Below are positions 1 to 64,000 of a stretch of 64,000 nucleotides of DNA, piece by piece. The notes under the pieces were generated by a model, which did no database searches, was not told the DNA's origin, and saw only the letters and a list, made by a program, of their open reading frames with translations. Both the position numbers and the translations under genes were made by a program. Numbering within the stretch: position 1 is the stretch's first letter; each line of letters starts with the position of its first letter. Source of the DNA: Arcobacteraceae bacterium (GTDB lineage Bacteria; Campylobacterota; Campylobacteria; Campylobacterales; Arcobacteraceae); contig JAIOSF010000023.1 of assembly GCA_021107755.1 (NCBI GenBank), positions 124,001 through 188,000 of the forward strand. The letters are read 5' to 3'.

Positions 1-2216
1 TGCTAGAGATAGGTATGCCTGTAGTTGTTGTTTTAAATATGATGGATGTAGCAAAAAGAAGAGGAATAGATATAGAGAGTCAAAAAATATCTAAAATGCT
101 TGGTTGTCCAGTTATTGAAGCAAGTGGAGCTAAAGGTATTGGTGGTGATGACATTATGAAAGCCATAGTAGATACTGCAAATGCGAAAAACAGATATGAA
201 GAGTTTAGAATAAATTATGAAGAGTTAGAACCACATATTCAAGTTATTGAAGATGCTATCCAAGACAGTACTTCCACTCTCAATAAAAGATGGATGGCAA
301 TAAAAGTTTTAGAAGGAGATACAACAATTATCCAACATCTCAAACAAGAATATTTTGATATAGAAGAACTTGCTAAAGAACAAGTAGATAAATTTCATTC
401 AATTTATGATAAAGATAGTGTTTCTTTTCTAGCAACTTTTAGATATGACAGTGCGGATATAATTTATCATAAAACTGTAAAAGAAAATAATAAAGGGAAA
501 GAAACGCTTACAGATAAGGCTGACAAAATTGTTTTAAATAGATTTTTAGCATTACCTATTCTTTTTGCAATTATGTTTTTAGTATATGAGCTTTCTATTG
601 TATATGGCTACAAACTTACAGACTATACTTGGCCTATACTAGCAGCATTTAAAAATTTTGTTATAGATATGATGCCTCAAGCTAATTTTACAGAAGTTCC
701 TATGATGACAGATTTTGCCATATGGATGGTAAACAGTGCTAATGCTTTGGCAAATTATATCCCTATTTTCTTTATACTTTTTGCCTTAATAGCAATTATG
801 GAAGATGTTGGATATATGCCTCGTATGGCTTTTATTCTTGATAGAATATTTAAAAAATTTGGACTTCATGGGCAATCTACACTACCTTTAGTATTGGGTG
901 GTGCAATGGTTGGTGGTTGTGCAGTCCCTGGTGTAATGGCTACAAAAGGTATAGCAGATGATAGAGCACGAATGGCTACAATTCTAACTGTACCTTATAT
1001 GAATTGTTTAGCAAAAGTACCCTTTTATACCCTACTTTTAGGTGCATTTTTTAAACCAGATATGGCTTTAATGATGTTTTTTATCTCAACAGTAACAGTT
1101 TTTATAGCACTTATTATTGCAAAAATTTTGACAACAACAATTTTAAAAACACGAGAAACAGCTCCATTTGTAATGGAGTTGCCACCTTATCACCTTCCTA
1201 CTTTTAAAGGGGTGATTATAAGAGCCAGTCAAAGGGTTTGGGTCTATATTTATAAAGTTATTACTATTGTTCTAGCTGTTGCTATCGTACTTTTTGCCAT
1301 GCTGCAGTTTCCTGGACTTAGTGAAAAATCAAAAATAGAATATGAATTCCAAGCACAAAAGGCTTTACAAACTTTTGATTTAAAAGCACAAAAGTCAAAC
1401 TATTATCCTTTAGTAGATACGAAAGAGGAAGTTTCTCAATTATTAAATTATTATGATGGGTATAAATCAAAAAGAATGGCAACAACTTCTAAAGATGGAG
1501 CAATAGCAGTAGATGAAACATATAAAACACTCAATGAAAACTATTTTAAATTTATCAAACCACGAGCAGATAAAGAAGCAAAAAAAATCAATAAAATTTT
1601 AAGAAAACTTTCAAAAGAGAGAAATAAAATCTTACGAAATATGAAAAATGAAAAAGTAGAAAACTCTCTTTTAGGTATGGCAGGAAAAGCAGTTGAACCT
1701 ATTACTCAGTATGCAGGATTTGATTGGAAAATCAATGTCGCTTTTTTGAGTTCTTTTGCAGCAAGAGAAAGTGCTGTTGCAACATTGGGAAGTTTGTATG
1801 AAAACAATAAAGCAGATGATATGAGAGCAGAAGAAGCTATGGAAAAAAACAGTGGTTATACACCACTTCATGCAACTGCAATTATTATATTTATGCTTTT
1901 AACACCACCTTGTATTGCTACTATGATAGTAGTAAAAATGCAAACATACAGTTATAGATGGATGTTTTTTGCTATATTTTTCCCTGTAACTTTAGGGGTA
2001 ATTATTTCATCTTTAGTTTTTACATTAGGGACTATCTATAGTCTTTCTGGTGTAGATGCTATGATTTATTTTTATATTACAGTAGTCTTTATAGCACTAG
2101 TTCTTGGACTCTATCCAGATAAAAATATAAACTGGAAAGGTGGTATAAAATTACCAACTAAAGCCAAAGGGCAATATAACATTTATGACAAAAATCTTAG
2201 AAAGGAGGAAAACTAA
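1..2216 (+). CDS. feoB: FeoB ferrous iron transporter, 5'-truncated by window edge
   Basis: This is the C-terminal part of the inner-membrane Fe(II) transporter FeoB. The open frame continues upstream of base 1 (codons in phase from base 3), so the G1-G3 GTPase motifs lie outside the window. Visible are the FeoB-type G4 motif NMMD just after the first in-window Met and a G5-like stretch (EASGAKG). The helical cytoplasmic domain follows, then a long multi-helix membrane part with the Gate-like GGCAVPGVMAT and FDWKINVAFLSSFAARE segments. Roughly 115 hydrophilic, Lys/Glu-rich residues (about nt 1320-1665) interrupt the C-terminal membrane half where most FeoBs carry a short loop. The stop is one base before the next gene, so the two are probably co-transcribed. 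Identity is secure; the meaning of the insertion is unknown. Confidence 0.95.
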   Translation, partial: LEIGMPVVVVLNMMDVAKRRGIDIESQKISKMLGCPVIEASGAKGIGGDDIMKAIVDTANAKNRYEEFRINYEELEPHIQVIEDAIQDSTSTLNKRWMAIKVLEGDTTIIQHLKQEYFDIEELAKEQVDKFHSIYDKDSVSFLATFRYDSADIIYHKTVKENNKGKETLTDKADKIVLNRFLALPILFAIMFLVYELSIVYGYKLTDYTWPILAAFKNFVIDMMPQANFTEVPMMTDFAIWMVNSANALANYIPIFFILFALIAIMEDVGYMPRMAFILDRIFKKFGLHGQSTLPLVLGGAMVGGCAVPGVMATKGIADDRARMATILTVPYMNCLAKVPFYTLLLGAFFKPDMALMMFFISTVTVFIALIIAKILTTTILKTRETAPFVMELPPYHLPTFKGVIIRASQRVWVYIYKVITIVLAVAIVLFAMLQFPGLSEKSKIEYEFQAQKALQTFDLKAQKSNYYPLVDTKEEVSQLLNYYDGYKSKRMATTSKDGAIAVDETYKTLNENYFKFIKPRADKEAKKINKILRKLSKERNKILRNMKNEKVENSLLGMAGKAVEPITQYAGFDWKINVAFLSSFAARESAVATLGSLYENNKADDMRAEEAMEKNSGYTPLHATAIIIFMLLTPPCIATMIVVKMQTYSYRWMFFAIFFPVTLGVIISSLVFTLGTIYSLSGVDAMIYFYITVVFIALVLGLYPDKNINWKGGIKLPTKAKGQYNIYDKNLRKEEN

Positions 2217-2217
2217 A

Positions 2218-2520
2218 ATGATTAAAAAAGTACTATTAAGTTTAACTATAGCTTCTAGTTCAGTTTTTGCACATACCGCTATCATGTCTTGCTTTGACAA
2301 TGGTGATGGTTCAATCACTTGTGAAGGTGGATTTAGTGATGGTAGTAGTGCTAGTGGTGTAAAGTTTCGTATTGAACAAAATGGAAAAACAATCTTTGAA
2401 TCAAAAATGAGTGAAGATAGTGAAGTAACATTTAAAAAACCAGCTGGTGAATATAGTGCAGTTTTTGATGCTGGAGAAGGTCATGCTGTACATATTAAAG
2501 GTTCAGATATAACTGAATAA
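2218..2520 (+). CDS. Small secreted protein downstream of FeoB
   Basis: This encodes a 100-residue protein with a Sec signal peptide (MIKKVLLSLTIASSSVFA, then AHTAIMS). I chose the ATG at 2218 because AAAGGAGG ends ten bases upstream and the signal peptide then begins cleanly; an in-frame upstream start at 2185 would overlap feoB. The mature part is rich in Gly, Ser and Asp (CFDNGDGSITCEGGFSDGSS) with two Cys residues and looks like a small beta-sandwich. Its place between feoB and a DUF4198 protein suggests a periplasmic accessory in metal handling, by association only. I do not recognise a named family with confidence. Confidence 0.75.
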   Translation: MIKKVLLSLTIASSSVFAHTAIMSCFDNGDGSITCEGGFSDGSSASGVKFRIEQNGKTIFESKMSEDSEVTFKKPAGEYSAVFDAGEGHAVHIKGSDITE

Positions 2521-2535
2521 TACAAATATTTTTTT

Positions 2536-2561
2536 CACTATCAAATGATAGTGATTATTAT
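2536..2561. promoter_or_regulatory. Inverted repeat with Fur-box-like extension
   Basis: CACTATCA and TGATAGTG (2536-2543 and 2546-2553) form a perfect inverted repeat with a two-base centre. It continues into TGATTATTATAA, so the stretch AATGATAGTGATTATTATAA also resembles a Fur site. It lies in the 65-base gap before the DUF4198 gene. On the minus strand it is followed by a run of A/T typical of a terminator, so an operator and a hairpin are both possible. Confidence 0.35.
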
Positions 2562-2585
2562 AATTACAACTATAAAGGATAAAAA

Positions 2586-3410
2586 ATGATGAAACAAAGT
2601 GGAATCCTGCTTGCAGGCAAAAAAACAGTACTGAGTACAGTAACAGCAATATCAATTATGTCAACTAGTGCTTTTGCACATTTTCAAATGCTTTATACAC
2701 CTAATACTGCTCTAAAAAAAGGACAAACAATTGAACTAAAACATCTATTTACACATCCATTTGCTGATGAGCATACTATGGATATGGCTGGTGTTGAAGA
2801 ATTTTATGTAATCAATAAAGAGAAAAAGACTGATTTAAAAAACGCTCTTAAAACAATAACATTTAAAGGAAATCATAATAGTGGAAAAGCTTATGAAAGT
2901 ACTTATAAAGCTAGAAAAATGGGAGATCATGTTTTTATCTTACAACCAGTTCCTTATTATGAAGCAAATGAAGATGCATATATTCAACAAATAACAAAAA
3001 TGGTGGTAAATGTAGCAGGAACTCCAACTGACTGGGATGCTGAACTTGGACTAAAAGCAGAAATTGTTCCTTTAACAAAACCTTATGCTATCTGGGAGCA
3101 TGGAAGTTTTACAGGGATTGTAAAATCAAATGGAAAAGTTGTACCATATGCAGAGATTGAAGTTGAGTATTTAAATAGAGATGTAAATATGAAATCAGAT
3201 TCTATGGGAAAAACAAAAGTTGAAGCTCCACAAGATGCCTTTGTAACTATGACAATAAAAGCAAATAAAGATGGAGAATTTACTTTTTCAATTCCAAAAG
3301 CTGGATTTTGGGGATTTTGCGCACTTGGAGTTGGAAGTGATAAAGAATACAAAGGGAAAGAACTAAGCCAAGATGCAGTTATCTGGGTTGAAGCGAAATC
3401 TATGAAATAA
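2586..3410 (+). CDS. DUF4198 periplasmic protein (metal-transport associated)
   Basis: This 274-residue secreted protein of the DUF4198 type belongs to a family usually found beside cobalt, nickel or other metal transporters. It has a signal peptide ending near AFA-HFQ at about residue 31. The mature start AHFQMLYTPNTALKKG and the FTHPFADEHTMDM segment provide His/Met/Asp residues suited to metal contact. The C-terminal half (EHGSFTGIVKSNGKVVPYAE onward) is an Ig/carboxypeptidase-regulatory-like beta fold. Two adjacent ATG codons (2586 and 2589) follow AAAGGAT; either could be used. The terminator directly downstream suggests it ends the feoB unit. A role as a periplasmic metal-binding accessory is inferred. 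Confidence 0.8.
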   Translation: MMKQSGILLAGKKTVLSTVTAISIMSTSAFAHFQMLYTPNTALKKGQTIELKHLFTHPFADEHTMDMAGVEEFYVINKEKKTDLKNALKTITFKGNHNSGKAYESTYKARKMGDHVFILQPVPYYEANEDAYIQQITKMVVNVAGTPTDWDAELGLKAEIVPLTKPYAIWEHGSFTGIVKSNGKVVPYAEIEVEYLNRDVNMKSDSMGKTKVEAPQDAFVTMTIKANKDGEFTFSIPKAGFWGFCALGVGSDKEYKGKELSQDAVIWVEAKSMK

Positions 3411-3418
3411 ATTTTTAG

Positions 3419-3444
3419 AGAGCCGATTAATGGCGGCTCTTTTT
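3419..3444 (+). terminator. Rho-independent terminator after the feoB unit
   Basis: AGAGCCG (3419-3425) pairs perfectly with CGGCTCT (3434-3440) across an eight-base loop and is followed directly by TTTT. It sits eight bases after the DUF4198 stop codon and looks like a real intrinsic terminator. Confidence 0.85.
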
Positions 3445-3480
3445 AAAGTTTATTAATATTAAATACAAGGAGATTGAAAG

Positions 3481-3711
3481 ATGTTATTAGGTACAGACCA
3501 TAGTTTTTATAGTGCGATAAATCATAGTAAAATAGAAGTTGCAGAAAGCATATTTGCTTACAGCGATATACGATATTCATTAATATCAAAAAGTATAAAT
3601 AACTGTGAACAAAATTCAATTATATCAACTATTAATTCATTTTCAAGTAGTGGATTAAGAATGCAGGCATTAAGCATTTTGGAAGAATGTTTGCTTAAAA
3701 ATTTTAGGTAA
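3481..3711 (+). CDS. Small hypothetical protein upstream of exbB
   Basis: This is a 76-residue soluble protein with no signal peptide or membrane segment and no family I recognise. Translation is well supported: AAGGAGATTGAAAG ends directly before the ATG. The composition is Ser/Ile/Asn-rich with two Cys residues (NNCEQNS and LEECLLK). It lies 27 bases upstream of exbB on the same strand and after a terminator, so it probably opens the exbB-exbD transcription unit. No function is proposed. It could be a spurious frame, but the ribosome binding site and spacing argue for a real gene. Confidence 0.55.
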   Translation: MLLGTDHSFYSAINHSKIEVAESIFAYSDIRYSLISKSINNCEQNSIISTINSFSSSGLRMQALSILEECLLKNFR

Positions 3712-3737
3712 AATAGATATAAAAAATAAGGAAAAAT

Positions 3738-4172
3738 ATGGAAAGTATAAAAATAATTGTTGACTTTGGAACTTTAGGAATACTCTTTATTATGAGTATA
3801 TTTCTTATTGGGTATTGGATTGAAAGGTGGATATTTTTCAAAAATATTAATATATCACAATATAGAACAAAAAACCAAATTGAACGAGCAACAACAAATA
3901 ATCTTACTATTATATCTTTGATAGGTTCAAATGCACCTTATGTTGGATTATTAGGTACTGTAGGTGGCATTATGATAGTTTTTTATGATATTGGATTAAG
4001 TGGTGGAGATATTGATACTTCAAAAATTATTATTGGTTTAGCACTTGCTCTAAAAGTAACTGCTGCAGGACTTATTGTAGCTATACCAGCAACAATTGTT
4101 TATGGTGGTTTTTTAAGAAAAGTTGATTTAGCAATAAGTGAGTGGGAAGATGAAATCATTAAAAAAAGTTGA
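3738..4172 (+). CDS. exbB: ExbB, TonB-system proton channel subunit
   Basis: This 144-residue inner-membrane protein of the MotA/TolQ/ExbB family forms, with ExbD, the proton-driven motor that energises TonB for outer-membrane receptors. Three membrane helices are visible: residues about 8-28, then the family core SLIGSNAPYVGLLGTVGGIM, and GLALALKVTAAGLIVAIPATIVYG. The length matches short ExbB proteins. The start follows AAGGAAAA. It overlaps the exbD frame, so the two are translationally linked. No tonB follows here; the likely partner tonB lies at 16683. Confidence 0.92.
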   Translation: MESIKIIVDFGTLGILFIMSIFLIGYWIERWIFFKNINISQYRTKNQIERATTNNLTIISLIGSNAPYVGLLGTVGGIMIVFYDIGLSGGDIDTSKIIIGLALALKVTAAGLIVAIPATIVYGGFLRKVDLAISEWEDEIIKKS

Positions 4173-4533
4173 AGGGATAAATGTTGTACCGTTAATTGAT
4201 GTGATGTTAGTCTTGTTAGCAATCATATTAACTATATCTTCATTTATAGCTTTAGGAAAAATTGAACTTACCCTTCCAAATGGAACAACACAAACCAAGG
4301 TAAAACAAAAATCTTATGATATCGCTATCAATAACCAAAGAGAATTTTTCATTAACAGTGAAAAAATTTCCAAAGAGGAGATACCGGAAAAACTTTTGGA
4401 ACTCAATAAAGAAGATATAGTTTCAATAAGAGCAGATAAACTTACCCCTTATGAGGAGTTTGTATTTATTATAGATTTACTCAAACAAAAAGGGATAGAG
4501 AAAATAGGAATGGTAGTAGAAAATGAGAGATAA
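4150..4533 (+). CDS. exbD: ExbD, TonB-system motor subunit
   Basis: ExbD of the TonB energy-transducing complex, 127 residues from the ATG at 4150; a GTG at 4138 would add four residues. It is a single N-terminal membrane anchor with the essential Asp in NVVPLIDVMLVLLAI, followed by a periplasmic domain ending KQKGIEKIGMVVE. It overlaps the end of exbB by 23 bases. The ribosome binding site is poor for either start, which fits translational coupling to exbB. Nothing follows it in the operon except about 190 bases before a convergent AraC gene. A 13-codon frame starting inside the exbD end (4523) might be a decayed tonB start. Confidence 0.9.
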   Translation: MKSLKKVEGINVVPLIDVMLVLLAIILTISSFIALGKIELTLPNGTTQTKVKQKSYDIAINNQREFFINSEKISKEEIPEKLLELNKEDIVSIRADKLTPYEEFVFIIDLLKQKGIEKIGMVVENER

Positions 4534-4725
4534 TATAAAACTTATTAATTCAAAAGTTATTTAATGGGGAAAAGTAATAAAATACTCCATAAGGGACAAT
4601 ATATACACTGAAAATTACAAAATAGCAGGCTTAATTAGAAAAATAATCCGTTCCACTTCCTCATTTATAATGTAATTCTCACAATAAATATCTCATACCA
4701 TATTTCAATATTTTATTGCTTAAAT

Positions 4726-5712
4726 TTAGTAAAAGTTGTTCTTTCTTATCTCTTTTGGTAAATAACCATATTTTTCTTTAAAAACTTTACTAAAATGACT
4801 CATACTATTGTACCCAACCATTGTTACTGCTTCTTGAATACAAATATCATTTTTGATAAGAAGATTTTTTGCATAATCGAGTCTATATGATTGAAGCATA
4901 CCATAGACAGTTGTTCCAAAAAGTTGTTTAAATCCTTTTTTGAGCTTAAATTCATTTAATGCTGATTTATGAGATAACTCTTTAAGTGATGGAGGGTTTT
5001 TCATGTTTTCAAGTAATATTTTTTTTGCATTATATAAACACTCTATATCTTTTTGACTTAAATAAAAGCTATCATCTTTTTCTTGTGTCTCAATTGAATT
5101 TAAACTTGTATAGGCCAATTCCAAAAGTTTTGATTCTAGGTACAGTTCTTGAAGTTTATCACCATCTAAATTTGAAGTTTGAACTAAATCATTGAGCAGT
5201 ATTTTTTGACTTATATTTATATGGTTGTTAAAATTAACATCTATATAGTCTCCTCGATGTACAGATTTTGTATTATTAAATTTATTATTATTTTGAATAA
5301 GTTCTTGAAACAAGTTTTTATCAAAACTTATCTGGTGCAATTGAATAAGTTGATTTTTTGGATAAAAACTATTGCATCTATGCCCTTTAAATAGTTCACC
5401 ATTCCAACACATATTTGAATCCCACTTTACTTTTTTATTTTTTACTGTATCTTCCATATAAATATTATTTCCGCTGTTAAAACACAAAAAATTAATATCA
5501 AAAGAGTTGGTGTTTTCCACTATCGTATCATCTTTAAATAACCCAGATATTGAGGTATATCTTATACCAAGTCCTGTATTATAATGATTTATGTTCATCA
5601 CACCATAATCTCGTGCTATATTAATATTTGTCTTTCCTCTTAAGTTGTTTGAATAGTCAACACTTTCGCACACTTTATCCCATAACTCATTTGAAGATAT
5701 AAAACTACTCAT
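4726..5712 (-). CDS. AraC-family regulator, PchR/YbtA-like
   Basis: This is a 328-residue transcription factor with a unique N-terminal ligand domain and a C-terminal AraC/XylS double helix-turn-helix (about residues 228-325: PPSLKELSHKSALNEFKLKKGFKQ and the AraC signature EAVTMVGYNSMSHFSKVFKEKYG). Size and layout match PchR/YbtA regulators that sense ferric siderophores inside the cell. It is divergent from the TonB receptor gene at 5831 with a Fur-like box between them. Known relatives act as siderophore-dependent activators of the adjacent uptake genes, and the same is inferred here. Confidence 0.88.
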   Translation of the reverse strand: MSSFISSNELWDKVCESVDYSNNLRGKTNINIARDYGVMNINHYNTGLGIRYTSISGLFKDDTIVENTNSFDINFLCFNSGNNIYMEDTVKNKKVKWDSNMCWNGELFKGHRCNSFYPKNQLIQLHQISFDKNLFQELIQNNNKFNNTKSVHRGDYIDVNFNNHINISQKILLNDLVQTSNLDGDKLQELYLESKLLELAYTSLNSIETQEKDDSFYLSQKDIECLYNAKKILLENMKNPPSLKELSHKSALNEFKLKKGFKQLFGTTVYGMLQSYRLDYAKNLLIKNDICIQEAVTMVGYNSMSHFSKVFKEKYGYLPKEIRKNNFY

Positions 5713-5764
5713 AAAATTAAAATCCTTTTCCCACTAAAATAAATCCTTATAACATTATCAAGAT

Positions 5765-5783
5765 ATTGATAATTAATATCAAT
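5765..5783. promoter_or_regulatory. Candidate Fur box
   Basis: ATTGATAATTAATATCAAT is an inverted repeat (ATTGATA / TATCAAT) matching the TGATA...TATCA core seen before other iron genes in this window. It lies between the divergent AraC regulator and the siderophore receptor and could control both. Confidence 0.7.
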
Positions 5784-5830
5784 TATAATATAGTTCTACT
5801 TTAAGTTTAATAAAAACATAAGGAAAACGA

Positions 5831-7918
5831 ATGAATACAAAAAGATTACTATTTGGGTTGTCTGTAGTATGTGCAAATTTTTTATTTGCAAACGATACTG
5901 TAAAATTAGATGATGTATCAGTTAGTGCCAATAAAATAGAGGAAAACATCAAAGATGTTCCACAAAGTATTACTGTGATTGATGAAGAGATATTAGCAGA
6001 AAAAGGGATTAAAACTATCAATGATGTAGTTAAAGAAGTACCAAATATGATTACAAGCGGTTCCAATAATGGTGTTCAAACTTCGTTTAGGGGATTAAAT
6101 CTTTCAATGTTTACAAATAGCAATCCTGTTGTTATTTATGTAGATGGAGTTCCATATTATGATAGATATGATTTTGACCCATCGTTGGCAAATGTAGAAC
6201 AAGTTGAAATTTTAAGAGGTCCTCAAGGGACACTTTATGGTAAAGATGCTATTGGTGCAGTTATTAATATTATCACAAAAAATCCTACTAATGAGTGGAG
6301 TGGCAGTATTGGTGCTGAATATGGTAGTAATAACTATATGCAAAGTTCTTTTAACACAAGTGGTGCATTAATAGAAAATAAACTCTATGCTGGAATAAAT
6401 GGTTCTTTTATGTCTGATGATGGTTGGATAACTAACAATTATTCAGGGATGGATAATGATGCAGATAAAGACAAAGAGAGAAAAACAAGTGCCTTTTTAC
6501 TTTTTCAACCAACAGATAAATTCTCTACAAAATTAATAGTTACAGACAATTATTCAAAAACAAATTGGATGGATGGTCTTAATACAGCGGATATAACTAC
6601 TCCAATAAATAGTATTAAAAGAAAAGATGTCAAAAATGCAAGCTTTGATGTACCTACCTATGAAGAATCAAGAGTAAAATCACAAAGTTTAAATCTAAGT
6701 TATGATTTTGATGATATGAAATTAGAATCTACAACTACCCATAAAAAGTTTGATATAGATGGGGATTATGACGGAGATTATGTCTCAGGTAATCTTAATG
6801 ATGGTCTAAGAATGTTTAATTATACAGATATGGAAACATACACTCAAGAGCTAAAATTATCGGGAAAAAATCAAAATATTAAATGGGTAGCTGGACTTTA
6901 TGTTGATGATGAAGAAAGAGATATCGGACCTTATGGGATGGAAACGATGAGTATGGGAGCTGTTTATGTATCTGATGTATATGCCGATGCAAATAGTAAA
7001 ACTCAAGCGATATTTGGACAAACTATGATACCTCTTGCAGATAAGTTTGAATTGACTCTTGGTGGAAGATACCAAAAAATCAAAAAAGATGTTGATTTGA
7101 CCATGTATCAAACTTTTGGTGGTGTTGCACTTCCAGATTTTGTATATAAAGATGAAAAGTCTTGGAATACTTTTTTACCAAAAGTTGCCCTTGCTTATCA
7201 AAACAGTGATAGTTTAACTACTTTTGCTTCCGTTTCAAAAGGATATATGCCTGGTGGATTTAACTATTTTGCTAGTAGTGGAGGAACTACAGAAAATAGT
7301 TTTGATCCACAAAAATCAACAAACTATGAAGTAGGTATGAAATATACAGGTGAAGATTATCTTATTAATGCTTCTATGTTTAGAATGGATATAGAAGATA
7401 TTCACATTTATAGGGTTGCAGGAGGGGGAACTATTTGGCTTACGGATAATGCAAAAAAAGCACATACCCAAGGGATAGAGATAGATGGAAAATATTTCTT
7501 AACAGATAATATTGAACTTTCAGGGGCTATAGGATTTATAGATGCTAAATATGATGACTATGATACAGGAACTACAAAATATGATGGTGAAAGAATCGAA
7601 AATACACCAAAATACACTGCAAATATAGGAATTGCTTATGTGGCAGATAGTGGAATTTATGGAAGATTAGATGCTTTTGCTAGAGGGAAAACAAATTACT
7701 TTGATGGAGCAAATAATACAATGGTATCAGCAGATGGTGCAATCATATCAAATCTAAAAATAGGATATAAAGTAAATACTTGGGATATTTACGGATACAT
7801 CAAAAATATCACAGATGAAGAATATATAGATTCATTTAGATCCTCATCATCAGGAATGCAAATAGTAGGATTTAATGAACCAAGAACCTTTGGTATTGGT
7901 GCAAGATACAAATTTTAA
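5831..7918 (+). CDS. TonB-dependent siderophore receptor
   Basis: This is a 695-residue outer-membrane ferric-siderophore receptor. The signal peptide is residues 1-21 (ends LFA-NDT). A TonB-box-like VKLDDVSVSA follows, then the plug domain (about 35-150) with ITVIDEEIL, SFRGL, YVDGVPYYDR and the plug signature VEILRGPQGTLYGKDAIGAVINI. A 22-strand-type barrel ends in the terminal Phe of FGIGARYKF. It is first in a same-strand run leading into the VOC, ABC and MFS genes, and is preceded by a Fur-like box and a divergent AraC gene. That context fits a FyuA/FptA-type receptor. The substrate cannot be read from sequence. Confidence 0.92.
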   Translation: MNTKRLLFGLSVVCANFLFANDTVKLDDVSVSANKIEENIKDVPQSITVIDEEILAEKGIKTINDVVKEVPNMITSGSNNGVQTSFRGLNLSMFTNSNPVVIYVDGVPYYDRYDFDPSLANVEQVEILRGPQGTLYGKDAIGAVINIITKNPTNEWSGSIGAEYGSNNYMQSSFNTSGALIENKLYAGINGSFMSDDGWITNNYSGMDNDADKDKERKTSAFLLFQPTDKFSTKLIVTDNYSKTNWMDGLNTADITTPINSIKRKDVKNASFDVPTYEESRVKSQSLNLSYDFDDMKLESTTTHKKFDIDGDYDGDYVSGNLNDGLRMFNYTDMETYTQELKLSGKNQNIKWVAGLYVDDEERDIGPYGMETMSMGAVYVSDVYADANSKTQAIFGQTMIPLADKFELTLGGRYQKIKKDVDLTMYQTFGGVALPDFVYKDEKSWNTFLPKVALAYQNSDSLTTFASVSKGYMPGGFNYFASSGGTTENSFDPQKSTNYEVGMKYTGEDYLINASMFRMDIEDIHIYRVAGGGTIWLTDNAKKAHTQGIEIDGKYFLTDNIELSGAIGFIDAKYDDYDTGTTKYDGERIENTPKYTANIGIAYVADSGIYGRLDAFARGKTNYFDGANNTMVSADGAIISNLKIGYKVNTWDIYGYIKNITDEEYIDSFRSSSSGMQIVGFNEPRTFGIGARYKF

Positions 7919-7923
7919 AATAA

Positions 7924-7949
7924 AAAATAGGAGTTTTTACTTCTATTTT
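7924..7949 (+). terminator. Hairpin after the receptor gene (terminator or attenuator)
   Basis: AAAATAGGAGT (7924-7934) pairs with ACTTCTATTTT (7939-7949) over an 11-bp stem with one G-T pair and a TTTT loop. The A/T ends of the stem supply the A- and U-tracts. It starts six bases after the receptor stop and may limit expression of the downstream transport genes. Confidence 0.5.
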
Positions 7950-7966
7950 CTATAGGAGACTATTAA

Positions 7967-8596
7967 GTGAAACTAGGACATATTATCTATAAAGTCGATG
8001 ATTTAGATGAAGCGGTAAAAGAATATACAAAAAAAGGCTTTACGGTTGAATACGGTAAAAAAAAGAATCCTTATAATGCTTTGATTTATTTTGCAGAAGG
8101 TCCATATTTGGAGCTACTTGAAACTACTGGTATGCCTTCTTTTATCAAAAAAATCTTAAGTTTTTTTGGTAAAAAAGCTTTAGTAAATAGACTTGATATT
8201 TGGGATAACTCCAAAGAGGGATTAATCGCAGTTGCTTTAGAAAATGACAGATTTGATGTAGATATTGAGCAAAATATCTTAGATAAAGCAAATCTAAAAT
8301 ACTTTAAAGGTAAATCAGGAAGAACTGATACTAAAGGTAGAAAATTAAAATTTTTGGGAATTATGCCAGATGATATGGAAATTCCTTTTTTTGGAGCAAA
8401 GTTTAATATAAATGTAAGACCGCCCGCAAACTATATCCATCCAAATGGAGTAAAAAAGATAAAAAGTATAGCCTTTGGCACAAAAGAGAAGTTTATCCCT
8501 ATCATAAATCAATTATGTGATGATGAAGGGATGAAACTGTTTATAGGTAATGGAGTAAAAGATTTAGAGTTTGAATATCTAAATAGCAGTATTTAG
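7967..8596 (+). CDS. VOC/glyoxalase-like domain protein
   Basis: This 209-residue cytoplasmic protein has a vicinal-oxygen-chelate fold of the glyoxalase-like type. The N-terminal module MKLGHIIYKVDDLDEAVKEYT is characteristic, followed by FAEGPYLELLETTGMP, with a second half-module after residue 110. The start is GTG at 7967, chosen because AGGAG lies eight bases upstream and the VOC beta strand begins immediately. It sits between the siderophore receptor and the ABC genes. An accessory role in handling or breaking down an imported chelate is possible but unproven. His10 and Glu49/Glu52 could be metal ligands of such a fold. Confidence 0.75.
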   Translation: MKLGHIIYKVDDLDEAVKEYTKKGFTVEYGKKKNPYNALIYFAEGPYLELLETTGMPSFIKKILSFFGKKALVNRLDIWDNSKEGLIAVALENDRFDVDIEQNILDKANLKYFKGKSGRTDTKGRKLKFLGIMPDDMEIPFFGAKFNINVRPPANYIHPNGVKKIKSIAFGTKEKFIPIINQLCDDEGMKLFIGNGVKDLEFEYLNSSI

Positions 8597-8642
8597 ATGT
8601 CTCTACCAATCTATTTTAGAATTTAAAAAATTAGGAAAATAT

Positions 8643-10427
8643 ATGAATACAAAAAAAACAGCAAAACAGGGGCTTTGGGCTATTTTAGCCCCAGTAAATT
8701 TTGAAATATACACCGCTATGTTTCTTTCAGCCATTAGTGCTATTAGTTTAATAGCTAGTTTAACACTACTATCATTTACCTTATCAAATATTTTGCTTGG
8801 AACTCCTTTACAAATATTTGATATAGAGTTTGATATTTTTATTACTATCATTGTACTTGCTATTATCACTACTATCTCTTTTCTATCAAGATCAAGTGCT
8901 TTTGTCGTTTCCCATTTGGGTGCTTTTAGATTAGAACAAATTTTAAGAACAAACTTATCTCTTCATCTATCAAAGGTACCTTTAGGTTATATTATATCTA
9001 CAGGTTCAGGTGCTTTAAAAAAAGTACTAAAAGATGATGTACTTGCTCTTCATGTTTTTGTAGCAGATAGTACACCGATGATTGCAAAAAGTATACTTGC
9101 TCCAATTCTAACGATGATAATTTTATTTATTGTAGATTATAGATTGGCACTTGCTAGTGTTTTTGTTTTAGTTGTAGGTGCTATTGTTATGTCTTATGCT
9201 ATGAAAGATTCTGTAGAATATAGAGTAAAATATGAAAATAGTCAAACAGATATAAACAAAGCAGTTGTAGAGTTTGCTCAAGCTATGCCTGTTGTGCGAA
9301 CTTTTGATGATGGTAGTGAATCTTTTAAGAAATACAATGATTCATTGTTTTCGTATAGAAAGAATTTAGATGCTTGGATGTCACAGACAAGTACAAGTGC
9401 TAAGTTAGGTACTCTTATTCTTACACCTTTACCTACACTCCTAGCTATTTTATTAACGGGAATGTATTTTTTAAACAATGGTTCATTGGAATTATCTTCT
9501 TTGATTTTGGCACTATTTTTAAGTACAGGTATGGCAGATTCACTTATGCCTTTGATGTGGCTAAATAACTTTATCAAAAAATCACAAGCAGCTGCTTTAA
9601 GGATACAAGAGATTATGGATATTGAAGATTTACCACAAGCCTCAGTTTGTGAAATACCAAATGATATATCTATATCTTTTAAAAATGTATCTTTTGCTTA
9701 TAATAAAACAGATAAAAAAGCCCTAGATGATATAAGTTTTGTAGTATCTGCAAAAAGTACAACTGCACTAGTAGGTCCAAGTGGTGCAGGGAAAAGTACT
9801 GTAGCTAAACTGATCCCTAGGTTTTGGGATGTTACAAGTGGAAGTATCAAAATAGGCGATACAGATATAAGAGATATATCAAATGAAAAGCTTATGGATA
9901 TAGTCTCTTTTGTATTTCAAGATACTTTTCTTTTTGCAGATACAATTTTTAATAATATCAAGATGGCAAATCCAAATGCAACTAAAGAGGATGTAATAAA
10001 TGCAGCCAAAGCAGCTCAAATACATGACTTTATAGAATCTTTACCAAATGCTTATGAGACAAAAGCTGGGGAGAGAGGTGCAAATCTTTCAGGTGGACAA
10101 AAACAAAGAATCACAATAGCTAGAACAATATTAAGAGATAACCCTATTATTGTACTAGATGAAGCAACTGCTTTTGCTGATCCAGAGAATGAAGAGGAGA
10201 TTATAAAAGCATTGGCAAATCTAATGAAAAACAAAACAGTAATAGTAATCGCTCATCGTCTTTCAACGATAAAAGATGTAGATCAAATCATCGTAGTAGA
10301 TGAAGGGAAGATAAAAGAAAGAGGAAAACATCAAGAGCTTTTAGATAATAAACAAGTATATTTTGATCTTTGGAGCAATTATGAAAAAGCCCAAGCATGG
10401 AACTTAGAAACAAAGGAGGCAGTATAA
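8643..10427 (+). CDS. ABC transporter permease-ATPase, siderophore type (YbtP/IrtA-like half)
   Basis: This 594-residue fused exporter-fold ABC half-transporter has six membrane helices (about 1-320) and a C-terminal ATPase with Walker A GPSGAGKST, Q-loop VFQDTFLF, signature LSGGQKQR, Walker B IIVLDEATAF and H-loop IAHRLST. Walker B reads DEATAFAD rather than the usual DEATSALD. It is followed immediately by a second half-transporter, with TAATG stop/start overlap, so the pair probably forms a heterodimer. In YbtP-YbtQ and IrtAB this architecture imports ferric siderophores despite the exporter fold. Receptor, AraC regulator and MFS neighbours support that role here. Confidence 0.88.
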   Translation: MNTKKTAKQGLWAILAPVNFEIYTAMFLSAISAISLIASLTLLSFTLSNILLGTPLQIFDIEFDIFITIIVLAIITTISFLSRSSAFVVSHLGAFRLEQILRTNLSLHLSKVPLGYIISTGSGALKKVLKDDVLALHVFVADSTPMIAKSILAPILTMIILFIVDYRLALASVFVLVVGAIVMSYAMKDSVEYRVKYENSQTDINKAVVEFAQAMPVVRTFDDGSESFKKYNDSLFSYRKNLDAWMSQTSTSAKLGTLILTPLPTLLAILLTGMYFLNNGSLELSSLILALFLSTGMADSLMPLMWLNNFIKKSQAAALRIQEIMDIEDLPQASVCEIPNDISISFKNVSFAYNKTDKKALDDISFVVSAKSTTALVGPSGAGKSTVAKLIPRFWDVTSGSIKIGDTDIRDISNEKLMDIVSFVFQDTFLFADTIFNNIKMANPNATKEDVINAAKAAQIHDFIESLPNAYETKAGERGANLSGGQKQRITIARTILRDNPIIVLDEATAFADPENEEEIIKALANLMKNKTVIVIAHRLSTIKDVDQIIVVDEGKIKERGKHQELLDNKQVYFDLWSNYEKAQAWNLETKEAV

Positions 10428-12193
10428 TGAGTCAAGAGGTATCAACATTAGCCCAAAGCTATAAAACAACTATTGAAATTGCAGATTCAAAAGCTAGTGC
10501 TTTAAAGAAAAGTTATCTGTTTTATATCTTCTCATTCGTTACTAGAGGTTTAGCATTTGCTTTCTTTTTTCCACTATTATCGGTTATGTTTAGTGAAACT
10601 TTTATTTTAGATGATGCCCTATTATGGTTTGGATTAATTGTAATATTCACTATTGTATCACTTGGTTTTCACTGGCTAGCTTCACATTTTAACTACTCAA
10701 AAGATTTAACAGATGTGACGCATAATCTAAGGCTAAAGTTAGGGAACAAAATCAAAACAATGCCTCTTCAAAGATTAAACAAATACCGTACAGGTGAACT
10801 AAACTCTATTTTGGCATCGAATGTAGATCAATCTGTTTTACATATGGGGATAGTTGCAGGTATGGGACTAGAAGCTTTTATAGTACCCATTATTATTGTT
10901 TTAGCAACTTTTTTTATCAATGTAAAGATGGCACTTGCTATGCTTATAGCTTTTCCTTTAGCTATACCAATTTATAAATGGAGTCGTAAAAAAAGTAAAC
11001 AAGAAAGAACAGACAATACTAAAGTTCATGCAACTTTAGAAGCTGATACATTAGAGTATCTACAAGGTTTACCAGTACTACGATCTATCAATCAAGTAGG
11101 AGTTAATGCTAAAAACTTACAAAAATCTATAGCAAAAGCAAGAGAAGTTCAAAAAAATGGTGTATTCAGTGTGACTCTACCAATGGTAATAATGACTACT
11201 TTAATGGAATTTGTATTTTTAATGGTTTTATCTTTGGGTGCTTTATGGATAGCTGATGCTACTATAACTGTAGCTTCACTTGTAGCTATATTAGTTATCT
11301 TAGGAAGATCATCTGAACCTTTATCAAACTTTCTTGCTATTGCAGGGGTATTAGATATTATGGAAGCTGGATTTACAAATATCAAAGGGGTATTAAATCA
11401 AAAAGATTTAAAAGTAAAAAAACCTACAAAAGTACCCAAAGTATTTGATATAGAGTTTAAGAAAGTTGACTTTAACTATTTAGACTATGAAAACAAAGCT
11501 ATAGATGATGTTTCATTTACTATCAAAGCAAACTCTTTAACAGCAATAGTAGGACCTAGTGGAAGTGGGAAAACAACTATTACTAAACTTATTATGAGAT
11601 TTGATGATCCAAGTAGCGGAAATATCTCAATTGGTGGAGTTGATATAAAAAATATGACTCAAGTAGAACTTATGTCTTATATCTCTGTAGTGTTTCAAGA
11701 TGTGTATTTATTTGATGATACTATTTTAAATAATATCCGTATGGGTAAAACAAGTGCTAGTGATGAAGAGGTTTATATAGCTGCACAAAAAGCACATTGT
11801 CATGAGTTTATATCAAGACTTCCTCAAGGATATGAAACAACTGTTGGTGAAATTGGTGGTAATTTAAGTGGTGGTGAAAAACAAAGAATTTCAATCGCTC
11901 GTGCTATTTTAAAAGATGCACCTATAGTGATACTTGATGAACCAACCTCAGCACTTGACACTCAAAGTGAAGTAGCTGTTCAAAATGCTTTAGATGAACT
12001 AATAGTTAATAAAACTGTTATAGTAATAGCTCATAGACTCTCTACAATTTCACATGCTAATCATATTTTAGTTATGGGAAATGGGACTATCAAAGAGCAA
12101 GGAAGCCATAAAGAGTTAGTCGCTAAAAAAGGAAAATATTATAGCATGTTTGAGGCGCAACAAAGAATCAAAGAGTGGCATATAGATGCATAA
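10427..12193 (+). CDS. ABC transporter permease-ATPase, siderophore type (YbtQ/IrtB-like half)
   Basis: This is a 588-residue partner of the preceding half-transporter. I chose the ATG at 10427, which overlaps the upstream stop and has AAGGAGG eight bases before it; an in-frame start at 10397 is less likely. Six membrane helices (about 25-310) precede an ATPase with Walker A GPSGSGKTT, signature LSGGEKQR, Walker B IVILDEPTSALD and H-loop IAHRLST. Its nucleotide site is fully canonical, unlike the partner's slightly altered Walker B extension. Expected location is the inner membrane, moving a ferric siderophore from the periplasm. The substrate is unknown. Confidence 0.88.
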   Translation: MSQEVSTLAQSYKTTIEIADSKASALKKSYLFYIFSFVTRGLAFAFFFPLLSVMFSETFILDDALLWFGLIVIFTIVSLGFHWLASHFNYSKDLTDVTHNLRLKLGNKIKTMPLQRLNKYRTGELNSILASNVDQSVLHMGIVAGMGLEAFIVPIIIVLATFFINVKMALAMLIAFPLAIPIYKWSRKKSKQERTDNTKVHATLEADTLEYLQGLPVLRSINQVGVNAKNLQKSIAKAREVQKNGVFSVTLPMVIMTTLMEFVFLMVLSLGALWIADATITVASLVAILVILGRSSEPLSNFLAIAGVLDIMEAGFTNIKGVLNQKDLKVKKPTKVPKVFDIEFKKVDFNYLDYENKAIDDVSFTIKANSLTAIVGPSGSGKTTITKLIMRFDDPSSGNISIGGVDIKNMTQVELMSYISVVFQDVYLFDDTILNNIRMGKTSASDEEVYIAAQKAHCHEFISRLPQGYETTVGEIGGNLSGGEKQRISIARAILKDAPIVILDEPTSALDTQSEVAVQNALDELIVNKTVIVIAHRLSTISHANHILVMGNGTIKEQGSHKELVAKKGKYYSMFEAQQRIKEWHIDA

Positions 12194-13397
12194 ATCACAA
12201 CTAACAAAACAGGCTATTTTCCTTTTAGGTAGTTTATACACTACACAGTTTGTAGCTTTTGCTTTTTTTTCAGTAGCCATAGTCGCTATCTGGAGAGAGG
12301 GCGGTATGTCTTTGGAGCAATTAGGCTTTGTATCACTTCTGAGCATGGTGTGGGTTGTAAAGTTTTTATGGTCACCTATGGTTGAAAAATACATACAAAA
12401 GAATGCAGGATACTACAAAAAGTTTTTGCTCATAGTTCAAAGTTTACTTGTAACATCGATACTCTTAGTTAGTCTTTTTGATGTTATTAGTGATAAAGAG
12501 ATTATCTTTACTTTACTGATTTTAGTAGGACTTTTATCTGCTACTCAAGATATAGCTACTGAGGGTTTAGCATATAAGATACTAAAAAAATCAGAAAGAG
12601 GCTTTGGTGGTACACTAAAAACCATAGGTGGTATTTTAGGTTATGTTCTTGGTGCTGGTGTAGCACTTAGTATTTATGAGCAAGTTGGTTGGGAGATGAC
12701 AATCTTTATGCTCGCCTTTCTTAGCTCTTTAACACTGTTTCAACTACTGTTATATAAAGAGAGTAGTTCAAATATTACGCCCACAGATGAAACTATTAGT
12801 TGGAAAATATTTTACAGATATTGGAAAACACGAAACAAGAAAATTTGGCTTGTTTTTTTAATTTTATTTCCCCTTGGAATGTCTATAGCGCATGGTCTTT
12901 TAATTCCGTTACTCGTAGATAAAGGATGGGATTTAGAAAAAATAGGATTTATAAAAGGAGTTGTTGGGAGTATATTAGGAATTATTAGTGCAATTATAAG
13001 TGGATGGCTATTAAAACATTTTAGTAGAAAAAGTGTTTTGTTAGGCGTTTCTCTCATTGAAGTAATAGGTTTTTTATTTTTGCTTTTACTGTATGAGGGG
13101 AATACAAATATGATTATAAATGCCTTAGCTATAGGAACTATTTTTATAAGTTATGGAGCTTCTATGCCTATCATATCTGCTCTTATTATGGATCATATTG
13201 AGAATTTCCCAACTGCTGAGTATGCTCTACAGTTTACTATATATATGTTTGTGGGTGTTATTGCAGGCGCTGGAGGTGTTTCTTTGTCTGGTATATATGG
13301 ATATGAGACGATGATTATAGCTTCATCTGTTTTCTCATTGCTTACAATGGTCTTTGTACTTATGTATTTTAAGGAGCTAGAACATGAAAGAGCTTAA
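12186..13397 (+). CDS. MFS transporter, RhtX/AmpG-like
   Basis: This 403-residue, 12-helix major facilitator protein resembles the RhtX/FptX/AmpG group, whose members import siderophores or muropeptides across the inner membrane. The family-like feature is SATQDIATEGLAYKIL at about 117-132, where AmpG relatives carry a TQDIA-type motif. It overlaps the upstream ABC gene by eight bases and the next gene by 14, so it is part of the same translationally coupled operon. In Rhizobium and Pseudomonas a single permease of this family can replace an ABC importer, so here it may be a second entry route or assist the ABC pair. Confidence 0.82.
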   Translation: MHKSQLTKQAIFLLGSLYTTQFVAFAFFSVAIVAIWREGGMSLEQLGFVSLLSMVWVVKFLWSPMVEKYIQKNAGYYKKFLLIVQSLLVTSILLVSLFDVISDKEIIFTLLILVGLLSATQDIATEGLAYKILKKSERGFGGTLKTIGGILGYVLGAGVALSIYEQVGWEMTIFMLAFLSSLTLFQLLLYKESSSNITPTDETISWKIFYRYWKTRNKKIWLVFLILFPLGMSIAHGLLIPLLVDKGWDLEKIGFIKGVVGSILGIISAIISGWLLKHFSRKSVLLGVSLIEVIGFLFLLLLYEGNTNMIINALAIGTIFISYGASMPIISALIMDHIENFPTAEYALQFTIYMFVGVIAGAGGVSLSGIYGYETMIIASSVFSLLTMVFVLMYFKELEHERA

Positions 13398-14553
13398 AGT
13401 TTTAATGTTTGTAAATATTTTATGTGTATCAGCAATGATGGCATTTTTAGCAGTAGTTGGACCAATAATTAGGGCTTTAAATATGCAAGAATGGCATGCA
13501 GGACTAACGGTATCTCTTGGTGGTATTTTGTGGGTTTTATTATCAAGATATTGGGGTAAAAAAAGTGATATAGTTGGAAGAAAACCTATTTTACTTATAG
13601 GTGTTTTTGGTGTTGCTATATCTTATTTAGTATTAGCAATTTTCATTGATTTTGCTGTTGTGACTCCCCCATTGGTATTTATCTCTTTGGTTGTACTTTT
13701 AGTAACTAGAGGAGCAATAGGAGCTTTTTATTCTGCAATTACACCTGTATCAAACGCTCTTATTGCAGATCATGTGGAAAAATCAAAAAGAACATCTTAT
13801 ATAGCAAAACTTGCAGCATCTAGCGGAATTGCTATGATTATTGGTCCTAGTGTTGCTGGGTATCTAGCAGGGTATGGTTTAGCCACTCCTTTGTATACTT
13901 TTGCGATATTGCCTTTATTAGGAAGTGTAATATTGTATTATGCTTTACCAAAAGAAGAAGTTGTTGTAAAAGAGAAGGTGCCAGTTCCTAAACTTTTTGA
14001 TAAGAGGTTAAGACTTCCTATGATAGCTGCATTTGTTACTATGTTTGGGGTGATAACTGCACAAGTTTGTTTGGGATTTTTTGTTATAGATAAGCTTAAT
14101 ACTGACTTAATACAAGGTGCAAAAATTACAGGATATGTACTGGCTTGTATCGGGGTATCTTTTATTTTATCACAAATTATAATTTCAAAAATTAAAACAG
14201 ATCCTTTTGTATTACTAAAGTTTGGCTCACTTATAGGTATGCTTGGATATATTATTGTAGTAATGATGGACTCTCAACTTGTATTAACTATTGGGTTTTG
14301 TATCACAGCATTTGGTATGGGGATAATTTTTCCAGCCTTTCAAACATTAGCAGTAAATCTAGTAACAAAACATGAACAAGGAGCAGCATCAGGAACTGTA
14401 TCAGCAGCACAAGGTATGGGCATGGTTGTAGCACCTGTTGTAAGTACTTCACTTTATCAAATTAATCCTATAGTTCCATTTATTTTTACCGCACTTACAT
14501 TTGGAATACTATTTGTTATTTCATTTATTCATATAAAGAAAATAAATGTTTGA
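13384..14553 (+). CDS. MFS efflux-type transporter
   Basis: This 389-residue, 12-helix major facilitator protein is of the drug/siderophore-export type. It shows the loop 2-3 motif SRYWGKKSDIVGRKPILLIG (a variant of GxxxDRxGRR) and the motif C-like region in helix 5 (SSGIAMIIGPSVAGYLAGYG) typical of antiporters. It overlaps genes on both sides. With an importer set upstream, it may export a siderophore or its breakdown product, as EntS-like proteins do; this is inference from position. A general drug exporter remains possible. Confidence 0.75.
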   Translation: MKELKVLMFVNILCVSAMMAFLAVVGPIIRALNMQEWHAGLTVSLGGILWVLLSRYWGKKSDIVGRKPILLIGVFGVAISYLVLAIFIDFAVVTPPLVFISLVVLLVTRGAIGAFYSAITPVSNALIADHVEKSKRTSYIAKLAASSGIAMIIGPSVAGYLAGYGLATPLYTFAILPLLGSVILYYALPKEEVVVKEKVPVPKLFDKRLRLPMIAAFVTMFGVITAQVCLGFFVIDKLNTDLIQGAKITGYVLACIGVSFILSQIIISKIKTDPFVLLKFGSLIGMLGYIIVVMMDSQLVLTIGFCITAFGMGIIFPAFQTLAVNLVTKHEQGAASGTVSAAQGMGMVVAPVVSTSLYQINPIVPFIFTALTFGILFVISFIHIKKINV

Positions 14554-15085
14554 AGTGCTTATTTTAGCAATAGCTCTTAGTATGGATGCTTTTGCTGTTT
14601 CTATCGGTCTTGGAATAAAAGAGAAAAAAAACATTAAAACTATTGCTTTAAAAGCAGGATTGTTGTTTGGTTTATTCCAAGCTTTCATGCCACTTATTGG
14701 CTATCTTGGTGGAGTTGGATTAAAAGAATACATTAGTGGATATGATAGTATTATCGCTTTTGCTCTATTATCTTTAATTGGGGCAAAAATGATTTATGAA
14801 TCATATCAAGAAAAAGTGGAAGAAGAGATAAGGTGTGTCTCAAATCGTATTATTTTAACACTAGCCATAGCCACAAGCATTGATGCTATGGCAGCTGGAT
14901 TTACACTTCACTTATTTGATTTAAATCCTTATGCTTCAGTAGTAGTTATAGGTTGTACTACATTTATATTTAGTTATTTAGGAGTATATATAGGGAAAAG
15001 AACAGGAGCTAAATATGAACAAAATGCAGAAAAATTTGGTGGTATCGTTTTGATACTTATTGGACTTAAAATACTCATAGCATAA
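14546..15085 (+). CDS. mntP: MntP-type manganese efflux pump
   Basis: This 179-residue membrane protein of the MntP (YebN) family is built of two repeated three-helix units: ALSMDAFAVSIGLGI near residue 10 and ATSIDAMAAGFTLHL near residue 112. Both carry the conserved Asp-Ala needed for Mn(II) export. Length equals the usual 180-190 residues. It overlaps the MFS gene by eight bases and so is expected to be co-expressed with iron uptake genes. This fits the known need to adjust the Mn/Fe ratio when iron is scarce. Confidence 0.9.
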   Translation: MFEVLILAIALSMDAFAVSIGLGIKEKKNIKTIALKAGLLFGLFQAFMPLIGYLGGVGLKEYISGYDSIIAFALLSLIGAKMIYESYQEKVEEEIRCVSNRIILTLAIATSIDAMAAGFTLHLFDLNPYASVVVIGCTTFIFSYLGVYIGKRTGAKYEQNAEKFGGIVLILIGLKILIA

Positions 15086-15124
15086 AATGTAGTATAGATT
15101 TATTTTAATAAAAGGAAATTTTTA

Positions 15125-16087
15125 ATGGAAAAGAAAGTTAGTGTTAATTCACGAATTATGTTTGTAGCTATGTTAAATATAACAATAGTTATTTTAGAGT
15201 TGGTTTATGGTGCGATTTCTAATTCGTTGGCTTTGATTACGGATGCTTTGCATAATCTTGGGGATGTATTAGCTTTATTTGTGGCATTGATTGCCACATA
15301 TTATGCACTAAAAGCTGCTAGTTCAAAAATGACTTTTGGTTTTGTTCGAGCTGAGATGATGGCCGCTTTTATCAATTCTCTATTTTTATGTATCACCATG
15401 ACCTATATACTTTATGAAGCTGTTTTAAGATTTTTTAATCCAATACTCATAGAAACGAATAGTGTTATTTTCGTGGCAACTGTTGCTTTGATTGTAAATG
15501 GAATTAGTGCTTATTTACTCAAAGACTATCATCACTTACACCATCATCATGGACACACTGAACACAACCATGATCATGAACATTCCCATTCTTGTAATCA
15601 CCAACATTCTCATAACGAAGATCTAAATATGAAAGCTGCATATCTTCACATGTTAGGTGATGCTGGCATATCTTTTGGGGTAATAATTGGAGCAATTGCA
15701 ACTATCTATTTAAATACTCCATATATTGACCCTATCATAACATTTCTTTTTGGAGTTTATATATTAAAAAGTAGTTTTGGCATTTTACAAGAAAGCTTTA
15801 TGAGTCTTATGGATGCAAATAAAGAAGATATTTCAAAGTATGAAAAAATGCTGTTATCATTTGATGAAATAGAAGCAATTCATGATGTACATTTGATACA
15901 TCCTTCATCAAAAGAGAAATATTTTTCAGCACATATTATTTTAAAAAATAATCAAGCCATCAAAGAGATAGAACAACTTCTAGAAAAAATTCGCCATAAA
16001 CTTCAACATTTTGGAGTAACACATACTTTATTGCAACCTGAAACCTCAAAGTATATCTACAGCTCCAATTATTGTGATGGACATTGA
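15125..16087 (+). CDS. CDF-family zinc/cadmium exporter (CzcD/ZitB-like)
   Basis: This is a 320-residue cation diffusion facilitator with six membrane helices and a cytoplasmic C-terminal domain. The metal site is canonical for Zn/Cd: H43xxxD47 in helix 2 (DALHNLGD) and HMLGD in helix 5. Between helices 4 and 5 there is a long His loop (about 138-167, HHLHHHHGHTEHNHDHEH) typical of zinc CDFs. The gene has its own AAGGAAA site and lies 39 bases after mntP, probably as the operon's last gene. Contrast with the second CDF at 33754, which has an altered helix-2 site. Confidence 0.9.
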   Translation: MEKKVSVNSRIMFVAMLNITIVILELVYGAISNSLALITDALHNLGDVLALFVALIATYYALKAASSKMTFGFVRAEMMAAFINSLFLCITMTYILYEAVLRFFNPILIETNSVIFVATVALIVNGISAYLLKDYHHLHHHHGHTEHNHDHEHSHSCNHQHSHNEDLNMKAAYLHMLGDAGISFGVIIGAIATIYLNTPYIDPIITFLFGVYILKSSFGILQESFMSLMDANKEDISKYEKMLLSFDEIEAIHDVHLIHPSSKEKYFSAHIILKNNQAIKEIEQLLEKIRHKLQHFGVTHTLLQPETSKYIYSSNYCDGH

Positions 16088-16141
16088 ACCTGTTTTTTTG
16101 ATATTACAAAGTTTTTTATAGGAAATTTAAGGAAATTTATC

Positions 16142-16161
16142 ATATGATATCAATTATCAAT
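16142..16161. promoter_or_regulatory. Candidate Fur box before the tonB unit
   Basis: ATATGATATCAATTATCAAT contains the TGATA/TATCA half-sites of the window's Fur-like motif in a less symmetrical arrangement. It is 71 bases upstream of the CpxP-like gene that precedes tonB. Confidence 0.5.
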
Positions 16162-16232
16162 TTCAATTGGCTAGCAAATTCTCTAAGATTATGGCAAGCC
16201 AATCAAACAACTTTTATAAGGATATATAAAAT

Positions 16233-16673
16233 ATGAGTAGAAAAAAAATAGCTATAACTATCTTATTATTAACAGCTATCTCTCTTTTTGGAGCAGATGT
16301 AAAGATGGAACAACCACAAAAAAACAAAAAAATGATGGTCAATGATATGATAATACTTCCTTTCCCTGGTGGAAAGATATTTAAAACTGAGAAGATTAAA
16401 CTCAGTGATAAACAAAAAGAACAGTTGGCTACAGAGGTTCGACCAATTATGCATGGAAAATACAATCCTTTAATGCAAGAGATATTTGTATTAGAAAAAT
16501 CTATCCAAAGAGTAATAAAGAAAAATAAAACTATTTTTGATGCAAGACTTCAAGATAAAATAGACAAAATAGCAGATTTGAAAAAAGAGGCTATTGAATA
16601 TAAACTAAAAGCACTCATGAAAATTAAATCTATTCTTACTCCAGAACAATGGCAAGTATGGATTAATTATTAA
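16233..16673 (+). CDS. Small periplasmic CpxP/Spy-like protein
   Basis: This 146-residue secreted protein has a signal peptide of about 20 residues (ends LFGADV). The mature protein is helical and basic, with two LTxxQ-like elements: IKLSDKQKEQL near residue 56 and SILTPEQWQVW at the C-terminus. Such paired elements mark Spy/CpxP and heavy-metal-resistance sensor folds. A SD-like AAGGATATATAAA precedes the ATG. It lies ten bases upstream of tonB behind a Fur-like box, so a role as a periplasmic metal- or stress-binding partner of the TonB system is possible but unproven. Confidence 0.6.
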   Translation: MSRKKIAITILLLTAISLFGADVKMEQPQKNKKMMVNDMIILPFPGGKIFKTEKIKLSDKQKEQLATEVRPIMHGKYNPLMQEIFVLEKSIQRVIKKNKTIFDARLQDKIDKIADLKKEAIEYKLKALMKIKSILTPEQWQVWINY

Positions 16674-16682
16674 GATAGATAG

Positions 16683-17345
16683 ATGACTTGGCTAAAAACA
16701 AACGAATCAAAAGGGATGTTTCTTTCTCTTTTGATTCACTCAACACTACTAACTGCTCTTTTAATGAGTAACGATAAACCCATCAAATTAGCAGATAAAG
16801 AGAAAACCATCTCTATTGATTTGATGAGTTATCAACCACCTAAACCTATTAAAAAACCAAAAGAGGTGGTCAAACAAGAACCAAAGCCAAAGCCTATTAA
16901 AAAACCTGAGCCAAAACACAAACCAATCATAAAGAAAAAACCTGAGCCAAAACCTGAACCTATAAAAGAGGAGATAAAAGAACCTATCACACCTGAACCA
17001 ATAGAACCAAAAAAGATAGAAAAACCTCAAAATACAAAGAAAAATATCCAAAAACAACAACAGGCATTTGTCAAAACAAACTTTGCCATCATAAGAGATA
17101 TGGTTTTGTCAAATTTAAGATATCCAAATATTGCTAAACGGATGGGATGGCAGGGAATTGTAGAGGTCAAACTAGTGATTTCTAAATCTGGGGAACTTCT
17201 TGAGTATAGTATCTTTAAATCTTCAGGGAAAAGACATCTTGACCAAGCGGCTCTTAAAGCTGTAGAATCAATAACTAAAGAAGATTTACCAAAACCAAAT
17301 AGCACTACAACTATTCTTCTCCCTATTGGTTTTAAATTACAATAA
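16683..17345 (+). CDS. tonB: TonB energy transducer
   Basis: This 220-residue TonB carries the ExbB/ExbD motor's energy to outer-membrane receptors. It has an N-terminal anchor (about 12-30, LLIHSTLLTALLMS), then a long Pro/Lys/Glu spacer of EPKP and KKP repeats (about 50-115). The C-terminal TonB domain (about 130-220) contains YPNIAKRMGWQGIVEVKLVIS and SSGKRHLDQAALKAVE. It lies between two TonB-dependent receptor loci and probably serves both, with ExbB/ExbD from 3738-4533. The gene follows the CpxP-like gene by ten bases. Confidence 0.93.
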   Translation: MTWLKTNESKGMFLSLLIHSTLLTALLMSNDKPIKLADKEKTISIDLMSYQPPKPIKKPKEVVKQEPKPKPIKKPEPKHKPIIKKKPEPKPEPIKEEIKEPITPEPIEPKKIEKPQNTKKNIQKQQQAFVKTNFAIIRDMVLSNLRYPNIAKRMGWQGIVEVKLVISKSGELLEYSIFKSSGKRHLDQAALKAVESITKEDLPKPNSTTTILLPIGFKLQ

Positions 17346-17354
17346 GGGGAAAAA

Positions 17355-17546
17355 ATGAGTCAACAGATTGTACAAAAATTTAATCACTTTAGAAACTATA
17401 AACTTGATATAGAAAATAAATATTTTATAAATCAAAGACCATCTACACTACCAGATATATATGAGCTAATAGAGATAGCAACTATTCTTGAAAATCATAA
17501 TATACAATATGAACTTACCTCACAGTTCAATCTAAAATATAAATAA
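17355..17546 (+). CDS. Small hypothetical protein after tonB
   Basis: A 63-residue soluble protein, no family recognised. A good ribosome site (AAGGGGAAAAA) and ten-base spacing from tonB support translation. The sequence is polar with many Asn, Ile and Tyr (NYKLDIENKYFINQRP), without Cys pairs, signal peptide or helix of membrane length. It is the last gene before a Fur-like box. Function unknown. Confidence 0.55.
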   Translation: MSQQIVQKFNHFRNYKLDIENKYFINQRPSTLPDIYELIEIATILENHNIQYELTSQFNLKYK

Positions 17547-17562
17547 AATCTTGATTTAAGTC

Positions 17563-17581
17563 AATGATATTGATTATCATT
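17563..17581. promoter_or_regulatory. Candidate Fur box before the second receptor operon
   Basis: AATGATATTGATTATCATT closely resembles the classical Fur box and is inverted around its centre (AATGATA / TATCATT). It is 28 bases before a tiny leader frame and 111 bases before the TonB receptor start. Confidence 0.75.
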
Positions 17582-17608
17582 AACTGTATAATCAATCAAA
17601 GGAAAATA

Positions 17609-17641
17609 ATGATACTTAAAAAAATTTATCGCTGTAGATAG
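17609..17641 (+). CDS. Possible 10-codon leader peptide
   Basis: A very short frame (M-I-L-K-K-I-Y-R-C-R-stop) begins at 17609 after AAAGGAAAATA, a good ribosome site. Its stop codon lies inside the left arm of the hairpin at 17636-17657. It sits between the Fur-like box and the receptor gene. A frame this short can arise by chance, so it is offered as a candidate leader only. Confidence 0.3.
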   Translation: MILKKIYRCR

Positions 17642-17657
17642 CCCATTTGGGCTATCT
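17636..17657 (+). promoter_or_regulatory. Perfect leader hairpin upstream of TonB receptor
   Basis: AGATAGCCC (17636-17644) and GGGCTATCT (17649-17657) form a perfect 9-bp stem with an ATTT loop. No run of T follows, so it is a weak intrinsic terminator by itself. It overlaps the stop of the short leader frame and lies 34 bases upstream of the receptor ATG. Confidence 0.6.
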
Positions 17658-17691
17658 AAATTTCGAATAAAATACAAAATTGGAGAATTTT

Positions 17692-19827
17692 ATGAAAAAA
17701 ACAATCTTACTAAGTATCATAGCTTCTAATTTACTAATAGCAAATGACACGATAGTATTAGAGGATATTGTGACAATATCATCTGCAACTAAAACAGAAA
17801 AAAAGATTGATGGTGTAGCTGCTAGTGTTTCAGTGATAAGCGAACAAGATATTAAAAAAATGGGTGCTGAATCACTCAAAGATATTTTAAGTCGCACTTC
17901 TGGATTAAATATACAGTATGGAACATTTCCAAATGCAAGTAGTAAATCAAAATCATCAGTAAGTATAAGAGGTATGAGTACAAATGGTACACTCATTTTA
18001 GTTGATGGAAGAAGATTGGGTGGAGAAGTATCAAACCCTTATGATTTAGATAGAATTCCTGCTAGCCAAATAGAAAAAATAGAGATAGTAAAAGGTCCTA
18101 TGAGTACTTTATATGGAGCGGATGCAACAGGCGGTATTATAAATATCATCACAAAAAAACCAACTTCTACTCCTACTGTAAATTTTGCTATTAGATATGG
18201 TCAAAATGAACATGGAGATGATGAAAATAAAAATATAAATCTCAGTGTAAAAGGGAAAAAAGAGAAACTAGGCTATAGCTTTTATATAAATCAAACAAAA
18301 ACAACTCCATATACTCAACAAGAAAATGCGGATGTATATGTAAAACAAATACCTACAGGTGTAACTACTGTAAAACCATCAGCTGCTGTTGGTTTATCTG
18401 CACAGTTAAATGGTTTAAGTGATAACTATATTCATAATGTTACATATAAAGAGGAAAGTGATATATTAACTTACGGTGGAAGAATTGAATATAAATTTAG
18501 TGATAGTGTAACAGCTGGATTTGAATTTAACAAATTTGATGAAGAGAGAAATGGAAGCTATATAGGGTATTTTCACCCATCAAATGTTGCTGCTGGAGCT
18601 GGATTTATTCCTGTATATAATATACCTGTAGATTCAGAAGATAAAAATGAAAGACTCGATACTGCCATTGATTTTAAGATAAATGCAACTGATGACTTAG
18701 TAATACAACTTAGAGGGTATAAAAGTTATTATGAGAAGAAAAACACAACTACAACACCTTATTGGAGTGAACTAAAATATTCAAGCCAAGCTGACTCTGC
18801 TCAAAATGGTATGACGGCAAATGTAGATGTAAGAAGTTTTGAAGCTCTAGCAAACTACTTTTTAAATGAAAGCCATCTCTTAACAGCTGGTGTTGAAACA
18901 AGAAACGAAAAACGAGAAGCAAGTGTTTTTACTCAATCAAGTGAACTAACTGAGAAAAAAGTAGATTATAAAGCGGTATATTTACAAGATGAATGGACTA
19001 TAGATGATACTCTTAATGCCATTTTCGGTGCAAGATACGATGATATAAGCAACAATGATAGTAAAGCAACTTTTAAATTTGGAGCTGTCAAAAACTTCTC
19101 AAAAGAGTTTAATGCAAGAGTCAATATTGCACAAGGATACAGAGCCCCTGACTTAAGAGAATTGTATATTTTTAAAAATACTGCAAGTGGTATGCAAAGA
19201 GGAGCCGACACAGCAGATGCCACTTTAGGAAAAACTACTTATGATTTAAAACCTGAATCAACTTTAACCTATGAAGTAGGTTTTAATGGTCAAATTAAAA
19301 ATACAAAATATGATTTTGCACTTTTTTACAACAATATTGAAGATCTAATAAGTCAAGTAAACAAAGGTACTTATTATACTTTTGAAAACCTAGATAAAGC
19401 AAAAAGTTACGGTATGGAATTAGGTATTCAACACCAACTAAACAGTAAACTTGATATTCAATTCAATTGGACAGAACTTAAAACAAAAAATGAACAAACA
19501 AATGAAGAGTTAGAGTTTAATCCAGATAGAATAGTAAATCTAAAACTCGCTTACAATATCACAGAAGATATTGATAGTTCAATTGGGGTAAAATATATAG
19601 GAGAGCAGTATTATCAAGAAACTATCAATAGAGGTACTCCAACAGAAACAATAATAGATAGTACAACAAATAGTTATACAACACTAAATTGGAATATCAA
19701 CTATGATTACACAAAACATATCTCACTCTATGCTGGTATAGATAATCTAACTGATAAAGAAATTGACGATGTACTTGGAAGTAGCAGCGGACGATACTAC
19801 TTTGCTGGTATGAATGTGAGTTTCTAA
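17692..19827 (+). CDS. TonB-dependent receptor of the second uptake operon
   Basis: This is a 711-residue outer-membrane receptor. I chose the ATG at 17692 because TGGAG lies seven bases upstream and a signal peptide begins there (MKKTILLSIIASNLLIA-NDT); a TTG at 17680 adds four residues. After a TonB-box-like IVLEDIVTIS, the plug shows SVSIRGMSTNGTLILVDG and IEKIEIVKGPMSTLYGADAT. The barrel ends in the terminal Phe of GMNVSF. This is the CirA/BtuB-like plug pattern. Its stop overlaps the start of a periplasmic binding protein (TAATG), so receptor and ABC importer are translationally coupled. Substrate unknown. Confidence 0.92.
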   Translation: MKKTILLSIIASNLLIANDTIVLEDIVTISSATKTEKKIDGVAASVSVISEQDIKKMGAESLKDILSRTSGLNIQYGTFPNASSKSKSSVSIRGMSTNGTLILVDGRRLGGEVSNPYDLDRIPASQIEKIEIVKGPMSTLYGADATGGIINIITKKPTSTPTVNFAIRYGQNEHGDDENKNINLSVKGKKEKLGYSFYINQTKTTPYTQQENADVYVKQIPTGVTTVKPSAAVGLSAQLNGLSDNYIHNVTYKEESDILTYGGRIEYKFSDSVTAGFEFNKFDEERNGSYIGYFHPSNVAAGAGFIPVYNIPVDSEDKNERLDTAIDFKINATDDLVIQLRGYKSYYEKKNTTTTPYWSELKYSSQADSAQNGMTANVDVRSFEALANYFLNESHLLTAGVETRNEKREASVFTQSSELTEKKVDYKAVYLQDEWTIDDTLNAIFGARYDDISNNDSKATFKFGAVKNFSKEFNARVNIAQGYRAPDLRELYIFKNTASGMQRGADTADATLGKTTYDLKPESTLTYEVGFNGQIKNTKYDFALFYNNIEDLISQVNKGTYYTFENLDKAKSYGMELGIQHQLNSKLDIQFNWTELKTKNEQTNEELEFNPDRIVNLKLAYNITEDIDSSIGVKYIGEQYYQETINRGTPTETIIDSTTNSYTTLNWNINYDYTKHISLYAGIDNLTDKEIDDVLGSSSGRYYFAGMNVSF

Positions 19828-20792
19828 TGAAAAAGTTATTATTACTATTTTTATTTATTGTAAATGTTTTTGCTATGCAAAAGATGGATAAACTTATCAT
19901 TGCAGGACCCGTTGCTACAGTTTCACACCCATTTTTCAAAATGATTCAAAGTGGTGCTTTAGCTGATGTAGCTGCAAAAGTCGAATTTAGACTTTGGAAA
20001 AATCCAGATGAATTAAGAGCCATACTTTTAAAAAAAGAGGCTCATATCGTTGCTATTCCTACCAATGTTGCTGCAAATTTATACAATAAAAAAGAGGATA
20101 TAAAGATTCTTAATGTATCTATTTGGGGAATTTTAGAAATTATATCAAGAGATAAAAATATCAAAACAATTGAAGACTTAAAAGGGCAAGAGATAGTTGT
20201 GCCTTTTAGGAGTGATATGCCAGATATTGTACTGCAAGCTATTATGAAAAAAGCAGGACTCAATCCTAAAAAAGATTTTGATATACAATATGCACCAACA
20301 CCTCCTGATGCTATGCAAATGCTTATTTTAAGAAGAGCAGACAATGTTCTTTTAGCAGAACCTGCAACTTCAATGGCTATGATTAAAACAGGTTCATTTC
20401 CTTTAAAACTTATTGCTCCAGATATTTATAGAAGTGTAAACTTGCAAAAAGAGTGGGGAAGAGTTTTTCAAGTAGATGGAAAAATTCCACAAGCTGCTAT
20501 AGCCGTTGTTGGTAAACTTGATAATCAAATAGCAACAAGAGTTGAAGAGGAATACAAAAAAGCTGTTTCTTGGTATAAAAACAACCCACATGAAGCTGGA
20601 GTTTTAGTAAAAAAATATATAGATTTCTTTTCACCTCAAGCTGTTAGTGCATCAATACCAAATGTTCAAATCCAAGCAGTAAGTGCAATGGATGCTAAAG
20701 AAGATTTAGAAAAGTTTTTTCAAATACTTTTGGAAAATGAGCCAAAACTCATAGGTGGAAAAATACCTGATGAAGGTTTGTATTTTAAATGA
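19827..20792 (+). CDS. ABC substrate-binding protein, NMT1/SsuA-like
   Basis: This 321-residue secreted binding protein of the NMT1/SsuA/TauA-like type has a signal peptide of residues 1-16 (ends VFAMQ). The domain shows KLIIAGPVATVSHPFF, PDELRAILLKKEAHIVAIP and TIEDLKGQEIVVPF. Relatives bind sulfonates, thiamine precursors or nitrate. Coupling to a TonB receptor behind a Fur-like box is unusual for that family and points to a scarce metal complex, a metallophore or another large ligand. This is inference. It overlaps both neighbouring genes by four bases or fewer. Confidence 0.82.
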   Translation: MKKLLLLFLFIVNVFAMQKMDKLIIAGPVATVSHPFFKMIQSGALADVAAKVEFRLWKNPDELRAILLKKEAHIVAIPTNVAANLYNKKEDIKILNVSIWGILEIISRDKNIKTIEDLKGQEIVVPFRSDMPDIVLQAIMKKAGLNPKKDFDIQYAPTPPDAMQMLILRRADNVLLAEPATSMAMIKTGSFPLKLIAPDIYRSVNLQKEWGRVFQVDGKIPQAAIAVVGKLDNQIATRVEEEYKKAVSWYKNNPHEAGVLVKKYIDFFSPQAVSASIPNVQIQAVSAMDAKEDLEKFFQILLENEPKLIGGKIPDEGLYFK

Positions 20793-21571
20793 AAACCATT
20801 ATAAAAATACTTAAAGATTTTCCTTGGTTTTTATGGAGTGGTTGGGGCAGTATCGCCTCAATCTTCCTTTTTTTAGCTTTTTGGGATATGGGAAATCAAA
20901 TCTATGGTGACTTAGTTTTACCCTCCCCTAAAGAGGTATTATTAACTGTTTTTTCACTTTTTGAACAACAAGAGTTTATAGAAAATTTACTGCTGACTAT
21001 AAAAAGAGGAATTATGGGCTTTGGAATATCTTTAGCTATTGGAACATTTTTTGGACTAATTGCTGGATACTTTATCACAGCTTCTGTTATGAGTCGTCCT
21101 ATTGTTACTATCTTAGTAGGAATTCCCCCTATTGCTTGGATAGTTTTAGCCATGATTTGGTTTGGTTTTGGAGATATGACTGTGATGTTTACAGTTGTAA
21201 TTGCTTCTTTTCCTATTGTATTTGTTGGTGCTTTACAAGGAAGTAGAACTTTAGAGGGAGATTTCAAAGAGATGATGGATAGTTTCCATTTAAGTTTTTG
21301 GCAAAAATGTAAAGACCTCTATTTCCCTCATCTTTTTTCATACCTTTTTCCTTCATGGGTTTCGGCTCTTGGTATGAGTTGGAAAATTGTAATTATGGCA
21401 GAACTTTTAAGTGCAAATGATGGTATTGGAGCTTCACTAGCCGTTGCAAGAAGTCATCTTGATACTCCAACTGCTTTAGCTTTAGTTATGACTATGGTGG
21501 GTGTTTTGCTTTTTGTTGAATATATTATTTTAGAACCAATTAAAAAAGAGGTTGAATCATGGAGAGATTAG
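20789..21571 (+). CDS. ABC permease, SsuC/TauC-like
   Basis: This 260-residue inner-membrane permease of the BPD_transp_1 family has about six helices. The EAA-loop region GALQGSRTLEGDFKEMMDSF lies at about residues 148-167, after PIAWIVLAMIWFGFG. Downstream LGMSWKIVIMAELLSANDGIG is the typical SsuC/TauC C-terminal segment. It overlaps the binding-protein gene by four bases and the ATPase gene by 13. It should form a homodimer bound by two copies of the adjacent ATPase. Confidence 0.88.
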   Translation: MKTIIKILKDFPWFLWSGWGSIASIFLFLAFWDMGNQIYGDLVLPSPKEVLLTVFSLFEQQEFIENLLLTIKRGIMGFGISLAIGTFFGLIAGYFITASVMSRPIVTILVGIPPIAWIVLAMIWFGFGDMTVMFTVVIASFPIVFVGALQGSRTLEGDFKEMMDSFHLSFWQKCKDLYFPHLFSYLFPSWVSALGMSWKIVIMAELLSANDGIGASLAVARSHLDTPTALALVMTMVGVLLFVEYIILEPIKKEVESWRD

Positions 21572-22305
21572 AGGAGAGATTAAAAGTAAGTGAATTAAAT
21601 TTTTATTTTGGGTTTACACAAATCTTAAATAATATCAATTTTGAACTAAAGACAGGTGAAGTTATAAGTATAGTAGGTCCAAGTGGTGGTGGGAAAACAA
21701 CACTATTAAAACTTTGTAGTGATCTTCTTGATGTAACAGAAGGAGAGATAACAAATAGTTTTACCTCATCAGCTTTTGCTTTTCAAGATGCGAGATTACT
21801 TCCTTGGAAAACAGTAGTTGAAAATATTATGCTCCCTATTATAGCAACAAAAAAATATACTACAGCATACAAAGAAGCCTGTGAAATAGCCCTAAGATTT
21901 GGACTTGAAGAGAAAGATTTTATAAAATATCCAAAAGATTTAAGTGGAGGGATGAAACAGCGAGTTAATTTTGCAAGAGCTTTAATTACTAAACCTAGAT
22001 TACTTTTTTTGGATGAACCATTTTCAGCACTTGATATTGGGCTTAAAAGAGAATTACAAGACTTTGTACTTAAAAGTTGTGAAGAGTTTGGTACTAGTGT
22101 GTTGTTTATTACCCATGATTTAATGGAAGCGATTCGATTAAGTGATAAAATTTTACTTTTGAAAAGTGACCCTGGTGAAATTATCAAAACATATACTATC
22201 AATGAAACACAAAATACAAGAGATGATAGTTTTATTTTTACTAAAACACAAGAGTTTTTAAATGATTGTGATGTTATCAATACATTTGAAATAAAGGCAA
22301 TATAA
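21559..22305 (+). CDS. ABC ATPase, SsuB/TauB-like
   Basis: This 248-residue nucleotide-binding subunit has Walker [10 protein letters not shown] (about 39-47), Q-loop [13 protein letters not shown], signature LSGGMKQR, Walker [13 protein letters not shown] and H-loop ITHDLMEA. The LLPW and MKQRV elements are typical of SsuB/TauB-type importers. The sole ATPase of the set, it is coupled by overlap to the permease and ends in an ATG overlap with the NnrS gene. All catalytic motifs are intact. Confidence 0.92.
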
Positions 22306-23537
22306 TGGAAATTAATCAAAAACAAAATGCAACAAAACATTATAAATTTTATCCCGATGAAGATAATATTCCACCCTATTTAGCCTATGGATTCCGCCCA
22401 ATATTTTTAATACTTCCACTTTATATGGCAACTCTTATAATTTTATGGGGTTTTGTATTTAGTGGTAGTTTAAATATTTTTGATGACCCTTTAAGTTGGC
22501 ATATCTATGAGATGTTATTTGGAGTGGGTATTGCGGGGATTATGGCTTTTATCTTTACAGGTTTACCTGAGCTTTTCCCTGGACTTGTTCCAATAGTGGG
22601 AAAACGACTGAGCAAGATTATTGCTTTATGGATTGCTGGAAGAGTGAGTTTTTGGTGTATTGATATTGTAGGTATTTATGTTGTTGGATTTATCAATATT
22701 GCATTATGGGTATATATCATTGTATGGGCTTTTAAACCTGTAGTTTTAGATAAACTACAAAGACACTCAAGTATTGCTTATACTATAGTGGTCCTGACAG
22801 TTTTACAGATACTTTTTTTTGCTTCGAAAGCACAACTCATTTTTCTAAACTCATTAGAGATTCTAAAAGTAAGTATCGGTGGATTTATGGTTCTTACTTT
22901 ACTTGCATTAAGACGGGTAAATATGGAAGCTATCAATGAAATTTTAGAGCATAAACAATTAGATGATGTATTTATAGCAAAACCCTTTCGTTATAACTTA
23001 GCCATATTTACAGTCATTTTATTTACAACTATAGAGTATTTCTATCCAACAAACTCTATTTTAAGCTGGTTAGGTTTTGCTTGTTTTGCTGCAATTTTAG
23101 GAATTTTAAATGACTATAATCTTAAATTTGAATCTGTACTAAAAGAACCTTTTGTTTGGTATTTAACTAGTATTGTTATTATGATGGCTTTAGGATATGG
23201 TTTTTTGGGTTTTTCCAATTTATATAATTTTGGAAATGAAAATCATTTTAGACATTTTTTAACAACAGGAGCTTTTGGAATATCTTTTTTCATGGTTATG
23301 GTTATAATTGCACATGTACATACAGGAAGAGTTCTTAAGTCTAATTGGTGGATAGCTAGTAGTGTTATTTTACTTATTCTTGCGACTTTTTGTAGAACTT
23401 TAATACCATTTTTTCCAAACTACTATATGATACTTATGTATATATCTATACTATTTTGGATTGTACCTTTTATAATATATTTTATACAGACAAAAGAGTT
23501 TTTATTATTACCTCGTGTAGATGGAATCAAAGGTTAA
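22305..23537 (+). CDS. NnrS-family membrane protein
   Basis: This 410-residue protein has about 12 membrane helices and belongs to the NnrS family, haem- and copper-containing proteins linked to nitric oxide tolerance. Family-like features are [19 protein letters not shown] near residue 24, [20 protein letters not shown] and several membrane His residues ([10 protein letters not shown] and AHVHTGR near the C-terminus). Its start overlaps the ABC ATPase stop. Placement at the end of a Fur-boxed TonB/ABC operon suggests a link to iron or haem supply rather than a pure NO regulon. Role is inferred. Confidence 0.85.
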
Positions 23538-23546
23538 ATCTTTATT

Positions 23547-23563
23547 TTGATAACAATTATCAA
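23547..23563. promoter_or_regulatory. Candidate Fur box before the EAL-GGDEF pair
   Basis: TTGATAACAATTATCAA is a perfect inverted repeat (7-base arms, 3-base centre) containing the TGATA/TATCA core. It lies ten bases after the NnrS stop and 98 bases before the EAL gene. Confidence 0.65.
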
Positions 23564-23612
23564 TATTAAGTATTTATTAAGAGATTTTGTAATACTATTT
23601 TATTAATCAAAC

Positions 23613-23641
23613 AGAGGGATTGTTTTTACTACAATCCCTCT
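23613..23641. terminator. Strong 11-bp hairpin (terminator or leader structure)
   Basis: AGAGGGATTGT (23613-23623) pairs perfectly with ACAATCCCTCT (23631-23641) around a TTTTACT loop. No strong T run follows, so termination of the NnrS operon is plausible but not certain. If transcription starts at the Fur-like box, the stem lies in the leader of the EAL gene. Confidence 0.6.
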
Positions 23642-23661
23642 AATTATATATTAGGTTAAAT

Positions 23662-24381
23662 ATGTGCAAATTAAACAACACTAAACTTATTTCTGAACAT
23701 ATCATAAAAGCAATATTAGAAAATAAACTTTTCTATACACAATATCAACCTATCATATCACTTCATGATGATGAAATTTATGGATACGAAGCTCTTGCTA
23801 GGTTTAAATATAATGATAATTTTTTACCACCTGATTTAGTTTTTGCTTATTGCCATAAAAACTTAAAACTTTTTTATCAGTTAGAATACCTAACAAAAAA
23901 AGCTCAGTTTTTAAATAGACCAAAAAATAAAAAATTATTTATAAACTTTGATCCACATGTATTTGGATATAAAACAGGTATCAATGAACTTTTTTCTTTT
24001 TTTCAAAAACAAAAGAATTTCACTATTGAACTTGTTGAAAATTCACATGTTCACATCAATATTTCAATGTTAATTGATATTTTTAATAAATTTGAATTTG
24101 AATTTGCAATGGATGATTTCTTTAAAGAAGATTCTATGGTTTCAATTTTTTTACTTAATAAAACAAACTACATAAAACTTGACAAGGATATACTTACAGC
24201 AGTTAAATCAAATAATTCTTTTATTCATATTGTAAATGGGATAGTTGACTTTGCACATTCTCAAAAGCAAAAAGTGATTTTAGAAGGGATTGAAACTTAT
24301 GAGGATTTAGAGATAGCAAGAGATACAAAGGTAGATTTTATACAAGGATTTTTATATGATAACCTCTTTATCAATAAATAA
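23662..24381 (+). CDS. EAL-domain protein with degenerate loop 6
   Basis: This is a 239-residue stand-alone EAL domain, the fold of c-di-GMP phosphodiesterases. Conserved residues are seen in YEALARF, the Asn of LFINFD, ELVE, the paired Asp of MDDF, the Lys/Asp of IKLDKD, EGIET and QGF. Loop 6, normally DDFGTGYSS, reads DDFFKEDSM, which may cost activity or dimer coupling. It overlaps the next gene, a diguanylate cyclase, by 26 bases. The upstream Fur-like box suggests iron-dependent c-di-GMP control. Either a weak phosphodiesterase or a c-di-GMP binder is possible. Confidence 0.85.
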   Translation: MCKLNNTKLISEHIIKAILENKLFYTQYQPIISLHDDEIYGYEALARFKYNDNFLPPDLVFAYCHKNLKLFYQLEYLTKKAQFLNRPKNKKLFINFDPHVFGYKTGINELFSFFQKQKNFTIELVENSHVHINISMLIDIFNKFEFEFAMDDFFKEDSMVSIFLLNKTNYIKLDKDILTAVKSNNSFIHIVNGIVDFAHSQKQKVILEGIETYEDLEIARDTKVDFIQGFLYDNLFINK

Positions 24382-25501
24382 AAAATATAAATTTTTATTT
24401 GTATATTCCACCATCATTATTCTATCTATATTTTACATTTATAATGAAAATAAAAATATCAACAAACTTATAAAAGAGGAAAAGATAAAAGGGATAATAA
24501 TGCACTATAATTTTTATAAAAAAATCTATAAAACATATCCAAAATTAAAAAATATATTAATTGAAAATAGTGATTATATTGATAAAAATGATTTAATAAA
24601 TGAATTTTCTAAAAGTACTCCACTTATGATGGAGAAAGAAAAAATAGACACTCATAAATTCAACTTAACTTTCAAGTTTTTTGACAAAAGTAATATCAAT
24701 GATTCCTATATTGAAAAGAAAATTGTATCTTTAGAAGATAATGAATATCTACAAGGTTTTGAAAAAAAATCAATATATCTTTTTGGTAAAATTTATAATG
24801 ATGGTTATGTTTTAATAGTAAAACAACTACAACAAAATTCACAAATTCTATCTATCATAGAAAACTTATTTATAAAAATATTTTTTGTAGGATTTATAAA
24901 TATATTTTTATTACTTTATCTTTTCAATCTTATTAAAAATCAAGAATCAACAAAAGAACAACTATTCAGGGAGTTTGAACAACTACAACTAGATACAAAA
25001 AAAGTTGCATTTGAAGATACATTAACAGGTGCTGCTACAAGACTTAAGTTTGATGAAACTTTAAAAGACTTAGTGAATATTGCTTCAAGATTTAAAGAAC
25101 AAAAATTTACAGCTATTATGATAGATATAGATAATTTTAAAAAAGTAAATGATACTTATGGACATGATTATGGAGATATTGTTTTAAAAGAAGTTGCAAA
25201 AGTAGTTCAAAAACATATACGAAAAACAGATACTTTTGCTCGATGGGGAGGAGAAGAATTTGTGATACTTTCACCTATGAATAATCTCAAAGACTCTTTT
25301 ACTTTTGCAGATAAAATAAGAAAACTAATTGCAAATATAGATTTTAAAAAACTTGATAGAATCACTTGTTCTTTTGGGTTAACAGAGTTTAGACAAGGAG
25401 ATACTGAACAATCACTGATGAAAAGAGCAGATGAATTATTATATAAGGCAAAACAAAATGGAAAAAATAGAGTTGAATATCAACTGATAAAACTAGTATA
25501 A
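24356..25501 (+). CDS. Membrane diguanylate cyclase (GGDEF)
   Basis: This 381-residue protein has an N-terminal membrane helix (about 12-28), an extracytoplasmic sensor region of about 150 residues with no recognised fold, a second helix (about 170-195) and a short coiled linker. The C-terminal GGDEF domain shows TGAATRLKFDETL, DIDNFKKVNDTYGHDYGD and the active-site GGEEF. An RxxD inhibitory site (RKTD) lies five residues before GGEEF, so product inhibition is expected. It should make c-di-GMP in response to a periplasmic cue. It starts inside the EAL gene and ends in convergent overlap with the NicO gene. Confidence 0.92.
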   Translation: MITSLSINKKYKFLFVYSTIIILSIFYIYNENKNINKLIKEEKIKGIIMHYNFYKKIYKTYPKLKNILIENSDYIDKNDLINEFSKSTPLMMEKEKIDTHKFNLTFKFFDKSNINDSYIEKKIVSLEDNEYLQGFEKKSIYLFGKIYNDGYVLIVKQLQQNSQILSIIENLFIKIFFVGFINIFLLLYLFNLIKNQESTKEQLFREFEQLQLDTKKVAFEDTLTGAATRLKFDETLKDLVNIASRFKEQKFTAIMIDIDNFKKVNDTYGHDYGDIVLKEVAKVVQKHIRKTDTFARWGGEEFVILSPMNNLKDSFTFADKIRKLIANIDFKKLDRITCSFGLTEFRQGDTEQSLMKRADELLYKAKQNGKNRVEYQLIKLV

Positions 25502-26250
25502 ACAGAACTCAACAAAAAGACCCCTAATAGAATTATCAATACTCCACTTATTATTTCCAGGATATATCCTTTTTGATTAACAAATTTTTCTGTTCTTTTA
25601 GCAAAAACTACAGACAATATACCTACAATTGATATAGTAAGTCCCATCCCTATACTCATAGTAATAGCAGCTAATATTCCTAACATAAACTTCTTTAATA
25701 AAATACAAAACAATACTATAGTCATAACCCCAGGACAAGGGACAATTCCAACACTTAAAGCAATACTATATTTACTTTTATTCGTTTGATTATATTGCTG
25801 TTCTTCATCTTTTAACTTTTTCTTTTTTTCCAAGACAGCTTTAATAATAAGATATATCCCGATTGTAATTATCAATAAAGAAGAAACTAACATTGTATAA
25901 TTAGAAAATTGATTAAAATTTTGTCTAAACATTGTTTGAAATATAAAATACAAAACAAAAGTTATAACAACAGCCGATATGGCATGAATAATAGATATTA
26001 AATACCCTATAGTAAAAGCATCTTTGTAATTATTTTTTCCTTTTGTAAAATACAAAGCAACTAAGGCTTTTCCATGTCCTGGACCAGCTGCATGAATAAC
26101 TCCATACAGAAATGCTATAGCTAAAACTGTTACATATACAATGACACTATTTGTATCTTCTGCACCTCTTATAGAACTTGATATTGCCTTATTTAAACTA
26201 TATTGCCAAAGTGTTATTTGTGATATAAAATCACTATACAATTCACTCAA
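25480..26250 (-). CDS. NicO/RcnA-like metal transporter (ZevB-like)
   Basis: This 256-residue inner-membrane protein of the NicO (nickel/cobalt, RcnA-like) superfamily has about six helices. The signature HAAGPGHGKALV lies near residue 53 and the second element IVPCPGVMTIVLF near residue 168. The intervening loop is Lys/Glu-rich (EKKKKLKDEEQQ) rather than His-rich. It overlaps the DUF1007 gene upstream by eight bases. DUF1007 plus NicO is the ZevA-ZevB arrangement, implicated in zinc use in Haemophilus. Substrate here is unproven; its 3' end overlaps the convergent GGDEF gene by 22 bases. Confidence 0.85.
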   Translation of the reverse strand: MSELYSDFISQITLWQYSLNKAISSSIRGAEDTNSVIVYVTVLAIAFLYGVIHAAGPGHGKALVALYFTKGKNNYKDAFTIGYLISIIHAISAVVITFVLYFIFQTMFRQNFNQFSNYTMLVSSLLIITIGIYLIIKAVLEKKKKLKDEEQQYNQTNKSKYSIALSVGIVPCPGVMTIVLFCILLKKFMLGILAAITMSIGMGLTISIVGILSVVFAKRTEKFVNQKGYILEIISGVLIILLGVFLLSSVYTSFIS

Positions 26251-26779
26251 ATTCTTTCTCCTTTTTAAAACTTAATCTATGTGCAAAATAAAAATCATTG
26301 TCAATACCTTTAATAGAATAATCTACTAAAGATATAACAAATTCTTTTTTTAAGACAATAGCTACAAAATTATCTGTATCATAAAAATCAATATATAGAT
26401 CATCTTTAGAAGCATTTATATCTACTACAAAACTATACACCATCTTATTCCCTATAAAAAAAGCTTTAAAATCTTTAGGTTTTGTTTGTATTGACTTATT
26501 TTCAATCATTATATCCGTGTAAAAATCATAGACCGTTAGTGGTTCAAAAAAGTTTTTTTCTATATATTTATTCTCATTATCATCTATTTTTCCATCCATA
26601 TTTAAGTCACATTCCATTCGTAAAAGTTGCGAAGATATATCGTCCATCTCCCATTTGAATTTTATACTTTTGATAATATTATTTTCAGAGATAACAATAG
26701 GATATAAATCTATAAATGTATGAGGATGTGCATATAAAAAAAGAGGGAATAGTAACAAAAATTTGATTTTTAATTTCAT
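26243..26779 (-). CDS. DUF1007 periplasmic protein (ZevA-like)
   Basis: This is a 178-residue secreted DUF1007 protein. The signal peptide ends near LYA-HPHTFIDLYP, and the mature N-terminal HPHTF is a likely metal ligand set in this family. An EF-hand-like acidic stretch, DLNMDGKIDDNENKYIE, lies at about 58-74. DUF1007 proteins are partners of NicO transporters (ZevA-ZevB). The gene is divergent from fur, with two Fur-like boxes in the 157-base gap, so iron-dependent expression is likely. A related DUF1007 domain is fused to NicO at 42825. Confidence 0.85.
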   Translation of the reverse strand: MKLKIKFLLLFPLFLYAHPHTFIDLYPIVISENNIIKSIKFKWEMDDISSQLLRMECDLNMDGKIDDNENKYIEKNFFEPLTVYDFYTDIMIENKSIQTKPKDFKAFFIGNKMVYSFVVDINASKDDLYIDFYDTDNFVAIVLKKEFVISLVDYSIKGIDNDFYFAHRLSFKKEKEFE

Positions 26780-26826
26780 AACTGAGATTGTATCGTATTC
26801 TTACTTTATCAATGAATTTTATATTA

Positions 26827-26841
26827 TGATAATTATTATCA
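26827..26841. promoter_or_regulatory. Candidate Fur box 1, DUF1007/fur divergent region
   Basis: TGATAATTATTATCA is a perfect 7-1-7 palindrome, the most symmetrical of the Fur-like sites here. It is 48 bases from the DUF1007 start and 96 bases from the fur start. Confidence 0.8.
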
Positions 26842-26879
26842 CTATTAAGATTAAATAAAGTTAACCTCTGATAATATTT

Positions 26880-26894
26880 TGATATTAATTATCA
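26880..26894. promoter_or_regulatory. Candidate Fur box 2, upstream of fur
   Basis: TGATATTAATTATCA has TGATA/TATCA arms around a five-base centre, 43 bases before the fur ATG. Together with box 1 it suggests autoregulation of fur and of the operon behind it. Confidence 0.7.
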
Positions 26895-26936
26895 TAATTG
26901 ACAAATTAAAATAATATCTAAACTAGAGGTACCAAT

Positions 26937-27398
26937 ATGAAAAAAGGTTTAACTATAACTTATGATGAGTATATGTTAAAATTTAAAGGTCTTATCAAGT
27001 CTTTAGGACTCAATAATTCAGTACAAAGAGAATATGTATTAAAAATATTATTTGATTGTGACAATCACTTAAGTGCAGAAGATATAGCCAAAAAAGTAAA
27101 AGATGTTCATAATATCAATATAGGTATTGCAACTGTTTACAGAATTTTAGCTTTACTTGAGGAGTTAAATATAATAAAAGGTATCTCAATAGATGGTTTT
27201 GAGAGTAAAGTATATGAGTTAAATCTTACCTCTCATCATGACCATATGGTATGTGTAGAGTGTGGAAAGATTGTAGAGTTTTATGATGCGGAAGTTGAAA
27301 AGATACAAGAATTAGTTGCAATAGAAAATGGTTTTAAACTCCAAAGTCACAATATGATGCTCTATGGCATCTGTAAAGATTGTCAAGAACATGAATGA
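26937..27398 (+). CDS. fur: Fur-family metalloregulator
   Basis: This is a 153-residue Fur repressor. The N-terminal winged helix (about 15-90) includes SAEDIAKKVKD and the recognition region IGIATVYRILALLEE. The dimer/metal domain has the HHDHMVC motif near residue 99 and two CxxC pairs (CVEC and CKDC) that would hold a structural zinc. The sequence is standard Fur rather than PerR or Zur, though these are hard to tell apart by eye. The ATPase gene begins inside its last codons, so fur leads the ferrosome-like operon. Two Fur-like boxes lie upstream. Confidence 0.9.
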   Translation: MKKGLTITYDEYMLKFKGLIKSLGLNNSVQREYVLKILFDCDNHLSAEDIAKKVKDVHNINIGIATVYRILALLEELNIIKGISIDGFESKVYELNLTSHHDHMVCVECGKIVEFYDAEVEKIQELVAIENGFKLQSHNMMLYGICKDCQEHE

Positions 27399-29550
27399 AA
27401 TAGTAATAAAAAGCTCAACTGCTAATAGAGTAAGACTAAAATCAGATATATTTAAAAATTATCAAAATATATCGCTTATTGAGAAAACTCTTCATAATAT
27501 AGTTGTAAACTTTAGAGAAAATACTGCCTGTAAATCGATAGTTTTAACCTATTCTTCTAATACAACTTTAGAAAATATACTACAAAAAATAAATACCCTA
27601 TTTCCAACTATAACACAATCTATCCCAGCTTCAAATGCTATTTGTGGTGTAGAAGGTGGTTGTGTAACTTGTAATATTAAATCAGATATAAGCCCTATTA
27701 CATTTAAAAGAAAAGTTATAGAGTTTGGAATACTTACAGCATATAGCATCTATTTATTTATCACTGAAAATATTTTGGGGATAGTGGCTACTACTAGCCC
27801 ATTTTCGCTTGTAGCTGTTGTAGCAATAGTTGCTGCAATTCCATTACTTAAAGAAGCTTATGAAGATATACAAAAGGGAACATTTACACTACAAACTTTT
27901 ATGAGTGGAACTTTAATCTTAGCTATATTGTTTGGAGAAGCAACGGCAGCTTTTGAGATAATATATATATTAAGAGGAGGTATACTTTTAGAAGAGTATA
28001 TCGCTACAAAATCTAGAAATGAGATAAAAAACCTTATTGAACTTGATATTCAAAAAGTATATACATTAGTTGATGATGTTGAGATTGAAGTTGATATAGA
28101 TGAAATTTGTATTGGAGATGTTGTTGTAAGTAGAAGTGGTGAAAAAATACCTGTAGATGGTATGATTATAGAGGGAAGTGCGGAGATAGATGAGTCCTTA
28201 ATCAATGGTCGAAGTGACAGTGCTTTTAAACAAAAAGATGATGAACTCTTTGCTGGAACTTTTTGTGAAACAGGAAGAGTTTATATCAAAGTAACAGCAA
28301 TAGGAAATGATACTTATATATCTCGAGTGATGAGTGATGTTGAAAAATCTTTAGCTTTGAAATCACCTGCACAACTTGAAGCTGATAAACTAGCTAGTAA
28401 ATTACTCAAACTAGGTTCAATTATGACTTTAGGAACTTTACTAGTCTCTGGTTCATTTTTAAATGCTTTTTCAGTGATGATTATTATGTCGTGTCCTTGT
28501 TCTACTATTTTAGCAGCTTCAACTGCTATTAGTGCGGGGATTGCAAATGGTGCAAAACAAGGTATTTTAATCAAAGGTGGTGAAGCATTAGAAAAAATAA
28601 GTCAAAGTGAAGTATTTTGTTTCGATAAAACAGGTACTTTAACTACTGGAAAACCTATTATAAAAGATATAGTTTTAAGTGAAAATATTGATAAAAAAAC
28701 ATTTTTTTCCTATCTAGCAACGGCAGAATATAGAAACTCTCATCCAATAGCAACAGCAATAGTGGAATATACAAAAAAACTTGATATTTATATAGAACAA
28801 GATGCACAAACAGAAGTTCTTCCAGGATATGGTGTAAAAAGTATCTATAAAAAGAAAGTTATCTTTGCAGGAAATCAAAGCTTATTTACAAAACAAAAAA
28901 TTTCAACAAAAGAGTTTAAAAAACAAACTTCCCATCATCTAGATGATGGGAAAACTATCGTTTATTTAGCTGTTGATAAAAAGCTTTTAGGATATATCAC
29001 TTTAGAACATGAGATTAGAGAAGGTACAAAAAAGATGATAAGTGACTTACGAGCAAAAGGGGTAAAACATATAGCCCTTGTAACAGGAGATGAAGTGAAA
29101 GTAGCCAATGCTTTTGCTCTTGACTTTAACTTCGATACAGTTTTTGCAAACCAAACTCCACATGGAAAAGCTGATGCAATTGAAAGTTTAAAAAAACAAT
29201 ATAAAAATGTAGTGATGGTAGGAGATGGTGTAAATGATACTTTAGCTATGAGTAAAGCTGATGTTGCTATCTCATTTGCAGCAGGTGGAAGTGATGCAGC
29301 TATAGAAGTTTCTAATATTGCTATAACACACTCTCATCCTGAAGATGTTGTCAATCTTTATGACTTAAGTAAAAAAACACTAAAAGTTGTAAATCAAAAC
29401 TATTGGATAGGAACAAGTACAAACATCATAGGTGCAGGCTTTGCTGCTATTGGACTTTTAAGTCCAGCAGCAGCAGGTGCTATACACATAGGACATACAA
29501 CAAGTATCATGGCAAACTCTTCAAGACTTGCTATTGATAACAATTCTTAG
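27391..29550 (+). CDS. P1B-type metal ATPase with CPC but degenerate TGES motif
   Basis: This 719-residue P-type ATPase is counted from the ATG at 27391, which overlaps the fur stop; an in-frame ATG at 27364 is possible. An N-terminal HMA-like segment has RVR in place of CxxC. Hydrophobic helices follow, the CPC metal motif (368-370, MSCPCST), DKTGT with the phosphorylated Asp at 412, NSHPIA, VTGD and VGDGVND. The actuator motif that should read TGES is INGRS (271-275), so the dephosphorylating Glu is missing. This predicts a stalled or regulatory pump. It starts the gene set that ends with a second, complementary ATPase. Confidence 0.88.
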   Translation: MNEIVIKSSTANRVRLKSDIFKNYQNISLIEKTLHNIVVNFRENTACKSIVLTYSSNTTLENILQKINTLFPTITQSIPASNAICGVEGGCVTCNIKSDISPITFKRKVIEFGILTAYSIYLFITENILGIVATTSPFSLVAVVAIVAAIPLLKEAYEDIQKGTFTLQTFMSGTLILAILFGEATAAFEIIYILRGGILLEEYIATKSRNEIKNLIELDIQKVYTLVDDVEIEVDIDEICIGDVVVSRSGEKIPVDGMIIEGSAEIDESLINGRSDSAFKQKDDELFAGTFCETGRVYIKVTAIGNDTYISRVMSDVEKSLALKSPAQLEADKLASKLLKLGSIMTLGTLLVSGSFLNAFSVMIIMSCPCSTILAASTAISAGIANGAKQGILIKGGEALEKISQSEVFCFDKTGTLTTGKPIIKDIVLSENIDKKTFFSYLATAEYRNSHPIATAIVEYTKKLDIYIEQDAQTEVLPGYGVKSIYKKKVIFAGNQSLFTKQKISTKEFKKQTSHHLDDGKTIVYLAVDKKLLGYITLEHEIREGTKKMISDLRAKGVKHIALVTGDEVKVANAFALDFNFDTVFANQTPHGKADAIESLKKQYKNVVMVGDGVNDTLAMSKADVAISFAAGGSDAAIEVSNIAITHSHPEDVVNLYDLSKKTLKVVNQNYWIGTSTNIIGAGFAAIGLLSPAAAGAIHIGHTTSIMANSSRLAIDNNS

Positions 29551-29610
29551 TTTATTTTAAGTGAAACAAAATAATAAAAAGAGAAAAATTACACTAAAGG
29601 AGTATATAAG

Positions 29611-29928
29611 TTGGAAATAACACCAGAGAAATTAGTGCAAATCGCTTCATATTTTACTGTTATCTCCCATACAAAGGGGAGATTAAGAGTTCGGGTAAAT
29701 CCTAAAATTCAAACGGAAGTAAGTGATGTATCTATTGATGATATACAAAATATATCAAATAAAATTAATGGAATTAAAAAAATAAAAATAAATAAAATAA
29801 TAGCATCTGTAACAATAGAATATGATAATGATATTTTTCCAAAACAACACTGGGATAATCTTATCAATGGAAAAGACTTAGATGAAGTTATACAAATTAT
29901 TACAAATTTACAAAAGGAGGTAAATTAA
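29611..29928 (+). CDS. Free HMA-like domain protein
   Basis: This 105-residue protein looks like a single heavy-metal-associated-type ferredoxin fold. The start is TTG at 29611 with AAAGGAG nine bases upstream. Instead of a CxxC metal site it has HTKGRLRVRV (residues 20-29), the Gly-Arg-x-Arg signature of HMA_2-like domains. The same R-x-R feature appears at the N-termini of both ATPases of this operon. No signal peptide or membrane helix. It sits 60 bases after the first ATPase and abuts the ferritin-like gene. A docking or regulatory partner is inferred. Confidence 0.7.
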   Translation: MEITPEKLVQIASYFTVISHTKGRLRVRVNPKIQTEVSDVSIDDIQNISNKINGIKKIKINKIIASVTIEYDNDIFPKQHWDNLINGKDLDEVIQIITNLQKEVN

Positions 29929-30645
29929 ATGGAAATAAATTTTGATGAAGATTTACTTGTAACACTTAGAGTTGATCCAACTTATGATGAGCCAATTTTA
30001 AATCAAGTGTTAAGAATAGCAATTTATGATGAATACCATGCTTATGAGACTTATAGAAAAGTGATAGAAACTTTTGGAAATGTTATGCCATTTTCAAACA
30101 TTATTGAGGCTGAGATAAGACATTATAATGCAATTATACCATTATTAGAAAAGTACAATGTAGAGGTACCTATTGATAATTGGTATGAAAAAATAGTATT
30201 ACCAAATACTTTGGTTGAATGTTGTGAAGTTGGTGTTGCAGCTGAGATTGACAATATACAGATGTATGATAATCTACTTTTATATGTATCTGAATATCCT
30301 GATATTCAAGATGTATTATATAAACTTCAAGCAGCCTCGTATAACAACCACTTACCAGCATTTAGAAATTGTGTCATTCAGTATACTAATGAAGCTGTAA
30401 ATATCAATAATATTTACAATAGTTTTAGTGAACACAACGGGGTAAATACAAATCCAGAGATGCTTAATAAAGTCAATGACTTTAGAAACATAGCAACAAA
30501 GTTTGCAAGTGGACAGATAAATGAACAAGATGTAATCAAACTTTTTAGTAGTGTGGATACCGCTACTATTGGTGGTGTATTACTAGGTGGATTGGGTGCT
30601 ATGCAACTAGTAAAAATGATGAATGAAAAAAAAGAAGGAGAATAA
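29929..30645 (+). CDS. Ferritin-like (DUF2202-type) protein with hydrophobic C-terminal tail
   Basis: This 238-residue protein has a four-helix ferritin-like domain (about 20-155). Candidate diiron ligands are in DEYHAYETY (helix 1), EAEIRHY (ExxH, helix 2), AAEIDNIQMY (helix 3) and SYNNHLPAF (helix 4), a DUF2202-like pattern. A linker follows, then a glycine-rich hydrophobic stretch, TIGGVLLGGLGAMQLVKMM, near the C-terminus that could be a membrane anchor. Translation start follows AAAAGGAGG. Located between the HMA-like protein and three small membrane proteins, it could oxidise or hold iron at a membrane. Function is inferred. Confidence 0.75.
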   Translation: MEINFDEDLLVTLRVDPTYDEPILNQVLRIAIYDEYHAYETYRKVIETFGNVMPFSNIIEAEIRHYNAIIPLLEKYNVEVPIDNWYEKIVLPNTLVECCEVGVAAEIDNIQMYDNLLLYVSEYPDIQDVLYKLQAASYNNHLPAFRNCVIQYTNEAVNINNIYNSFSEHNGVNTNPEMLNKVNDFRNIATKFASGQINEQDVIKLFSSVDTATIGGVLLGGLGAMQLVKMMNEKKEGE

Positions 30646-30646
30646 A

Positions 30647-30889
30647 ATGTTACCATTTATAGCAGGAATTGCAGCAGGTGCAGTAGCAGTTGTGGCGGTT
30701 AATAACAATAAAAAAATAAAAAAACAAGTGATAAAAGGTGCTACAAAAGTAAAAGAGGCAGCAACACAAGGAGCAACAAAGATTCAAGAAACAGCAAAAG
30801 ATGTAAAAAAAACTGTTGAAGAAAAAATTGATTGTTTAACTTCAAAAAAAGAAACTAAAAAAGAACTAGAGGCAAAAAATGATAAGTAG
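30647..30889 (+). CDS. Small membrane protein with amphipathic Lys/Thr tail (YtxH-like)
   Basis: This is an 80-residue protein from the ATG at 30647, chosen for the AAGGAG six bases upstream. One N-terminal hydrophobic helix (IAGIAAGAVAVVAV) rich in small residues is followed by a repetitive, highly charged helix (KGATKVKEAATQGATKIQETAKDVKKTVEEK) resembling YtxH or LEA-like membrane-associated helices. One Cys (DCLTS). It overlaps the next gene by 11 bases. Such single-span proteins with amphipathic tails often shape or bind membranes; in this operon a structural role is possible. No family was identified with certainty. Confidence 0.7.
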   Translation: MLPFIAGIAAGAVAVVAVNNNKKIKKQVIKGATKVKEAATQGATKIQETAKDVKKTVEEKIDCLTSKKETKKELEAKNDK

Positions 30890-31229
30890 TATAGCAATAG
30901 ATACAGGTGATCAAAGAAGTGTAACAGGACATTTAGTAAGTGGTACAGTCTTGGCTGGAATTATAGCTGGAGGATTGAATTACTCAAAGTATAAAAAAGA
31001 GGAAATCTCTCAAAAAGAGCTTATAAACAATACCACTAAAGTAGCTTTTCAAGGTGGAATCGCAACCGCATCTGCAATAGCAACTGCAAACTATATTGGA
31101 ACAGGAAATATTCTAGGAGCAATGACTGCTATGAGTGTTGGTGCAATGGGTGTTTATGCTACACAAAAAGTATATGACAAATTAGAAATAGAATCACAAA
31201 AAACAAAGGAGATAAAAGATGCAAAATAA
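30879..31229 (+). CDS. Small glycine-rich two-span membrane protein
   Basis: This 116-residue protein has two hydrophobic regions rich in Gly/Ala: GTVLAGIIAGGLNY (about 22-35) and ATASAIATANYIGTGNILGAMTA region to GAMGVY (about 60-100). GxxxG-type spacing recurs. Polar segments between and after are Lys/Glu/Gln-rich. The start overlaps the upstream gene by 11 bases and the stop overlaps the downstream gene by 11, so strong co-translation is expected. I cannot name the family. The glycine zippers suggest tight helix packing, as in small organelle-membrane proteins. Confidence 0.7.
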   Translation: MISSIAIDTGDQRSVTGHLVSGTVLAGIIAGGLNYSKYKKEEISQKELINNTTKVAFQGGIATASAIATANYIGTGNILGAMTAMSVGAMGVYATQKVYDKLEIESQKTKEIKDAK

Positions 31230-31635
31230 ACATATGAATAATAATCAAGGGCAAGGATTTCAAAATAATCCATACATTAATCAAAGTCAAAATATGCAAT
31301 CACAAGGTATCAATACTATGAATACAGCAATGCAAACAAACCCTCAAGCAGCACAGCAAAATCCTTACTACAATACAAACCCAATAAATACACAAACAAA
31401 TCCACAAGCAACAACTATGGACTCACTTTTAGGTTCGTTTGATACAACTAACTTTTTAAAAGGTGCTTTAATTGGTGCAGTTGGTGCATATTTACTAACA
31501 AATGAAAATGCTCAAAAAACAATTTTCAAAACTTTTGCAAAAGGTGCTGATATGTTTGGCGCAGGTATTGAAGAACTCAAAGAGAGAATGGAAGATGCAA
31601 AAGCAGAATTAGAAGCCGAACAAGAATCTAAATAA
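31219..31635 (+). CDS. Asn/Gln-rich protein with one membrane helix
   Basis: This is a 138-residue protein. Residues 1-70 are of low complexity, dominated by Asn, Gln, Met and Pro (for example TNPQAAQQNPYYNTNP) and probably disordered. Then comes a single helix LKGALIGAVGAYLL (about 79-92) with a GAxxGAxGA pattern, followed by an acidic/basic amphipathic helix (ELKERMEDAKAELEAEQ). The start has AAAGGAG eight bases upstream. Position between the small membrane proteins and the second ATPase suggests an assembly or scaffold role. No named family. Confidence 0.7.
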   Translation: MQNKHMNNNQGQGFQNNPYINQSQNMQSQGINTMNTAMQTNPQAAQQNPYYNTNPINTQTNPQATTMDSLLGSFDTTNFLKGALIGAVGAYLLTNENAQKTIFKTFAKGADMFGAGIEELKERMEDAKAELEAEQESK

Positions 31636-31644
31636 AGTCTATAA

Positions 31645-33750
31645 ATGGAAATTCAAACCAAACTACTTCACAGTACCTCAAAAAGAGCTAGGTATTTTTG
31701 TGATATTTTAAAAGAAGAGATAAATATCACTCACCTACAAAATGAACTAATAGCCCTTAAAGGGGTCAATGAAGTACGGATAAATCAAAAAGCAAAATCA
31801 ATTGTATTTGACTTTGAAGATATTGAACTTGATACAATAGAAAAAAAGCTAAAAACTCTTGATATAACAAAACTACAAGTATGTGACACTTTTTTAAGTA
31901 ATAATATCACATGTATAGGTGAAGAGAAACCTTCACAAAAAGGGATATATAGAGCTACAACTGCCCTTTTAGCTGAGCCACTCATCTCAAATGATACAGC
32001 AAAATTAGCAATTACCACTTATGCTACGGCTCCACTTTTAATAGATGGAACAAAAGAGTTATTTAAAGAGGGTCTTACCTCAAGAGTATTGGAAGCTACT
32101 GCAGTTGCAGTTAGTTTAGCAAGAAAAGATTATCTTGCAGCCAATGGTACAAATGCAATGCTTGAACTTGGTGAATATATAGAGGAAACTACAGTTCATA
32201 AAAGTGATGATCTTATCAAAGAGTTAGCTAAACCAAATGTAGAAAAAACATGGTGTGAGATCACAGAAAATAATGAAAAAAAACTTGTTGTTGTTGAAAC
32301 AAAAGATTTAAAAATTGGAGATATTGTTGTAGTTGGAACTGGTGATACAATCCCAATTGATGGACATATCATAAGTGGAACCGCATCAGTGAATCAAGTC
32401 TCAATGACAGGAGAAAGTGCACCAGTTAAAAGAGAAAGAGGAGATAGAGTTATCTCTGGAACTGTAGTTGAAGATGGTCGTATAAAAATATGGGCAGAAC
32501 AAGTTGGTAATGATACAGCAACAGCCAGAATAAAAAACTATATAGCTACCTCTTTAAACGAAAAATCAGCAATAGGTTTGAAAGCTACAAAATTAGCAGA
32601 TAAGCTAGTACCAGTAACTTTAGGACTTGCAGGGGTTTCATATCTTTTAAGTCGTGACTTTGAGACTGTAGCTTCTGTACTACAAGCTGATTACTCATGT
32701 GCTTTAAAACTAGCAACTCCAGTTGCTTTTAAAACATCTATTGCCCAAGCAGGAAAAAATGGTATTATGATAAAAGGTGCAAAATCAATAGAAGCTTTAA
32801 ATGAAGCAGATACTTTTGTTTTTGATAAAACAGGAACTTTAACCTATGGAGAACTTGAAGTTGAAACTATAAAATCTTTTGATAAAGATTGGAGCGAAGA
32901 GGATATATTAAATCTAACTGCCTCTGCTGAAGAGCATTATTTTCATCCTGTAGCCCAAGCTATTGTTGCAGCTGCAAAAAATAAAGGTTTTGTACATATG
33001 CATCATGAAGAGGTTGAATTTATCGTTGCTCATGGTGTAAAAACTATAGTTAATCATAAAGAGGTAGTCATAGGAAGTAGACACTTTTTAGAAGAAGATG
33101 AAAAAATCTCTTTTTCAGAACACGAAAAAGAGATTGAAAAATGTCTTTTAGATGGGAAAACTATCCTTTATGTTGGATATAATGGAAAACTCTTAGGAAC
33201 TATAGGTATGAGAGATATGGTTCGAGAAAATGCAAAAGCTATGATTGAAAAACTCAAAAAACTAGGTGTGACACAAACCATTATGCTTACAGGAGATATT
33301 CAATCAAAAGCACAACAGTTAGCTGATGAGTTGGGTATTGACAAAGTGTATGCTTCTATGGAACCTACACAAAAAGCACAAATTATACAAGAGCTTAAAG
33401 ACTCTGGAGCAAAAGTTGTTTTTGTAGGAGATGGTATCAATGATGCAGCTGCTTTAATGAACGCTGATGTAGGTATTAGTATGAGTAAAGGTGCAGACAT
33501 AGCTAAAGCTACAGCAGATATAGGTTTATTAAAAGATGATATTGAAGCTGTAGTTGAAGTAAAAGAATTATCTCAAAAAACAATGAAGCTTATCAATAGT
33601 AACTTCAATGCAACTGTAGGTATAAATAGTATTATCTTAGTTGGTGCAACAATAGGACTTTTTAAACCACTTACAACAGCTATATTGCATAATGGTACAA
33701 CCATAGGATTACTAGCAAATTCTATGAAAGGGATACGAGTAAATAGATAA
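31645..33750 (+). CDS. P1B-like ATPase with intact TGES but SCA in place of CPC
   Basis: This is a 701-residue P-type ATPase of the heavy-metal group. The N-terminal HMA-like segment has KRAR (13-16) rather than CxxC. Intact are TGES (255-258, in SMTGESAPVK), DKTGT (Asp394), FHPVAQA, LTGD and VGDGINDAA. In the membrane site the expected CPC is replaced by SCA (351-353, DYSCALKLATP). Non-CPC sites occur in several P1B subgroups; ferrosome FezB is a P1B-6 ATPase, and membership should be tested by phylogeny. It closes the operon and ends at a hairpin facing the convergent CDF gene. Confidence 0.88.
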   Translation: MEIQTKLLHSTSKRARYFCDILKEEINITHLQNELIALKGVNEVRINQKAKSIVFDFEDIELDTIEKKLKTLDITKLQVCDTFLSNNITCIGEEKPSQKGIYRATTALLAEPLISNDTAKLAITTYATAPLLIDGTKELFKEGLTSRVLEATAVAVSLARKDYLAANGTNAMLELGEYIEETTVHKSDDLIKELAKPNVEKTWCEITENNEKKLVVVETKDLKIGDIVVVGTGDTIPIDGHIISGTASVNQVSMTGESAPVKRERGDRVISGTVVEDGRIKIWAEQVGNDTATARIKNYIATSLNEKSAIGLKATKLADKLVPVTLGLAGVSYLLSRDFETVASVLQADYSCALKLATPVAFKTSIAQAGKNGIMIKGAKSIEALNEADTFVFDKTGTLTYGELEVETIKSFDKDWSEEDILNLTASAEEHYFHPVAQAIVAAAKNKGFVHMHHEEVEFIVAHGVKTIVNHKEVVIGSRHFLEEDEKISFSEHEKEIEKCLLDGKTILYVGYNGKLLGTIGMRDMVRENAKAMIEKLKKLGVTQTIMLTGDIQSKAQQLADELGIDKVYASMEPTQKAQIIQELKDSGAKVVFVGDGINDAAALMNADVGISMSKGADIAKATADIGLLKDDIEAVVEVKELSQKTMKLINSNFNATVGINSIILVGATIGLFKPLTTAILHNGTTIGLLANSMKGIRVNR

Positions 33751-33779
33751 ATACTACCATTCAAATTGAAAGGTAGTAT
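33751..33779. terminator. Bidirectional hairpin between ATPase and CDF genes
   Basis: ATACTACC-A-TTCAA and TTGAA-A-GGTAGTAT form a 13-pair stem with one A-A mismatch around a single-base centre (33751-33779). It starts right after the ATPase stop and includes the last codons of the convergent CDF gene. No clear T run is seen, so efficiency is uncertain. Confidence 0.5.
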
Positions 33780-34725
33780 GTACTATTTTAAATTTTTCTT
33801 TTAACTCACTATTTATCTGTTGTAAAAGCTGTTCATAATTTTCTAGTGAAGATTTGTCTATTTTTACATGAGCTGTCATATTGTACATATCTTGTGTTAT
33901 TTCCCAAATATGCACATCATGTAACTCCATCACCTCTTTGTGCTGTTCAATATATTGTTTCACCTCTTCTATATCTATTGGCGAACTTTCCATAAGTGTA
34001 TTAACAGAATGCTTTAAAACATCAACAGCCCATCTTCCAATAACAAAAGCCACTAAAACTGCTAGTATAACATCAATAAAGTACCAATTTGTAAATGAGA
34101 TAACAATATATCCAATAATTATGGCAACAGAAGATAATGCATCACTTAACATATGGACAAAGGCTGATTTTAAATTAATATTATTGTTATCACCTTGCAT
34201 TAAAATAAAACCTGTAATAATATTTACTACTAAGCCTATAACTGCAACTATCATAGCTGTTTTAACATCAATTGTTTGAGGATTGAGAAATCTATCAACA
34301 GCCTCATACAATATCCATAAAATAGAAAGTACTATCGTAATTCCATTTATAAATGCAGCTAATACTTCAGCTCTATAATATCCAAATGTTTTGCTAAGCG
34401 GTGCTTCTTTACTAGCTATTATGATTGCTACAAGAGATATAATAAGTGCAAAAGAATGTGTAAACATATGAATTGCATCTGAAATAAGTGCGAGAGAGTG
34501 TGATAAAAAACCATAAAAAAACTCTGCCAACATTGTTATAAATGTTATCGATAATGCTATTTTTAATACTTTTTTATCTGTTCCCCTATGGTCATGTGTA
34601 TGACCTCCTACTCCATGGTCATGATGATGTTCACAACTTTCACCATGAGAATGATCATGATGGTGATGAGTTTCTTTTTTTAAAAAAGGTTTATGTTCAT
34701 TCAAACCAAAATTACAATTATTCAT
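33754..34725 (-). CDS. CDF-family metal transporter with altered helix-2 site
   Basis: This is a 323-residue cation diffusion facilitator. The N-terminus is His-rich (HHHHDHSHGESCEHHHDHG, about 20-40). Six helices and a cytoplasmic domain follow. Helix 5 has the usual HMLSD (191-195), but helix 2 reads H86xxxH90 (DAIHMFTHS) where zinc CDFs have HxxxD. The paralogue at 15125 keeps HxxxD. The change may shift metal preference. It converges on the ferrosome-like operon and shares its terminal hairpin, so a link to iron or zinc movement there is possible. Upstream lies a 457-base gap with Fur-like sites. Confidence 0.85.
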   Translation of the reverse strand: MNNCNFGLNEHKPFLKKETHHHHDHSHGESCEHHHDHGVGGHTHDHRGTDKKVLKIALSITFITMLAEFFYGFLSHSLALISDAIHMFTHSFALIISLVAIIIASKEAPLSKTFGYYRAEVLAAFINGITIVLSILWILYEAVDRFLNPQTIDVKTAMIVAVIGLVVNIITGFILMQGDNNNINLKSAFVHMLSDALSSVAIIIGYIVISFTNWYFIDVILAVLVAFVIGRWAVDVLKHSVNTLMESSPIDIEEVKQYIEQHKEVMELHDVHIWEITQDMYNMTAHVKIDKSSLENYEQLLQQINSELKEKFKIVHTTFQFEW

Positions 34726-34838
34726 ACTATCTCCTCATACATTTACTACTCCTTTATATGCAACTATCAATCCAAATTTACTTTTTTTATATTATATGTT
34801 TTTTACTTAAGTCGCTATAAAAAATTTCTTTTTTAATA

Positions 34839-34861
34839 ATAGTGATAACAACTATCATTAT
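34839..34861. promoter_or_regulatory. Candidate Fur box before the imelysin operon
   Basis: TGATAACAACTATCA (34843-34857) is a TGATA/TATCA inverted repeat with A/T extensions on both sides. A second AT-rich stretch (TTGATAATGAATATTAAT, near 34899-34916) may be another weaker site. The gap from 34726 to 35182 otherwise holds the small frame at 34965 and no other gene that I can support. Confidence 0.6.
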
Positions 34862-34964
34862 AAGATATAATTAAGATATATTATAATATTATTCTATATT
34901 GATAATGAATATTAATATAATAATACTCAATTATTTTAATTCTATTGTAAAGGAGATAATAGTG

Positions 34965-35057
34965 ATGAACTTATTACAGCGTTTCGTTAATTTTCTAAAA
35001 AAGAATACAAAAATAAATGGTACTTACGGTAGATATAAACAAAATCTAAAAGTATAA
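34965..35057 (+). CDS. Candidate 30-residue small protein
   Basis: An ATG with a strong ribosome site (AAGGAGA, eight bases upstream) opens a 30-codon frame, MNLLQRFVNFLKKNTKINGT then YGRYKQNLKV. The product is basic, with an amphipathic N-terminal half. It sits directly after Fur-like sites and 125 bases before the imelysin gene, as HemP-type small proteins do in other iron loci, but no HemP signature is visible. A second purine-rich AAGGGAGG overlaps the stop, followed by a short start-less coding-like stretch. Real translation is plausible but unproven. Confidence 0.4.
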   Translation: MNLLQRFVNFLKKNTKINGTYGRYKQNLKV

Positions 35058-35182
35058 AGGGAGGATCTTTAAACTACAATAAAAAGAAAGTCAAAGATGA
35101 AAGCGGTCAAACTATACATCTTTAACTTATGGTGTTCAATAAAATATTGAATCTAATTATAACATAAATAGAGGAAAAACAT

Positions 35183-36514
35183 ATGATAAAAACAACAAAA
35201 ACAATGATTTCAGGACTAAGTCTTGCTGCAATTTTAGCATTAAGTGGTTGTACAGCTAACAATCCATCAACTGCAAAAGTACACAATGAACCATCACTTT
35301 TAGAAACTTATGCAAACATAGCAAATGACAACTATAAAGATGCATTAAATGATGCAAAACTATTACAAACAGCTATAGCTGATTTTGCTGAAAATCCTAA
35401 TGAAGATACTTTAGCAAATGCAAAAGCTGCTTGGCTTATATCAAGAGAATCTTATGGATTAACTGAAGCTTTTAGACTTTCAAATGGTCCTATTGACGCA
35501 GAAGAAGGTTGGGTTGCTGATACTTATGGTGCTTTAGAAGGTCAAATCAATGCTTGGCCATTAGATGAAAATATGATTGATTATACTATTGATGCAAAAG
35601 GTGCTAAAACATCAGGAAATATCATAGATACAAAAGGAAAATTCAATCCAGGTGGAGAAGAAAGTTCAAGTGTAGATGTTACAAATATTACAGTTGATGC
35701 AATCACTGCACTTAATGAAAATGGTGGAGAAGCAAATGTTGCTACAGGATACCATGCTGTTGAATTTTTACTTTGGGGACAAGATCAAGATTATAGTAAC
35801 TTTGTAAAAGATTCAGTTACAAAAGGTGCACTAACTGCTGGTCAAAGACCAATAACTGATTTTACTACAGATAAAGATGCGCCAAGAAGATTAGCTTACT
35901 TAAAAGCTAGTGCTCAAAAAATTGTTAATGACTTAACAGTTATCTCAGATGCTTGGAAAACTGGTGATATAACAAACTATAGAGCAGCAATTTTAGGTCT
36001 AAATAGTGATAGTAGTAAAAATATTGATTCAAATGAAGCATTAAAACAAATTTTTGCAGGGTTAGGTGTATTTATCAAGTCAGAACTTGCAAATGAGAGA
36101 ATTGCGGTTGCTGTTTTAACTCCTAGTGAAGAAGATGAACATAGTTGTTTTAGTGATAACACACATAGAGATATAGCTACAAACTATCAAGGTTTCAAAA
36201 ATCTTCTTATGGGAACATACAAAGGTGTAGATTATGGAACAGCTCCTATTGATGCACTTGATGCAAATGTAAAAATGGAAATTTTAGAACTTATTGCACA
36301 AATTGAAACAAAAATTGAATCAATCAATGCAATTGCTCAAACAAGCAGACATTTTGATTATCAAATTCATCCAACAGATCCACAAACAAAAGTTATCGTA
36401 AAACTTAAAAATGAGTTACGAAAACTAGGTGATAAGATGGTAGAAGTTGCTAGTGCAAATGGTATCAAATTATCAGTAGAAGATGTTACAGATGCAGAAG
36501 AAACTAAGTTATAG
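35183..36514 (+). CDS. Imelysin-family iron-regulated lipoprotein
   Basis: This 443-residue imelysin (M75-like) protein belongs to a periplasmic family induced by iron limitation and thought to bind iron or haem-related ligands. A lipobox (ALSGC, Cys23) marks it as a lipoprotein. The family GxHxxE motif is present in GYHAVEFLLWGQD (about 193-205), and a second repeat half follows with HRDIATNYQGFKNLLMGTY. Length matches full two-repeat imelysins. It leads an operon with a diheme oxidoreductase and a second, shorter imelysin; its end overlaps the next gene by 32 bases. Confidence 0.9.
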   Translation: MIKTTKTMISGLSLAAILALSGCTANNPSTAKVHNEPSLLETYANIANDNYKDALNDAKLLQTAIADFAENPNEDTLANAKAAWLISRESYGLTEAFRLSNGPIDAEEGWVADTYGALEGQINAWPLDENMIDYTIDAKGAKTSGNIIDTKGKFNPGGEESSSVDVTNITVDAITALNENGGEANVATGYHAVEFLLWGQDQDYSNFVKDSVTKGALTAGQRPITDFTTDKDAPRRLAYLKASAQKIVNDLTVISDAWKTGDITNYRAAILGLNSDSSKNIDSNEALKQIFAGLGVFIKSELANERIAVAVLTPSEEDEHSCFSDNTHRDIATNYQGFKNLLMGTYKGVDYGTAPIDALDANVKMEILELIAQIETKIESINAIAQTSRHFDYQIHPTDPQTKVIVKLKNELRKLGDKMVEVASANGIKLSVEDVTDAEETKL

Positions 36515-37895
36515 TTTCTTGTATTTAAGTACAGTGGTTTTTACCACTGCACTTTTATCAAATGAAATTACACAAGAAAAATTTGACAAAATATATACTA
36601 CAAAAAACAATTCTAAACATATTTTTTCACAACAAATTACAGGTCTTAACAATGAACAAATAGATAAATTCATCGAAGGAAAAAGTTTTTACAGAATCCC
36701 TTGGGTAGAAGCACCAAGTGCTACAACTGCACGAGATGGTTTAGGACCACTTTTTAATGCAAATACCTGTATTAGCTGCCATCCAAAAAATGGTAAAGGT
36801 TCAATATATAATGAAAATGGTTCAATATCAAGATCTTATATTATAAGAGTTTCAATTCCCTCAAATGGTTCAAAACAACATCAAGATATACTCAAATTCA
36901 ATGGTTTTGTAAGTGAAAAAACTTATGGTTCACAAATAAGTATCAATGGTTCACTTAATGTCCCTTTTGAAGCTAAACCATTAGTAGCATACAAAGATAT
37001 TACAGTAACTTATCCAGATGGAGAAATAGTCACTTTAAAACAACCACTTCATGGAGTTGATCATCAACTTACAAATTTAAACTATGGAAAACTACACGAA
37101 AAAGTATCTCTATCGTCTAGACTTGCCCCTGCTCTTTTAGGACTTGGATTATTAGAACAAATAACTGATGAACAAATATTGGCAAATGAAGATATAGATG
37201 ATATTAATAAAGATGGAATATCTGGAAAAGCAAATATCGTATATAGCCCTCAAGATAAAACTTTTAAAGTTGGAAGATATACATATAAAGCATCAGCACC
37301 CTCAGTAATTCATCAAAGTGCAGCTGCTGCAAATAATGATATGAGTCTAACAAGCCCTTTATTTCCAAATGAAAACTGTACTAATGCACAAGAAAATTGT
37401 CTTAAAGCCCCAAAAGGAGATGCAATGAGAGCTGATACACCTTTTGATTTGCCAATACATAGACTAGAATCTATTGCTTTTTATCTAAAAAATTTAAAAA
37501 TTCCAAAATCAACCATAACTGAATTTGAAGGGGAAAAACTTTTTGCACAAATCGGTTGTATAAAGTGTCATATCCCTTCATTTAACCTTGCAAACAGTTA
37601 TAAAGTAAAACCATTTACAGATATGTTACTTCATGATATGGGTGAGGGTTTAAGTGATGGAAGAGTGGAGTTTAAAGCAACTGAACAAGAGTGGAGAACT
37701 GCTCCACTTTGGGGAATAGGAAAACATAAATTAACTTTAAAAAAAGAGCCTGAGCTTTTACATGACGGGAGAGCCAAAACTATTGAAGAAGCTATTTTAT
37801 GGCATGGTGGAGAAGCTTTAAAGATAAAAAATGATTTTATGAGCTTAACAAAAGAGCAACGAAACAAAGTTATAAACTACATAAAGGAATTATAA
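36483..37895 (+). CDS. Diheme c-type oxidoreductase (DUF1111/DHOR)
   Basis: This 470-residue exported diheme protein is of the thiol-oxidoreductase-like DUF1111 family. The N-terminal hydrophobic signal (SFLYLSTVVFTTALLS) is followed by the first haem site CISCH near residue 96 (NTCISCHPKNGKG) and a second, CIKCH, near residue 360 (IGCIKCHIPSF). Conserved-looking DGRAKTIEEAILWHGGEA lies near the C-terminus. In other bacteria such proteins are co-encoded with imelysins in Fur-regulated operons, as here. The start overlaps the imelysin end; ATG 36492 is an alternative. Confidence 0.88.
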   Translation: MLQMQKKLSYSFLYLSTVVFTTALLSNEITQEKFDKIYTTKNNSKHIFSQQITGLNNEQIDKFIEGKSFYRIPWVEAPSATTARDGLGPLFNANTCISCHPKNGKGSIYNENGSISRSYIIRVSIPSNGSKQHQDILKFNGFVSEKTYGSQISINGSLNVPFEAKPLVAYKDITVTYPDGEIVTLKQPLHGVDHQLTNLNYGKLHEKVSLSSRLAPALLGLGLLEQITDEQILANEDIDDINKDGISGKANIVYSPQDKTFKVGRYTYKASAPSVIHQSAAAANNDMSLTSPLFPNENCTNAQENCLKAPKGDAMRADTPFDLPIHRLESIAFYLKNLKIPKSTITEFEGEKLFAQIGCIKCHIPSFNLANSYKVKPFTDMLLHDMGEGLSDGRVEFKATEQEWRTAPLWGIGKHKLTLKKEPELLHDGRAKTIEEAILWHGGEALKIKNDFMSLTKEQRNKVINYIKEL

Positions 37896-37896
37896 A

Positions 37897-38856
37897 ATGA
37901 GATGGATATTAGGAGTTCTATTTTTAATAAATACACTATTTGCAAATGAGAATTTAACCTCATTGTATGACAATGTTATTTTAAAAAATAGCAAACAAAG
38001 TATAGAAGATATAAGAGTTTTTCAAGAACATATCAAACAAAATAACTTTAATATGGTAAATGATGATTTTAAAAATATTGTAAAGAGTTGGAAAAGTGTA
38101 GAAGCTTTTTATATTTTGGGAGATTTAGATGATAATTATCTTGACACTCCAAGATATTTAGATACTTTTCATCAAGGAAATGAAGATATAAAAGAACAAC
38201 TTGATTTGATTATAGCTAGTTCTGAAGATTTAAAAATAAGTTTATATAAAAACTCACATAAAACGATTAACGCTTTAGAATATATCTTATTTACAAAAAA
38301 TCTTCAAAATCAAAGAATTAAAGATATTACACTTATCATATTGCAAACAATGGAAACTAATCTGCATGATATTTATAATGGTTATTTAGAACAAAAAGAG
38401 AAGTTTTTAAAAGATGAAATTACAGCAAATGCTATTATCTTAAACTCTTTAAGTGAAAACTCTTACAAAATAACAGAGTGGAGAGTTGGAGATACTGCTG
38501 GTTTTACAAAAAAATATGAGGATAAACCTGATAATTCAAGAGCTGAATATAGTATTAGTAAAAATAGTGTCTTAGCAATACAATCAATCCTTGAAACACA
38601 TAAAACTATACTGGATATTCAAAGCTTTAAAAACTTTGGAGATACTTTAAAATCCTATGGAGCAACAAAAGTTTTAGAAGAAACCACAACTTATCTAAAT
38701 AGTGCACTAAAAAGTGCAAACCATATAAAAAACGATGATTTAACAAATACAAAAGAGTTGTATGAAAATCTAAAAAAACTGCATATCGCTTACTATATCT
38801 CACTTATTGATGAGTTAAAAGTTACTGCGAAAATCTTGGATGCGGACGGAGATTAA
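37897..38856 (+). CDS. Second imelysin-like periplasmic protein
   Basis: This is a 319-residue secreted protein resembling the short imelysin companion of DUF1111 operons. The signal peptide ends near LFA-NEN. The helical body includes KSWKSVEAFYILGDLDDNYLDT and INALEYILFTKN, the latter at the position of the GxHxxE motif but with His replaced by Ala (NALE). Metal binding may therefore differ from the first imelysin. It follows the diheme gene by one base and precedes the membrane hydroxylase by three, so it is firmly in the operon. Confidence 0.78.
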   Translation: MRWILGVLFLINTLFANENLTSLYDNVILKNSKQSIEDIRVFQEHIKQNNFNMVNDDFKNIVKSWKSVEAFYILGDLDDNYLDTPRYLDTFHQGNEDIKEQLDLIIASSEDLKISLYKNSHKTINALEYILFTKNLQNQRIKDITLIILQTMETNLHDIYNGYLEQKEKFLKDEITANAIILNSLSENSYKITEWRVGDTAGFTKKYEDKPDNSRAEYSISKNSVLAIQSILETHKTILDIQSFKNFGDTLKSYGATKVLEETTTYLNSALKSANHIKNDDLTNTKELYENLKKLHIAYYISLIDELKVTAKILDADGD

Positions 38857-38859
38857 TAA

Positions 38860-39777
38860 ATGGAAACTAGTTTAGTTGATTCTTTTATAGCACTTTTTAG
38901 TCCAAGTAAAAGAATCTATTGGGTTTATATCCTTTCATCACTTTTTATAGCAACTATCTATCTTTTAGTGCATAAAAAAGAGAGACGGATAAACTTAAAC
39001 TCTAAACTATGGTTTCATAAAAGTGCTTTGTTAGACTATAAATATTTTGTAGTCTCATTTTTTATCAAAACACTTTTAATATTACCAATTATTGTAAGTG
39101 CCAAAGAGATAACACTCTTTACTTATAAATTTTTACTTGAAAATTATGGGTTTGCTAAAATTACTTACTTTTCTTATAGTGAAGTGATGATATTGTTTAC
39201 TCTCACACTTTTTATAGTGAGTGATTTTACGCGATATTGGATACATAGATTTTTGCATACTATTCCCTTTCTTTGGGAGTTTCACAAAGTTCATCATAGT
39301 GCAAAAGTGCTAAACCCACTTACATTTTATAGAATACATCCTGTTGAAAATATCCTTTTTGCTTTGCGATATTCTTTAAGTATTGGGCTTATTAGTGGTA
39401 TATTTATATACTTTTTTGGTGCGATGATTGGTGTTGTTGAGATAGTTGGTGTGAATGTTATATTATTCTTTTTCTCTTTAATGGGATCAAATTTAAGACA
39501 TTCACATATCAAACTGTCCTATCCAAAAATCATAGAAAATATTTTCATCTCACCATTTTCACATCAACTGCATCATAGTACAAAATACTACAATAAAAAC
39601 TATGGTGGGTATTTAGCAATTTGGGATAAAGTTTTTGGAACTTTACAACATTCAAAAAATATAAAAAATAATGAAAAGATAAAATATGGAGTAGAGATAA
39701 AAGATTTTCAAACTATTTCAAATCTTCTATTTACACCATTTATAAAATTAGGAAAAAAATATGAAAAAACAATTTAA
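38860..39777 (+). CDS. Membrane fatty acid hydroxylase/sterol desaturase-family protein
   Basis: This 305-residue integral membrane protein has the three His clusters of the diiron fatty-acid-hydroxylase superfamily: HRFLH (near 129), HKVHH (near 142) and HQLHH (near 232), plus NLRHSH. About four membrane helices. In this superfamily the clusters bind a diiron centre on the cytoplasmic face for lipid hydroxylation. Placement inside an imelysin/diheme iron operon is unusual. The last 17 bases overlap the next gene. The substrate is unknown; a lipid change tied to iron limitation is speculation. Confidence 0.85.
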   Translation: METSLVDSFIALFSPSKRIYWVYILSSLFIATIYLLVHKKERRINLNSKLWFHKSALLDYKYFVVSFFIKTLLILPIIVSAKEITLFTYKFLLENYGFAKITYFSYSEVMILFTLTLFIVSDFTRYWIHRFLHTIPFLWEFHKVHHSAKVLNPLTFYRIHPVENILFALRYSLSIGLISGIFIYFFGAMIGVVEIVGVNVILFFFSLMGSNLRHSHIKLSYPKIIENIFISPFSHQLHHSTKYYNKNYGGYLAIWDKVFGTLQHSKNIKNNEKIKYGVEIKDFQTISNLLFTPFIKLGKKYEKTI

Positions 39778-40948
39778 AATCGGTTTGTCAATTGCAACAA
39801 CACTTGTGCTTTTTGCAGGTTGTGGTTCAAATCAAATGGATACAAAAACAGCAAAAGAAAAAGCAAAACAAGAGATAGCTTTAGGAGAAAAACTTTTTTT
39901 CGACCCAATACTTTCTAAAAACCAGACACAATCATGTTCTACTTGCCACAATCCTCAACATGGCTTTATAGACAATAGAGACAATGGTGTACAAGGTGCA
40001 GGAAGTTTAGGAGATGATGGAAAAAGTATTGGAGATAGAAATACTCCAACAGCAAGTTATGCAATGTATAGTCCAAAATTTCACTACCATAAAAAGAAAA
40101 AACAACATATTGGTGGTCAATTTTATGATGGGAGAGAACATACACTTCAAGGACAAGCAGGGGGACCTCCTATGAACTCTGTAGAGATGGGAATGCCCTC
40201 ACAAGAGTATTTAGTAAAAAGATTTGAAAATAGTCCAACATATAATAAAGAGTTCAAAAAAATTTATGGAGAAGATATTTTTAAAGATAGTGCAAAAGCA
40301 TACTCTATGATGGCAAAAGCAATAGCAAGTTTTGAAACTACAAAACAGTTTGCCCCATTTGACAGTAAATATGATAGGTATTTAAAAGGTGAATATGACT
40401 TAACTGTTCTTGAAGATTTAGGAAGAACACTATTTTTTAGTAACAATAATACAAATTGTGCTTCGTGTCATCTTCTAAAAACAGAAGATGCACCAAAAGA
40501 GACTTTTTCAAACTACCAATATCATAATATAGGAGTACCTCAAAACAAAATGTTGATGGAAAAAAATGTAGTAGATCCAAAAACTTTTGTAGATCATGGA
40601 CTCCTACAAAATCCAAATGTAAAAAATTTACCAAATGCAAAACAATATGATGGAAAAATCAAAGTCCCAACACTTAGAAACATAGCTATAACAGCCCCTT
40701 ATATGCACAATGGTGTGTTTCAAGACTTAGCAACAGTTGTAAAGTTTTATGATAAATATACAAATAAAAATAATACTATCAATCCAGAAACAAAAAAACC
40801 TTGGGATGAACCCGAAGTAAAAGTAGCCAAAGATGATATGGAACTTTTAACCGTAGGGAAACCTTTGAGTGAAAGAAAAGTGGAAGCTTTGGTAGCTTTT
40901 ATGAAACTTTTGACTGATAAGAGATATGAGCATTTGATTAAGGAATAA
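39761..40948 (+). CDS. MauG/cytochrome c peroxidase-like diheme lipoprotein
   Basis: This 395-residue diheme protein of the bacterial CcpA/MauG family has a lipobox (LFAGC, Cys21), a first haem site CSTCH near residue 59 (followed by NPQHGFIDN) and a second, CASCH, near residue 233. IAITAPYMHNGVFQDLATVVKFYD is the typical C-terminal region. It would sit in the periplasm as a lipoprotein and reduce H2O2 or oxidise a partner. The last gene of the imelysin operon, it is longer than the classical peroxidase at 47321, with extra Lys/His-rich insertions near residue 110. Confidence 0.88.
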   Translation: MKKQFKIGLSIATTLVLFAGCGSNQMDTKTAKEKAKQEIALGEKLFFDPILSKNQTQSCSTCHNPQHGFIDNRDNGVQGAGSLGDDGKSIGDRNTPTASYAMYSPKFHYHKKKKQHIGGQFYDGREHTLQGQAGGPPMNSVEMGMPSQEYLVKRFENSPTYNKEFKKIYGEDIFKDSAKAYSMMAKAIASFETTKQFAPFDSKYDRYLKGEYDLTVLEDLGRTLFFSNNNTNCASCHLLKTEDAPKETFSNYQYHNIGVPQNKMLMEKNVVDPKTFVDHGLLQNPNVKNLPNAKQYDGKIKVPTLRNIAITAPYMHNGVFQDLATVVKFYDKYTNKNNTINPETKKPWDEPEVKVAKDDMELLTVGKPLSERKVEALVAFMKLLTDKRYEHLIKE

Positions 40949-40955
40949 AACTTAT

Positions 40956-41028
40956 TTAAATGCAACTAAGTCGCAATTAAGATTTTTTCTAATATACTTC
41001 CAAAATATTAAATGCAACTAAGTTGCAA
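40956..41028. repeat. Two direct repeats, each a near-palindrome (candidate operator)
   Basis: A 21-base sequence occurs twice, at 40956-40976 and 41008-41028, 52 bases apart and differing at one position. The second copy contains a perfect palindrome GCAACTAAGTTGC (41014-41026), which ends just before the ribosome site of the next gene; the first has one mismatch (GCAACTAAGTCGC). The motif is unlike the Fur and PerR-like sites of this window. Position before a zinc-type locus suggests a Zur-like or other metal-sensor operator. Confidence 0.65.
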
Positions 41029-41041
41029 GTAGGAGGAATAT

Positions 41042-41887
41042 TTGAAAAAATTAGTGTTTGTATTACTTGTTTGTAGCTCTTTTTTAACTGCCAACAGTGA
41101 TATATATTTGGATGCAGGAAGAAAAGATTATACTAACTCTAAAACAAAAATAGATGGTACAACTTACACCGTTGGAACAACACATAGTTATGAAAACTAT
41201 ACAATACAATTAAACTATTCTCAAGATAGTGTAAATAGAGAAAATCCAGTTACACATAAAGATATTGATACTTTACATGTAAAAAAATACAATCTAAACT
41301 ACAAGTATAATTTCAATGAACACTTTAGTCTCAAAACAAGCTATATAAAAATTCTTGATAACCTTGCCCCAACAGACCAAGGAAAAGTATATGGTATTGG
41401 TGGAATATACAATATCAACAAAGGTTTAGGTCTAGCACTAGATTACTATAAAAGTGACTATGAACAGTTTAATGTAAATCAATATGATCTATCAGTTTTC
41501 AAAGGTTTTAAAATAGGTGAAACAAAATTAAAAGCTACCATAATTGCAAAAGCTATTGATATAGATGGAGACAAATATGCTACATATTCGTTTCAAGATA
41601 AAAACTATTTTACAACTGGTGTAAAACTAGGTATGAATTATCAAGGATATGTTGCTGGAATTGGTGCTTTTTTTGGAAAAAGAGCCTTTACTGTTATGGA
41701 TAGTGGAAATAAAGTGCAACATCATGCAATGGAACAGGACAAAACATATATGGTAAGTTTTGGGAAAAAATTCAAAAACTTTGATATAATCGCAAAATGC
41801 TCGTATCAAAATGGTAAAGAATTACCAGAAAATCAGAATGATGTAGATACAAAAGTGACATCATTGATGATAAAATATAAATTTTAA
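41042..41887 (+). CDS. Outer-membrane beta-barrel protein of the zinc-type locus
   Basis: This is a 281-residue exported protein starting at TTG 41042, supported by AGGAGG five bases upstream. A signal peptide (MKKLVFVLLVCSSFLTA) is followed by alternating polar/hydrophobic strands with frequent aromatic residues (for example YTIQLNYSQDS, YNLNYKYNFNEHFSLKTSYIK). It ends SLMIKYKF with the terminal Phe of outer-membrane barrels. Probably a 12- to 14-strand porin-like barrel. It precedes znuA by 12 bases and lies behind the repeated palindrome, so metal entry is a reasonable guess. Confidence 0.7.
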   Translation: MKKLVFVLLVCSSFLTANSDIYLDAGRKDYTNSKTKIDGTTYTVGTTHSYENYTIQLNYSQDSVNRENPVTHKDIDTLHVKKYNLNYKYNFNEHFSLKTSYIKILDNLAPTDQGKVYGIGGIYNINKGLGLALDYYKSDYEQFNVNQYDLSVFKGFKIGETKLKATIIAKAIDIDGDKYATYSFQDKNYFTTGVKLGMNYQGYVAGIGAFFGKRAFTVMDSGNKVQHHAMEQDKTYMVSFGKKFKNFDIIAKCSYQNGKELPENQNDVDTKVTSLMIKYKF

Positions 41888-41899
41888 AAGGAAAATAAA

Positions 41900-42844
41900 A
41901 TGATAAAAAGAATACTACTAACAACAATTTTAGGAACTACAAGTTTTTTATATGCAAATGTAAATGCTGTAGTAAGTATATTGCCTCAAAAGACTTTTGT
42001 TGAAGCAATTGGTGGAGATAAAGTTAATGTTGCTTTAATGGTGAAACCAGGAAGTTCTCCTCATTCGTATGAACCAAAACCATCACAAATGAAAGATATC
42101 ACAAATGCTGATATATACTTTTCTATTGGTGTTGAATTTGAAGAGACATGGCTTCCTAAATTTGCAAGCCAAAACAAAAAAATGAAAATAGGAAATATTG
42201 CAAAAGGTATTGAAAAGCTACCAATGACAGAACATCATCATGATGAAGATGAACATGAAGATGAACACAAAGAAGAAAAAGAAGACCATGATCATGAAAA
42301 AAATGACCATAATGAACATGCAAATCACGATCACGAGCATGAAGATGAACATGAACACGATTCATTAGACCCACATGTTTGGACAAGTACAGCAAATGTA
42401 AAAATCATAGCAAAAAATATTTATAACTATTTAGTAAAAATAGATAGTAAAAATGAAACATACTATAAAAACAACTATGATAAATTTATATCACATGTTA
42501 ATAAAACAGATATTACTATTAAAAAAATACTGATAGATACAGCAACTGGTACTAAATTCATGGTATTTCACCCATCTTGGGGATATTTTGCAAGAGATTA
42601 TGGTCTTACACAAATTGCTATTGAAGCTGGCGGAAAAAATCCAAAACCAAAACAAGTAGCATATTTGATAGATGAAGCAAAAGAGGAAAAAGTAAAAGCA
42701 GTTTTTACAGCTCCTGAATTTAGTGATAAAGTAGCAACTCAAATAGCAAAAGAAGTAGGAATTCCTGTAATAAAAGTAAGTCCATTAAATCCAAAATGGA
42801 GTGAAAATTTGATACAATTAGCGAATGCTATTGCGAATAAATAA
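41900..42844 (+). CDS. znuA: ZnuA-type zinc-binding protein
   Basis: This 314-residue periplasmic binding protein of the cluster 9 (zinc/manganese) family has a signal peptide ending LYANVNA. Metal ligands are likely His57 in PHSYEPKPSQ, His in MVFHPSWGYFA and Glu/Asp near the C-terminus. A long His/Glu/Asp loop (about 112-155, EHHHDEDEHEDEHKEE and similar) is typical of ZnuA. No znuB or znuC follows; instead a DUF1007-NicO fusion overlaps its last 20 bases. ZnuA may hand zinc to that protein, or the permease is elsewhere. Confidence 0.9.
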   Translation: MIKRILLTTILGTTSFLYANVNAVVSILPQKTFVEAIGGDKVNVALMVKPGSSPHSYEPKPSQMKDITNADIYFSIGVEFEETWLPKFASQNKKMKIGNIAKGIEKLPMTEHHHDEDEHEDEHKEEKEDHDHEKNDHNEHANHDHEHEDEHEHDSLDPHVWTSTANVKIIAKNIYNYLVKIDSKNETYYKNNYDKFISHVNKTDITIKKILIDTATGTKFMVFHPSWGYFARDYGLTQIAIEAGGKNPKPKQVAYLIDEAKEEKVKAVFTAPEFSDKVATQIAKEVGIPVIKVSPLNPKWSENLIQLANAIANK

Positions 42845-44252
42845 ATTTTTATTATATATCTTATTAACACTTTTTCTTAGTACCACTAGCTTTAGTTGTG
42901 CTTTATGTCAAATGGACATACCTATGGTAACTGTAGATACAAAAGTATCTACACTACCAACTAAAACACACTTTGAAATCAAATGGAAATTTGATGAAAA
43001 ATTTGTATCTAATTTAACTCAATATGACTTAAATGAAAATGGTCAATTTGACAAAGATGAAAAAGATGCCATCACAAAAGCTCTCGAAGATTATCTCCAT
43101 ATTTTTAACTATCTTACAAAAATCACTTATTCAAAAAGACATTTCACATCAGATAAAATAGTTAATATAAAACCCAATGCAACACAAATGGTCTTTGAAA
43201 ATGGTTCTATGTACTACAGCTTTGATTTTGATGCAGATTTTATTTTACAAAATAATTATACACTCCATATCAAATTTGAAGATACTCAAGAAAATTTCAA
43301 CTTCACTTTAAAAGATATAATTCTAGACAACTACCAAAATAAGTATCAAATAAAACCATCAGAACATTTTGCACAAATCATTTTCAATGACCCTACAAGT
43401 GTATCAAAAATGATTCCAGTAAAAGATGAAAATACAACTGTACAAGATATAAAGACTCCAAAAGAAGAAAATATAAATTTAGAACCAATAAAAACAAATG
43501 GTTTTCTTGAAGAATTATCTCAACAACTTAAAATATACAAAGAGAAAATTCAAACACTTTTAAATGATATTAAACAAAATAACTCTATTGGTTCCTATCT
43601 TTGGTTACTGTTTTTTTCATTTATCTATGGGATATTACATGCCCTAGGCCCTGGTCATGGGAAAAGTTTAGTTGGTAGCTATTTTTTAAGTCAAAATCGC
43701 TCTATTGTAAAAGCTTTTAATATCTCATTATTAATTGGAGTAGTTCATACCTTTAGTGCTTTTTTACTAACAGTATTTATCTATTTAGTTTTAAATTTAC
43801 TGTTTGTTAGTTTTTTAACAGACATTGAATATGTGGCTACAAAATTAAGTGCTGTTATTATCATATCTATAGCCTTATATCTTATATATAAAAAATATAA
43901 AACTACAAATAAGCTTTCATTTTCTACACATAACCCAAATGCTAGTAGCTGTAACTGTAGTGGCTGTAACACAAAAAGTGAAGACTTAGGAGTTATCTTA
44001 GCAGCTGGGATTGTACCCTGTCCTGGAACTGTAACTATTTTTATCTTTACATTTGGACTAGGTATTTATTATGTTGGATTTTTAAGTGCTATTTTTATGA
44101 GTTTAGGTATGAGTTTAATTATATTTATCACTGCATACCTTAGTATCAATATACGAAAAAAATCTTCTTCAAATACAATTTTAAAAAAGATATTTGAGTA
44201 TGGTAGTTTAGCCTTTATTCTTTGTTTAGGATTATTTTTGCTGTTTTTATAA
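42825..44252 (+). CDS. DUF1007-NicO fusion (ZevA-ZevB-like) metal transporter
   Basis: This 475-residue protein joins two domains usually encoded apart. After a signal/anchor (about 5-25), a periplasmic DUF1007-like part (about 25-190) shows KTHFEIKWKFDEKF and an EF-hand-like DLNENGQFDKDEKDA. A linker leads to a NicO transporter with HALGPGHGKSLVG near residue 274 and IVPCPGTVTIFIF near 400. A Cys-rich loop, SSCNCSGCNTKSE, precedes the last helices. The split version lies at 25480-26779. Coupling to znuA suggests zinc; direction of transport is not known. Confidence 0.85.
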   Translation: MLLRINKFLLYILLTLFLSTTSFSCALCQMDIPMVTVDTKVSTLPTKTHFEIKWKFDEKFVSNLTQYDLNENGQFDKDEKDAITKALEDYLHIFNYLTKITYSKRHFTSDKIVNIKPNATQMVFENGSMYYSFDFDADFILQNNYTLHIKFEDTQENFNFTLKDIILDNYQNKYQIKPSEHFAQIIFNDPTSVSKMIPVKDENTTVQDIKTPKEENINLEPIKTNGFLEELSQQLKIYKEKIQTLLNDIKQNNSIGSYLWLLFFSFIYGILHALGPGHGKSLVGSYFLSQNRSIVKAFNISLLIGVVHTFSAFLLTVFIYLVLNLLFVSFLTDIEYVATKLSAVIIISIALYLIYKKYKTTNKLSFSTHNPNASSCNCSGCNTKSEDLGVILAAGIVPCPGTVTIFIFTFGLGIYYVGFLSAIFMSLGMSLIIFITAYLSINIRKKSSSNTILKKIFEYGSLAFILCLGLFLLFL

Positions 44253-44314
44253 AATACATATTTTAAAGATTCCCTTATAATAATCTTAATAATATATAAT
44301 AATTATATATTATT

Positions 44315-44333
44315 AAGGATAATTATTATCCTT
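44315..44333. promoter_or_regulatory. PerR-like palindrome before the peroxiredoxin gene
   Basis: AAGGATAATTATTATCCTT is a perfect 9-1-9 palindrome, 39 bases before the peroxiredoxin ATG. It differs from the Fur-like sites by GGATAAT/ATTATCC instead of TGATAAT/ATTATCA. Closely related sequences precede katA and the cytochrome c peroxidase gene, which suggests a peroxide regulon under PerR. Confidence 0.75.
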
Positions 44334-44372
44334 TAGATATACTTTCATTACTTTTAAAATAAAGGAAATAAA

Positions 44373-45080
44373 ATGGCTTGCGATACAGGTGCAAAACCAA
44401 TAGAAGAAGTTGAAACAATAGTTTCTAATAACAATGATAATAATACAGAAAAAAAGGAAAAAAATATGAGTTCAAGTTTAGTTTTAAGAAAAGCTCCAGA
44501 GTTTAAAATGGATGCGTACAACGCAAAAACAGGTCACTATCAAGAAGTATCAAGTGAAGATTACAAAGGGAAATGGACTGTTGTATGTTTTTACCCAGCA
44601 GATTTTACATTTGTTTGTCCAACTGAGATTGCAGCAATGAATGCAAAATACGATGAGTTCCAAGAACTTGGTGTTGAGATACTAGCTGTATCTACTGATA
44701 CAAAATTTTCTCACAAAAGATTTGTTGAAACTGAGCCATTATTAAAAGGGTTACAACTTACAATTGGTGCAGATACTACAGGTGCAGTTAGTCGAGCTTT
44801 TGGTGTTATGATTGAAGAAGAAGGTATAGCACTTAGAGGAAGATTCTTAATCAATCCAGAAGGTACAGTAGTAGCTCAAGAGGTACAAGCTCCAATGGTA
44901 GGGAGAAATGTACATGAATTTTTAAGACAAGTTAGAGCTTGGCAACATGCAGAAAAAACAGGTGAAGTTTGTCCAGCAGGATGGGTTCCAGGTAAAAAAA
45001 CACTTCCAGTAAATACAGATGTTGAACAAATGACTGGTAGAGTTGGAGATTATATCACTATTGAAGAGATTATGTCATAA
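44373..45080 (+). CDS. 2-Cys peroxiredoxin (AhpC/Tsa type) with N-terminal extension
   Basis: This 235-residue 2-Cys peroxiredoxin reduces H2O2 and organic peroxides. The peroxidatic Cys lies in FVCPTEI and the resolving Cys in GEVCPAGW. The core begins at SSLVLRKAPEF, so the first about 31 residues (MACDTGAKPIEEVETIVSNN onward) are an extension rich in Asn/Glu. Either the ATG at 44373 (AAAGGAAA upstream) or one at 44466 (AAAGGAAAAA upstream) may be used; both have good ribosome sites. The C-terminus (YITIEEIMS) lacks an obvious YF tail. A PerR-like palindrome lies upstream and a terminator downstream. Confidence 0.92.
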   Translation: MACDTGAKPIEEVETIVSNNNDNNTEKKEKNMSSSLVLRKAPEFKMDAYNAKTGHYQEVSSEDYKGKWTVVCFYPADFTFVCPTEIAAMNAKYDEFQELGVEILAVSTDTKFSHKRFVETEPLLKGLQLTIGADTTGAVSRAFGVMIEEEGIALRGRFLINPEGTVVAQEVQAPMVGRNVHEFLRQVRAWQHAEKTGEVCPAGWVPGKKTLPVNTDVEQMTGRVGDYITIEEIMS

Positions 45081-45110
45081 TAACTTTTATAAATTAAAAA
45101 TCTAAAATGT

Positions 45111-45136
45111 GGGGAATAATTTTATTCCCCTTTTTT
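45111..45136 (+). terminator. Intrinsic terminator after peroxiredoxin
   Basis: GGGGAAT (45111-45117) pairs with ATTCCCC (45124-45130), followed by TTTTTT. It starts 30 bases after the stop codon and is a clear intrinsic terminator. Confidence 0.9.
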
Positions 45137-45209
45137 ATTATTCAAATAATCTTACCTAGTAATTCTTACTATTTATTTTTTTTTAATTATTATTCCCATA
45201 TACTTCATT

Positions 45210-45228
45210 AAGGATAATTTTTTTCCAT
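45210..45228. promoter_or_regulatory. PerR-like site before katA
   Basis: AAGGATAATTTTTTTCCAT matches 16 of 19 positions of the palindrome before the peroxiredoxin gene, 20 bases upstream of the katA start. Confidence 0.6.
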
Positions 45229-45248
45229 TAAAACTACAGGAGACAATA

Positions 45249-46679
45249 ATGAAAATTCAAATGACAACAAGTGCAGGGAACCCGATAGCAGATAACCAAA
45301 ACTCATTAAGTGCAGGAGCAAGAGGACCATTGCTACTGCAAGACTATCAACTTATTGAAAAGTTAGCGCACCAAAATAGAGAGAGAATTCCTGAACGAGT
45401 TGTTCATGCAAAAGGAAGTGGTGCTTTTGGTACACTTACAATTACACATGATATAAGTAAATACACAAAAGCTAAAGTATTACAAAAAAGTGAACAAACA
45501 CCTATGCTTATTCGTATCTCAACAGTTGCAGGTGAAAAAGGTGCAGCAGATGCTGAAAGGGATGTACGAGGCTTTGCTATAAAGTTTTATACGCAAGAGG
45601 GAAACTGGGATTTAGTGGGAAATAATACTCCTGTTTTCTTTATCAAAGATCCTCTTAAATTTCCAGATTTTATACATACACAAAAAAGGCATCCTAGAAC
45701 AAATATGAGAAGTGCTAAAGCTATGTGGGATTTTTGGTCACTAAGCCCTGAGTCACTTCACCAACTTACTATTTTAATGTCTGATCGTGGTATTCCAAAA
45801 ACATTAAGAAATATGAATGGTTATGGTTCACATACCTATAGTTTAATCAATGCAAACAACGAAAGATTTTGGGTAAAATTTCACTTTAAAACTCAACAAG
45901 GTATAGAAACTCTTACAAATAGTGAAGCAGAGGCTATCATAGCTAAAGATAGAGAAAGTTCACAAAGAGACTTATATGAATCAATAGAAAAAGGTAATTT
46001 TCCTAAATGGAATTTTCAAATTCAAATTATGACTGAAGAGGAGGCAAAAAATGCATCTTTTAATCCTTTTGACCTAACAAAAGTATGGCCACATAAAGAT
46101 TATCCAATGATTGATGTTGGAGTAATGGAGCTTAATAAAAATCCTGAACATTATTTTGCACAAATAGAACAAGCAGCATTTAGTCCATCAAATGTTGTAC
46201 CAGGTATTAGCTGGTCTCCTGATAAAATGCTTCAAGCTAGAGTTTTCTCGTATGCTGATGCACACAGATATAGAGTAGGCACACACTATGAGATGCTTCC
46301 TGTAAATCGACCTTTAAATGATGTAAATACTTATCATGCTGATGGTCCTATGAGACTTGATGAGCCTATAGGAACAGATGCTTATTATGAACCAAATAGT
46401 TTTAATGGACCAGTTGAGAATAAAGAATATTTAGAACCTCCTTTTCCTGTCGATGGAGAAGCAGATAGATATTCGCACCTTGAAGATAGTGATGATCACT
46501 ACTCACAAGTAACTGCATTATTTAACATTATGAACCAGAATCAAAAAGAGCAACTTTTTAGTAATATAGCAGCTGCTATGGAGGGAGTACCTTTAGATAT
46601 TATAAATAGACAAATAGCTTTATTTGAAAAAGTACATACTGATTATGCTTCTGGAGTGAAAAAAGCTTTAGGACTATAA
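45249..46679 (+). CDS. katA: Monofunctional haem catalase KatA
   Basis: This 476-residue clade-3-size catalase disproportionates H2O2. The distal His is in [12 protein letters not shown], the active-site Asn in [11 protein letters not shown], and the proximal haem Tyr in the signature [14 protein letters not shown] (about residues 330-343). No signal peptide, so cytoplasmic. A good ribosome site (ACAGGAGACAATA) precedes the ATG. It is followed one base later by an ankyrin-repeat gene, as in Campylobacter katA loci, where the ankyrin protein supports haem loading. A PerR-like site lies just upstream. Confidence 0.96.
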
Positions 46680-46680
46680 T

Positions 46681-47184
46681 ATGAATACCATATCAGTTAC
46701 AAAAGAGGAAGAGCATAGATTCTTAGAACTTCAGCTTTTAGCAATAGAATCTGCAAGAGCAAATGATACTGAGTTATTAAAAAGTATGTTAGAGGCAGGA
46801 TTTAATGCAAACTTACAAGATGAAAAAGGAAACAGCCTTTTAATGTTAGCAACTTATAATGGAAGTTTTGAGACATCAAAACTTTTACTAGAATTTGGAG
46901 CTCTCGTTGATAAAAGAAATGATAGAGGACAAACTCCTCTAGGTGGAGTTGCTTTCAAAGGAAATTTTGACATGTTAAAGCTTCTTCTTCAATATGGTGC
47001 AGATATTGATGCGGACAATGGTGGTGGAAAAACAGCACTAATGTTTGCAGCTATGTTTGGACATAAAGAGATAGTTGAATTTCTTATAAAAAAAGGTGCA
47101 GATACCACAAAACAAACTTTTATGGGGCTAAGTGTATATAAACTAGCAAGTATTACAGGTGGAATAAGAAATTTATTTAAATAA
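46681..47184 (+). CDS. Ankyrin-repeat protein, catalase partner
   Basis: This 167-residue soluble protein has about four ankyrin repeats, for example NLQDEKGNSLLMLATYNGS, KRNDRGQTPLGGVAFKG and ADNGGGKTALMFAAMFGHK. It begins one base after the katA stop. In Campylobacter jejuni an ankyrin protein encoded beside katA (Cj1386) is needed for full catalase activity through haem supply, and in Pseudomonas AnkB has a similar link to KatB. The same role is inferred here from gene order. No signal peptide, consistent with cytoplasmic KatA. Confidence 0.9.
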   Translation: MNTISVTKEEEHRFLELQLLAIESARANDTELLKSMLEAGFNANLQDEKGNSLLMLATYNGSFETSKLLLEFGALVDKRNDRGQTPLGGVAFKGNFDMLKLLLQYGADIDADNGGGKTALMFAAMFGHKEIVEFLIKKGADTTKQTFMGLSVYKLASITGGIRNLFK

Positions 47185-47213
47185 AATTAAATTTTTCTTA
47201 ATATTTTTAATTT

Positions 47214-47232
47214 AATAATAATAATTATCCTT
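47214..47232. promoter_or_regulatory. PerR-like site before cytochrome c peroxidase
   Basis: AATAATAATAATTATCCTT matches 16 of 19 positions of the peroxiredoxin palindrome; the right half is intact and the left half lacks GG. It lies 89 bases before the peroxidase start. Confidence 0.5.
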
Positions 47233-47320
47233 TATTTAGTTTAATTTAAGATTTAGAGGGATATACTTTTATAAGTCTAAAGTATGTTTTAGATAATTCA
47301 AACAAATATAAGGAGTTCCT

Positions 47321-48352
47321 ATGAAAAGAATTAGTGTAGTATTAAGTAGTTTATTGTTAACTGCGACAAGTGTATTTGCAACAAGTGATACAAATCTCAT
47401 CAAAATAGCAAAAGACAATGGTCTTAAATCTATTCCTCAAAGTAAATTAGAGGTATTAAAACTGGTTGATAATCCAAAGAATCCAATTACAGACTGTAAA
47501 GTGGAGTTAGGGAAAAAATTATATTTTGACCCAAGACTATCAAAAAGTAATCTAATCTCATGTAATACATGTCATAATCTTGCAATGGGTGGAGATGATG
47601 ATGTTGGTGCTGCTATTGGTCATAAATGGACAGCAAATCCACATCATTTAAACTCTCCAACAGTTTATAACTCGGTATTAAATGCTGTACAATTTTGGGA
47701 TGGTAGAGATCCACACTTAGAAGCTCAAGCTCAAGGTCCAATTCAAGCAGGTCCAGAGATGGCAGCACCAGCTGACTTAGTTTTAGAAAAAGTTACTTCT
47801 ATGCCTGAATATGTTGCTGAATTTAAAAAAGCATATGGCGATGATGTAAAAATTACATTCCCACTTATTGCAGATACTATTGCTGTATTTGAAAGAACAC
47901 TTATTACACCATCTAGATATGATGCATTTTTAAATGGTAATGTAGATGCATTAACAGCTGCTGAGAAAACGGGTCTTAAAGTGTTTATAGATAAAGGTTG
48001 TACTGCTTGTCATACTGACATAGGTATTGGTGGTACTATGCAACCATTCCAAATCCATGCAAACTATTCTTATGCAAAAGGTGACTTCAAAGGGAATAAA
48101 GATGGTATGGTAAAAACTCCAACATTAAGAAATATTGAAGAAACAGCTCCATATTTTCATAATGGAAATGTATGGTCTTTAAAAGATGCGGTTAAAGAGA
48201 TGGGTTCTACTCAATTAGGTATCAATATATCTGATAAAGAGAGTGAGCAAATTGTAACATTCTTAAAATCTCTTACAGGGAAAAAACCAACGATTATATA
48301 TCCAGTTTTACCAACACTATCTGATAAAACTCCTAAACCTCAATTCGACTAG
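47321..48352 (+). CDS. Diheme cytochrome c peroxidase
   Basis: This 343-residue periplasmic cytochrome c peroxidase of the classical Ccp type has a signal peptide ending VFA-TSD. The first haem is in SCNTCHNLAMGG (near 84), the second in CTACH (near 227). VFERTLITPSRYDAFLNG and TPTLRNIEETAPYFHNG are typical of the family. It reduces H2O2 with electrons from cytochrome c. AAGGAGTTCCT precedes the ATG. A PerR-like half site lies upstream and a hairpin downstream. The window also has a longer relative in the imelysin operon. Confidence 0.95.
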   Translation: MKRISVVLSSLLLTATSVFATSDTNLIKIAKDNGLKSIPQSKLEVLKLVDNPKNPITDCKVELGKKLYFDPRLSKSNLISCNTCHNLAMGGDDDVGAAIGHKWTANPHHLNSPTVYNSVLNAVQFWDGRDPHLEAQAQGPIQAGPEMAAPADLVLEKVTSMPEYVAEFKKAYGDDVKITFPLIADTIAVFERTLITPSRYDAFLNGNVDALTAAEKTGLKVFIDKGCTACHTDIGIGGTMQPFQIHANYSYAKGDFKGNKDGMVKTPTLRNIEETAPYFHNGNVWSLKDAVKEMGSTQLGINISDKESEQIVTFLKSLTGKKPTIIYPVLPTLSDKTPKPQFD

Positions 48353-48361
48353 AATATATAA

Positions 48362-48387
48362 TTAACCAAAGGTCTTCCTTTGGTTAA
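48362..48387. terminator. Hairpin after cytochrome c peroxidase
   Basis: TTAACCAAAGG and CCTTTGGTTAA make a perfect 11-bp stem with a TCTT loop. No T run follows, so it is either a weak terminator or a transcript-end stabiliser. Confidence 0.6.
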
Positions 48388-48408
48388 AACATAAAAAAGG
48401 ATATAATA

Positions 48409-48585
48409 ATGAAAACAAAATTATTTAACTTATTCATTGTATTTACTGTAGCTACTTTATTTATTGGTTGTACTACAAGTAATAATTCAATTTCTAAAAC
48501 AAAAGACAGCTATTCTCCAAATATGAGTTCAAAACAAGTTGAGACTCAAATGAAATGGAAATACTGTGAGCAAAAAGCTTACTAA
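48409..48585 (+). CDS. Small lipoprotein
   Basis: A 58-residue protein begins at the ATG at 48409 after AAAAAAGGATATAATA. It has an N-terminal hydrophobic signal with a lipobox (ATLFIGC, Cys21). The mature 38 residues are polar, with a second Cys near the end (WKYCEQKAY). It lies 22 bases after the peroxidase hairpin and could be co-expressed. The signal and lipobox make it convincing despite its size. Function unknown. Confidence 0.7.
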   Translation: MKTKLFNLFIVFTVATLFIGCTTSNNSISKTKDSYSPNMSSKQVETQMKWKYCEQKAY

Positions 48586-48693
48586 TAAACTTTGTATGAA
48601 TATATTTTTTAATATATTTATACAGTTTTATTTATAACAACTCACAAATAACAATATCATATTTAGTAACTTCTAGATATAATCTCTACTAAC

Positions 48694-49170
48694 ATGATAC
48701 GAAAAAAATTAAAAAATACTCATAAACATAAAACTATTCAAGCATTTTTAGAAAAATATAAAGTTCCAAAAGAATTTATAGCAACAACTAGAAAAATGGT
48801 AAGTCGTGGTGTCTCTATTGGCTTATTTATAGCTATGATACCTATGCCTTTTCAGATGCTAGCAGTACTAGTTATAACACCTTTTTTTAGATTTAATGTT
48901 CCTGTTGCTCTTATTATGTGTTGGGTAACAAATCCCTTTACTATGCCATTTATCTATTATGTAGAATATCTTACAGGAAGTCTTTTTTTAGGTTCAGAGG
49001 TTCAAAAAGTAGAGATGACATTAGATTGGTTTCAAACTAATCTACAAAATATTATTTTCCCTTTATATTTAGGTGCTTTTTTTTACTCTATTGTTCTTTC
49101 TTGGCTTGCATACTATTCTTTAATCCATTTATGGAAACAATCTGTCCATAAAGATAGAAAAAAACTTTAG
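48694..49170 (+). CDS. DUF2062 membrane protein
   Basis: This 158-residue DUF2062 protein has a short basic N-terminus, then the family core KMVSRGVSIGLFIAMIPMPFQML and CWVTNPFTMPFIYYVEYLTG, with about three membrane helices and a basic tail. The family has no firmly known function; members occur beside polysaccharide or envelope genes. It stands alone between the small lipoprotein and the convergent Kef-type antiporter, whose stop codon overlaps its last four bases. Confidence 0.85.
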   Translation: MIRKKLKNTHKHKTIQAFLEKYKVPKEFIATTRKMVSRGVSIGLFIAMIPMPFQMLAVLVITPFFRFNVPVALIMCWVTNPFTMPFIYYVEYLTGSLFLGSEVQKVEMTLDWFQTNLQNIIFPLYLGAFFYSIVLSWLAYYSLIHLWKQSVHKDRKKL

Positions 49171-50780
49171 TTTTTTTCTACTTGATTTTGTAAAATTAAT
49201 TCATTTACTTGATTACTTGCTAATATATTTTCAATAACAATTGTATTTATCCCCAATGCTCTTATTTCAGCTTGTTGTGCACTTGTATGAATCTTTACAA
49301 TAATTTTATGACTATCAACATATTTTTGTAATGTCTCACATACCCCGTATAGTTTTTTAGGATTGTCTATAGCTACTATTACATTTTGTGCTTTAGAGAT
49401 ATTTGTACTTTTTAAAATCTCTTTACTAGTTGCATTTCCAAATACTATTGGTTCGTCATTTTCTTTTGCTTTATGATAAGTTTCTATATTGTTTTCTATT
49501 GCAATATAAAGTTGCCCATTATCCTTTAATGCACTTGCTATATTTCTTCCAAATTCACCAAATCCAAGTATAACGATATGTCCACTTAATGCTGCAGACT
49601 CAATCAATATATCCTCTTCTATATTTTTTCTACCAATAAGATCTGCAAGAGATGAAAGATTTTTCAAAATAATTGGAGTTATAATCATAGATATTACAAT
49701 AGTAACAATCATAACTTGACCGTAAGGTGGTCCTATGAGACCATTTGAACGAGCTAATTCCAATAATGCTAGAGAAAACTCTCCAACTTGAACTAAACTT
49801 AATGCAGTTTTTATAGAGATTCGTCTACTCTCTCTAAGTTTTACTATGAAAAAAATTATTAAAAATTTCAATATGATAATAGCTACTAATAATGCAAAGA
49901 TTATATGAATATAATTAAAAATAATAGAAAAATCTATCTGCATCCCCACTGTGATAAAAAAGATTCCTAATAATATATCTCTAAAAGGGATTAGATCAGC
50001 TTCTGCTTGATGTTTATATTTTGTTTCTGCGATAAGCATACCAGCAATAAAAGCTCCTAAAGAATATGAAAAGCCTAAAACATGTGCTAAATAAGATGCT
50101 CCTATAGCTAAAAAGAGTATCGTTGTAATAAAAAGTTCATCTGAGTTAGTTCTCACTATTTGTGTAAAAAATGGTTCTAGTAAATATTTTCCAATAACTC
50201 CTAATAGTACCAATAACAATAAAGCACTTAAACCCATATTTAATAATACTGTTGATATTTCACCTTGATTATCATTGCTCATAAATCCAATTATTAATAA
50301 AATAGGGATAACTGCAATATCTTGCATAATTAATATACCTAAACTTCTTTGACCATATCGTTTAGTTATTTCACTTGTTTCATTGAATGTTTTTAATACA
50401 ATTGCAGTTGAAGATAAAGCAATTGCAAGAGAGATAATGAAAGATGTTTTTTGTGCTATATCAAAAATATAATATGCCATAAGGTATACAATAAGTGAAG
50501 TGATAACTATTTGTAATGTTCCAGCTACGAATACTTCGTATTTCATCTTTTTAAGATGTTCAATTGAAAATTCTAATCCAATAGTAAACATCAAGAATAC
50601 AACACCAAATTCAGCTATCTCTTTAAGCTCATGATTATGAACTGCTTCATGAAGTCCAAAACCATAAGCAATAATAGTACCCGTAAAAATATATCCAATA
50701 ATAGTGGGGAGATTAAACCTTTTTAAAATTATATTTGCTATTAACGAAATAAATAGCGTTGTAACTATTATAGTTAACAT
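49167..50780 (-). CDS. Kef-type cation:proton antiporter with TrkA-N domain
   Basis: This is a 537-residue CPA2-family antiporter with about 12 helices (1-375) carrying VVFLMFTIGLEFS, ALSSTAIVLKTF and SYSLGAFIAGMLIAETK. A cytoplasmic TrkA-N (RCK) domain follows from about 400 with an intact nucleotide motif GFGEFG. It probably exchanges K+ or Na+ for H+, gated by NAD(H) or glutathione-type signals as in KefB/C. It lies three bases downstream of nhaA on the same strand, so the two form an ion-homeostasis operon. Confidence 0.88.
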   Translation of the reverse strand: MLTIIVTTLFISLIANIILKRFNLPTIIGYIFTGTIIAYGFGLHEAVHNHELKEIAEFGVVFLMFTIGLEFSIEHLKKMKYEVFVAGTLQIVITSLIVYLMAYYIFDIAQKTSFIISLAIALSSTAIVLKTFNETSEITKRYGQRSLGILIMQDIAVIPILLIIGFMSNDNQGEISTVLLNMGLSALLLLVLLGVIGKYLLEPFFTQIVRTNSDELFITTILFLAIGASYLAHVLGFSYSLGAFIAGMLIAETKYKHQAEADLIPFRDILLGIFFITVGMQIDFSIIFNYIHIIFALLVAIIILKFLIIFFIVKLRESRRISIKTALSLVQVGEFSLALLELARSNGLIGPPYGQVMIVTIVISMIITPIILKNLSSLADLIGRKNIEEDILIESAALSGHIVILGFGEFGRNIASALKDNGQLYIAIENNIETYHKAKENDEPIVFGNATSKEILKSTNISKAQNVIVAIDNPKKLYGVCETLQKYVDSHKIIVKIHTSAQQAEIRALGINTIVIENILASNQVNELILQNQVEKN

Positions 50781-50783
50781 ATT

Positions 50784-52073
50784 CTATTTCACTGCCTTTT
50801 TAGACGCTCTATTAATCAGTAAAACACCCATAACACCTGCAATAAATGATGCTATAAAGATACCAAGTTTTACTGCACTAATAATAACTTCATCTGTAAA
50901 TGCAAGATTTGTGATAAATATAGACATTGTAAATCCAATACCAGCTAAAAATCCAACAGCAACAATCTCTTCCCAACTTAAATTATCTGGTTTATGGATG
51001 ATTTTCATTTTTGTTGCAAGATATGTAAAAGCTACAATTCCTATAGGTTTTCCAATAACCAGTCCTAATACAACTCCAAGAACTATTGTAAGATGTTGTG
51101 AAACTCCACTAAAGTCTATTACAACTCCTGCATTTGCAAAAGCAAAAAGTGGCATAATAAAAAATGCACTAAACCCATGAAGTTGATGTTCTAACTTTAC
51201 AAGTGGATTTTGTACTTTATCATATCCATATGCTATGTTTTCAAGAGCATCTATTTGATGGTGATTTAAAACTGGAATATCATCAATATGTTTTTCAAAC
51301 TCATCAATTGCTTTTTTTGAATTAGCAATAAATTTTTCCTCTTCAATTTTAGAACTAATAGGTATAGCAAATGCTAGTAAAACTCCTGCAATTGTTGCAT
51401 GGATACCAATAGCATGAATATATACCCAAAGAGCAATCCCAAGTAGTAGATATGGCCAAAGTGATTTTACACCCTTAAGATTCAGTATCCAAATAAGTGC
51501 ATAGATTAAAATTGCATGTAAAAAATATCCAGCATGAATCTCGCTAGTATATACAGTTGCTACAACTAAAACAGCACCTAAGTCATCAACAACAGCAAGT
51601 GCAACTAAAAATAGTTTTAAAGCAGGACTTACTTTATCTCCTAAAAGAAGTAATATTCCTAAGGCAAAAGCGATATCTGTAGCCATTGGAACACCAAAGC
51701 CCATTGGGTTTGTTGGATTTAATCCCACATAAACAAGTGCAGGTATCACCATACCTCCAATAGCAGCTACTACAGGAAATGAAGCCTTTTTTACTGAACT
51801 AAGTTCCCCTATAAGCATCTCTCGTTTAATTTCAAGTCCAACCATTAAAAAAAATAGTGCCATTAAACCATCATTTATCCACATAGATAAATTCATAGAG
51901 ATATTCATATCTCCCATTGTCACACCTAATGGTGCATGCCATAAGTCATAATATTCTTGTGATAATGATGAATTTGCTACTATTACTGCAAGTATCGTTG
52001 CAGTGAAAAGTAACAATCCACTAAATGCCTCTTTGGATATAAAATCCTGAAATGTCTCAACATATTTTGTCAT
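50784..52073 (-). CDS. nhaA: NhaA Na+/H+ antiporter
   Basis: This is a 429-residue NhaA of the inner membrane. The paired catalytic Asp residues are in VVDDLGAVL (about 168-176) and other family segments are [23 protein letters not shown] and [15 protein letters not shown]. A long hydrophilic insertion (about 250-300, [20 protein letters not shown]) lies between helices and is common in Campylobacterota NhaA. It moves Na+ out in exchange for protons, fitting a marine or saline habitat. The downstream Kef-type gene follows after three bases. Confidence 0.93.
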   Translation of the reverse strand: [429 protein letters not shown]

Positions 52074-52232
52074 ACTGAAGTCCCTTTATTAATTACTAAC
52101 TTTCAGTATTTTATTAAAATTCTATTAAAGTAACATTAACCCACTTTATTAGTAAATCTAAGTTTATATAGTTTGTATAAAATGAATACAACAATTTACA
52201 ATTTATTTTAATTTAGTTTGATACAATAGCAC

Positions 52233-53831
52233 ATGGAAAACATACTTATAGCAATTTTTTTAGCAATATCATTTGCTACAATATTTAATATTATTTTTAA
52301 AAGATATGGTATCTCACATATTATTGGATATATACTCTCTGGTACTATTATTAGTTATATTTTTAATTTCAATGGTATTGATATACACTCACTAGAACTT
52401 ATAGGTGAATTTGGAATAGTATTTTTGATGTTTACTATTGGACTAGAACTTAACTTTGAAAAAATACGAAAAATGAAAGAGATACTTCTTGTAAATGGTT
52501 TTTTACAAGTAACTTTAAGCACCTTAGTAATATTTATCATCTCTTATTTTATTTTTAAACTAGATTTTAATACTTCAATTATCATCTCTCTAGCCTTTTC
52601 ACTCTCTTCTACTGCTATAGTTTTAACTTATCTCAAAGAGTCAAAAGATATACACACACCTTATGGGGAAAAATCTTTAGGAATCTTGATATTTCAAGAT
52701 CTAGCAGTAATACCTATACTTTTACTTATCACTTTTTTAACAAATGATACTTTATCATTAAGTGAGGTTTTATTACAAACATTTTTATCTGCTTTTATAA
52801 TCATCCTTTTTATGTTTACTATTGGAAAAAAAATAGTAAATATCTTGTTGAAGTCTTCAGCATCAAGTGGCTTAGAGGAGCTATTTTTAGGGGCTGTATT
52901 TTCTATTGTTATTGGAGCTTCACTTCTAGCACATGACTTGGGATTTACCTACTCGTTAGGTGCTTTTATAGCTGGTATGATAATTGCTGATACAGGGTAT
53001 AGTGTAAAAGTAGAATCAGATATCTCAAGCTACAAAGATTTACTTTTGGGAGCTTTTTTCTTTAGTGTTGGAACCAAAATAGATGTATTCTACTTTTTAA
53101 ATAATCTTCATATTATTTTTGCAATCTTTGTTGGGGTATTTTTATTTAAAGCGATAGTTATCTATCTTATAATGATAAAAAAATCAGATAAAAATAGTGC
53201 AGTGAAAACAGCACTTGCTTTAGCTAGCGTTGGGGAATTTTCATTTGCTATTTTTGCACTAGCACTTTCAAATCATCTTATCTCTCCTCAAATGGCAAGT
53301 TTTTTGATACTAATAACTGTAATCTCTATGATACTTACACCATTTATTGTGAACAATATTTATAAACTCTCATCTTACTTTGCAAAAGAGTTTTATGAAT
53401 CAGATGTTATTACACCAATTGAGGTAAAAAATCATATTGTAATAGCAGGATTTTCTATGCTTGGAAGAATCGTAGCACAAGAACTAAGTTCAAAAGAGAT
53501 TCCATTTGTTATCATCTCGGACAACTTAAAACATGTATTACTCGCAAGAAAACTAGGATATATGGGATATTTTGGACATCTAGATAAACTGCCTGTTTTA
53601 GAGTCACTAAAAGTAGATGAAGCACGAGCAATTATTATAACTGTATCTAATCCTAAGAGAAAAAGACTTATTAGTGAAGCAGTACTAAATTTTGAACCTA
53701 ATTCAAATATCATTGTAAAAATCGACTCCATAGATGAGAGAAAAGCTCTCAAAGATTTACCAATCAAAAGTTTTGTAGACTCAAATCTTGAAGTTGGAAA
53801 ACTTCTTGTAAGTGAGGCATACCATGACTAA
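52233..53831 (+). CDS. Second Kef-type antiporter with altered nucleotide motif
   Basis: This is a 532-residue CPA2 antiporter, a paralogue of the one at 49167. Membrane features are GIVFLMFTIGLELNFEKI, SLSSTAIVLTYL and TYSLGAFIAGMIIADT. The C-terminal TrkA-N domain starts near 395, where the dinucleotide motif reads GFSMLG, lacking the second Gly (GxGxxG becomes GxSxxG). Nucleotide sensing may thus be lost or changed. It is divergent from nhaA and its end overlaps the GTG upstream of mobA, so the two may be co-transcribed. Confidence 0.86.
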   Translation: MENILIAIFLAISFATIFNIIFKRYGISHIIGYILSGTIISYIFNFNGIDIHSLELIGEFGIVFLMFTIGLELNFEKIRKMKEILLVNGFLQVTLSTLVIFIISYFIFKLDFNTSIIISLAFSLSSTAIVLTYLKESKDIHTPYGEKSLGILIFQDLAVIPILLLITFLTNDTLSLSEVLLQTFLSAFIIILFMFTIGKKIVNILLKSSASSGLEELFLGAVFSIVIGASLLAHDLGFTYSLGAFIAGMIIADTGYSVKVESDISSYKDLLLGAFFFSVGTKIDVFYFLNNLHIIFAIFVGVFLFKAIVIYLIMIKKSDKNSAVKTALALASVGEFSFAIFALALSNHLISPQMASFLILITVISMILTPFIVNNIYKLSSYFAKEFYESDVITPIEVKNHIVIAGFSMLGRIVAQELSSKEIPFVIISDNLKHVLLARKLGYMGYFGHLDKLPVLESLKVDEARAIIITVSNPKRKRLISEAVLNFEPNSNIIVKIDSIDERKALKDLPIKSFVDSNLEVGKLLVSEAYHD

Positions 53832-54417
53832 TATAATCCCTTGTGTTATCTTAAGTGGTGGGAAAAGTAGTCGTATGGGTGAAGATAAATCACTTATGCA
53901 ATTTGACAATAAAACAACAATGATTGAGTATCTTTATAAGAAACTTATCCCATTGTTTAAAGAAGTATATATCTCAGCCAAAACAGATAAATTTGATAGT
54001 TTGCAACTACCAAATAAACAACTTATTTTAGATACAAATCAAACTATTTTTTCCCCTATGATAGCTTTAGAAACAATCTTTCAAACTCTAAAAGATGAAA
54101 AAATATTTATAATAACAGTTGATACACCTTTTGTAGAAAATGAAACAATAGATACTCTTATTAAAAATTCTACTAACTTTTCTATCACTATTGCAAAAGA
54201 TAGCCAAAACAATACCCACAATCTCTGTGGGGTATTTTCAAGAGACAATTTACCAACTATTCAAAAGATGATAAAGCAAGATATTCATAAAATCAACTAT
54301 ATGATAAAAAATTCAAAAAACTATCAAGAGATAGTTTTTGATAATAGTGAACAGTTTTTAAATATCAATACAAAAGAGAGTTTTCAAGAAGCTAAAAACG
54401 CACTAAAAAAATTTTAG
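53824..54417 (+). CDS. mobA: MobA molybdenum cofactor guanylyltransferase
   Basis: This is a 197-residue MobA that joins GMP to molybdopterin to make the MGD cofactor of DMSO-reductase-type enzymes. The NTP-binding motif is at the N-terminus, LSGGKSSRMGEDKSL, with the second family element VDTPFVENETI near residue 102. I chose the ATG at 53824 because AGTGAGG lies six bases upstream; a GTG at 53812 adds four residues. It overlaps the Kef-type gene by eight bases and converges with the membrane protein gene at 54392, overlapping it by 26. Confidence 0.9.
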   Translation: MTNIIPCVILSGGKSSRMGEDKSLMQFDNKTTMIEYLYKKLIPLFKEVYISAKTDKFDSLQLPNKQLILDTNQTIFSPMIALETIFQTLKDEKIFIITVDTPFVENETIDTLIKNSTNFSITIAKDSQNNTHNLCGVFSRDNLPTIQKMIKQDIHKINYMIKNSKNYQEIVFDNSEQFLNINTKESFQEAKNALKKF

Positions 54418-55618
54418 CAGCTCTAAAAAGATTTATAAAAAGTAGTATATTTGATATGATAAAAAATATTGCTCCATATTTCAGTAAATAATCACTATGA
54501 AAACTCAATCCTATAATAAAAAACAATACACTTGTTAAATGAAGAGTAAACTGCATTTGACTCCATTTTATATTTATCATATCTCGCATAGTTGGTATAT
54601 CAAACACCCCTTTACTACTAATATGAAACCAAGTAAGAAAAGGAACTATTTTGTATAACATCCCATTCATAAGAGTATAAACAAAGCCTAAACCCCAAAT
54701 GACACCTATAAATTGTAGTGGTAATTGAACTATCCACAGTACAGCTCCAATCATCAAAAACATCATAGAGATTATATAAAAATATACAGAGATATCTTTA
54801 AGTTTTATTTTTCTATTTTTGAGTTTTTGTATTGTGATATATCCAAAATAAAGTGTAACACCACTCATCAAAAACTTATAAACTAAATCAAAACCAAGTT
54901 GCATAAATATATTAAAACCATAAAAAATCAAAACTAGTGTAGTAAATAATATAATAAATTTTTGTTGATTTTGAGAAAAACTATCTGCTACCCAAAACAT
55001 GGGAACTACTTGAAAAGTGATAGCAACAATCAGTAAAAAGATAAATCCAAAAAATATATAGTTGTAATGGATAAGTGCAATATCATAATGTAAAGTAGAG
55101 ATATTACCCAGTGCATGGGAGATAATAAGATGGATACCTACAAAAAAAGCAATCATTAAAAATAGTAAAGAAAATATCATACCTAAAACTATCCATGATT
55201 TATTTTGTACTTTTAGAAGTTGCCACAGAGCTATAGATGTAAACAAAAACAAACCTAGAAGCAAAAAATTTGAAGAGATAAAAAGCAATATCTTTTCATA
55301 ATATAAAAAACCTGATACAAAAGAGATAATTCCAAGAACTAAAAGTGTATAAGTGGTATTTGCTACAGTCATTGGCTTTGGTATCACTGCACCTGCAACA
55401 ACTGGAAGCATCTGTTGTAATGCTCCAAAAACTATCATAATCATAAATCCAATAGTAAGAAGATGGATAGTAGCTATAGTGTTTGGAGAATGTATTTCAA
55501 AACTAGAACCAAAGAGAAGGAAAACTCCAGCTATACAAGCAAAAACAGGTGCTGTTAAAAAAAACTTTAAAGGTGCTCTAAATGGGGGAGCTTGATCGAG
55601 ACTTAGTCCTGCAAACAT
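54392..55618 (-). CDS. Multi-span membrane protein, NnrS/haem-copper-like
   Basis: This is a 408-residue protein with about 12 membrane helices and several conserved-looking membrane His residues: IATIHLLTIGFM near 50, ALIHYNYIFFGF near 182, and PFLTWFHIS near 332. It resembles the NnrS-like or cytochrome-oxidase-subunit-I-like proteins often encoded with DUF2249 and hemerythrin genes. Its start overlaps the DUF2249 gene by 16 bases. Haem binding and a role in NO or nitrosative stress are inferred from neighbours. Exact family assignment is uncertain. Confidence 0.7.
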   Translation of the reverse strand: MFAGLSLDQAPPFRAPLKFFLTAPVFACIAGVFLLFGSSFEIHSPNTIATIHLLTIGFMIMIVFGALQQMLPVVAGAVIPKPMTVANTTYTLLVLGIISFVSGFLYYEKILLFISSNFLLLGLFLFTSIALWQLLKVQNKSWIVLGMIFSLLFLMIAFFVGIHLIISHALGNISTLHYDIALIHYNYIFFGFIFLLIVAITFQVVPMFWVADSFSQNQQKFIILFTTLVLIFYGFNIFMQLGFDLVYKFLMSGVTLYFGYITIQKLKNRKIKLKDISVYFYIISMMFLMIGAVLWIVQLPLQFIGVIWGLGFVYTLMNGMLYKIVPFLTWFHISSKGVFDIPTMRDMINIKWSQMQFTLHLTSVLFFIIGLSFHSDYLLKYGAIFFIISNILLFINLFRAAKIFLVRF

Positions 55619-55860
55619 TTGATATATTCTCTCTTTTTTTCATCATTTTTATAAATATAAATTAAAACTTCATTACTAGTATATTTTATATCATATCCAT
55701 AATTATTCTCTTTTAAGATAGTCAATAACATCATAGGTTCTAGTCTATGTATCATTTTTATATAATTATTATCATCTAGTTTAGATAAGCTTGAAACTGC
55801 AAGATTTAAAGGTTCAGGGGCTTCTAACTCTCTACAGTCAAGTATAATTTCATTATACAT
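55603..55860 (-). CDS. DUF2249 protein
   Basis: This 85-residue soluble protein has the DUF2249 pattern: ILDCRELEAPEPLNLAVSSL at the start (typically LDVRGLEPPEPM), MIHRLEPMMLLTILKENNYG in the middle. Proteins of this family have a TusA-like fold and occur with hemerythrins and denitrification or NO genes. Cys10 is conserved in position where many relatives have Val. It lies two bases after the hemerythrin gene and overlaps the membrane protein gene. A redox or NO-related role is inferred. Confidence 0.82.
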   Translation of the reverse strand: MYNEIILDCRELEAPEPLNLAVSSLSKLDDNNYIKMIHRLEPMMLLTILKENNYGYDIKYTSNEVLIYIYKNDEKKREYIKCLQD

Positions 55861-55862
55861 AT

Positions 55863-56288
55863 TTAGATATTTTGCATCTTTTGGATAATTTCATCACTTG
55901 GAAGATTATCATCTGCCATTGTATACATCATCTGCTCCTCTTTCATATTGTGTTGTTGCATCACAAATAAAAGATTTTCACTTAACCCAAGAAATTTTTC
56001 TTTGTCATTTGACTCAACTGCTGTTCTCAACTGCGCAAATAAAGCTCTCATCTGTTCATGCTCCATAATCATCACACCAGTTGGGTTACAATGCCCTCCG
56101 CCACATTCATTGAACTCTGGGAACATAACTTTCTCTTCCATATCAAAGTGGTGTAACATATGTTTTTCAAACTCATCAAACATAGTTTTTCCACCCTCAA
56201 AATTTCCACTATCTACTATATTTTCAAGATTTGCGAACTGCTCATCACAAGCTCTATGGTCTGCTGTCATAAATTGATTTATTGTCAT
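55863..56288 (-). CDS. Hemerythrin-like protein
   Basis: This is a 141-residue four-helix hemerythrin-domain protein with the diiron ligand pattern visible: HRACDEQFANLE (His11), HMLHHFDMEEKVMFPE (HxxxE with flanking His), MIMEHEQMRALF and MQQHNMKEEQMMY. It likely binds O2 or repairs/senses nitrosative damage in the cytoplasm. Preceded by AAGGAATAAAAAA on the minus strand. It is the first gene of a three-gene unit with DUF2249 and an NnrS-like protein. Confidence 0.93.
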   Translation of the reverse strand: MTINQFMTADHRACDEQFANLENIVDSGNFEGGKTMFDEFEKHMLHHFDMEEKVMFPEFNECGGGHCNPTGVMIMEHEQMRALFAQLRTAVESNDKEKFLGLSENLLFVMQQHNMKEEQMMYTMADDNLPSDEIIQKMQNI

Positions 56289-56372
56289 TTTTTTATTCCT
56301 TAATTATTTTAAGAAATTATAGAAAAATTTTAGAATAGTTGCATTGATGTATATCAATTATTTGGTATTCTT

Positions 56373-56639
56373 TTATCCTACGAGTTTATATTTTTGTTCC
56401 TCTTTTAATCGCTCCGCAATCCAAACTTTTATAATAGATTGTCTTGTTACTCCTATTTTTTTAGCTTCTTGGTCAAGTTGTATCAATATATTTTCTGGAA
56501 AATCTACATTTATTTTTTTGGTTTTTATTGTTTTATCAAAATCAGCTAATTTCATAGATTTTGTTTCATCTAAATAGGAACTTATATCTTCTTGATTGTC
56601 AAATTTTGTATCAAATTCTTCAGTTGTTATTTTTTTCAT
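56373..56639 (-). CDS. CopG/BrnA-like RHH antitoxin without a visible toxin
   Basis: This 88-residue protein has an acidic N-terminal half (TTEEFDTKFDNQEDISSYLD) and a C-terminal ribbon-helix-helix: KKINVDFPENILIQLDQEAK and IGVTRQSIIKVWIAERLKEE. The layout is that of BrnA/CopG antitoxins that wrap a toxin with one half and bind DNA with the other. I chose MKKITTEEF because GAGGAG lies just upstream; an ATG five codons earlier is possible. No BrnT-like toxin frame is found beside it. A four-codon frame just upstream may be a toxin remnant. Confidence 0.75.
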   Translation of the reverse strand: MKKITTEEFDTKFDNQEDISSYLDETKSMKLADFDKTIKTKKINVDFPENILIQLDQEAKKIGVTRQSIIKVWIAERLKEEQKYKLVG

Positions 56640-56693
56640 AAATTGTCTCCTCATTTTTTCGACATCTTTGTTTGTTGTATTTAAAATACTTTT

Positions 56694-56756
56694 ATCTTTC
56701 TAAAGTATAGAAAAGATATATTTATTATATCAAAATGTCGATAAGATATCTTTCTA
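56694..56756. promoter_or_regulatory. Repeated ATCTTTCTA operator candidate
   Basis: ATCTTTCTA occurs at 56694-56702 and 56748-56756, with an inverted near-copy TAGAAAAGAT at 56708-56717. The site lies upstream of the RHH antitoxin gene on its strand and is a likely autoregulatory operator region. A TCGACAT/ATGTCGA inverted pair flanks it (56659-56665 and 56735-56741). Confidence 0.4.
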
Positions 56757-56831
56757 ATGATTTGTATATATATTCTATCTATTTTTTTGATTAGATTTGA
56801 AAGTATTACATTGTACTTAAGTAATAATATT

Positions 56832-58109
56832 TCATTTTTTAGCTTCTTTTTGCTTAAAATACTTCATTACTTCATCTTTTATGTCTTCTCGTATGGCATT
56901 ATTAGCATCTATTTGTTCTTTTTGTTCATAATCCCAAGTTTTATTTTGAGCGTAACTAATCCATTGTGTTGCAGTACACATAGCATTTTGTATTCTTTGA
57001 TTGTAATTAAATTGTTTTAGACATTCTGGTATTTTTATAGATAATGGTTCAATTATTTTTATTGATAAATTTTTATTTAATACCATAGCATTTGATAGTC
57101 TAAAATTTATATGTTCGTCCCCAAACCCATACCCTATTACAGTAAGTTCATTAATTTCAGATAAGATACTTTCAAATACTTGAAGTTTTTCTTCTCCTTC
57201 TTTTATATTTGAGGTATTACTATATTTAGTTCCACCTGTTAACATTGATTTTCTTATAATATCTAATTCATAATCATTGTTTGTTATACTCATATCTTGA
57301 CCACCATGAGGTACTTTTTTATCGCTGTAGTAATATCCCATGCTATTAAATTTTTGAAAATTAGTTACAAATTCATCAACTGATAATCCATTTAAATCAA
57401 GATTACACATTAAAGACTTGCCTTTATATTCAAATTCATTTAATCCACCATGTAATTTAACTAAATTTATTCCTCTTGTTTCTTTAAAGAAATTTAAAAC
57501 TTGTTTATCATAATTTTTTCTCATGGAATATGAAAAGTTTAATTTTTCAGAATGAATATTACTTAATGGAAAATCAATTGTTTTGGTATCTCCATATGTA
57601 ATAGGAATATTAAACTCTAATGCTAAAAGTTCTATAACTAGGTCATGATTTAACGAGAAAATCCAAGTTTCATTTTCAGAAAAAATATTTTGTATCTTTT
57701 TATATCCATTTTTATTTTTATGAAATAACAATTGATAAGAAATAATTTGATATTGATATAAAATGTCCCATATAATATTATAAAGTACAGAATTTAAATA
57801 TGAATAAGAATCTGTATCAGATAAAGTTTTTTTATGATTATTACTTAAATTTTGTATACTTGAAATTATTTCTTCATAATTATTACACTTATCTTTTTTA
57901 AATTTAATAATTACCATCAATCCTTCTAAAATTGCATTAAAATTAATAGGTCTTTCTTTCCCATAAGGTTCACCTTCTGATAATAATTTTGCGTACAGAA
58001 AAATATTAATCTTATTGAAGAGACTTAAAAAAATCTCTGTTAATTCACTTGCTAATGGCATACCTAAATCGTACGAAAATCCAGCCCCCAGTAAAAGTCC
58101 TTTTTTCAA
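56832..58109 (-). CDS. SIR2-like domain protein
   Basis: This is a 425-residue protein with a SIR2-like fold. The N-terminal nucleotide motif is LLLGAGFSYDLGMP (GAGxS). A catalytic-type His lies in KLHGGLNE (about residue 219), and the Rossmann closing motif is VIGYGFGDEHIN (about 325-336). The start is TTG at 58109 with AGAGGA about eight bases upstream. Such SIR2-like (SIR2_2) proteins act as NAD+-degrading effectors in anti-phage systems or as stand-alone proteins of unknown role. The neighbours are an ORF6N protein and an orphan antitoxin, typical of accessory DNA. Defence function is inferred only. Confidence 0.75.
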   Translation of the reverse strand: MKKGLLLGAGFSYDLGMPLASELTEIFLSLFNKINIFLYAKLLSEGEPYGKERPINFNAILEGLMVIIKFKKDKCNNYEEIISSIQNLSNNHKKTLSDTDSYSYLNSVLYNIIWDILYQYQIISYQLLFHKNKNGYKKIQNIFSENETWIFSLNHDLVIELLALEFNIPITYGDTKTIDFPLSNIHSEKLNFSYSMRKNYDKQVLNFFKETRGINLVKLHGGLNEFEYKGKSLMCNLDLNGLSVDEFVTNFQKFNSMGYYYSDKKVPHGGQDMSITNNDYELDIIRKSMLTGGTKYSNTSNIKEGEEKLQVFESILSEINELTVIGYGFGDEHINFRLSNAMVLNKNLSIKIIEPLSIKIPECLKQFNYNQRIQNAMCTATQWISYAQNKTWDYEQKEQIDANNAIREDIKDEVMKYFKQKEAKK

Positions 58110-58127
58110 ATTCTAATCCTCTAATAC

Positions 58128-58146
58128 TTGATACAAATAGTATCAA
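58128..58146. promoter_or_regulatory. Perfect 7-5-7 inverted repeat upstream of the SIR2-like gene
   Basis: TTGATAC and GTATCAA flank AAATA, immediately upstream of the ribosome site of the SIR2-like gene on the minus strand. Candidate operator or leader hairpin. The GTATC arms differ from the TGATAAT-type Fur sites elsewhere. Confidence 0.4.
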
Positions 58147-58218
58147 TTTTTAAATATAAAATATATCATTTTACAATTTTTTTAATTATTCTCCACCATC
58201 TTAATTTTATTTTATAAA

Positions 58219-58722
58219 TTACCTTGCAAACCCAATCTTACCAGAAGACTTCTCTTTCTTATCAGATATTAACTGTGAAAGTACATCCAAAATTTGTCTA
58301 TCTACTTTTTCACCTTTTTCTACCCTACTCTCTAACTCCTCAATCTTTTTAGCCAAATCATCATGAGTTAAAGCATATTTTCTTATCTCTACAAAAGTTC
58401 TCATTATTTGGATATTTATAGCTATTGCAACTTTACTTTTAAGTACAGATGAAAGCATTGCTACCCCTTGTTCTGTAAATACTCTTGGTAGCTTTCTTCT
58501 ACCACCATGACTTGATATTCCATTTTGGAATATCAAGTTAAACTCTTCATGTGTAAGCTCAAACATAAAATCCGTTGGAAATCTATCTAAATTTCTACTA
58601 ACAGCTTTATTAAAATTACCTGTTGTTATTTCATATAATATTGCTAGGTCACTATCTAGCATCACCTTTAAACCACGAATAGTATAAATCTTATTATTTA
58701 TCTCTTGTACAGTTAAGTTCAT
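58219..58722 (-). CDS. ORF6N-domain DNA-binding protein
   Basis: This is a 167-residue ORF6N (KilA-N related) protein. The domain spans about residues 7-95: IYTIRGLKVMLDSDLAILYEI, NLDRFPTDFMFELT and KLPRVFTEQGVAMLSSVLKS. The C-terminal tail is a charged coiled coil (KKIEELESRVEKGEKVD). ORF6N proteins occur in phages and as single genes in many bacterial chromosomes, and presumably bind DNA. AGGAG precedes the ATG. An inverted AGTTT/AAACT repeat lies just upstream (58734-58757) and may be its operator. It marks the border between the hydrogenase operon and accessory genes. Confidence 0.9.
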   Translation of the reverse strand: MNLTVQEINNKIYTIRGLKVMLDSDLAILYEITTGNFNKAVSRNLDRFPTDFMFELTHEEFNLIFQNGISSHGGRRKLPRVFTEQGVAMLSSVLKSKVAIAINIQIMRTFVEIRKYALTHDDLAKKIEELESRVEKGEKVDRQILDVLSQLISDKKEKSSGKIGFAR

Positions 58723-58780
58723 GTCTTCTCCTAATAGTTTAAAACTTTTAAAACTATATCAGAAAAAATAACTTTGCTTT

Positions 58781-58807
58781 AATAATATGGCATATTGCCA
58801 TATTATT
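58781..58807 (-). terminator. Perfect 12-bp inverted repeat at the end of the ech operon
   Basis: AATAATATGGCA (58781-58792) and TGCCATATTATT (58796-58807) form a perfect inverted repeat with a three-base centre that includes the stop codon of the last hydrogenase gene. It probably ends or stabilises the minus-strand transcript; no long T run follows. Confidence 0.6.
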
Positions 58808-59201
58808 TAGACTTTTTCAAAGCCTCTATCTCAAACCAACCATCATTAACTCTATCCTCTTTTATCCCTATCATTGGTTTCTTTTCACTTTGCCATAATG
58901 CTTCTTCTGGCTTAGGACATGCTCTTACACACTCTCCACAATAGATACACAGATGTGGGTTATATTTGTATTCTAGGCTTTTTTTATTTTTTGGATTTTC
59001 AGTTGGGTTATCTGTATGGACAAACAGTATTGAACCTGGAGGACAAGCTTTTTCACATTTATAACAATAGATACAATGCTCTTCTCCGTACTCTATAAGT
59101 CCTCTATGACCTGCAGGTTTTTCTATAGGAGATGCTGGATAATCTATAGTTTGTGGTTTACTAAATAAATTTTTAAACGCTTTTTTTACAGAACTAAACA
59201 T
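58803..59201 (-). CDS. echF: Ech-type hydrogenase ferredoxin subunit (EchF/NuoI-like)
   Basis: This is a 132-residue polyferredoxin subunit. Two 4Fe-4S motifs are seen: CIYCYKCEKACP (about 43-54) and CIYCGECVRACPKP (about 86-99). The N-terminal FSSVKKAFKNLFSKP and YPASP are NuoI-like. It passes electrons between ferredoxin and the small subunit on the cytoplasmic side. It lies eight bases after the large-subunit gene and is the last of six genes whose order equals echABCDEF. Loop residues between the clusters (NPTENPKNKKS) are longer than in NuoI. Confidence 0.88.
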   Translation of the reverse strand: MFSSVKKAFKNLFSKPQTIDYPASPIEKPAGHRGLIEYGEEHCIYCYKCEKACPPGSILFVHTDNPTENPKNKKSLEYKYNPHLCIYCGECVRACPKPEEALWQSEKKPMIGIKEDRVNDGWFEIEALKKSK

Positions 59202-59209
59202 CTTCTATC

Positions 59210-60301
59210 CTACTTAGCAGTACATGACATACAAGGATCAAACGATGCTAATATCGCTGGTGCATCTGCATAGTTTGAACCTTTAAATACTTCCATAAAA
59301 GCTGGAATACAAGCAAAGGTTGGTGTTTTAATTCGTACACGATTTAAAAGTGGTTTCCCCTCCCCTTTTATATAGTACATCAACTCACCTCTTGGTGCTT
59401 CAAGTCTTACAAGAGCTTCCCCATTTGGTTTTCCCCTGAGTTTTGTAAAGATATCCCCCTGAGGTAATCCATCTACGATATTTTCACACATCTCTATAGA
59501 ATTCAAAATCTCATTGAGTCTTACTATATTTCTTGAGTGAATATCCCCAACAGTTCCTAGTTGCATTTTATATCCCACCTCATCATAAGGAAGATAGTTT
59601 GTCTCACTTCTTACATCTGTGTTTAAGCCAGCAGCTCGTGCTAGTGGTCCTATAGCATTGTAATCATAGGCTTCATCTAAACTCAAAGTTCCTATATCTT
59701 GAAACTTTAATGATAAACTCCAGTTATTTGTAAACTCATCGATATATTCATCTACTTTTGATTTTATTAGTTTAAGATTTATTTTTATATCTTTGATAAT
59801 ATCGGTTGTAATATCACGATTTACTCCACCAATACTTACATAATCAAACTGTACCCTATTACCTGAGATTTGCTCTTGCAAATCCATCACATATTCTCTA
59901 TCGCCCATAATTTGCATAAACATCGCTTCAAAACCTGCATTTTCTGCTGTATGTGATAAACACAACATATGTGAATGAATTCTGTCAAGTTCTACAAGTA
60001 AGATACGAAGATATTTTGCTTTTTGTGTCACTTCACCCTCTAGTAAACTCTCCACTGCCGTTGTATAACAAAGTGAGTGTGTAATAGCACAAAGTCCACA
60101 AATTCGAGCAACCACATAAGGTACTGCATCAAATTTAAACTTTGTAGTACACGCTTTTTCAATCCCTCTATGTACAAATCCCACATCACTATCTACTTCA
60201 ATTATTTTTTCATTTTCACACGCAAATTTAAACTTTACAGGCTCTAAAAGTGAGATATGTTGACTTCCTAGTGGTATATTGATGATTTTTTTATTTCCCA
60301 T
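59210..60301 (-). CDS. echE: Ech-type NiFe hydrogenase large subunit (EchE)
   Basis: This is a 363-residue catalytic subunit. The two NiFe motifs are complete: RICGLC near residue 66 and DPCMSC at the C-terminus. Only TAK follows the last Cys, so there is no C-terminal peptide to be removed and no maturation protease would be needed, as in some energy-converting hydrogenases. I chose the ATG at 60301, two bases after the previous stop; a TTG at 60316 adds five residues. EPVKFKFACENEKI and GFVHRGIEKA are typical of the NuoD/HycE fold. Confidence 0.92.
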   Translation of the reverse strand: MGNKKIINIPLGSQHISLLEPVKFKFACENEKIIEVDSDVGFVHRGIEKACTTKFKFDAVPYVVARICGLCAITHSLCYTTAVESLLEGEVTQKAKYLRILLVELDRIHSHMLCLSHTAENAGFEAMFMQIMGDREYVMDLQEQISGNRVQFDYVSIGGVNRDITTDIIKDIKINLKLIKSKVDEYIDEFTNNWSLSLKFQDIGTLSLDEAYDYNAIGPLARAAGLNTDVRSETNYLPYDEVGYKMQLGTVGDIHSRNIVRLNEILNSIEMCENIVDGLPQGDIFTKLRGKPNGEALVRLEAPRGELMYYIKGEGKPLLNRVRIKTPTFACIPAFMEVFKGSNYADAPAILASFDPCMSCTAK

Positions 60302-60303
60302 AA

Positions 60304-60657
60304 TTATATCCCACAACTTCCAAGTGGCATCTGCTGGCTATCTTCATCTAAGTATAATCCTTTTGTACTTCCCTCTACATCTAATCCAAACATATCTACA
60401 ATCTCCCTTTGAGAGATAATGGCACTAGGAAGTATCTCCACAACACTTGGTATAACTTCATACTGTTTTACATCCACATAAAACATCGTGATATCATCTA
60501 CTTCACCGTATGTTGAAAATATCCATTGTACTTGTGTAGTTTCATCATCTAGTTTTACACCATTGAGTGTCAAAAAATGGTGTTGTTCTTTTCGATAAAA
60601 ATTTTTTATATCTTCTACAACTGTTTTTAAAGAGGTTTCAATTTTATTTATCATCAC
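60304..60657 (-). CDS. echD: Ech-type hydrogenase subunit D (NuoC-like)
   Basis: This is a 117-residue NuoC-like subunit. The family region is IISQREIVDMFGLDVEGS near the C-terminus, corresponding to the ERE-x-x-DMFGI pattern of NuoC and HycE N-terminal parts. The N-terminal half has QVQWIFSTYGEVDD. It is shorter than NuoC, as expected for EchD. It overlaps echC by 14 bases. It helps hold the large and small subunits together at the cytoplasmic arm. Confidence 0.85.
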   Translation of the reverse strand: MMINKIETSLKTVVEDIKNFYRKEQHHFLTLNGVKLDDETTQVQWIFSTYGEVDDITMFYVDVKQYEVIPSVVEILPSAIISQREIVDMFGLDVEGSTKGLYLDEDSQQMPLGSCGI

Positions 60658-61081
60658 TAACCTTTTGTTTTGTTTCTAATATCTCTAACCCTTTTACAAC
60701 CCCATCCATAATTAATTCAGGACTAGCTGCACAACCAGGTATATACACATCAACAGGGATATATCTATCTATCCCATCTTCTACATTGTACATACCACGA
60801 AAAACTCCACCCGTACAAGTACACGACCCAACTGCAACGACAACTTTTGGATTTGGCATTTGGTTATAAAGCTCCACTAATCTTTCTCTACTTCTATAGG
60901 TAACTGGACCCGTTACTAAGAATATATCTGATTGTTTTGGATTTCCTGTGTTGATTACTCCAAATCTTTCTAAGTCATATTTTGGAGATAAACACGCTAA
61001 TATCTCTATATCACAACCATTACAACTTCCTGCATTATAGTGGAGTATCCAAGGGGATTTTTTTCTATATTTTTTAAACAT
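60644..61081 (-). CDS. echC: Ech-type hydrogenase small subunit (EchC/NuoB-like)
   Basis: This is a 145-residue small subunit with one 4Fe-4S cluster next to the NiFe site. Ligand Cys residues are visible in NAGSCNGCDIE (near 19-22), VGSCTCTGG (near 86) and IPGCAASPE (near 113). The core VTGPVTYRSRERLVELYNQMP is typical of NuoB/HycG. It follows echB by one base and overlaps echD. There is no twin-arginine signal, consistent with a cytoplasm-facing group 4 enzyme. Confidence 0.92.
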   Translation of the reverse strand: MFKKYRKKSPWILHYNAGSCNGCDIEILACLSPKYDLERFGVINTGNPKQSDIFLVTGPVTYRSRERLVELYNQMPNPKVVVAVGSCTCTGGVFRGMYNVEDGIDRYIPVDVYIPGCAASPELIMDGVVKGLEILETKQKVSDDK

Positions 61082-61082
61082 T

Positions 61083-61901
61083 TTATACCCCCAACATCAC
61101 AAGATTGATAATACTTAAACTCAAACCAAAAAAGAGTGTTATTTTAACTAGATGATTTATCTTTACCCTTGCTGTACTATTATCAATAAGATTTACTACC
61201 ATAAAAACAAAAAGGATTAGAATAACTTGAAAAAGGAAGTTATCCCCACCAAATAAAGCTAAAAAAAGATAGATAAAAATATACTCAATCCATTTTGCAG
61301 TATAAACTATCTCATAAAACATCCCACTAAACTCAACTTCTATTCCACCAACTATCTCTTGATGAGCTTCTGTTGCATCAAATGGAGATTTTTTGAGTTT
61401 TATAGGTACTACTAATATAAATGCTAAAAAAAGTAAAAACATATTAAATATTTGTGGTGAGTTTTGTTGTATCATTGCAATTGAGAAAGTCCCGTTTTGT
61501 ATGTAAAATCCAACTGCAATAAGTATCAATATAGGCTCATAAGCAACTATAGATAAAAGTTCTCTATTTGAACCAATATGGGAATAAGTAGAGTTCACAC
61601 TATAACCACTTAGAACAAAAAATATAGAAGCCAAAAGATGGATAAATATCACATATAACATATTATCCCCAAGTATCATTAATCCAACAGCAACCCATAG
61701 TGTTAAAAGATACATAATAGCAAATATAATATGGTAATTATTGACCATAAAAGTCTCTTTGTCAAATAACTTACCCATATCATAAAAAGGTTGTAAAATT
61801 GGTGGTCCAATTCTATTTTGCATCCTTGCTTTTACAACTCTTTCAACTCCATAAAGTAATCCACCAAAGATGGGTACCAATAGTATTAATAGATATTCCA
61901 T
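61083..61901 (-). CDS. echB: Ech-type hydrogenase membrane subunit B (NuoH-like)
   Basis: This is a 272-residue NuoH/HycD-like membrane subunit with about eight helices. The ATG at 61901 is chosen: it overlaps the echA stop (TAATG) and has AGGAG six bases upstream; a start at 61919 is less likely. Family segments are RVVKARMQNRIGPPILQPFYD and KSPFDATEAHQEIVGGIEVEFSG. It anchors the hydrogenase module to the membrane and takes part in coupling proton or sodium movement. Confidence 0.9.
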   Translation of the reverse strand: MEYLLILLVPIFGGLLYGVERVVKARMQNRIGPPILQPFYDMGKLFDKETFMVNNYHIIFAIMYLLTLWVAVGLMILGDNMLYVIFIHLLASIFFVLSGYSVNSTYSHIGSNRELLSIVAYEPILILIAVGFYIQNGTFSIAMIQQNSPQIFNMFLLFLAFILVVPIKLKKSPFDATEAHQEIVGGIEVEFSGMFYEIVYTAKWIEYIFIYLFLALFGGDNFLFQVILILFVFMVVNLIDNSTARVKINHLVKITLFFGLSLSIINLVMLGV

Positions 61902-63658
61902 TACACTACTCCTAAACATAGCACGAAAATCATCAATGCTATTGCAGTATAAAATATGATAGTTTTATACAACTGTGGGATATAAAAATAGTAAGCACTT
62001 AATTGCACTTCATCCTTTTCCCCACAATTATACTCAGAAACTTTTTTTATATTTTTAAAATCTATAAAATATAACATAACAAAAGTAATGGCAAATATTC
62101 CAACTGCCACTAAGATATCAAATTGATTCATAAAATCATATTGGTAACTAATATTAATCCCTAAAAATAATAATCCAATTAATATCAAAGATGTTATTTT
62201 GTATGTCAAATCAATTGTTATATTTTCATGTTCTTTCTTATCTTCTGGTATAAGTTTTGTAATAACTTTAAAATAAAGAAGTGTCAGTATCACTGAACCC
62301 ATTAGTATAAAAATTAAAGATATAAGATATAAGATATTATTCTCCATCAAAGATGCCAGTAATCTAATTGATTCAAATTTTCCTATAAATACCCCAAATG
62401 GTGGTAAAGTTAAAGAAGCAAACCCAATAATAATACAAAATACAATAAATCTAGAATAAGAAGAGAGGTAGTTTATATCTTGGAGATATTTCAGATGATA
62501 CACTTTTTCTAAAATTCCAGCCTGTAAAAACAATAGTGCTTTAGAGATTGCATGAAATACAATCACTATAAGAGCAATATTGATAGATTCTTTTGTATTA
62601 ATAGCAGCCATTGCCATCATAAATCCTAACAACGCAATAGTAGAATACCCCAATATCTCTTTAAAATAATCTCTACTTAAAGCCAGTAATGACCCACTAA
62701 AAAATATAAAACTTCCAAAAAGTACAACGGACATAGAGAGCCAAGGGGAAAAAGCTGGTGCGAGTTTAAGTATCAAATAAGGAGCTATTTTTACCATAGT
62801 TGCACTATGTAAAATTGCACTTACAGGGGTTGGTGCTACCATTGCACCTAAAAGCCACTTATCAAATGGGATACTAGCACCTTTTACAAAAGCAGCTATA
62901 ATCAATAGTGAAATAGGGATTAAAAAAGTATCATCAACAACTTCAAGTAATCTATCAAAATAGATAGTATCATAATAATAAGCACTAGCAATTAAACTAA
63001 AAAGTATAGCAACTCCACCTATTTGGTTCATCCATAAAGCTCGCTTTGCATTACTCCAAGCAAGATCATCACCTCTATATCGTATAAGGATATAAGAACA
63101 AAGTGTAGTAAGCTCAAATCCTAGAAAAAATATCTCAATATTGTTTGTTGTTACTGTTAAATTCATAACACCTAGAAAGAAAAATAGTATAGAGATAAAG
63201 AGATTTTTTTTACAATCTTTTACATCTTCACTTTGAATATACTTCAAAGAGTAAAGGATAATTATACCCCCAACAATATTTATAACCAAAAGCATCACAT
63301 AAGATATTTTATCTACAAAAATATCACTTGATATATTAGTAGTGGAAAATTGTAAAAAAAGTATAAAAAGAAGTAGCTGTACAACAGCAAAAACAGATAT
63401 TAACCTATCTTTATATTTAACCCCTTGATAGAGAAAATACCCCATCAAAATAAAATCGAGTACAATAAAAAGAATATGTACAGCATGATTAAAATTAAAT
63501 TCTATAATTGTATTTTCAAAAAAAAGTTTTAATGATATTAGAGCTAAAAATGACACAAAGAGATATGTGGTAATATTTCTTACTCGCACACTATTAAAAA
63601 GTATTGTAATTGCAAATGCTAAAGGTAAAAATAATAAAAGTAGTATATATTCAGACAT
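61901..63658 (-). CDS. echA: Ech-type hydrogenase antiporter-like subunit A (NuoL/HyfB-like)
   Basis: This 585-residue antiporter-like membrane subunit has about 16 helices. The proton_antipo_M core includes the Glu of FFLGFELTTLCSYILIRY and the Lys of AAFVKGASIPFDKWLLGAM, followed by PTPVSAILHSATMVKIAPYL, the hallmark of NuoL/M/N. It moves H+ or Na+ when electrons pass between H2 and ferredoxin. First gene of the operon, it is divergent from a TetR gene with 121 bases between. The C-terminal NCGEKDEVQLSAYYFY element is typical of group 4 hydrogenases and Hyf proteins. Confidence 0.88.
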   Translation of the reverse strand: MSEYILLLLFLPLAFAITILFNSVRVRNITTYLFVSFLALISLKLFFENTIIEFNFNHAVHILFIVLDFILMGYFLYQGVKYKDRLISVFAVVQLLLFILFLQFSTTNISSDIFVDKISYVMLLVINIVGGIIILYSLKYIQSEDVKDCKKNLFISILFFFLGVMNLTVTTNNIEIFFLGFELTTLCSYILIRYRGDDLAWSNAKRALWMNQIGGVAILFSLIASAYYYDTIYFDRLLEVVDDTFLIPISLLIIAAFVKGASIPFDKWLLGAMVAPTPVSAILHSATMVKIAPYLILKLAPAFSPWLSMSVVLFGSFIFFSGSLLALSRDYFKEILGYSTIALLGFMMAMAAINTKESINIALIVIVFHAISKALLFLQAGILEKVYHLKYLQDINYLSSYSRFIVFCIIIGFASLTLPPFGVFIGKFESIRLLASLMENNILYLISLIFILMGSVILTLLYFKVITKLIPEDKKEHENITIDLTYKITSLILIGLLFLGINISYQYDFMNQFDILVAVGIFAITFVMLYFIDFKNIKKVSEYNCGEKDEVQLSAYYFYIPQLYKTIIFYTAIALMIFVLCLGVV

Positions 63659-63729
63659 GTAACTCCACCTTTTTTTAATATTAAAAATATAACATAATTT
63701 AGTTACTATAAAATTACAATAACTTACTT

Positions 63730-63749
63730 TTATACCATAAGTTGTATAA
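63730..63749. promoter_or_regulatory. Candidate operator between echA and tetR
   Basis: TTATAC and GTATAA (63730-63735, 63744-63749) flank eight bases, and AACTTA/TAAGTT (63721-63726, 63738-63743) overlaps it. Such an inverted repeat in a TetR-divergent gap is a plausible operator for the TetR protein, possibly controlling the ech operon. The TTATAC arms could also be promoter elements. Confidence 0.4.
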
Positions 63750-63779
63750 TAAGCAATAAAAGTTTATAGGAAGATTATA

Positions 63780-64000
63780 TTGAAAACCAAAAAAGAGTTA
63801 AAAAAAGAGATTATCATACAAGCTGCATTGGAGCTGTTTTCAAAAAAAGGTTTTTATACAACAACTATTCCTGATATTGCACAATCTTTAAAAATGAGTG
63901 TAGGAAATATGTATAACTACTTCAAATCAAAAGATATTTTAGCAAAAGAGATTATCAAACATATTTCACATTATTTAGGAGAACAGTTAAAAAGTATCAA
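63780..64000 (+). CDS. TetR-family regulator, 3'-truncated by window edge
   Basis: The N-terminal 73 residues of a TetR-type repressor are visible; the frame runs off the window. The start is TTG at 63780 with AGGAAG six bases upstream. The DNA-binding helix-turn-helix is complete: AALELFSKKGFYTTTIPDIA and SLKMSVGNMYNYFKSKDILA. The ligand-binding part is outside. Divergent from the ech operon with a palindrome in between, it may control hydrogenase expression or act elsewhere. Confidence 0.85.
   Translation, partial: MKTKKELKKEIIIQAALELFSKKGFYTTTIPDIAQSLKMSVGNMYNYFKSKDILAKEIIKHISHYLGEQLKSI

Follow-up and report, generated by a model that had tools for sequence, protein, structure and literature searches.

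A predicted Fur-controlled, ferrosome-type operon with a tailed ferritin-like protein in an Arcobacteraceae bacterium

Eight genes at positions 26937-33750 of the window (the whole 64,000-nucleotide stretch of DNA that was analyzed) probably make up a Fur-controlled, ferrosome-type (fez-like) iron-compartment operon. Ferrosomes are small membrane-bounded iron stores, and operon gene sets are thought to build them. The operon is carried by a 2.6-Mb genome of an Arcobacteraceae bacterium, and we know of no report of ferrosomes in the Campylobacterota. A preliminary description of this DNA had proposed a match to ferrosome operons from architecture, and that match is now supported at the sequence level by the clade to which one of the two ATPases (ATP2) belongs, by the homology of its partner proteins and by Fur boxes ahead of the first gene. 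More tentatively, ferrosome-type operons may have twice captured a soluble ferritin-like protein and given it a Gly-rich membrane tail that would tether it to the organelle, and a membrane protein related to MamC may be common to them and to magnetosomes. If these readings are true, the genetic basis of a membrane-bounded iron store is present in about one third of Campylobacterota species, and a ferritin-like protein fixed to such a compartment would join two iron-storage strategies that are usually regarded as separate. The MamC link would likewise suggest a mineral-membrane part common to ferrosomes and magnetosomes, and both the tethered ferritin and the MamC ideas become testable in culturable bacteria.

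Operon organization and regulation

All eight open reading frames are co-directional on the + strand. The spacings between neighbors, from fur to ATP2, are -35, 60, 0, -23, -11, -11 and 9 bases, and the largest (60 bases) separates ATP1 from the HMA gene; these recomputed values bear out the tightly packed run with a single 60-base gap that had been described. Family assignments, made by Pfam and NCBIfam profile searches, agree with most of the gene content originally proposed. The first gene (26937-27398) encodes a Fur-family regulator (PF01475, 5e-35), both ATPases match heavy-metal P1B profiles, the free HMA-like domain matches HMA_2 (PF19991, 7e-8, above the cut-off) and the ferritin-like protein matches DUF2202 (2e-6, above the cut-off). 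The hydrophobic tail attributed to the last of these is also present, with a best 19-residue mean hydropathy of 1.37 and a Gly-rich composition. The core order of HMA, ferritin-like, S1, MamC-like, S3 and ATP2 genes is found repeatedly in many Campylobacterota families, and its recurrence is far beyond chance.

The fur gene is preceded on the + strand by TGATAATTATTATCA (26827-26841), which has no mismatch to the 7-1-7 Fur-box consensus and is the sole exact match in the window, and by TGATATTAATTATCA (26880-26894), which has one mismatch. Sites with at most two mismatches number 12 in the window against 2.3 expected. The boxes fit a predicted control of the operon by iron, in keeping with the link between fez genes and iron starvation that the preliminary description had named, and Fur-linked control has been described for the fez genes of Clostridioides difficile (PMC12574912). 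Fur boxes are not universal among the relatives: several loci have boxes with one or two mismatches, while at many the sites are weak or absent. The operon Fur scores 131 bits against an equivalog cut-off of 200 and is therefore probably a paralog rather than the canonical Fur. Five Fur-family (PF01475) proteins, including the operon copy, are encoded in the source genome.

Partner proteins of the ATPase

The comparison with fez operons was made through stand-ins from Shewanella fidelis/electrodiphila, Vibrio and Azospirillum, which we infer to be the fez operons of the literature from their ATPase type, gene number and genus. Three partner proteins have counterparts in Shewanella-type stand-ins. 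The Campylobacterota and gammaproteobacterial families align with hhalign probabilities of 98.9% (HMA), 98.8% (MamC-like) and 99.2% (S3), compared with 3-16% for control pairs of unrelated small proteins, so that the lack of Fez similarity named at the outset as counting against a ferrosome operon was not what was found. The HMA protein (29611-29928) carries a GRxRxR motif and no CxxC, and CxxC is likewise found in none of its 38 relatives. S1 (30623-30889) is a small membrane protein with one Gly/Ala hydrophobic segment at its N terminus. It matched no curated family in the Pfam and NCBIfam searches, and its position and sequence similarity are kept in relatives. S3 (31219-31635) combines an Asn/Gln-rich N terminus with a Gly-zipper membrane segment.

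The small membrane protein between them (30879-31229) matches the NCBIfam model of the magnetosome protein MamC (NF038051) at 34 bits and 3e-8 over positions 7-97 of 97. MamC-like proteins score 20-36 bits with this model, far under its curated cut-off of 100 bits, which the window protein does not reach; the relationship to MamC is therefore a distant one and not family membership. The model also matches the operon counterparts in Vibrio, Shewanella, Hafnia and Chromatiales, and gives no match to those in Azospirillum and Cereibacter. None of 14 control genomes was matched. Among 298 Campylobacterota genomes there were 26 matches, 25 of them located at this operon, and the single match elsewhere falls in a 1062-residue frame. 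The protein is similar to MamC/Mms13 in length, and the profile match extends across about 90 positions, but the Arcobacteraceae operon differs from magnetosome loci in containing no further magnetosome genes.

The ferritin-like protein

The DUF2202 protein (29929-30645) consists of a four-helix bundle (residues ~23-153) and a hydrophobic C-terminal tail (~211-237). Its AlphaFold model, built with four sequences only, has a confident core (pLDDT ~90) and low confidence in the C-terminal helix and tail. Fold search and profile both point to MJ0754 as the best solved match, with ferritins and bacterioferritins ranking next at marginal E-values. In the papers searched there was no match for DUF2202.

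The tail stands out as the most striking regularity. It is present in all 41 operon-linked copies and in none of 11 stand-alone relatives, and the best 19-residue mean hydropathy is 1.21-2.17 in the former versus at most 0.98 in the latter. The profile similarity of the tail to the small proteins is 29% for S2 (the Met/Pro/Gly-rich protein of gammaproteobacterial operons), 60% for S3 and 92%, over 22 residues, for S1. These similarities are weak and do not establish that the tail was copied from that of S2.

A tree of 53 ferritin-like sequences cannot be explained with fewer than two changes of operon membership. The Campylobacterota operon copies form one group, and two Chromatiales copies, encoded directly upstream of the ATPase gene, group with stand-alone DUF2202 proteins. 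The tree suggests that the ferritin-like gene entered such operons at least twice, in the Campylobacterota and in the Chromatiales. The two Chromatiales metagenome-assembled genomes with the tailed gene (loci L131, 4748-9143, and L140, 78-4176) would represent the independent recruitment.

The candidate ligands E35, E62, H65, E106 and H141 are all present in the window protein and are kept in 23 of 36 aligned sequences, the Chromatiales copy among them. This conservation argues against the possibility that the protein is a structural or adaptor part and no longer an iron enzyme, with the bundle serving protein contacts and the tail membrane assembly. That possibility deserves serious weight, somewhat short of an even chance, and it is compatible with the ferrosome explanation. 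It is favored by one large Campylobacterota lineage that has R/K and G/A in place of the helix-2 ExxH ligands yet keeps the tail and the gene position, by the helix-4 carboxylate, missing even from the window copy (helix 4 reads Y138-N139-N140, where several stand-alone DUF2202 proteins have an acidic residue), and by a separate ferritin-family protein (PF00210) encoded in the source genome. The lineage without ExxH has gained a glutamate at position 140 of helix 4 (NNEY).

The window protein has no hydrophobic N-terminal signal, so its helical domain is probably cytosolic. Because of this predicted location, the missing helix-4 carboxylate and the loss of ligands in many relatives, a tethered iron-handling or scaffold role would fit the protein better than a second mineral store. 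Since the domain would face the cytosol, the term iron store, used in the preliminary description for the system as a whole, may not describe this component.

The two ATPases

ATP2 (31645-33750) reads DYSCALKL in transmembrane segment 4 (TM4) and LHN in TM6, and it has no CPC. HN in TM6 has been published as a feature of P1B-6 ATPases (PMC9374683), and with HN in TM6 and no CPC in TM4 the protein is assigned to this type. Relatives were gathered from plasmids and from genomes of Vibrio, Photobacterium, Shewanella, Ferrimonas, Enterobacterales and Chromatiales, those in named genomes being almost only gammaproteobacterial. Across this family HN in TM6 is found in 116 of 117 sequences; none has CPC, and a single one of the 117 has an N-terminal CxxC. 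The closest named matches are on Arcobacter plasmids (63-67% identity).

In the ATPase tree (LG+C20 model), ATP2 groups with the Azospirillum ATPase (support 100/98) inside a 42-row clade (100/100) that takes in all of these relatives, among them operon ATPases from Shewanella, Vibrio, Photobacterium, Azospirillum and Chromatiales. The Shewanella, Vibrio, Azospirillum and Chromatiales proteins served as stand-ins for FezB, their operons being presumptive fez operons. CopA and ZntA of Escherichia coli, PbrA of Cupriavidus metallidurans and two P1B ATPases of Sinorhizobium meliloti pSymA (unlabelled in the tree, their source record carrying no annotation) lie on the opposite side, and FixI/CcoI-like types are also apart. 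ATPases of Priestia and Fusobacterium, whose TM4 is similar, form the group next to the ATP2 clade, with weak support (89/66); the exact outgroup relations are unsure because the tree was midpoint rooted and some reference rows are on long branches. Priestia plasmids carry clusters in the order HMA2, HMA2, P1B ATPase and HMA2 (locus L080, 4165-7677), in which TM4 reads ICGIKLST and is related to the FezB type.

Of the two ATPases, ATP2 alone is FezB-like, by its P1B-6 features and its clade. ATP1 (27364-29550) has SCPC in TM4, lacks HN in TM6 and falls in a clade of its own (five rows, 100/100), which rules it out as a second FezB. ATP1 occurs in 11 of 298 Campylobacterota genomes at a strict cut-off, adjoining ATP2 in all of them. 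In one genome (G210) a putative ATP1 remnant of 135 amino acids lies ahead of the operon (locus L055, 2507-2911), and the ferritin-like match region of the same locus contains one TAG.

The main rival to a ferrosome operon is a metal efflux platform without an organelle, in which ATP2, clustered by the small proteins acting as scaffolds, would export iron or another divalent metal through the inner membrane. In mycobacteria PacL1 and CtpC assemble into such membrane platforms of high molecular weight, and related proteins of the DUF6110 type occur alongside P1B-6 ATPases (PMC9374683); export from the cell and transport into a vesicle are moreover inseparable by sequence alone. The PacL1-CtpC zinc efflux platform is alike in pairing a P1B-6-related ATPase with a small membrane scaffold protein. 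However, CtpC has CPC in TM4, which ATP2 lacks, and the system is zinc induced and is not reported to have partners of the ferritin-like, MamC-like or HMA kinds (PMC9374683). The Arcobacteraceae operon, which encodes a tailed ferritin-like protein as well as a MamC relative, is like the multigene Shewanella-type operons and unlike the pacL-ctpC pair, and its Fur boxes suggest expression in iron scarcity, the opposite of what is expected of a detoxification pump. An efflux platform is thus considered unlikely. A plain copper or zinc resistance operon is very improbable and was rejected on tree position and motifs: general P1B profiles match both ATPases and the convergent neighboring gene encodes a CDF transporter, but ATP2 is placed with full support outside the CopA, ZntA and PbrA exporters, among which the preliminary description would have expected the ATPases of an ordinary exporter operon, CxxC is absent from the HMA protein and almost absent from the ATP2 family, and Fur boxes lie upstream.

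Occurrence of the operon

A 24-base degenerate DNA pattern for DYSCALKL was used to count ATP2 genes, and it was found in 100 of 298 Campylobacterota genomes, once in each; the reversed pattern, used as a control, gave none. Gene maps of 57 loci have the six-gene core from HMA to ATP2, often led by fur. By direct search, 90 of the 100 genomes have a ferritin-like gene no more than 4 kb from ATP2. Of the remaining ten, seven have a diverged copy detected by profile and three have none, bringing the total with the gene beside ATP2 to 97. The gammaproteobacterial order is HMA, S2, MamC-like, S3 and ATPase, and the Azospirillum operon has six genes (HMA2, HMA, S1-like, a gene at the MamC-like position, S3 and ATPase). 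Fez-like operons are found on plasmids of Arcobacter, Azospirillum and Vibrio and on a conjugative Cereibacter plasmid, suggesting that they have spread horizontally.

Known systems and proposed mechanism

The fez operons of Shewanella putrefaciens and Rhodopseudomonas palustris resemble the Arcobacteraceae operon in their P1B-6 ATPase gene at the 3' end, their small membrane and HMA-like proteins and their six-gene core. The ferrosomes of R. palustris are made from six fez genes (PMC12016538), the same number as in the Azospirillum operon, which was counted in favor of a ferrosome-type operon. The Arcobacteraceae operon differs from them in being led by fur and in its optional ATP1, and after HMA it has the tailed ferritin-like protein where gammaproteobacterial operons have S2. 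The Fez systems of Desulfovibrio magneticus and C. difficile (FezAB) are alike, by description only, in a FezB-type ATPase and Fur-linked control. FezC proteins of the DUF4405 type (D. magneticus and D. indicum types; PMC10979944) have no counterpart in the Arcobacteraceae operon, where Pfam searches gave no DUF4405 match. Two DUF4405 proteins are encoded elsewhere in the source genome, one about 42 kb from the operon (G000:C21:109227-109427) and one on another contig (G000:C6:119500-119646). No DUF4405 protein was observed in operons of the Shewanella or Azospirillum type either, and FezC is therefore probably not a universal fez feature. The missing FezC, the missing helix-4 carboxylate, the loss of ExxH and the variable Fur boxes were counted as points against a ferrosome-type operon.

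In the ferrosome mechanism proposed here, iron scarcity would cause Fur to release the operon. The Gly-zipper proteins S1, MamC-like and S3, together with the ferritin-like tail, would come together within the inner membrane and give it the form of a vesicle or patch. Cytosolic Fe(II) would be moved into this vesicle by ATP2, partnered by the HMA protein, while ATP1 would serve as an optional second pump, and upon the return of iron the metal would collect inside. The ferritin-like helical domain, which probably lies at the vesicle surface that faces the cytosol, may bind iron or hand it over near ATP2, or may act as a scaffold. From the genes we infer the direction of transport, the metal, the granules and the topology of the tail alike.

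Genomic neighborhood

The operon has other candidate iron genes on both sides. TonB-dependent receptor and ABC transporter genes lie at 17565-23534, with a Fur-box-like site (one mismatch) just upstream at 17565. A cluster of imelysin, di-haem oxidoreductase and imelysin genes (34843-38853), which is likely involved in iron uptake, is preceded by two Fur-box-like sites with two mismatches each (34843 and 34900). Together with the fez-like operon, these genes look like an iron region. Between the operon and the imelysin cluster, a CDF-family cation transporter with a His-rich N terminus is encoded on the - strand (33754-34725), convergent with ATP2 and 3 bases from it.
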